A program made the position numbers and the translations under genes. The notes under the pieces were generated by a model. That model was given only the letters and a program-made list of their open reading frames with translations. It did no database searches and was not told the DNA's origin. From a virus: a DNA stretch of 23,216 bases. This document shows positions 1 to 23,216 of the stretch, one piece after another. Where the stretch lies: the IMG/VR virus record IMGVR_UViG_3300032116_001346, positions 1-23,216 of that record, one strand, 5' to 3'. The stretch's first letter is position 1. Each line of letters begins with the position of its first letter.

Positions 1-104
1 ATCTCGACGCGATCGATCTTGACGAGCGCGCTGCTCTGCGCGGATTCGATCGAGTGCAGCCTCTGCTGCGTCTGGCCACTGATATAGTCGCTGAGCTGGC
101 TCAT
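1..104 (-). CDS. Partial gene of unknown function, cut by left edge
   Basis: An open frame starts at ATG 104 and runs off the left edge after 34 codons. The start directly abuts the TGA of the outer-spanin gene (TGAATG), the same tight spacing seen through the rest of the operon, which supports it as a real gene. The visible N-terminus begins MSQLSDYISGQTQQ and continues as a polar, probably helical stretch rich in Gln, Ser and Asp, without a signal peptide or membrane segment. It is too short to assign a function. It shows only that the minus-strand transcription unit continues past the lysis genes. Confidence 0.6.
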   Translation of the reverse strand, partial: MSQLSDYISGQTQQRLHSIESAQSSALVKIDRVE

Positions 105-338
105 TCATGGTGCAAGCGCCACTTTCTCGAGCGCCCCCCCGGCCCCACAGACAGCCTCGAATGCGCGGTTGTGGCCGACGATCTGGCGCCGAGTCGGCTC
201 GGTGTCGAGCTTTGACATGCTGATCAACTTGAAGGATTTGCAGCCCGTATCAGTTACAGTCACGGCAGTGCCGGTCGAACACCCGGCCAGCAGGCAGCCG
301 GTCAGCAGTGCGGCGAGCCGCGTCGGCTTTCTTCTCAT
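105..338 (-). CDS. Outer-membrane spanin (o-spanin, Rz1-like) lipoprotein
   Basis: This 77-residue protein starts MRRKPTRLAALLTG and has a short basic N-terminus, a hydrophobic stretch and a lipobox ending LLAGC, which predicts lipidation at Cys20 (a second Cys lies at 15). It would be exported and anchored in the outer membrane. The mature part has two further Cys and a pattern (TGCKSFKLISMSKLDTEP, then HNRAFEAVCG) that I recall from small lipoproteins beside phage lysis genes. The start at 338 is chosen because the longer frame to 401 puts the lipobox too far in. The gene begins inside the upstream inner-spanin gene in another frame (89-base overlap), the classic Rz/Rz1 layout. Partnered with the inner spanin, it would fuse the inner and outer membranes in the last step of lysis. 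The role comes from architecture and position. Confidence 0.75.
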   Translation of the reverse strand: MRRKPTRLAALLTGCLLAGCSTGTAVTVTDTGCKSFKLISMSKLDTEPTRRQIVGHNRAFEAVCGAGGALEKVALAP

Positions 339-501
339 TTTCTTGGCCCTTCCTTTCGCCCTCGACGCGCACCTCCTGTCTTCCGGCCTCTTTGGCTGCA
401 CTCATACGCCGATGGTCCCAGGTCACGACCATGATGCCGAGCCCCGCCATGAGCGAGATGACGAGCCCACGGCCCGCGAATATGGACAGGAGCCAGGTCA
501 T
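250..501 (-). CDS. Inner-membrane spanin (i-spanin, Rz-like)
   Basis: This 83-residue protein starts MTWLLSIFAGRGLVISLMAG. One N-terminal transmembrane segment (about residues 3-27) is followed by a highly charged helical periplasmic part rich in Lys, Glu, Arg and Ala. This is the normal build of an inner spanin: a membrane anchor with a coiled-coil arm that meets the outer-spanin lipoprotein across the periplasm. The start at 501 is set by the ATGA overlap with the endolysin stop; the open frame continues upstream to 687, but only as a shadow of the endolysin. The last third overlaps the outer-spanin gene in a different frame. The protein is shorter than lambda Rz, but small inner spanins are common in phages of alphaproteobacteria. 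No homologue search was possible. Confidence 0.7.
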   Translation of the reverse strand: MTWLLSIFAGRGLVISLMAGLGIMVVTWDHRRMSAAKEAGRQEVRVEGERKGQENEKKADAARRTADRLPAGRVFDRHCRDCN

Positions 502-1193
502 CCGGGTTTGCCCTCCTGACTTGCCTTGACGCGCCGGCTCACGACATAGACCGCAGCCCCGATGCCGAGGCCGAGCGAGATGCTTTTGACGTTGCCGCCC
601 ATGCTGGCAAGCGCGGCCGAAACTGGGGAGAACTCCGCGAGCTTTGCGCTCCACTCTAGCAGGCTTGACAACGATTGCTCTGCCCAAGCGGCAGCCCCGG
701 CGAGCGCCCCGACGATGCTGCCCCAGACGGTGCCGGAGCGCGGCAAGGGGTTCGGTGCCGATGCTGGAAGGGCTTCCGGCGTGGATGGGGGAAGGGCTTC
801 GGCCATTGCAGGCTGAGCCCCGGCCGGGTACGCTGCCCTGTCAAGCTCAATGTGCGGCGAATCCCAGCCCCAATCAATGCCCCTGGTAATCTTGATGCCC
901 ATCTCGGCCGCCACGTCGCGGAACGCACCGGCTATGGGCCGCATGTGCGCGTCGTCGTAAGAGATCCGGCCGCCATCCAGCACAGCCACGAAGTCGATCG
1001 CGTGGCCGGTGATGTGCCGCGAGTTCATCGTCTTCGACTTTTTTGCCTTCACGAGCTGCGCCTGACGCTCTTTCGTGCGGCGGCCCTCGGTGATGAGAAA
1101 CGGCGGCGCGCGCTCGGCAACAGCCCTGGCAAGCCGGTCTAGCACCGGATGCACGCCATCCAGCGCGGCGAGCGAGCGAGGGGATAGGCTCAT
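498..1193 (-). CDS. M15-family peptidase endolysin with C-terminal membrane region
   Basis: This 231-residue lysis enzyme is predicted to cut peptide cross-links or stem peptides in peptidoglycan. The N-terminal ~125 residues are an M15 (VanY/D-Ala-D-Ala carboxypeptidase-like) zinc peptidase domain. The zinc-binding His60 and Asp67 lie in SRHITGHAIDF, and His114 lies in DSPHIEL. A Pro/Ala linker (about 120-152) follows, then hydrophobic segments at roughly 154-172 and 203-221, ending in a basic tail. Typical single-domain M15 phage endolysins stop near residue 130, so the C-terminal ~100 residues are an added membrane-associated module. The start overlaps the upstream stop as TAATG, and the end overlaps the inner spanin as ATGA. 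With two spanins next door this forms a lysis cassette, but no separate holin gene is visible. The enzyme class is well supported; the role of the membrane part is inferred. Confidence 0.88.
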   Translation of the reverse strand: MSLSPRSLAALDGVHPVLDRLARAVAERAPPFLITEGRRTKERQAQLVKAKKSKTMNSRHITGHAIDFVAVLDGGRISYDDAHMRPIAGAFRDVAAEMGIKITRGIDWGWDSPHIELDRAAYPAGAQPAMAEALPPSTPEALPASAPNPLPRSGTVWGSIVGALAGAAAWAEQSLSSLLEWSAKLAEFSPVSAALASMGGNVKSISLGLGIGAAVYVVSRRVKASQEGKPG

Positions 1194-1951
1194 TAGATAT
1201 CCCCCGGCCGGAGATTGCGGGTCCAGTCAGGACGGGGGGAACCATGATAGGCGCGAATGCCGGTGGGCTGATTGTCCGCTAGGGCGTTGATGCTCGCCCC
1301 GGCCAGAGCCCCAGGACGACCGCCGTTGGCAAAAAGCACGTCTGCATTGACGCCGACACTCTGCCCTGATGCTAGCCAATCATCGATTGTCCAGCCCGGC
1401 TTATCGCGATAGGCGTTAGCCGTTTCCACGTCTAACAACCGTGCTCCAGGCAAATCAAAATCAACCAGCAATTGTGATTTATCAACCGGAACGCTAACCA
1501 CCTCTTCTCCAAACTGTTGCGCAGTCTGACGAGAAGGAGAAAAGAACGCCGGCCCATCGACGCGACGCGCCCCTAGGATGGATCCCGCCGCCTCGGGGGA
1601 TGTTCCATGGTACAGCGTAACTTTTTCTGCGGAAGGCCGCCCACTCGCCCCCAGGCTGTTACGCGGCCGTGGCGCCGCGAGACCTCCCACCATCGCCGCT
1701 CCCGCAACGTTGAAAGCATCCTCCGCCGCTTGCGGGTCTCCTGAGACGTAGGGCCGGCTGAGCAGGTTGGACATGCTGCGGTACGGATGCCCGATCAGCA
1801 TGTCGGCTAGGCCGCCAACGGCATCGACCGCGAGGCCTGCTCCGGAAGTCGGGTCGTTAAGCCGGTTGGCCAGCGTCGGGGTGTAGTCCCGAATGGCGTC
1901 GGCCAACAGGTTGCGAAATTGCGGCTGCGGGCCTTGGGATAGCGTCGCCAT
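1193..1951 (-). CDS. ADP-ribosyltransferase-like domain protein, possible virion-delivered effector
   Basis: This 252-residue protein has at least two parts. Residues 1-105 are Ala/Gly/Leu-rich and contain a stretch (about 75-95, AFNVAGAAMVGGLAAPRP) of a type found in large phage or plasmid polyvalent proteins. Residues ~110-210 start VTLYHGTSPEAAGSIL and go on to FFSPSRQTAQQFGEEVVSVPV. This fits the first two elements of the ADP-ribosyltransferase fold: an NAD-contacting H-G-T (His115) and the aromatic/Ser strand followed by a helix. I could not place the third catalytic residue with confidence. The C-terminus contains a second short motif, IRAYHGSPRP (His235), and stops about 17 residues later. 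The DNA around 1430-1530 is AT-richer than its neighbours, suggesting acquisition. The gene abuts the His-rich gene (start 1951, stop at 1952) and overlaps the endolysin by TAATG. The fold assignment is by eye from motifs. Confidence 0.55.
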   Translation of the reverse strand: MATLSQGPQPQFRNLLADAIRDYTPTLANRLNDPTSGAGLAVDAVGGLADMLIGHPYRSMSNLLSRPYVSGDPQAAEDAFNVAGAAMVGGLAAPRPRNSLGASGRPSAEKVTLYHGTSPEAAGSILGARRVDGPAFFSPSRQTAQQFGEEVVSVPVDKSQLLVDFDLPGARLLDVETANAYRDKPGWTIDDWLASGQSVGVNADVLFANGGRPGALAGASINALADNQPTGIRAYHGSPRPDWTRNLRPGDI

Positions 1952-2275
1952 CTATGCCACCTGTCGAATGGTCTCGTGAGTGTGATGGGTCACGGCATGG
2001 TGCACGGAAAGCAAGTCCGCCTCGTGCTGCTTCACGTGCGCGATGGCTTGGGCGAGCTGCGCCGCCAGGTGCTGCACCGTCTGCTCTAGCGCCTGCACGT
2101 GGGCTCGCAATGCCGTGTCATCATAGGCAGGGGCGGCAAGGCCGCTGGCCAGCCCGTTGAGTGCTGCCCGGCCTTCCACCGTCGTGAAGTGGTGTCGCTT
2201 GTGAGGCGGGATCAGCTCGAGCAGTAGCGCCGCGTGATCGACGATCGTGCCGTCTGCCTTTGCCAGCTGGCTCAC
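1952..2275 (-). CDS. His-rich coiled-coil protein, unknown function
   Basis: This 107-residue protein probably starts at GTG 2275, which overlaps the upstream TGA as GTGA. The frame stays open to 2311, but the extra residues only shadow the end of the previous gene. The N-terminal half is ordinary (AKADGTIVDHAALLLELIPP). The C-terminal half (about 50-107) is a heptad-like helix (RAHVQALEQTVQHLAAQLAQAI) that ends in a cluster of histidines; I count 13 His overall, several in adjacent pairs. There is no signal peptide or membrane segment. Its place directly behind the tail-fibre genes suggests a tail or virion-assembly role, such as a small trimeric coiled-coil component or fibre chaperone. That is inference from position only; I do not recognise the family. 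Confidence 0.65.
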   Translation of the reverse strand: MSQLAKADGTIVDHAALLLELIPPHKRHHFTTVEGRAALNGLASGLAAPAYDDTALRAHVQALEQTVQHLAAQLAQAIAHVKQHEADLLSVHHAVTHHTHETIRQVA

Positions 2276-2814
2276 GCGAGCACCGCGCCGTTGTTGCTGA
2301 TGACCCACCACTCCGTGCCGATGAATTGCAGGGTTACAGCATCGCCCACGTCCGCGAAGGTCAGGGTGGTGCCGTTGGCGAGGTTCGTCGGGGTCAGCGT
2401 TCCGTCGCCACCATCCGCGATCATGACGATAATCTTGATTTGGCCGACTGCGCCGTCTGCCAGTGTCAAGGCGTTGGCGCCCGTGGTGGTGAGTGTCGTG
2501 GTCAACGTCGTGAGGTTGACGGCGCCAGCGCCTGATAGGCTTTGCACCGAGCCGACAAGCCCGCCGATGCCACTCATAACCCCGTTATCGTCAACGGTGA
2601 TGGCTGAGCCCTGAATTTTTTTGGTGTCCGTCCCGTCCGTGCGCAAGAGGCGGTTGTCAGCCGAGCCCAGACCGTCTGTGTATGTGCTGGCCGTCAACGC
2701 CGCTTCGATGTCGTCGAGCGTTGCATTCCAGTCAGCCTCGTCAATGTTCGTCCCCGGCACGGCAGGGTTGAACGAGTTAGACGGAGCTGTGTAGGTGCCT
2801 GTGGTGCGTGGCAT
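2272..2814 (-). CDS. Small tail-fibre-like protein
   Basis: This 180-residue protein starts MPRTTGTYTAPSNSFNPAVPG. The N-terminal ~40 residues match in style the N-terminus of the tailspike upstream: a T/S-G-T-Y opening, then PG/DGQ, then a short helix (WNATLDDIEAALT). In phages this module commonly precedes a fibre and links it to the tail. The middle is low-complexity Thr/Leu/Gly/Ala (TTLTTTLTTTGANALTLADG). The C-terminus (about 125-180) is beta-rich and ends with a pattern (TLTFADVGDAVTLQFIGTEW) often found at the tips of phage tail proteins. A clear ribosome site (GAGGGG) sits just upstream, 13 bases after the tailspike stop. It is probably a minor tail fibre or tip protein. The class is likely; the exact role is unknown. 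Confidence 0.7.
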   Translation of the reverse strand: MPRTTGTYTAPSNSFNPAVPGTNIDEADWNATLDDIEAALTASTYTDGLGSADNRLLRTDGTDTKKIQGSAITVDDNGVMSGIGGLVGSVQSLSGAGAVNLTTLTTTLTTTGANALTLADGAVGQIKIIVMIADGGDGTLTPTNLANGTTLTFADVGDAVTLQFIGTEWWVISNNGAVLA

Positions 2815-2826
2815 TCGTGAATCCCC

Positions 2827-4551
2827 TCAGATCTCGTACCACATGCCATTGACGGTCGAACGAATGAACGAATACGTAAACCCGCGCGCCGCCGTGATAT
2901 TGCTGCCAGACCTCGTTTTGATCGCGTCGGCAACCGTACCGGCTTGATGAACAAAAGTAGTGTTTGCGGACGTATCCTCGACAACCACGTTGATGCGTTG
3001 AAATGCGCTCCCGTCGAGAAACTGAGTGATCGACGTGGGCGATGCGTTGAACGTGTAATAGGTCGTGTAATATCCGCCCTGCGTTGCGTTTAACAGCAAC
3101 GATGGCGTCGTGCCGCTCAAAAGCGGCGCCGCGTCTCGCGTTTCCAACGCGTTTAATCGCTCGCTTATCCAACCATAAAGAGGCGATGCGTCTTTGCGCT
3201 GGCTGCCGCTGACTGTGACCCACGGAACATTGTCGCCCTGGCTGGAGCGATGGGCCCCTATGTCAATGTTGTAACATGTGCCAGTGATTGCGAACGCGGA
3301 AGTTCCCGTGGGCGGCGCGTTGGTTGACACTGCGCCGGCCCGAAACGCGACTTGCGTTGCATTGTTGATGACTGCAAAATTTGCGCAGCCGGTGGCGCCG
3401 GACAGATAGCCCGTGCATCCGTCAAAAATGATGTTGCGGGGGCCGTTGGCATTGCTCGACATGCCTTGACCGATTTCGATGAAGCAGGAACTTGGGTTTT
3501 CTAGGTCAACCCCGTAGAAATTCAGGCCGCTCGAATATTGCCCGTCGTATGCAGAATCGCCGTCGATCCGGATGAGTTTGCCGCAACTTTCGATCGCACC
3601 ACCAATGACTGCGCATCCCTGCAACCGTTTGATGTCGAGGCCCGCTACGCACCCAGCGTTTCCGCCGCCGATGTACATGCCGATCGTCGTCAGTACCGTG
3701 CTCGCGTCGATGCTGCCTTCGATCACGACTTGCGCAGCGCTGGCCGATCCGTTGGACCAGAACACGCAAGATACGATCGTCGGCATGATCACAGTGTCGA
3801 ATTTCACGGCTGTGCCGGCAAAGTCGTAGACGTTGACTCGCTCTAAATAGGGCTGCGTCGTGTTGGTGATCGTGATCCCCTGCACCGCGCCGGAGGCGCC
3901 GACGACGGTGAGGTGCCGAATGGCCGGCGCCTTGGCGTAGCTCGTTCCGGTGATAGTTATGCCGGTCGTAACAGCAGCGCCCACAAAGTAGATCTCCGAG
4001 GCAAACGCCATGCCCTGGCCCTCGAGATCGACGCCAGCACTATTCCCCGCTGGCACATTGAGGTTGCCGTTGCAGCGGATGCGTCCGCCTGGAAACACAA
4101 GTTTGGTCTGTGATGCCGCAGCAGCGTCGATGGCGGCTTGCACGTCGGCTGTGGCGTCGTAAGACGATGTGCGCGCGTAGATCGCCGCGTGTTGGGCAAC
4201 GGGAATGTAGTCGAGCACTGAAATGGCATTGGACCGCTGCGCCGTCGATACGAGGCCGCGATCAGAGATCGTGCCGACCTCGACCCCTCCAGCAACCACG
4301 CCGATCGTGTTCGCGGCCTTGCGGTAAAACCCGGTATCGGTGTCAGCGCCAAAGCCCATGCTCGGAGCGCTGACAGACCCAGTCGCCGCTTTGAGCTGGC
4401 CGGTCATCGCGGCTTGACCATCCCGCGGCAGGGAATTGGTCAGCTCGGAGCCGATGTCCGAGAAATTCGCGTTGACAACGGCCGCCGTGATGGTTTGGCC
4501 GTCTGAATAGGTGTTGGGAATGGCGTAAGTGCCGGATCCATTGCGTGCCAT
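2827..4551 (-). CDS. Tailspike / tail fibre with predicted beta-helix
   Basis: This 574-residue receptor-binding protein candidate has an N-terminal ~45-residue attachment module (GSGTYAIPNTYSDGQTITAA). A fibre-like linker follows (about 50-100), containing APSMGFGADTDTGFYRKA, a repeat type common in tail fibres. From about residue 110 the pattern SVLDYIP, ADVQAAIDAAAA and LVFPGGRIRC marks the start of a right-handed beta-helix of the pectate-lyase/tailspike type, and short beta repeats continue to about 460. The C-terminal ~90 residues are beta-rich and end FIRSTVNGMWYEI. Such spikes trimerise, bind surface polysaccharide and may cleave it, but I cannot identify catalytic residues. The gene is the first minus-strand gene after the plus-strand cassette. 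No strong ribosome site precedes ATG 4551. Its composition looks less GC-rich than that of the flanking genes, as expected for a swapped host-range gene. Confidence 0.85.
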   Translation of the reverse strand: MARNGSGTYAIPNTYSDGQTITAAVVNANFSDIGSELTNSLPRDGQAAMTGQLKAATGSVSAPSMGFGADTDTGFYRKAANTIGVVAGGVEVGTISDRGLVSTAQRSNAISVLDYIPVAQHAAIYARTSSYDATADVQAAIDAAAASQTKLVFPGGRIRCNGNLNVPAGNSAGVDLEGQGMAFASEIYFVGAAVTTGITITGTSYAKAPAIRHLTVVGASGAVQGITITNTTQPYLERVNVYDFAGTAVKFDTVIMPTIVSCVFWSNGSASAAQVVIEGSIDASTVLTTIGMYIGGGNAGCVAGLDIKRLQGCAVIGGAIESCGKLIRIDGDSAYDGQYSSGLNFYGVDLENPSSCFIEIGQGMSSNANGPRNIIFDGCTGYLSGATGCANFAVINNATQVAFRAGAVSTNAPPTGTSAFAITGTCYNIDIGAHRSSQGDNVPWVTVSGSQRKDASPLYGWISERLNALETRDAAPLLSGTTPSLLLNATQGGYYTTYYTFNASPTSITQFLDGSAFQRINVVVEDTSANTTFVHQAGTVADAIKTRSGSNITAARGFTYSFIRSTVNGMWYEI

Positions 4552-4607
4552 GTCGCGCCGTTAGGTGGGTACGCGCGCACAACGCTGTAACTGTTGCCTA
4601 GAGGTTA

Positions 4608-4636
4608 CTGATTTTCAACGCAAATCACGCTATAAA
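4608..4636 (+). promoter_or_regulatory. Possible sigma70-type promoter for the plus-strand cassette
   Basis: The -10 box TATAAA (4631-4636) is preceded by CTGATT (4608-4613) with a 17-base spacer. The -10 matches the consensus at five of six positions and the -35 at only three. It lies 74 bases before the start of the plus-strand membrane-protein gene, in the only gap where a promoter for that cassette could sit. The surrounding bases are locally AT-richer than the rest of the window. The prediction is by eye. Confidence 0.4.
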
Positions 4637-4642
4637 CGCAGC

Positions 4643-4674
4643 GGCCCGACAGGTGCGCTAACACCGGCCGGGCC
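4643..4674 (+). other. Imperfect hairpin in the leader of the plus-strand cassette
   Basis: GGCCCG (4643-4648) pairs with CGGGCC (4669-4674), and inside it GGTG (4652-4655) pairs with CACC (4662-4665). A 3x3 internal loop and a six-base apical loop separate the arms. No T-run follows, so it is not a normal terminator. It would form in the 5' untranslated RNA between the proposed promoter and the ribosome site at 4698-4702, and could be a regulatory or protective structure. Confidence 0.35.
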
Positions 4675-4709
4675 TTGACTTCACCCCTGATGAACCCAGG
4701 AGATCAGTC

Positions 4710-5624
4710 ATGACCCATACTATCACAGCTCCGCGCCTTGTCGCTAGAGCTGCGACCGTTGCCCTTTGGGCGGTCGGCTCCGCCTACTTACTTCGCCACG
4801 AATGGCAGGCCGCGTCCCCGGATTGGGTCGTGCTCTGCGCCACGCCCGTTGTCTGGGGCGTGATCCTCGCCCTGCCAGTGCTGTCCACCTATGCCCGCCA
4901 CGACCGCATGTGGCTCGCCACCGCGCTGCTGTGGCTGGCCGCCATCATGGGCAGCGTCTACACCCTTAACGCAACGATCGGCCGACAGGCCGGCGCCAGG
5001 GACGCGGCCGTGCAATCGGCCACGGTGATCGAGCAGCAGCGCGCCGCCCTTACGGTAGCACTCGACGCGGAGAAGCTGCGCCGGCAGGACGCTTTGAACC
5101 GCTGCGGCACCGGGCGGGCCTGTCACGAGAGCACCCGGAGCCTGCTCGGCATGCACCAGCTCGAAATAGAACGACTGGAGCGACAGATTGCCGGCCTCAC
5201 CGTTGCCACCCCGCAAGCCGGAGAGCAGCGGGTTGCCGCTCTCCTGTCGCTGGTGTTCGGCATCGAGCCGACCTTTGCCGCCGATCTGGTGGCGTTGCTT
5301 GCTCCTTGCCTGTTGGGCCTCACCCTGGAACTGTCCGCGTTTGCCGCTGCCATGTACGGCTGGCACCCTGGCGCCGCCCCTGTTCAGCCGGTTAGGCAAC
5401 ATTTGCCGGCCCTGGCAAAGCCGGAAATCGTGGCAAACGTCGCAGCAAACGTGGCACCCCACCCCGTGATTGATGCGCTCATCCGGGCTGGTCGCCCACT
5501 GACCAACGGGGAGTTGGCAAGAATGATGAATTGCTGCGACGGCGAGGCCACAAAACGGCGCCGGGAGGTGTCGCACGTCGTCAACACTCGTCGAGCCGGG
5601 CGGCACGTGCTAGTGTCTCTGTGA
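4710..5624 (+). CDS. Multi-pass membrane protein with cytoplasmic helix-turn-helix-like C-terminus
   Basis: This is a 304-residue protein of unrecognised family. Three hydrophobic segments (about 13-28, 39-58, 67-86) are followed by a charged coiled-coil-like stretch (about 95-163) carrying a close Cys pair (CGTGRAC, ~131-137). A hydrophobic region at 186-216 could cross the membrane once or twice. A Pro/Ala/Val linker leads to a C-terminal ~55-residue domain (from HPVIDALIRAG) with the pattern LTNGELARMM, like the recognition region of a winged helix. The ribosome site AGGAG sits seven bases before the ATG. It is on the opposite strand to nearly all other genes and is followed after 11 bases by a second plus-strand gene. 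The antisense frame over it is Cys/His/Gly-rich and looks like a shadow. A role in prophage regulation, superinfection exclusion or signalling is possible; none is shown. Confidence 0.8.
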   Translation: MTHTITAPRLVARAATVALWAVGSAYLLRHEWQAASPDWVVLCATPVVWGVILALPVLSTYARHDRMWLATALLWLAAIMGSVYTLNATIGRQAGARDAAVQSATVIEQQRAALTVALDAEKLRRQDALNRCGTGRACHESTRSLLGMHQLEIERLERQIAGLTVATPQAGEQRVAALLSLVFGIEPTFAADLVALLAPCLLGLTLELSAFAAAMYGWHPGAAPVQPVRQHLPALAKPEIVANVAANVAPHPVIDALIRAGRPLTNGELARMMNCCDGEATKRRREVSHVVNTRRAGRHVLVSL

Positions 5625-5635
5625 GGGAGGCAACC

Positions 5636-5833
5636 ATGAACAGCAATTCCGGTGGACTGAAGCTGGATTATACGACAGAGTTCGCGGCGTTCGATAGGCT
5701 TCCGAAGGAAGTGCGCCAAGCGCTTGCCAACGCTCCACAGAAGCTGTGCGCTTACTCGCTGAAGCAGAAGCGCTGGCCGAAGCAGAAGATGCTGGAAGCC
5801 ATTGCGGAGAAGTCTCAGAACACGTCACCCTGA
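5636..5833 (+). CDS. Small protein of unknown function
   Basis: This 65-residue protein starts at ATG 5636 behind a strong ribosome site (GAGGGAGG). The frame remains open upstream to 5531, but that part only shadows the end of the membrane-protein gene. The sequence has the pattern FAAFDRLPKEVRQALANAP, which I recall from small phage and alphaproteobacterial proteins of the DUF6525 kind, with a basic second half (LKQKRWPKQKMLEAIAEK). It is probably helical and soluble. It is likely co-transcribed with the preceding membrane protein. Its 3' end overlaps the end of the convergent ejection-protein gene by 19 bases. The family hint is from memory of motif style and is tentative. Confidence 0.75.
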   Translation: MNSNSGGLKLDYTTEFAAFDRLPKEVRQALANAPQKLCAYSLKQKRWPKQKMLEAIAEKSQNTSP

Positions 5834-6843
5834 CCCAAGGGGCGCGCGTTGCGACGCTGCAGCGCGTCCCGGAGGGCCTTTTCGTCCGCATTCATCCCGC
5901 CGAACAGCCCGCTGTTTCTCGGCTGCAGCACGCTGGCGTTGAAAGTCGCATTGGGCGGGACGGCGTAGCCGCGCTTGGCCATGATCCCCGCAAGATCATC
6001 AAAGGTCATGCCGTAGTTCTGTAGCAGCATCTTCACGCCGGGGTCGTTGGCCAGAAGACGCTCGTAAGCTCCGGCAGGAACCTCCGGCGCAGTGTTGGCC
6101 GCTGCCCCCATTCGCTCCCTGACCACACCAAGCAACCTGTCGGCTGTGCCGATTACAGCATCCTCTGGGCTCATTTGCGCGCCCCGGTTGATCAGGTCTT
6201 GCTGTTGCATGGAGCGCCGGCCTCGTTCGATCGCTTCGCTTTCGCGGGCCATGCGGGCGGGAGCCCATGGGTCGGCTTCCGGCGCGATGCGTCCACCATT
6301 CCCGGCCGGGATCATGCCGGGGTTCTCCCGTTTGATTGCAGCGTAGGACTGGTAAGTCAACGCCGGGGGCGCGTTCTGCGCGGTGCTCATGATTTCTGAA
6401 TGGCGCGCCGCTGCGGCCTGCTGTTGCGTATTTGCCAATTCACGCGCGAGGGCTTCCCGTGTCCGTGTCGCCGCAAGCTCCGGCATGTCGCCACTGTAGC
6501 GCAGCCATCTCCCAACGCCGGAACCAGCGCGCCCTAGCGCCGACAGCGGCATGCCGGTCGGTCCCATGGCGTCGCCCGTAGCGCTCAGTGCGGCCCCCAA
6601 TCTTGCCACCGCGTCAAATGCCGCGCCGCTAGGGTTGTAGTAAGCGTGCCGCAGGTACATCATAACCGGGTCGCCGGAAACGTCGATAGGACGTTCCGGC
6701 GTCGGGTACGGGTTTGCGCCCACATCTGCAGCACCGCTGGCCGGCACTCGGGGCTTGCCGTCCGGGTCAAACGCTCGCGTCGGCATCCCGCTGAGCTGCG
6801 CTGCCAGCGCCTGCGCTTCGGAGGGGCTGAGTGGTTGAGCCAT
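5815..6843 (-). CDS. Probable ejection/internal virion protein (third of three)
   Basis: This 342-residue protein starts MAQPLSPSEAQALAAQLSGM. The first ~60 residues are Pro-rich (PYPTPERPIDVSGDP). A helical Ala/Gly-rich part follows (about 70-165), then a charged stretch with many Arg/Glu/Gln (about 190-225), and a C-terminal helical part ending LRDALQRRNARPLGQGDVF. It has no signal peptide and no enzyme motif. Its start directly follows the stop of the 721-residue protein (TAAATG), so the two are translationally coupled. Three consecutive long helical proteins after the tail genes are typical of the internal proteins that short-tailed phages eject ahead of their DNA to bridge the cell envelope. 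The assignment rests on position, size and composition. Confidence 0.6.
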   Translation of the reverse strand: MAQPLSPSEAQALAAQLSGMPTRAFDPDGKPRVPASGAADVGANPYPTPERPIDVSGDPVMMYLRHAYYNPSGAAFDAVARLGAALSATGDAMGPTGMPLSALGRAGSGVGRWLRYSGDMPELAATRTREALARELANTQQQAAAARHSEIMSTAQNAPPALTYQSYAAIKRENPGMIPAGNGGRIAPEADPWAPARMARESEAIERGRRSMQQQDLINRGAQMSPEDAVIGTADRLLGVVRERMGAAANTAPEVPAGAYERLLANDPGVKMLLQNYGMTFDDLAGIMAKRGYAVPPNATFNASVLQPRNSGLFGGMNADEKALRDALQRRNARPLGQGDVF

Positions 6844-9009
6844 TTATCGGCCCTCCCTGCGGTCGGACTGCATCAGATAGCGCGCAAGCGCTGCCGTGGC
6901 ACTGCCGGCGGCACCGGCAGCAGGGAGCGTAGCGCGCACGGGCTCCTCGGCCCGCGTCAAAACACCTGCTTGCCCGCGCATGCGGGCAAGATGCTGAGCA
7001 ATCTGGGCGGTGTCGCTCATCGGTGTTGTCAAGATAGCCGCCATCGGCCGGTCTCGGCGCTCCGTGACCAACTGCGTCGCCCGCTGTAGCAACCAATTCC
7101 GCACACCTCCGGCGTTGGCGTTCCCTACCGCCGCCATCAAGCCGGTTTCGGTCTGCATTTGCTGCTGCGCCACCCCCCGGCGATGCGTGGCGCTGTTGGC
7201 CATCATGCGTTGCGACGCTTCCGCAACCCGCTGGTCTCGCACCGCGCGCGTAAAGGTGATGGCTGCCTCCGGCCCGAACAAGGCGCGGATCATGTTGCGG
7301 TTATGGTCATTTGCAAACAGCTTGGAGACGGCGTGCGTATCCCCGAGATCGTCGAGCTTGTCGTAAAGCTTCTGAAGGAAGTGAATGCGCACGATGTTTT
7401 GAGCTTCAGGCGCGAGCCGATCGAACTCGCGGATCTGCTCGCGAAATCGCGGCCCGGCTTTGGTCGCGAAGGCGTCGCCCAGCTCGGCGCCCATGCGCAA
7501 GAAATTCATGTCCGCCCACCGCTGATTGGCGCGCGCCCATTGGGGGCTCATGTTCGTCATGAGCCGCGTGATATGCTCGTAGACCGGCTGCACCGCGTTG
7601 ACGAGATCATCGCGTCCCTGTTGCCGGTAGCTCTGAATTTGTCCCCTGACCACGCCGCGCGCGTCCTGCAGTTGTTGCAACGTCCCCATCGCTAGCCGGC
7701 CGTTGGGCGTGTTGATGTAGAATTGATCCGTGGCGTTCCGGATGGCTCGCTCGATATCACCTGACCGTGATGCTGCGCGGTTCTCGTGCCACTGCAACAT
7801 ACGGGGAAGCCAATTTAACATCAGACTATTGTTGACTGGGCTGTTGTAAGCCTGCCGATATTCCTGGCTCCCGAGTTGCCGCGCGTTGTCGATGATGGCT
7901 TCAGCGTCCGCGATGTTGGCCGGCCGGGATGCACCGCCGCCGGGGGGCTGAGCCTGTGGACCGATGCCTTCCAACGTCTCGCGCATCGATGGCGCCAGAC
8001 GCTCCTGGCGCGTCGAAATGGCGTTGCGCACGTCCTGGGCGGACTGCGCCGCACCGTTGTTGGCGAGATAGTCAAGCTTGGCTTGGGTCGTGCTGTCCTG
8101 CACCCGCCCCAGCTCGTCGAGATCGACGTTGCGCGCCTGGCGCAAGCCCGCATTCGGCCCGCGCAATGCCGCGTCAGAGCCGGCTACGGCCGGATACTCC
8201 GCCAGCATCAAATCACTGTCGGCGTGCACGTTGCGCAACTGCCGAACTTGATTGACGGCCGTGGTTCTAGCCGCGCCTGTTTCTGTCATGATGCGGGCAA
8301 TAGTGGCCTGTTCCGCGGCCTGCACATCGCCGCGGGCTCGCACCATCTCATCTCCGAGAATGTCGAGCGTGCGTCGGTTGGTGGCTACGTTCGCACGCGA
8401 CGGCCCGGCTGCAATCTGATCGGCCAGCGCGTCGGCGCCACCCGGCAGATCGTCGCCAATGCGGCCGTAAGCGCCGGCTTCTCCCATGTTGGCCCTGGCG
8501 CGGTTGATCTGCCGCAGCCCTTCACCGGCCATCCCGATGCCGCCACCCAGCACTGCGCCCAATGTGCCGGAAACAGCCGCCTGCTGTGCCCGGTTGCCAA
8601 ATCCGTCCTCACCTTGGCCGAACCCGGTCACGGCTCCCGTTCCACCACCAATTGCCACCGCTTGGCCAATGCGCCCCGCCGCCGATGCTGCCGGGCGCAA
8701 CGCACCTCTCACGAGGCCGACTCCGGGAACGGCCATGCCGCCCGCGACTTCGCCCACAGTGGACAGGATCTTGTTGCGGTCGCGGAACGTGCGCAGGTTC
8801 TGGCGTTCGCTTTTCAGAGCTTCGTCGTAGGTCTCCGACCCCACCAGCGACCGGACGCCGGCCGCGATTTCGTCACCGAACCCGAACCCCAACCCCTGCC
8901 CAATGACGGTTTGAAACAGACCGTAGGCCGGCGAATAGTTGGAGTCATCGAGCACATAGCGCGCTTGCGGCGCTTGCTCCGGTGCGGCGTCCAGAACATA
9001 CCGGCTCAT
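6844..9009 (-). CDS. Large ejection/internal virion protein
   Basis: At 721 residues this is the longest protein of the window. An N-terminal region with a short repeat (SRYVLDAAP and ARYVLDDSN, residues ~2-22) leads to GLGFGFGDEIAAGVRSL and YDEALKSERQNLRTFR, a combination I associate with large ejected proteins of phages infecting alphaproteobacteria. Gly/Ala-rich hydrophobic stretches with glycine-zipper spacing follow (about 85-165, GGGTGAVTGFGQG and VLGGGIGMAGEG), suited to membrane insertion. The remaining ~550 residues are long polar helices. No peptidase or lysozyme active site was found. Its ATG overlaps the previous stop as ATGA. It would be packaged with the DNA and form part of the trans-envelope conduit; this is inference from architecture. 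Confidence 0.7.
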   Translation of the reverse strand: MSRYVLDAAPEQAPQARYVLDDSNYSPAYGLFQTVIGQGLGFGFGDEIAAGVRSLVGSETYDEALKSERQNLRTFRDRNKILSTVGEVAGGMAVPGVGLVRGALRPAASAAGRIGQAVAIGGGTGAVTGFGQGEDGFGNRAQQAAVSGTLGAVLGGGIGMAGEGLRQINRARANMGEAGAYGRIGDDLPGGADALADQIAAGPSRANVATNRRTLDILGDEMVRARGDVQAAEQATIARIMTETGAARTTAVNQVRQLRNVHADSDLMLAEYPAVAGSDAALRGPNAGLRQARNVDLDELGRVQDSTTQAKLDYLANNGAAQSAQDVRNAISTRQERLAPSMRETLEGIGPQAQPPGGGASRPANIADAEAIIDNARQLGSQEYRQAYNSPVNNSLMLNWLPRMLQWHENRAASRSGDIERAIRNATDQFYINTPNGRLAMGTLQQLQDARGVVRGQIQSYRQQGRDDLVNAVQPVYEHITRLMTNMSPQWARANQRWADMNFLRMGAELGDAFATKAGPRFREQIREFDRLAPEAQNIVRIHFLQKLYDKLDDLGDTHAVSKLFANDHNRNMIRALFGPEAAITFTRAVRDQRVAEASQRMMANSATHRRGVAQQQMQTETGLMAAVGNANAGGVRNWLLQRATQLVTERRDRPMAAILTTPMSDTAQIAQHLARMRGQAGVLTRAEEPVRATLPAAGAAGSATAALARYLMQSDRREGR

Positions 9010-10775
9010 CGGTTGCCCCTCGTGGCGCGCGTCAGCAGTTCATCCAGCCGGCGCAGCTGATCGCCTGACAGGCTGCCACGCTGGCCATCGTACTTCCTAA
9101 CTACGTCAATCGGTGGCAATGACGCGGCGTCCCGCTCGAATTGAGCGCGGAGCTGATCAGATGCAGCATTGCTTTCGCGCTCCATCGTTGCGCGGCGTTC
9201 CTGCGCACGAGCTGCGGGAGAGCCTGGCGCGCTTGTCGGCCCGGTCTGCTCAACGAACGGGACTAGCTGGCTGCCCCGTTTGATGAGCCGCTGGCCGGTC
9301 GCCTGATCGAAGACGCGCGCGCCCTCCGGAATCTGATCGGGCGTCGCGAACTGCGTTTGCGCCGGTTGTCCTGCCGGCTGCCCGGATGCAGCCCCAGCCG
9401 GCTGGCGCTGACCGCCCTGTGCCTGCGTAGCAGCCGCTTCGGGGAACAACGGGTTCTGCGCGCTCCATTGGGCTAGACGGTCAAAAAACCGATCGTCGAT
9501 GCGCCCCTTGTTCATGCGCGCATATTCGTTGGCAAATCGAGCTACTTCGATACTGCGCTGCGCAACTCGCTTCATGTAGCCGATGAGCATGCGATTGCCC
9601 TCCGGCGTCATGGAAAGATTGGGGTTCATGCCAACAAGGAATTGCCGATCTGAATCGCTCATTGCGCCGGGCATGCCCGCTCCGCCAGACGGGTCGCGCG
9701 CGGCAAGCGCCAGCTGGCTTGCCAGCGCCTGGAACATTTCGGCTTGTGATAGCCCGTTAGTTTGGATGCCGGCGGCACCGAGCGCCCGACGAAGCGCAAG
9801 CTCGTATTGGGTGCCGGGCCCCAGCGGCGTCCCTGACGCGATGAGATTCTCCATTACGTCGAGCATGGCCAGTTGCGATTGAGCCTTGCGCGCGCCGTCG
9901 CGAAGCTCGCCCATTTCTTTGGCAAGCCCCTTGCCAAGCTCGCTATCGTAGGCTTTCTGCCCTTCGCGGTCGGGGGACTCTGTGAGGATTTTCGTGGCCG
10001 TGTCTTTGTTGCCGAGAATTAGTGCAATGGCGGCCCGGTTGCGTCGTTCTTCTTCGATCTCTCCGATCGGGCTCATTCCACGAGCCGGCGGCGTGGGCTG
10101 CGCAGAAGGAACCGCAGCGGGCGCAGGCTCAGGCGTCGGCCCAGGCAACGGCGCGCGCGCGTCGGGAATGTCGAAGCTGCCTTGATCGGCCGGCATCGCC
10201 GAAGGGGCAGTAATGGCCGGAGCGGGCATGGCACCCGGCGGCTGGCCAGGCCCGGCTTGTGGCGCGATAAGCCCCAACGTGCGCGCCTGCGACAGCAGCT
10301 GATCACGCTCCATCTGGCTTTTGGCCTGCATCAGCTTGAGTTGCAGTTGGTGGGCTTCCTGCGCCATGCTGCGCTGCTGCCCGAACTGTGCGTTCTGCAT
10401 GCGCTCGGCGTGGCCAAACTGCCGGTTCTGCTGCTCGCGCTGGAATCCTTGGTTCATGGACGTGTTTAGGTAGCTGTCGGCCAATTGCTGGCCGCGCTGC
10501 ATGCCGAACGGGGTGGCCATCAGCGCTCCGGCCATCTGGTTCATGGGCATGCCGGATTCCATGCCCCGCTTGTAGATGTCGGCCACGGCTTGATTGCCGG
10601 CGCGCTCGCCTTCGTTGGCCTGCTGTGTCCAAGCGGCGCCGCTGCCGGCCTGGAGCACGCGCGCGAGCGCCTGCGTCCAGTGCTGTGCGGGCCCGGTGTC
10701 CGTGCCGGCGTTGAGCAGCCGCGTCCCGAGCTGCCGGCCGAACCCGACCGACTCCGGCGTCCAGTCTGTCGTCAT
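9006..10775 (-). CDS. Gln-rich helical virion protein, probable ejection protein
   Basis: This 589-residue protein starts MTTDWTPESVGFGRQ. I chose ATG 10775 because a GA-rich ribosome site (GGGGGGAAGTGAGG) precedes it; the frame stays open to 10874, but those 33 residues look non-coding. After a short helical head (RVLQAGSGAAWTQQANEGER), residues ~85-175 form a long Gln/Met/Ala coiled coil. A Pro/Ala-rich low-complexity linker (about 180-245) follows, then a helical domain (about 250-450), a second Gln/Pro-rich linker and a C-terminal charged tail (LRRLDELLTRATRGNR). The gene is first in the block after the hairpin at 10907-10934 and is followed by the 721-residue protein with an ATGA overlap. 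It is probably an internal virion protein delivered into the host. Confidence 0.7.
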   Translation of the reverse strand: MTTDWTPESVGFGRQLGTRLLNAGTDTGPAQHWTQALARVLQAGSGAAWTQQANEGERAGNQAVADIYKRGMESGMPMNQMAGALMATPFGMQRGQQLADSYLNTSMNQGFQREQQNRQFGHAERMQNAQFGQQRSMAQEAHQLQLKLMQAKSQMERDQLLSQARTLGLIAPQAGPGQPPGAMPAPAITAPSAMPADQGSFDIPDARAPLPGPTPEPAPAAVPSAQPTPPARGMSPIGEIEEERRNRAAIALILGNKDTATKILTESPDREGQKAYDSELGKGLAKEMGELRDGARKAQSQLAMLDVMENLIASGTPLGPGTQYELALRRALGAAGIQTNGLSQAEMFQALASQLALAARDPSGGAGMPGAMSDSDRQFLVGMNPNLSMTPEGNRMLIGYMKRVAQRSIEVARFANEYARMNKGRIDDRFFDRLAQWSAQNPLFPEAAATQAQGGQRQPAGAASGQPAGQPAQTQFATPDQIPEGARVFDQATGQRLIKRGSQLVPFVEQTGPTSAPGSPAARAQERRATMERESNAASDQLRAQFERDAASLPPIDVVRKYDGQRGSLSGDQLRRLDELLTRATRGNR

Positions 10776-10837
10776 GGCCTCACTTCCCCCCGAGCAGCCG
10801 CGTAAAAGACGACGCCAAATTCCTGTGGCGTGGTCAT
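10772..10837 (-). CDS. Possible 21-codon leader ORF ahead of the ejection block
   Basis: ATG 10837 opens a 21-codon frame (MTTPQEFGVVF at its start) whose TGA overlaps the ATG of the 589-residue protein as ATGA, the same junction type as most genes here. The two proteins both begin MTT. The ribosome site upstream is weak (AAGG about 20 bases away). It may be a small coupled gene or a leader peptide, or it may be chance. The short length gives no domain information. Confidence 0.35.
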   Translation of the reverse strand: MTTPQEFGVVFYAAARGEVRP

Positions 10838-10906
10838 GTTGACTTAATGCAGGTACCTTGATACTAGACAGCACCCGACGTGATTGACGGGCTCGACTTG
10901 AGATCG

Positions 10907-10934
10907 AAACGGCGCTGGTGGCTCAGCGCCGTTT
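10907..10934 (-). terminator. Perfect inverted repeat, probable intrinsic terminator (bidirectional)
   Basis: AAACGGCGCT (10907-10916) pairs perfectly with AGCGCCGTTT (10925-10934) across an eight-base loop. It begins 11 bases after the stop of the minus-strand gene that ends at 10945. The stem is GC-rich, with A residues on one side and T residues on the other, the shape of an intrinsic terminator. The T-run is better on the plus strand (TTTTGCTTT) than on the minus strand (GTTTCGATC), so minus-strand termination may be partial. It separates the tail genes from the ejection block. I see no convincing promoter between it and the next gene, so read-through may supply the downstream genes. Confidence 0.6.
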
Positions 10935-10944
10935 TGCTTTAGAC

Positions 10945-11823
10945 CTACTGCATTGGCCCATATTGGCCAGGCTGCAAGGGGATCCCCTGAGCCTGCATAG
11001 CTTGAATCATGCCGGGGCTAAGCCCTCCACCTCCACCACCGCCGCCACCCAACAGCCGCGTGAACAGGCTTCCACCGACGCTTGCCCCGCCACCCACCGG
11101 AGCGCTTAGAATCGACCCACCGATGCCGGAGAGCCCGCCCAACATCGCGTTGCGCTGTTGCATCTGCTGATTGTAGACGTTGGCCTGCTGCTGATAAGCC
11201 ATGTTGTTGAGCTGGCCATAGTCCACCGTGCCGACGTTCACCCCTGGCGCGTTGACCATTTGCGGCGACGTGGTGCCCATGCCGAATTGAACGCCTGGGG
11301 ATAGCTCGCGCATTTGCTGGCCGCGCTCGTTGATGGCCTGCCCCCACGCGCCCGTCGCGAAGTTGTTGCGGGCCTCGTTCTGCTGCAGGGCTACGTCGCT
11401 CATCTGCGTGCGGAACGCCTCGCTTGACGGGTCAAACCCCTGATTGCGCAGCCGGCTTTCCGCTGCGGCTCGCATGCGCTCGTTCCGCGGGTCCATGGTC
11501 TGATCGTACATGCCAAGCGCGCGATCGATGCCGCTGGAGCCGCCGGCCTGGTCGAAATACCTATCCGCCAGCCCACCGAGCCCACCGGCCATGCGCTGGC
11601 CTGTGGCTCCCAGTTGCTGGTTGACCTGAAACACCGGATTGCCATTGGCATCTGTGCCGGACTGCGACCAGTTGACCGTGTTGCCGAACGCATCGGTCTG
11701 GTTCGGGCGATTGTAGGCCGCCTGCTGCTGCGCCGATCGCGTGTTCTCGGCGGCCTGCTGCTGACCGACCGCGGCGACGTTGATCGGTGCCGGCGCTTTA
11801 GGCGTGCGAAAGAGTGAGCCCAT
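10945..11823 (-). CDS. Tail-associated Gln/Gly-rich protein, possible tail needle or ejection protein
   Basis: This 292-residue protein starts MGSLFRTPKAPAPINVAAVG behind a good ribosome site (AGAGGA) that lies inside the end of the acetyltransferase gene (26-base overlap). Residues ~20-45 are Gln/Ala-rich, followed by TDAFGNTVNWSQSGTDANGN, a short beta-like segment, and an Asp/Arg/Gln-rich helical centre (about 100-170). The C-terminal third has a long Gln stretch (AYQQQANVYNQQMQQRNAML), Gly/Ser-rich hydrophobic segments and an uninterrupted run of nine Gly before the final SPGMIQAMQAQGIPLQPGQY. Proteins of this composition occur next to nozzle genes in short-tailed phages and are usually unnamed. 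The product is likely a virion component; its position in the particle is not known. Confidence 0.65.
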   Translation of the reverse strand: MGSLFRTPKAPAPINVAAVGQQQAAENTRSAQQQAAYNRPNQTDAFGNTVNWSQSGTDANGNPVFQVNQQLGATGQRMAGGLGGLADRYFDQAGGSSGIDRALGMYDQTMDPRNERMRAAAESRLRNQGFDPSSEAFRTQMSDVALQQNEARNNFATGAWGQAINERGQQMRELSPGVQFGMGTTSPQMVNAPGVNVGTVDYGQLNNMAYQQQANVYNQQMQQRNAMLGGLSGIGGSILSAPVGGGASVGGSLFTRLLGGGGGGGGGLSPGMIQAMQAQGIPLQPGQYGPMQ

Positions 11824-12229
11824 CGTGATTCCTCTTGAGCCACCGGCAGGCTTCCGGCGTCATGTAGAACCGAAGCGCGTCCTGGCCGCGCCCGTAGTAG
11901 TCGCGCTCGACGCCCTCGAAACGGAACGCAAACTTCGGCGCCGCCTTCTTGACGGCGCGGTTAGACTTCGCCGTGCGGATCTCGAGCCGATAGACGCCCG
12001 ACCCGAACACGCGCCCGAACATTTCGCGCCACGTGTCGTTGCTGGTCCGGCCGTACAGGTGAAGCTCGGCCGTCGTGTCGTTTTTGGCGGTCAGCACGAA
12101 CGCCCCGACCAGCACGCCGTCTCGATTGATGACGCCCATGGAGACGGACGGCTGCTGCTGCACGTGAACGCCGTAGCGAAGCGCGACCCATGCGTTCACG
12201 GTCGCGTCATGGCCAAGCACGAGATGCAT
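11798..12229 (-). CDS. GNAT-like acetyltransferase encoded between tail genes
   Basis: This 143-residue protein starts at ATG 12229, which overlaps the nozzle stop as TGATG; the frame is open to 12427 only as a shadow of the nozzle gene. The central strands (VSMGVINRDGVLVGAFVLTA) and the C-terminal pattern YRLEIRTAKSNRAVKKAAPK then FAFRFEGVERDYYG fit the second half of GNAT acetyltransferases. In that fold an Asn/Ser followed by a helix precedes a 'lGF..EG' strand. The usual acetyl-CoA loop (R/Q-x-x-G-x-G/A) is not obvious, so the CoA site may be divergent. Family members move an acetyl group from acetyl-CoA to an amine on a protein or small molecule. Related genes sit among structural genes of other phages; the substrate is unknown. 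Confidence 0.65.
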   Translation of the reverse strand: MHLVLGHDATVNAWVALRYGVHVQQQPSVSMGVINRDGVLVGAFVLTAKNDTTAELHLYGRTSNDTWREMFGRVFGSGVYRLEIRTAKSNRAVKKAAPKFAFRFEGVERDYYGRGQDALRFYMTPEACRWLKRNHDGLTLSHA

Positions 12230-13866
12230 CAGAGCGCGCCCCCGGTCTCTGCCATCACCAGAAACCCGTTGATGACGAGGCTTTCCTCCACCGACCCGTT
12301 GGCGCCCCACGTGGACGCGCCCCACGTGGCCGTGCTCCACTCGCCACCGGCAATCGACGCGTTGTAGCCGACCCGGCCGACGAACTTGATCGAACCAAAC
12401 GCCCCGATGCCGGCCATGCCGACCCAATCGCTCGACACATTGACCGAAGCGCCAAACACGCTCGTTCCGAACACGGCCGACCCGAACAAAGCTGACGTCG
12501 GCAGTGCTGAAGCTGAGCCCGGCGAGAGCAAAGACGTTTCATAGAAGTCGGTGCTAATGCCGATCTGTGGCCGGAAGGCGCCTGTTCCGGTCACAAGCGC
12601 TCGGCACTGAAGCCAGCGTTTCGTCTGCGCCGTGCCGAGCGCGGTGTAGGCGGTCTGCCCCGTGGCTGTTATAGGCTGATCGAAGTCGAGCGACCCGGTG
12701 TCCGCTTTGAACACGGAACCAGTGTTGCCGCCGAAGTAGAGGTTGTCATCATAGACCAGCCAGCAATTGGCGGTGTGGCCGTCGAACTCGCACCAAGCGC
12801 CGGTCAGCGTGTTCATGACGTACTGGCTGGATGCGCTGTTTTCAGCGCTCGGAATGTTGACGATCAGCCGCGTGCCGCGCGGATAGACGATCGCCTCCCA
12901 GCCCCACACCGACGCATACGACCGCGCCGCGCTGTTGAATGCCGGCGAGATGTTGGCCGTGAGCGCAACCCGGCCGGCCTGGCTCTGATCGACCGACAGC
13001 AGTTGCGACAGCGGGAACACGCCTTCGAGCGTGATCAGCGCCAGGTCCGCGCCGTACTTGACGAAGCATCGCCGGCCGATCGGCGCCGGGACGTCGTAGG
13101 TGCCGACCAAGGCCCACGTGTTGGCGCTAGCCGGATCGGTGCCTTGGTATAGAGCAACCTGCCCCTCCGAGGATACGAACACGGCATAGTCATCGGGCCC
13201 GGAACCACCATCACGCGACCACGTACCCATGGCCACCAAATGGCCGCCGCGCGTGAACACCGACCCGAGCGCAAACGACGTGGCCGCGCCAGCAACGGCA
13301 TCAGTCGCGAGATAGTAAGCCGTGAGGCTGTCGAGGATGGTGAACCACAGCCGCTTTTTATGGCTGTTCACGTGCACGATGCTGGTAGCCGTCACTCCGG
13401 TGAGCGATGGCGTGGCCCACACCGAGCCGTTGAAGTGCCTCGGATCATCGGCACCGTTGCAAATCCAGAGGTAATGGCCAGCGCCTGTGGTGATGTTGAC
13501 GTGCTGCCAGCGCGCGTTGTTGAGCCCCGTCAGCGCCGAACTGGCCGCCGTCGAGGCCGTTGTCACGTCGTAGATCGCCGCGCCTGATGCCGCGAACATC
13601 TTCGACGATGCTGGGCCTCTCCACGCCATCAGGCTCTCAACGGGCGACGTATCCGTGCCGACGTCATAGGCGTGCCGGACGTAGCCGCGGCGGATCTCGC
13701 CGTAACCGGGGCGCGGGAACCAGTTCTTGAGCTGAACCGCCCGATCTTCCGGCATGGCCGACAGCGGCGACGCAGCGTCCCAGCCGCCCACCGGGAACGG
13801 CAGCGGACGGGTCCGGGCGACGGGGCGACGTTTGGCGTTGGGGCGGAGCGGTGCGCGCTGCAGCAT
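12229..13866 (-). CDS. Tail nozzle protein (beta-propeller type, P22 gp10/SU10-like)
   Basis: This protein is 545 residues from ATG 13866, which overlaps the adaptor stop as TGATG; an in-frame TTG at 13881 is the alternative. After a basic, Pro/Arg-rich N-terminus comes FPVGGWDAASPLSAMPEDRA and LKNWFPRPGYGEIRRGY, a strong signature of proteins forming the tail hub or nozzle below the adaptor in short-tailed phages. The body is a series of Gly-, Trp- and aromatic-rich beta strands (about 55-420) consistent with a beta-propeller. The C-terminal part carries FG/WG repeats (ALFGSAVFGTSVFGAS, ATWGASTWGANG). The protein would plug or extend the portal channel. The order adaptor then nozzle matches that arrangement. 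The name is by homology of pattern. Confidence 0.82.
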   Translation of the reverse strand: MLQRAPLRPNAKRRPVARTRPLPFPVGGWDAASPLSAMPEDRAVQLKNWFPRPGYGEIRRGYVRHAYDVGTDTSPVESLMAWRGPASSKMFAASGAAIYDVTTASTAASSALTGLNNARWQHVNITTGAGHYLWICNGADDPRHFNGSVWATPSLTGVTATSIVHVNSHKKRLWFTILDSLTAYYLATDAVAGAATSFALGSVFTRGGHLVAMGTWSRDGGSGPDDYAVFVSSEGQVALYQGTDPASANTWALVGTYDVPAPIGRRCFVKYGADLALITLEGVFPLSQLLSVDQSQAGRVALTANISPAFNSAARSYASVWGWEAIVYPRGTRLIVNIPSAENSASSQYVMNTLTGAWCEFDGHTANCWLVYDDNLYFGGNTGSVFKADTGSLDFDQPITATGQTAYTALGTAQTKRWLQCRALVTGTGAFRPQIGISTDFYETSLLSPGSASALPTSALFGSAVFGTSVFGASVNVSSDWVGMAGIGAFGSIKFVGRVGYNASIAGGEWSTATWGASTWGANGSVEESLVINGFLVMAETGGAL

Positions 13867-14570
13867 CAGGTAAGCGACCAATTCCCATCAGCTATGGACG
13901 GATCGGACAGCGTAGTGCCGGGCTGATTGCCGAGGTCGAGAATGCGCATGCCGCCATCGTTGGCCTTGCGCTCGTTCACGGCTTCCTCGTAGGAGCGGAA
14001 CGCCTCGGAATAGTCGAGACCGCGAGCGCGCAGGAAGCGCCACACGACCCCGAGCGACACCAGCTCCTCGTCAAGGAACGTGATGTCATCGTCGTTGGCC
14101 CATTTGAGCGCCGTGGCCGACGTGTCGGCGGCGAGCCCGCACCAGTACCTCGACACGTACTCAAACGCGATTGTCTCAGCCGCCGTAGGCGTCGGCGTGA
14201 GCCGCAGATAGTTGCCGCGGATATAGACCGCCGTCCATGTGCCCACAGTCAAATTGGCCTGCATCTGCTGCCAGCGCTGCGGCGTGATCGGACCCACGAC
14301 CAGCCGGTCCTGGCTCCGATTGTACATCGTGCCCTCGAGCAACCTGTCGAAGTCGGTCGGAAGGGCGTAGGCGACCGTTCCGTTGACGGTCGCAAACGTG
14401 TGCTCGTTGGTGATGCGCTGCCAGGCGTGCCTGCGGGCCAGCTCGACGCCCTCCTGAATGGAAAGCGACAGCATCATGCGGACATTAGGCTCGCTTGACG
14501 AGATGACCGCAGTCGGGCTCGGAATGCCGATGCGGTCGGCTGCCGCCTGGATGATGGTCAGCAGACTCAT
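13866..14570 (-). CDS. Head-tail adaptor protein (SU10/P22 gp4-like)
   Basis: This 234-residue protein starts MSLLTIIQAAADRIGIPSPT, followed by SSEPNVRMMLSLSIQEGVEL and RRHAWQRITNEHTF. This opening of helices, then a strand region (TVAYALPTDFDRLLEGTMY), then EFVSRYW-like and DDITFLDEELVSLGVVWRFL is the pattern of the adaptor that sits under the portal ring in SU10- and P22-type phages. It joins the portal to the nozzle and takes part in head completion after packaging. Its start overlaps the upstream stop as ATGA and its stop overlaps the nozzle start as TGATG, so stoichiometry may be set by coupling. The assignment rests on recalled family pattern and gene order. Confidence 0.78.
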   Translation of the reverse strand: MSLLTIIQAAADRIGIPSPTAVISSSEPNVRMMLSLSIQEGVELARRHAWQRITNEHTFATVNGTVAYALPTDFDRLLEGTMYNRSQDRLVVGPITPQRWQQMQANLTVGTWTAVYIRGNYLRLTPTPTAAETIAFEYVSRYWCGLAADTSATALKWANDDDITFLDEELVSLGVVWRFLRARGLDYSEAFRSYEEAVNERKANDGGMRILDLGNQPGTTLSDPSIADGNWSLT

Positions 14571-15010
14571 GTGCTCACGGGCTCGTCAGCGGCATCCTTA
14601 GGCGGCCGGCCGCGGCGCGGGGCGGCAACAGCCTGCAGCGCTTCCAACTCGCGCATGCGAATAAGGTTCTTGGCCGCCTGCCAGGACGTGAGCCCGCCCA
14701 TGCCGAGCGATTTAGCCGCCGCTTCGTCGAGCGCGGCCAGCTCTTCAGCCGTGCGAACGCCCTTGAGCCGGTAGCCGAGCGCGACGTTGAGGTCCACGCC
14801 AGGCACATCCGTCAGGGGCGAGCCCTCGATGGGAATCTCCTGATTGCCAGCGCTGTAGGCGGCCCAATCCTTGGCGAACCGCTCCGTGTCGGCCGGCGTC
14901 ACCTTGCGAACCACGGTGTTCGTGTCACCGATGATGCTGATTTCAATGTAGTCGCGGCCAGACTCGCCGCGAAAGAATTTGGCACGCACTTTGCCGAGCA
15001 CTTCGCTCAT
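14567..15010 (-). CDS. Structural-module protein with AT-hook-like C-terminus
   Basis: This 147-residue protein starts MSEVLGKVRAKFFRGESGRD behind a clear ribosome site (GAGGTG). The N-terminal half is beta-like and charged (YIEISIIGDTNTVVRKVTPA). Residues ~60-95 give a Pro-Leu-Thr segment and a helix (LKGVRTAEELAALDEAAAKS), and the C-terminal helix ends in RRGRPPKDAADE, an AT-hook-like Arg-Gly-Arg-Pro core that could contact DNA minor grooves. It sits between the capsid genes and the adaptor, where head-completion or minor capsid proteins are usual. DNA contact inside the capsid or with the portal is possible but unproven. No family name can be given from sequence alone. Confidence 0.7.
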   Translation of the reverse strand: MSEVLGKVRAKFFRGESGRDYIEISIIGDTNTVVRKVTPADTERFAKDWAAYSAGNQEIPIEGSPLTDVPGVDLNVALGYRLKGVRTAEELAALDEAAAKSLGMGGLTSWQAAKNLIRMRELEALQAVAAPRRGRPPKDAADEPVST

Positions 15011-15026
15011 GTGTCACCTCGATTGT

Positions 15027-15053
15027 GGCCGGGCGAGACCATCCCGCCCGGCC
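15027..15053 (-). other. Strong RNA hairpin between head and neck genes
   Basis: GGCCGGGCG (15027-15035) is perfectly complementary to CGCCCGGCC (15045-15053) with a nine-base loop. It starts 9 bases after the decoration-protein stop and ends 16 bases before the next ATG. No T-run follows on the minus strand, so it is more likely a partial terminator, RNA-end protector or processing site that keeps capsid-gene mRNA abundant relative to the neck genes. Confidence 0.5.
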
Positions 15054-15062
15054 GAGTTGTCG

Positions 15063-15536
15063 TCAGTCAGGGAACAGGCACAGCACGATCTTGGCCGACG
15101 CATCGATAGCGACAGCGCAGATGTGATCGGTGCTGGCCGTGGTCACGTCGAGCGTGCCGTCCGTGGCTCCGGTGGGCGTGAGCGGATCACCGTCAACGCC
15201 AGCCGTGAGAGCCGTGTTTAGCGTGGCCTGGCCGCGCACCTGAATCCAGCAATACTGGCCATCGGTTGGAGCCGACTGCAGCACGCCAGCGCCGACCTCT
15301 GCCGAATCCGATAGATCCGACGTGACCACGTGCACCTGCCCGGCCGACGTGCCAGAGACGGCGTAGACGTAGCAGACGTTCCCGGCCACGGCTGCGACCG
15401 AGCCGGCGCCCGTGTCGTACTGCACGAACTTGTAACGCTTCGTGCCCTGCGACGTGGTGAGAGACGCGATCGTGCCAAGCGCGAACTCAGCGTTGGCGTA
15501 GGTCTCAGTAGGGTTGATAGACGAGAGAAAAGACAT
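15063..15536 (-). CDS. Probable capsid decoration / head-stabilising protein
   Basis: This 157-residue protein starts MSFLSSINPTETYANAEFAL, with a good ribosome site (CAGGAG) 30 bases behind the major capsid gene. It is almost entirely beta-type: Val, Thr, Gly, Ser and Ala alternate (QGTKRYKFVQYDTGAGSVAA, CYVYAVSGTSAGQVHVVTSD), with few charges. It ends in a strand pair (DHICAVAIDASAKIVLCLFP). Small beta proteins encoded directly after the major capsid protein usually coat and stabilise the capsid. There is no signal peptide or enzyme motif. The role is inferred from position, length and fold class. Confidence 0.65.
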   Translation of the reverse strand: MSFLSSINPTETYANAEFALGTIASLTTSQGTKRYKFVQYDTGAGSVAAVAGNVCYVYAVSGTSAGQVHVVTSDLSDSAEVGAGVLQSAPTDGQYCWIQVRGQATLNTALTAGVDGDPLTPTGATDGTLDVTTASTDHICAVAIDASAKIVLCLFPD

Positions 15537-15566
15537 GGAAGCGGTCTCCTGTTGCGTGGGGCTGGA

Positions 15567-16529
15567 TCAAGCGCAGATCACAGCCTGACGCTCGCGATTG
15601 CTGATGGTCATGTTGCCGGCCGCGTACATGGGCATCACCACCGCGTCCTGGTTGACGCTTGCCTTGTCCGGGGCGGGCTTCATCCACCGACCACGTGCCT
15701 TCCGCATGAAGATGTAATCCGTGTTCAGGAAGTACATCCGCGTGGCGGCGCACTGGTCGTCGTAGACCACCGGGGTATTGGCGCCGTAGGCATACGCAAT
15801 ATTAGTGAAGCCGGCGCCCGCGCCCTTGGTGTCAGTAAAACGCTGATTGGCCTGCAGGCTCTCCAGATAGTAGAGAAAGTACGTCTGCCCGGCGGTGATG
15901 ATGTCGGGCGAGTCCGTGCCGCGAATGGTGTTGATCCAGGCGGTATTCATGGCGCGCTGGATGGTGGTGGACGAAGCCGTGATAGCGAGCGCGGAGAAAT
16001 CGTAGACGTAATTGCGCCACCACGCATAGGTCGTGCCGCTGATGCCGCCGACCGTGTTGGTGTTGGTGTCTGCCACGAGCAGCTGGAGCCCGCCGAACTC
16101 TTTGCCACTTGAGCCCGTGCCATCGGCATAGATCGCCGTGGCCACGGTGTTCGTGAGCGACTTCTTCAAGTTCTTCATGCGAGCGGAGAGCAGGTTGTGG
16201 ACCGCCTCGCGACCGCTGTTCTGGATTTCCTCCAGACCCGTGATCGTGACGTTGCCGGCCAACTGTTTGTAATTGAACTCGGCCGCCGTCATGGTCTCGG
16301 AGGCGTCAATGCGCAGCGGCTCGGCGCCCGCGTACCACATGACGTTCGGGTTCTCGGCGTACTCGAGTTCCTGGACGATAGTGCGTCCAGTCGCCTCCTT
16401 GCCGTTGCCCTTGCGTTCGATCGACTTGAGCAGGGCGTTGTGGTTGGTGATGTTGTCCGCGATCTCGCCGGAGTAGCCCTGCAAAGTCGTGGTAATGAGG
16501 TCGGTAAAGGATGAATTGGGTGACGGCAT
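15567..16529 (-). CDS. Major capsid protein
   Basis: This 320-residue protein starts MPSPNSSFTDLITTTLQGYS. It shows the flow of an HK97-fold capsid subunit: an N-terminal arm, then NALLKSIERKGNGKEATGRT and VQELEYAENPNVMWYAGAEP. A long helix follows (LLSARMKNLKKSLTNTVATA), then the GGLQLLVAD loop and a beta-rich end with YFLNTDYIFMRKARGRWMKP. Length and gene order (scaffold, capsid, decoration) fit a podovirus-like head in which a separate scaffold is used. The N-terminus shows no large prohead peptide to be cleaved. The strong hairpin after the following gene may help keep its message abundant. The pattern matches a capsid family common in short-tailed phages of proteobacteria. Confidence 0.88.
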   Translation of the reverse strand: MPSPNSSFTDLITTTLQGYSGEIADNITNHNALLKSIERKGNGKEATGRTIVQELEYAENPNVMWYAGAEPLRIDASETMTAAEFNYKQLAGNVTITGLEEIQNSGREAVHNLLSARMKNLKKSLTNTVATAIYADGTGSSGKEFGGLQLLVADTNTNTVGGISGTTYAWWRNYVYDFSALAITASSTTIQRAMNTAWINTIRGTDSPDIITAGQTYFLYYLESLQANQRFTDTKGAGAGFTNIAYAYGANTPVVYDDQCAATRMYFLNTDYIFMRKARGRWMKPAPDKASVNQDAVVMPMYAAGNMTISNRERQAVICA

Positions 16530-16542
16530 AGCTCAGTGGTTC

Positions 16543-17661
16543 CTATTGAATGCCTGCTTGGTCGAGTGCAGCGGAGATGATCGCATCCAGCCCGCCCGCC
16601 TTTGTCACGCCGCCTGGAGCCACGCCGTTCGTGCGAACGGGAGCGGCCTTCCTGGCTTTGGACAACGCGGCTTGCTTCGCAGCGTCAGCAGCACTCAGCC
16701 GGCGGGTGATCTCCTGAGAGATGCGGTCCTCAATCGGCCTTACGGCGATGCTGTAGGCGTCCTCCATCGTGTGGGCTTTGCCTTCCTTCAGAAGCTGACC
16801 CATGGTCGCGCGAACCTCATTGAAATGAGGGTACTTGGGCGAGCCATCGGCATTGGTCTGGGAGGTGAAAGCCTGAATGGTGGAAGCCAGTTTTTGCTGC
16901 TCGACTTGGCTGTTCTGCGATTCAAAGTGCTGCAGTCTCGCCTGCAGTTGGACGACCTGGTTGCGCAGGTCATGAACGACCGGATACGCCTGCCCCATGG
17001 GTGACATGGGATCGGCGAACGGGTCTGGCTCGGGAGGGGCGAACGGCACACCGATCTGCTGCGCAAGTTGCGCGAACAGCTGCACCTTCTCCGCGTAGGG
17101 CGCGAACTGCAGCCGATGATCCATGTCAAGCACGTGCGCCACGTAGGCCGCCGGATCTGGCGTGACCTGTCGGATGCGATGCTCATGGGGCTGCAGCGCG
17201 TTGACCAGCGGGCGGGCAACGTTGACGGCCTGCTCATACTCGGCAATGCGCTCGGAATAGAAACGGTCGCGGCCCTGCACCACGTCGAGCGCGATCTTCT
17301 GCGCTTCCGGGGGTAGAGCTTTGAACTGCTGCACCTGTTCCGGCGCCCATCCCCGGAAGTGCCCCTCGGAAATCTCCGGCTGGGCTTCTGGCTTCGGCGC
17401 GGTACTCGCTACAACGGGCGCGGTCTCGGATGTCCCCTCGGGGGGAGCCTCGCCGGCCTCGGATGGGGTGGGCTCGCCTGCCTTTGGGGCAAAGCGGCCT
17501 TTCTCGTCTCGTGCACGGTCGCCGGACGGCTCGCTTTCAGCCTCATCCAGCGCCTTGCTGATTACATCGTCGAGCGACGGCCGCGCCTCGGTAACTGGCG
17601 TGTCCGGCGTGTCGTCGAGCGCGGGGATCTCGTCTGCACTCACGTCCATAGGATCAGCCAC
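16543..17661 (-). CDS. Capsid scaffold protein (GTG start)
   Basis: This protein has 372 residues if it starts at GTG 17661, which has an excellent ribosome site (GAGGGG, 6 bases upstream). An ATG 12 bases further in is too far from that site, and the open frame to 17727 lacks support. The N-terminal ~100 residues are acidic and rich in Pro, Glu and Ser. A helical core follows (FRGWAPEQVQQFKALPPEAQ, YEQAVNVARPLVNALQPHEH), then a coiled coil (LRNQVVQLQARLQHFESQNS). Next comes YPHFNEVRATMGQLLKEGKA, a motif typical of phage scaffolds, and a Lys/Ala-rich tail. The ends carry similar short helices (LDDVISKALDEA and LDAIISAALDQA). The protein would organise procapsid assembly and leave before packaging. 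It lies immediately before the capsid gene, as expected. Confidence 0.85.
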   Translation of the reverse strand: MADPMDVSADEIPALDDTPDTPVTEARPSLDDVISKALDEAESEPSGDRARDEKGRFAPKAGEPTPSEAGEAPPEGTSETAPVVASTAPKPEAQPEISEGHFRGWAPEQVQQFKALPPEAQKIALDVVQGRDRFYSERIAEYEQAVNVARPLVNALQPHEHRIRQVTPDPAAYVAHVLDMDHRLQFAPYAEKVQLFAQLAQQIGVPFAPPEPDPFADPMSPMGQAYPVVHDLRNQVVQLQARLQHFESQNSQVEQQKLASTIQAFTSQTNADGSPKYPHFNEVRATMGQLLKEGKAHTMEDAYSIAVRPIEDRISQEITRRLSAADAAKQAALSKARKAAPVRTNGVAPGGVTKAGGLDAIISAALDQAGIQ

Positions 17662-17914
17662 GCAGTTCCCCTCGTTTCCATGCGTCCCACCAAACCGGCT
17701 TAGTGCTGCCGGTCCAGTCGTCGCCACACTGTTTGATACCGTAGCGCTGCTCGTGCTCGCGAAGCTGACTGCGGCTGGTCAGCTGCTTGCCGCCCGGCAA
17801 GTCGATCGGCGCCATGTCAGGCATGAAGCGATGATCCCGCCGGCCTTCGAGTGGTGCGGCCAAGTGCTTCGGCACCAGCTTGCCGTCGCGAATGACGTAA
17901 GTTTCTCGGCTCAT
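17654..17914 (-). CDS. Small conserved-type head-module protein, unknown function
   Basis: This 86-residue protein starts MSRETYVIRDGKLVPKHLAA at ATG 17914, overlapping the upstream TGA as ATGA. The sequence is basic and polar with many Arg and Trp. It contains LTSRSQLREHEQRYGIKQCG, which looks like a short helix-loop and might bind nucleic acid or a partner protein. I recall small genes with the opening 'TYVIRDGKLV' just ahead of scaffold genes in many tailed phages, so it is probably a conserved but unnamed head-assembly gene. It ends just inside the GTG start of the scaffold (8-base overlap). No function can be stated. Confidence 0.75.
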   Translation of the reverse strand: MSRETYVIRDGKLVPKHLAAPLEGRRDHRFMPDMAPIDLPGGKQLTSRSQLREHEQRYGIKQCGDDWTGSTKPVWWDAWKRGELRG

Positions 17915-18852
17915 GCGGCGCCCCAATAGTCTCTCAATTGTCCTCGTTGCGTTGCGTCAAGCAAACGGTTAATGATCAAAAGTTCACGCACTTTCAAACC
18001 TGCAAACAACCCTGACGGACGAGTTTTTCCAAAAAACAGCGTGCTCGCGCCGTGCGTATTGCTATGAGTGTTCGTGCCGGTGTCGCCCTCACTGAAGAAA
18101 AACGTCAGCGCCCCGGACTCAAAAAGCCCCCAAACGCTGCGCCTTGTTCCAGTAGTGACGGTGGTTTTACCAGGAGTCGTCAACACGTTCGCAACGCCGC
18201 GCGACGCAGCAATGCCCGCCGTCGCCGGAACAATGCAGACGCCGCGATAGTTTGAGTCGTTTTGAGCCATGCTCAGCGTCATGCCCAGACCGCTGCCCGT
18301 CACCGTCACCGTCGCATCAAACACGAAAGCGATTGTCATTGGGTACGTAGTAATGGACAGCGTCGAACTCATAAAATCGTCGATGCCATCCGTCTGAACA
18401 TAGCCGTCTGTTTTATAAAGCGGCTTCAGCGTGGCGCTCGACTGCGTCAAAGCCGTGCTGTTCACCGAGCCGAGCCAGCGGCCCACCGGATTGTTGTTAG
18501 ATGCAACAGGCGTCAGGCCGGCATCGTCCTGGGACAGCTTCGTAAGATCGGTCGCCGTCCACCAGTCGCCTACATATCCGCCAGCAAACAAATCAGCCGG
18601 CGTAAACAGCTCGAACGTGTTCATGGCCGACCAGCTCGTAAACCCCTGATCGACCGCGAACGCATGCATAGCACCCGGCAGATTGGTGTAGCTCGTGCCG
18701 AGCGTCGTATTGATCCACGCCAGCATGCGGCCGTTCCAGTCGCCCGCAGCGATGCCGTCAGCATCGAACAGCGCTGACCAGTCGCCGTTGTAGTCGAGCG
18801 TGGTGCCGGTGACGGCGCGGACAGCGGCCTGAACCCCGCTTTGGTTGCTCAT
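17911..18852 (-). CDS. Concanavalin/LamG-like domain protein in the head module
   Basis: This 313-residue protein starts MSNQSGVQAAVRAVTGTTLD. The true start is ATG 18852, which overlaps the previous stop as ATGA; the frame remains open to 18987 only as a shadow. The N-terminal ~85 residues form a helical region ending SAMNTFELFTPADLFAGGY. From about residue 95 the pattern GDWWTATDLTKLSQD, TPVASNNNPVGRWLG and YVQTDGIDDFMSST is the opening of a concanavalin-A/LamG-type jelly roll, and beta strands continue to an FFFSEGDTGTNTH-like loop and FAGLKVRELLIINRLLD. Such domains bind carbohydrate or act as surface decorations. Its place between portal and scaffold is unusual for a tail lectin. The DNA seems less GC-rich than the flanking genes, which suggests acquisition. 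Confidence 0.75.
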   Translation of the reverse strand: MSNQSGVQAAVRAVTGTTLDYNGDWSALFDADGIAAGDWNGRMLAWINTTLGTSYTNLPGAMHAFAVDQGFTSWSAMNTFELFTPADLFAGGYVGDWWTATDLTKLSQDDAGLTPVASNNNPVGRWLGSVNSTALTQSSATLKPLYKTDGYVQTDGIDDFMSSTLSITTYPMTIAFVFDATVTVTGSGLGMTLSMAQNDSNYRGVCIVPATAGIAASRGVANVLTTPGKTTVTTGTRRSVWGLFESGALTFFFSEGDTGTNTHSNTHGASTLFFGKTRPSGLFAGLKVRELLIINRLLDATQRGQLRDYWGAA

Positions 18853-19049
18853 TCGTCGTCGGGCCGGATGATCTGACCATGCAGCACCTCGTGCTGCTCC
18901 CATGCACTGCACACGGCAAGGTCGAGCGTCATCGTCATGTGCCGCTCGCACGTGGCCGCGCTTTTGCCTGTGTCGCGGCCGTCCCATTCACGGCATGTCG
19001 CGCACTTCGGGGCGCTGTTCTCCCGGCGGGTCTCAAGATGCGGGTTCAT
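18849..19049 (-). CDS. Small four-Cys protein, possible zinc ribbon
   Basis: This 66-residue protein starts MNPHLETRRENSAPKCATCR. It has Cys at about positions 16, 19, 34 and 47, the first pair as CATC, together with nearby His residues, so a small zinc-binding fold is plausible. The remaining sequence is charged and ends in an acidic tail (IIRPDDE). Both junctions are ATGA overlaps (upstream 19046-19049, downstream 18849-18852), so it is translated within the head operon. Small zinc-ribbon proteins are common accessory genes in tailed phages and may bind DNA, RNA or the packaging complex. No specific family is recognised. Confidence 0.65.
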   Translation of the reverse strand: MNPHLETRRENSAPKCATCREWDGRDTGKSAATCERHMTMTLDLAVCSAWEQHEVLHGQIIRPDDE

Positions 19050-19267
19050 GGGTATAGAACTGCCTTTTCAGCCTTCAGCAAAGCGTCTTTCATTCGCGTG
19101 TTAGCGTCCGGCGTGCCGCTTGCGTCAAACTCAGCAATCGCCATCTCAGCAATCCGTTGCCGCTCGTCTTGCGTGGCGTCACGACCGATAGGCGCGCGGC
19201 CGTAGATCCGTCTTGTGCTGTACGCGTAGGTCATCGCGACAGCGCGAATAATCTCATGTTCAATCAT
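19046..19267 (-). CDS. Small unknown protein after the portal gene
   Basis: This 73-residue protein starts MIEHEIIRAVAMTYAYSTRR. It is predicted helical and charged, with QDERQRIAEMAIAEFDASGT in the middle and a terminal helix (MKDALLKAEKAVLYP). There is no Cys, signal peptide or membrane segment. The start overlaps the portal stop as ATGA and the stop overlaps the four-Cys gene start as ATGA, which supports it as a translated gene. It could be a small head-assembly accessory protein. I do not recognise it. Confidence 0.65.
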   Translation of the reverse strand: MIEHEIIRAVAMTYAYSTRRIYGRAPIGRDATQDERQRIAEMAIAEFDASGTPDANTRMKDALLKAEKAVLYP

Positions 19268-21243
19268 TGCAGCATCCGTCCATCAGGCCCGACGCTGGCC
19301 ACCTTGGCGTCTGCCATCGCCTGCGCCTTCTGCACATCGATGACCGCGCTCTGCTGCTTGAACTGCATATCCGCCTGCTTCATTTGCAGGTCCATTTGCT
19401 TGCCGGCCATGTCCATCTCATGGGCTTGCTGGTCGCGCTGCATTTCAGCCTCAGCTTTGACCACGGCCGGATCAGGCGGCGGCGGCTGAGGTGGCGCGGA
19501 CAAGCGCTGCTGCATGGCCTGCATGGTCTGGTCGATGGCGTCCTCGAGTTGGCGGCCCGCCTTGAAGCCGCGCACGCCAAACGCCAGCATCTCACCCACG
19601 AGCGGCATCATTTCCGGCGCGACCTGCACCAGCGGCATCCACTGTTGAGCAAAGCCGCCCATCGCTGTGAGAAGCTCGACGCGGCTCTGTTTCTCGGCCT
19701 CGGCATCTTCAAACACCGTGCTGTCGGTCTCGATGTCGATCGAATAGCCGCGCGCCCGGTCGGACTTGATCATCTCGACGGCGGCGGCGAACGTCTCATC
19801 CGGCTGAAGGCCGGTCATCTCCGCCAGCTTGCGAGGCTCAAAATGCTCGCAGATCAGCTCGGCCTTGATCCGGTATGCGTCGCGGACCCACCGCTGCACC
19901 TCGCGCTGCCGATCTTTGAGGCGCATGCTCCCGAATTGGGCTTTGATGTTCTGCGCCGTCGCGGTCTCGCTGGCATTGGTGGCACCGCGCATGATGTCGC
20001 TGATGCCGGTCACCTCGTAGATCGATTGAACGCGCTGCTCTTTCTGCTTGTAGAGTTCGGAAAGAATGCCAGCCGTCGCGGACACGTCCTCCACCTGAAA
20101 CACTGCCGGCAGCCCGCCCTTGCTGGCCAGCATCTGCATGTCTTTGGTCGGAATGAACTCGTTGTCGCCGGCCCGCGCTAGTCGCTTCAGAGCTTCGATC
20201 GAGGCATCATAGACGCCGCGCCGCTTGAGCTGCTTGGTGAGGTGCGAAATGCGCGCCTCGAGTTCGTCGAGGTCGTCGGCCTGGTCCTCGTACTGCACGT
20301 AATCAGGCGTCGGCATGCAGTTGTCGTTGCCCGTCGTCGCGAACAGCGGGCACGGGATCGGCCAGAAGCCCTCGAGGCCATAGGGGTCATCGTCCATGCG
20401 CAGCACGCGCGGATGGCCCTTGACCACCCACACGCGCGAGCGGTCCCGCTTGTCCCAGATCTCCCAGACTTCCGCGCGCTTCATATCGTCGGGGATGTCC
20501 CGATCTGACGTGCGCGCGTCGTCCATCTCCGGCGACCAGTTGAGCGGGATCGTCTCAGGGTCTGCGAACCTGTTTTCGCGCAGATCTTCCCGCGTCATGC
20601 GATGGCGGAACGCGATCCACCACCAATCTTCCCACGTGCGGCCGGCGCTGTGCCGGAAATCGTTCCAGTAGATATAGCGTTCGACCACCTTCTGATCGAC
20701 GACGGCTTCTTCTGTGACGGGCTGGCCGGTCTCGTCAACGGCGGGCGCTGCCGTCATTGGATCAATGACCGGCACTTGGCCCATCTTGGGCTCGTAGTCG
20801 AGCCGCACTACGCCGCGGCCGGGCAGCACCAAGTCTTTCACGCCGCGCTTGTAGACACGATCATGCTCGGAGGTATCAGAGCAATAAACCAGCGAGCGCT
20901 CGATAATGTCAGCGCCCATGCGGGCAACCGGGTTGCGGTCTGCGAACCGCCGGCGCACGTCGGGCTTAGGCGTGCGAGCGTAAAGAGCGGCTGTCAGCGT
21001 CTCTGTGTTGGAGTACAGGATGCTCAGCCGCTTCGACGCCTTCGACACCTTGGCCGCAGCGTTCTTTTCGGCCTTGTAGCGCTTCTCAATCCGCTCGCCT
21101 TCCTTCACCCAATCGCGATGTTCGCGATCGGAGATAGAAAGCTGCATGACCCAAAAGCGCGCGGATGCTTCAGGCGACACGCGGCGCTGCTCGTTGGCTT
21201 TGTCAAGATCACCGGAGCCGGCGTCACTCGACATCGGCTTCAT
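19264..21243 (-). CDS. Portal protein (P22/SU10-like)
   Basis: This 659-residue protein is of the right size for the long P22-type portal class. Its N-terminal part contains RFWVMQLSISDREHRDWVKE and KRLSILYSNTETLTAALYAR. That is the wing/clip opening in which 'iLysNtetl.p.lY.r.P.p.VrrRf' is typical. A middle region with YIYWNDFRHSAGRTWEDWWW and GFWPIPCPLFATTGNDNCMP follows, then the stem/crown part ITGISDIMRGATNASETATAQ-like, and a C-terminal Gln/Met/Lys barrel-like helix (about 590-645). Twelve copies form the channel for DNA entry and exit and bind the terminase. ATG 21243 overlaps the terminase end by 20 bases; ATG 21234 (M4), with GGATGAAG just upstream, is an equally good start. Confidence 0.9.
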   Translation of the reverse strand: MKPMSSDAGSGDLDKANEQRRVSPEASARFWVMQLSISDREHRDWVKEGERIEKRYKAEKNAAAKVSKASKRLSILYSNTETLTAALYARTPKPDVRRRFADRNPVARMGADIIERSLVYCSDTSEHDRVYKRGVKDLVLPGRGVVRLDYEPKMGQVPVIDPMTAAPAVDETGQPVTEEAVVDQKVVERYIYWNDFRHSAGRTWEDWWWIAFRHRMTREDLRENRFADPETIPLNWSPEMDDARTSDRDIPDDMKRAEVWEIWDKRDRSRVWVVKGHPRVLRMDDDPYGLEGFWPIPCPLFATTGNDNCMPTPDYVQYEDQADDLDELEARISHLTKQLKRRGVYDASIEALKRLARAGDNEFIPTKDMQMLASKGGLPAVFQVEDVSATAGILSELYKQKEQRVQSIYEVTGISDIMRGATNASETATAQNIKAQFGSMRLKDRQREVQRWVRDAYRIKAELICEHFEPRKLAEMTGLQPDETFAAAVEMIKSDRARGYSIDIETDSTVFEDAEAEKQSRVELLTAMGGFAQQWMPLVQVAPEMMPLVGEMLAFGVRGFKAGRQLEDAIDQTMQAMQQRLSAPPQPPPPDPAVVKAEAEMQRDQQAHEMDMAGKQMDLQMKQADMQFKQQSAVIDVQKAQAMADAKVASVGPDGRMLQ

Positions 21244-22636
21244 CCATAATGTCGTTGAGCGTCACAGGCTTCAACATAGCCTTGATGGGGTCTGGCTTAG
21301 GCGCTGCGTCGAGCGCAGTCAGACCGCAGTTGATTGCGTATTCTCCGAAGCTGTCGGCTGCGTGCGAATTGATGTCGTGCTCCGGCGTCGTGTAGCTTTG
21401 CAGCGTGTCGTTGAATTTGCGGCGATACCGCTGAAGCCGCTGCAGACCAATCTTGACGCGCGGCGTCATGTGGAAGCGCACAATCGGCAGCAGCTCGCGC
21501 ACAGCCGCAATTCTGTCCTCCGGGTTGGCCGGCACGCCTTTGCGCACGTTCGGCACGCCAATGCGTTGCACCACTTCGACGCGCGACCTGGCGCCACCGC
21601 CCCACTCCCTCACGCGGATATCGTGCGGAAGGTAGCTGTCCGCGTACCGGAACGGCACATGCCGGCCAAGCGTCTCGAGAGCCTTGGCCTTGTTCCACCC
21701 TGCAAAGGCGTCGTCCCACGTCGGCGGAACAAACACCTCCGGCATACAGGTTGACACGATCTGCGGTGCCCCATCCCCGCCGGCTTCGTAGTAATCGACC
21801 ACGGTCGGCCGCAGAATGCCGTTGTGCGGCTGCTCCTGCACGAACCATACCGAAGTGTAGTCATCCACGCCAAGATCCCAGGCCGTCTTAACCGGAAGGC
21901 CAGTAACCGGCGGAAAGCTGCCGACGCGGCCTTCCTTTTCGGCCTGCGCAATCAAGCGTGCGTAGTAGGCTCCCTCCGAGACGATCTGATACCCACCACC
22001 CCAGACCCATTCAGCCATCTCGGGGTCAGCGCGGTAGTCGTCCTCCATCTCGTGCCGCAGCACTTCGGGAAACCACGGGTTGTCATACCAGTTAACGCGC
22101 ACCACGGTTGAGTTGCGCGGAGGCTCAGCGCCACGCAGAAACTTGTCCACCGCGTCAGTATCGTGCCGGGGATTCCACGAAAACCAGATTTCGGAGCCCT
22201 CTTTTCGAATGGTGGGGCGAAGCAGGCGAAGCGAGTGCTCGCTTAGCGTCTGGGCTTCTTCGACCCACGCCACATCAAACCCTTCCAGTGATTTTATGTT
22301 CTCGGCGTTGTAGGTCTGCATACCCTTGAAGATAATCAGCGAGCCAGATGCGCGTCCCTTGCCTATGATCGCATCGCGCTGCACGTCGAACGATGCGCCG
22401 ATGCCAAGCCGCTGGATCTTGTCTTCCAGCAACTGCTTGACCGAATCCTTGATGGTGTCCTGCACCTCGCGAATGCACACCGCGCGGGTGGGCTTGGCGT
22501 AACAGCGCAGAACGATTTGCTCGGCGAAAAAATGCGACTTGGCGCCGCCTCGGCCGCCGTAGGCCCCCTTATATCGGGCGGGTTTGAGCAAAGGCGCCAG
22601 CTTCCTCGGCACCGAAGCTCGTATCGTGTTGGGCAT
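21224..22636 (-). CDS. terL: Terminase large subunit (PBSX/Terminase_3 type)
   Basis: This 470-residue packaging motor has an N-terminal ATPase with a Walker A-like GGRGGAKS (about 27-34) and Walker B at DVAWVEEA (about 121-128), whose Glu is the likely catalytic base. The coupling segment FSWNP (about 152-156) follows. The C-terminal RNase H-like nuclease starts KTAWDLGVDD (Asp near 254, metal-binding) and ends with SHAADSFGEYA, whose Asp is the expected last metal ligand. The protein cuts concatemeric DNA and pumps it into the prohead through the portal. The start overlaps the small subunit gene by 68 bases, and the stop lies inside the portal start. The pattern is that of the PBSX family; head-full packaging is likely for this family but is not shown by the sequence. 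Confidence 0.92.
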   Translation of the reverse strand: MPNTIRASVPRKLAPLLKPARYKGAYGGRGGAKSHFFAEQIVLRCYAKPTRAVCIREVQDTIKDSVKQLLEDKIQRLGIGASFDVQRDAIIGKGRASGSLIIFKGMQTYNAENIKSLEGFDVAWVEEAQTLSEHSLRLLRPTIRKEGSEIWFSWNPRHDTDAVDKFLRGAEPPRNSTVVRVNWYDNPWFPEVLRHEMEDDYRADPEMAEWVWGGGYQIVSEGAYYARLIAQAEKEGRVGSFPPVTGLPVKTAWDLGVDDYTSVWFVQEQPHNGILRPTVVDYYEAGGDGAPQIVSTCMPEVFVPPTWDDAFAGWNKAKALETLGRHVPFRYADSYLPHDIRVREWGGGARSRVEVVQRIGVPNVRKGVPANPEDRIAAVRELLPIVRFHMTPRVKIGLQRLQRYRRKFNDTLQSYTTPEHDINSHAADSFGEYAINCGLTALDAAPKPDPIKAMLKPVTLNDIMDEADVE

Positions 22637-22931
22637 CCACTATGACCATCTCGACGCGCGAATGCTGTTCAATCGGGTTGTCCGCGTCGCCCTTCAGCTC
22701 AGTGCTGGCAAGCTTGGGGTGGCGGTAGGGTGCTGCCTTCTCGGCAATGACCACTGCGGCTTCCACGTCGCCTTCGTTCCACGCTTCCCGCATGGCGGTC
22801 AGCAAAACGTCAAGAGGTTCGACGCCTGCACTTCGATCACCTAAAGCACGAGCAATCAATGCCTCGCGCTCTACTGTTGATCTATTCTTGACGCCTTTTG
22901 TTCGTCCTCCTGTCTTCTTACCCTTTGCCAT
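22569..22931 (-). CDS. terS: Terminase small subunit
   Basis: This 120-residue protein starts MAKGKKTGGRTKGVKNRSTV, a basic Gly/Lys/Arg opening followed by helices (REALIARALGDRSAGVEPLD, LTAMREAWNEGDVEAAVVIA). That composition and the GGRTKGVKNRST segment are typical of short terminase small subunits. The C-terminal ~40 residues are acidic and polar. It would recognise the packaging site on phage DNA and present it to the large subunit, whose gene begins inside this one in another frame. The ribosome site is weak. The identity is supported mainly by the adjacent large subunit and the opening motif. Confidence 0.75.
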   Translation of the reverse strand: MAKGKKTGGRTKGVKNRSTVEREALIARALGDRSAGVEPLDVLLTAMREAWNEGDVEAAVVIAEKAAPYRHPKLASTELKGDADNPIEQHSRVEMVIVDAQHDTSFGAEEAGAFAQTRPI

Positions 22932-22958
22932 GGTCTACTTCGTTTCTACTATAGATGG

Positions 22959-23216
22959 CTACGCAGCCCGCGCTGGGATGATTGCCTTCCCCACTGTAAG
23001 GACAGACGGCAGCGGCTCCGGCTTTGTTTCACGTGCAACGCTGTCATTCGCCGGACGGAGCGGGACCACCTCGGCAGTGTGCTGCGGGGCGGTGTCGTGC
23101 TCCATGCCGTAGACCAACAGGCCGAAATGCACCCCGAACATGCCGAGCAGCATCATGGTGACGGCAGAGAACACGGCAATCATGAGCTGAGCTTCAGCCT
23201 CTGTGCTCCCGAGCTT
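22959..23216 (-). CDS. Small single-pass membrane protein, open to the right edge
   Basis: The frame runs from the right edge of the window to a stop at 22959. A start at ATG 23183 gives 74 residues with an immediate membrane segment (MIAVFSAVTMMLLGMFGVHF) and then a Pro/Glu/Arg-rich soluble tail. Upstream of that ATG no stop occurs in the last 33 bases and the frame continues as KLGSTEAEAQ, so the real start may lie beyond the window. No ribosome site is evident before 23183. It precedes the terminase pair with a 27-base gap. It could be a small phage membrane protein of unknown role; nothing identifies it further. Confidence 0.55.
   Translation of the reverse strand, partial: KLGSTEAEAQLMIAVFSAVTMMLLGMFGVHFGLLVYGMEHDTAPQHTAEVVPLRPANDSVARETKPEPLPSVLTVGKAIIPARAA

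Follow-up and report, generated by a model that had tools for sequence, protein, structure and literature searches.

A plus-strand cassette in a minus-strand late region

The window, by which we mean the whole stretch of DNA analysed (a virus record of 23,216 bases), carries almost all of its likely genes on the minus strand. Its portal protein matches phrog_12082 (E 1.8e-175) and falls slightly under the Pfam cut-off for P22_portal, its terminase is a Terminase_3, and portal relatives (27-35% identical) occur in 10 records of the phage collection, including phages of Myxococcus (3), Bradyrhizobium, Rhizobium, Stenotrophomonas, Ruegeria, and Microcystis. A preliminary description of this DNA had placed two ORFs opposite the structural operon, and both are present on the plus strand, at 4710-5624 (304 aa) and 5636-5833 (65 aa), flanked by minus-strand genes at 2827-4551 and 5815-6843. 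The features of the cassette and its surroundings are as follows:

2827..4551, minus strand: fibre-like gene bordering the cassette; N-terminus homologous to Mx8 p64 (E=5e-16)
4577..4585, plus strand: box A, GCACAACGC, an upstream element kept in relatives
4617..4628, plus strand: box B, AACGCAAATCAC, followed by TATAAA (4631-4636), a possible -10
4643..4674, plus strand: leader hairpin from folding, with a 6-bp outer and a 4-bp inner stem
4686..4702, plus strand: small CCTG...CAGG hairpin from folding, overlapping the Shine-Dalgarno AGGAG (4698-4702)
4710..5624, plus strand: 304-aa membrane protein with predicted TM1 (~10-28), TM2 (40-58), TM3 (68-86), and TM4 (193-211)
5442..5621, plus strand: C-terminal HTH-like domain (residues 245-304), with no Pfam match of its own
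5636..5833, plus strand: 65-aa FDRLP protein with its own ribosome site, in the window only
5815-6843, minus strand: gene adjoining the cassette on its other side, before the ejection-like gene
6844..9009, minus strand: ejection-like gene (phrog_5880), its putative ejection role assigned from gene order
22959..23216, minus strand: C-terminal part of another coiled-coil membrane protein, without HTH, adjoining the terminase and cut by the contig end

The 304-aa ORF is a genuine gene and evolves under purifying selection. Comparison with its copy in the related record L003 gives 93 differences, distributed 19/6/68 over codon positions 1/2/3, and a dN/dS of about 0.10 (dN 0.035, dS 0.361), a codon-position pattern characteristic of purifying selection on 4710-5624. 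An antisense ORF at 4788-5606 was rejected as a true gene, because the same pattern and the codon scores (-0.003 vs 0.137) favour the plus frame. The 65-aa ORF is probably coding; its frame scores 0.35 bits per codon, compared to -0.55 +/- 0.22 for 1000 shuffles, none of which (0/1000) scores as high.

The two genes do not form a conserved pair, as the 65-aa gene is found in no relative of the 304-aa gene. It is missing from both G001 and G002 (0/2), the FDRLP motif is absent from the remaining relatives, and the earlier proposal that the two act as a functional unit is not supported. DNA similarity between the window and L003 runs out at window position 5609, within ~15 bases of where the large gene ends, from which we conclude that the 65-aa gene was gained or lost together with the downstream segment. 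The FDRLP motif resembles DUF6525 and pieces of Chlamydia-phage scaffold proteins, all under cut-off; the 65-aa protein was not accepted as a DUF6525 member because its score (18.7 bits) lies below the gathering cut-off (23.5 bits), and a literature search found no paper on DUF6525.

The membrane coiled-coil protein beside the terminase is of a separate kind. Terminase-side proteins with a membrane-coiled-coil(Cys)-membrane layout and no HTH are encoded in the window and G003; a longer sibling lies at L050:33-908, L065:15032-15958 and L063:9482-10495 are of the same type (no family match above cut-off for either), and look-alikes occur in L016, L017, L018, L020, and L052. We rejected it as a paralogue of the 304-aa protein, the profile relation having a probability of 0.7% (with the L065 relative).

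The 304-aa protein and its relatives

Relatives of the 304-aa protein were found in five other IMG/VR records, L003 and L004 (95% identical), L005 (50%), and L056 and L057 (42%), and all six copies, including that of the window, are found in the late region, on the strand opposite to its genes. On sequence comparison, the protein is a member of a small unannotated family, for which Pfam offers no entry above cut-off and PHROGs no significant match; the window copy has no significant match in NCBIfam or PADLOC, and an Rfam search returned nothing. No significant match came from plasmids or phage isolates, and pattern-based scans of bacterial genomes found no relative among the 102 and 156 stretches covered. 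Matches to DUF3051 and EPS_sugtrans (E 0.05 and 0.11) and to phage HTN2 (E 0.8, covering two ORFs) were dismissed as chance, and two candidates from a DNA pattern scan, L076 and L080, proved to be different genes. In the relative G004, a long low-complexity ORF of Ala/Ser repeats (SAAWSAAES...) is present at L062:3571-4578.

Hydropathy predicts integral membrane proteins for the window, L003, L005, and L056 copies, and in the window copy the peaks fall at residues 10-28 (weak, 1.58), 40-58, 68-86, and 193-211. A helical stretch of ~100 residues between TM3 and TM4 (~88-190) is a predicted periplasmic coiled coil carrying Cys132 and Cys138, which are identical in 4/4 aligned copies; the membrane layout and both cysteines are preserved among copies of 42-50% overall identity. 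The charges (2 K/R in cytoplasmic loop 2, and 12 K/R vs 6 D/E in the tail) fit a topology with both termini inside. If the weak TM1 does not form a membrane helix, however, the tail would be outside, which counts against the regulator reading developed below.

The predicted cytoplasmic tail comprises ~90 residues. AlphaFold places helices in it at 252-260, 266-272, and 277-293 when the whole protein is modelled (mean pLDDT 60), and the C-terminus modelled alone yields three matching helices (mean pLDDT 65), both models being of low confidence and built on alignments of three or four sequences. The window tail matches no Pfam family, even with the threshold relaxed to E 10, sequence searches of solved structures gave nothing significant, and Foldseek with the tail model found no PDB match better than E 1.5. 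The best BFVD match was an unnamed 400-aa protein (E 2.8e-3), with several uncharacterised proteins of uncultured phages, all at TM-scores of <=0.32. In a second look with VIA-align, many of the top rows were HTH or winged-helix DNA-binding proteins, the first being ScpB (Z 4.5, the best), the EutK C-terminal domain, Lrp/AsnC regulators, and XerD-FtsK gamma (Z 4.0); scores of Z 4.5-4.0 are weak and non-specific, and a common helix arrangement alone may explain them. The domain had been described as HTH-like, and the modelling bears on this both ways: no clearly different fold emerged, and the window tail is without a family match and modelled at low confidence.

The tails of relatives are more informative. 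L005 and L056 are 66% identical over residues 1-221 (145/221) and only 31% beyond (23/74), and the L056 tail scores with HTH_Crp_2 (E=1.5e-5) and MarR_2 (E=2.6e-4), both under gathering scores. Because of this difference in identity and the HTH-like score of the L056 tail, the tail in this lineage would have been either exchanged or subject to fast divergence.

Searching 48 phage records with alignment A3 gave one weak match, in G006, to a protein (L060:3289-4347) that, like one in L083, has a membrane-coil-membrane-winged-helix layout and is encoded in a phage early region. A third, in L084, is known solely from its 46% identity to the L060 protein. In an hhalign comparison, the four-copy profile of the 304-aa family aligns with the L060/L083 family over positions 77-302 (21% identical), HTH on HTH, with a probability of 88.9% and an E value of 2.4e-6 for this single comparison, although the coil may contribute part of the score. 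Unlike the 304-aa gene in its late region, the early-region genes adjoin XRE/CI-like repressors and replication genes in all three cases (3/3); the replication neighbours are DUF1376 in L060 (Pfam) and L083 (by eye) and DnaB in L084 (by eye). We count the repressor neighbours in favour of a regulatory role. On whether genes of this kind also occur apart from structural modules the outcome is mixed: every close relative is within such a module, and only the distant relatives lie elsewhere, in early regions. Beside the membrane-HTH gene and the CI-like repressor of L060, a phage-encoded GcrA cell-cycle regulator is present (L060:4541-5221; PF07750, E 9e-34), and a GcrA-like gene was also seen by eye in L084; these hint at alphaproteobacterial hosts for the two phages.

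The Crp/MarR-type score of the L056 tail and the profile alignment with the early-region proteins strengthen the HTH reading, and judged by these similarities the 304-aa protein probably ends in a DNA-binding domain. One alternative is that this is a three-helix tail that does not bind DNA, and that the protein is an ordinary membrane protein with no assigned role. The weak fold and family scores of the window copy favour this alternative, but we consider it improbable given that the L056 tail, at the same place, scores as a Crp/MarR winged helix, and that the profile alignment pairs the tails of the 304-aa family with those of the early-region proteins. The layout proposed previously, with several membrane segments, a coiled coil bearing paired cysteines, and an HTH-like domain at the C-terminus, is thus supported by hydropathy, by C132/C138, by the predicted helices, and by the tails of relatives.

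Upstream element and leader

Four leaders (window, L003, L005, and L056), lying between divergent gene starts, have these elements in common: box A (GCACAACKC), box B (AAATCRC), a stem-loop, and a hairpin of CCTG..CAGG type that covers or adjoins the Shine-Dalgarno sequence. The two boxes in this order were detected a single time per phage searched, always before the 304-aa gene, in a scan that covered the window, G001 (1-20000 of 24197), G003 (complete, in two pieces), and G004 (1-36900 of 37966); as the boxes were derived from these same copies, the finding is their absence elsewhere, for which no chance expectation was computed. The conserved upstream element alone points to autoregulation as a possible role, and, with a single copy in each phage searched, a target beyond the gene's own promoter is unsupported.

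Whether the cassette has its own promoter, as had been suggested, is only partly borne out. The conserved two-box element and the TATAAA are present, but a sigma-70 consensus scan of window positions 4000-6600 returned no promoters, further leader scans also found no consensus promoter, and the TATAAA, although present in L056, is lost in L003. There is no terminator at the end of the cassette; the sole terminator-like site in 4000-6600 is at 6318, past it. The proposed leader hairpin (4643-4674) is present, as are a strong ribosome site, AGGAG, ahead of the 304-aa gene and a separate ribosome site for the 65-aa gene.

Folding z scores for the short leader hairpin are -2.1 (window), -2.1 (L005), and -4.5 (L056), and the L056 stem differs in sequence while retaining pairing in a shifted register. 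The hairpin at the Shine-Dalgarno position appears in the minimum-energy folds of 4/4 short leaders, and the whole leaders of 72-76 bases give z scores of -2.5, -2.1, -0.75 (L005, not significant), and -2.7. We note that in L056 (6778-6811) the leader hairpin scores as a minus-strand intrinsic terminator, and that it may also serve the opposite transcript.

The single upstream element also bears on whether the protein could be a membrane anchor for phage DNA in replication, partition, or packaging, similar to phi29 p16.7, its tail binding DNA without regulating transcription. That the distant relatives adjoin early-region replication genes is consistent with such an anchor, as are the FtsK gamma and ScpB rows in the VIA comparison. 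Nonetheless, the close relatives are at a late-gene junction outside the replication module, and there is just one conserved copy of the element per phage, such that we regard anchoring as quite unlikely.

The ejection/fibre junction and possible functions

In the window, G001, G002, and G003, the 304-aa gene lies on the opposite strand between ejection-like and fibre genes, and in G004 and G005 an amidase-like gene (by eye) is the outer neighbour instead. Other phages carry opposite-strand genes at this position. P22 places sieA(-), mnt(-), arc, and ant in the interval from gene 16 to gene 9; in Mx8, the lipoproteins p58 and p59, on the opposite strand, and the anti-repressor p63 (Ant) precede p64; and Rhizobium phage RHph_I3_18, whose ejection-like protein is homologous to that of the window (E 9e-13; both phrog_5880), has an opposite-strand lipoprotein, EVC14_017, at the same junction. 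Opposite-strand junction genes are thus present in 2/5 isolate-type records (Mx8 and RHph_I3_18), two others having been viewed only cursorily, and the Bradyrhizobium phage record has none at its ejection/fibre junction. A survey of opposite-strand ORFs past the phrog_5107 gene in 21 records undercounts them, as its longest-ORF rule hid the known L009 copy. A 57-aa exported Cys-rich ORF is found on the opposite strand of the same junction at L055:12222-12392, and small opposite-strand exported or lipoprotein genes lie at ejection/fibre junctions at L087:16557-16847 and L089:33297-34593; lipoprotein and export assignments at the junction were made by eye. The junction has the appearance of an accessory-gene hotspot directed at the envelope, and the suggested accessory nature of the cassette is supported as regards its position, a site that holds opposite-strand exported and lysogeny genes in other phages. 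Because neither P22 gp16 (BLASTP E 0.25) nor Mx8 p57 (E 0.13) is detectably related to the window's ejection-like protein, equivalence with P22 and Mx8 on the ejection side is positional only.

The reading that we tentatively prefer, at somewhat less than even confidence, is that the 304-aa protein is an accessory (moron-like), membrane-anchored one-component DNA-binding regulator in a junction of the P22 sieA/immI type. It would reside in the inner membrane with both termini in the cytoplasm and, in the periplasm, a coiled coil prone to disulfide formation, and would be made in the prophage or early. The coil may respond to envelope events such as the arrival of an ejection conduit, and the cytoplasmic tail, a putative winged-helix-type DNA-binding domain, would act on the gene's own conserved upstream element and perhaps on immunity genes. 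This reading draws on the purifying selection, the conserved layout, Cys pair, and upstream element, the junction with its opposite-strand accessory genes, and the winged-helix-scoring tail of L056. Counting against it are the window tail's missing Pfam match, poor PDB match, and low AlphaFold confidence, and the absence of a consensus promoter and of a terminator at the cassette end; in addition, no integrase was seen by eye among the window ORFs, which leaves a prophage state conjectural.

The 304-aa gene resembles P22 sieA/immI in being an opposite-strand gene for an inner membrane protein (here predicted) between the last ejection gene and the tailspike or fibre gene, and the P22 region also holds lysogeny regulators. 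To our knowledge, SieA has no HTH domain. The 304-aa protein shows no sequence relation to SieA (hhalign with alignment A5: probability 0.15%, E 0.39), and membership in the SieA family therefore fails on sequence, although junction position and strand match. As described for P22, SieA acts on ejection proteins and prevents DNA from being injected at the inner membrane, with escape mutations in genes 16 and 20 (PMC10883804), and deletion of immI is reported to lower lysogeny (PMC11016777). A SieA-like role in superinfection exclusion, in which the protein obstructs the incoming DNA conduit with its membrane part and periplasmic coil and the tail is only a scaffold or autoregulator, is a real though rather unlikely alternative. 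It would be in keeping with a junction and strand shared with sieA, with the adjoining ejection-protein genes, ejection proteins being what SieA acts on in P22, and with the lipoproteins at the same junction in other phages; it is weakened by the lack of sequence relation and by the conserved DNA-binding-like tail, which exclusion alone does not need.

A bolder form of the regulator reading, which we regard as a long shot, is a membrane alarm. In the prophage, the Cys-paired coil in the periplasm would encounter the ejection conduit of an incoming phage or envelope damage, upon which the winged helix would alter how immunity genes and its own gene are transcribed. Exclusion and regulation, which are separate in P22 (sieA and mnt), would then be joined in one protein. 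Phage regulators are normally soluble, and we found no report in the literature of a phage-encoded membrane transcription regulator of such a layout. If true, a phage protein linking envelope to DNA would give a prophage a direct route to sense superinfection or envelope damage. The position also predicts that, in P22- and Mx8-type phages of other hosts, exclusion and lysogeny functions can be sought among the genes at the ejection/fibre junction.

Among other known systems, phi29 p16.7 organises replication, and its layout and host group differ from those of the 304-aa protein. ToxR and CadC have an N-terminal HTH (winged helix) and a single membrane helix, whereas the 304-aa protein has four predicted membrane helices and a C-terminal HTH-like part and is phage-encoded; on this layout it falls outside the ToxR/CadC subfamily. 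What it would have in common with ToxR and CadC is the combination in one protein of a periplasmic part, membrane helix, and cytoplasmic HTH, as described in PMC10269533, the main text of which contains no word beginning with 'phage', and the periplasmic disulfide of CadC is described as functionally important (PMC3096576). Like phi29 p16.7, a phage membrane protein that binds DNA (PMC4974454), it is a phage membrane protein for which DNA binding is predicted. By analogy, it is possible that the 304-aa protein works like SieA or like ToxR/CadC.
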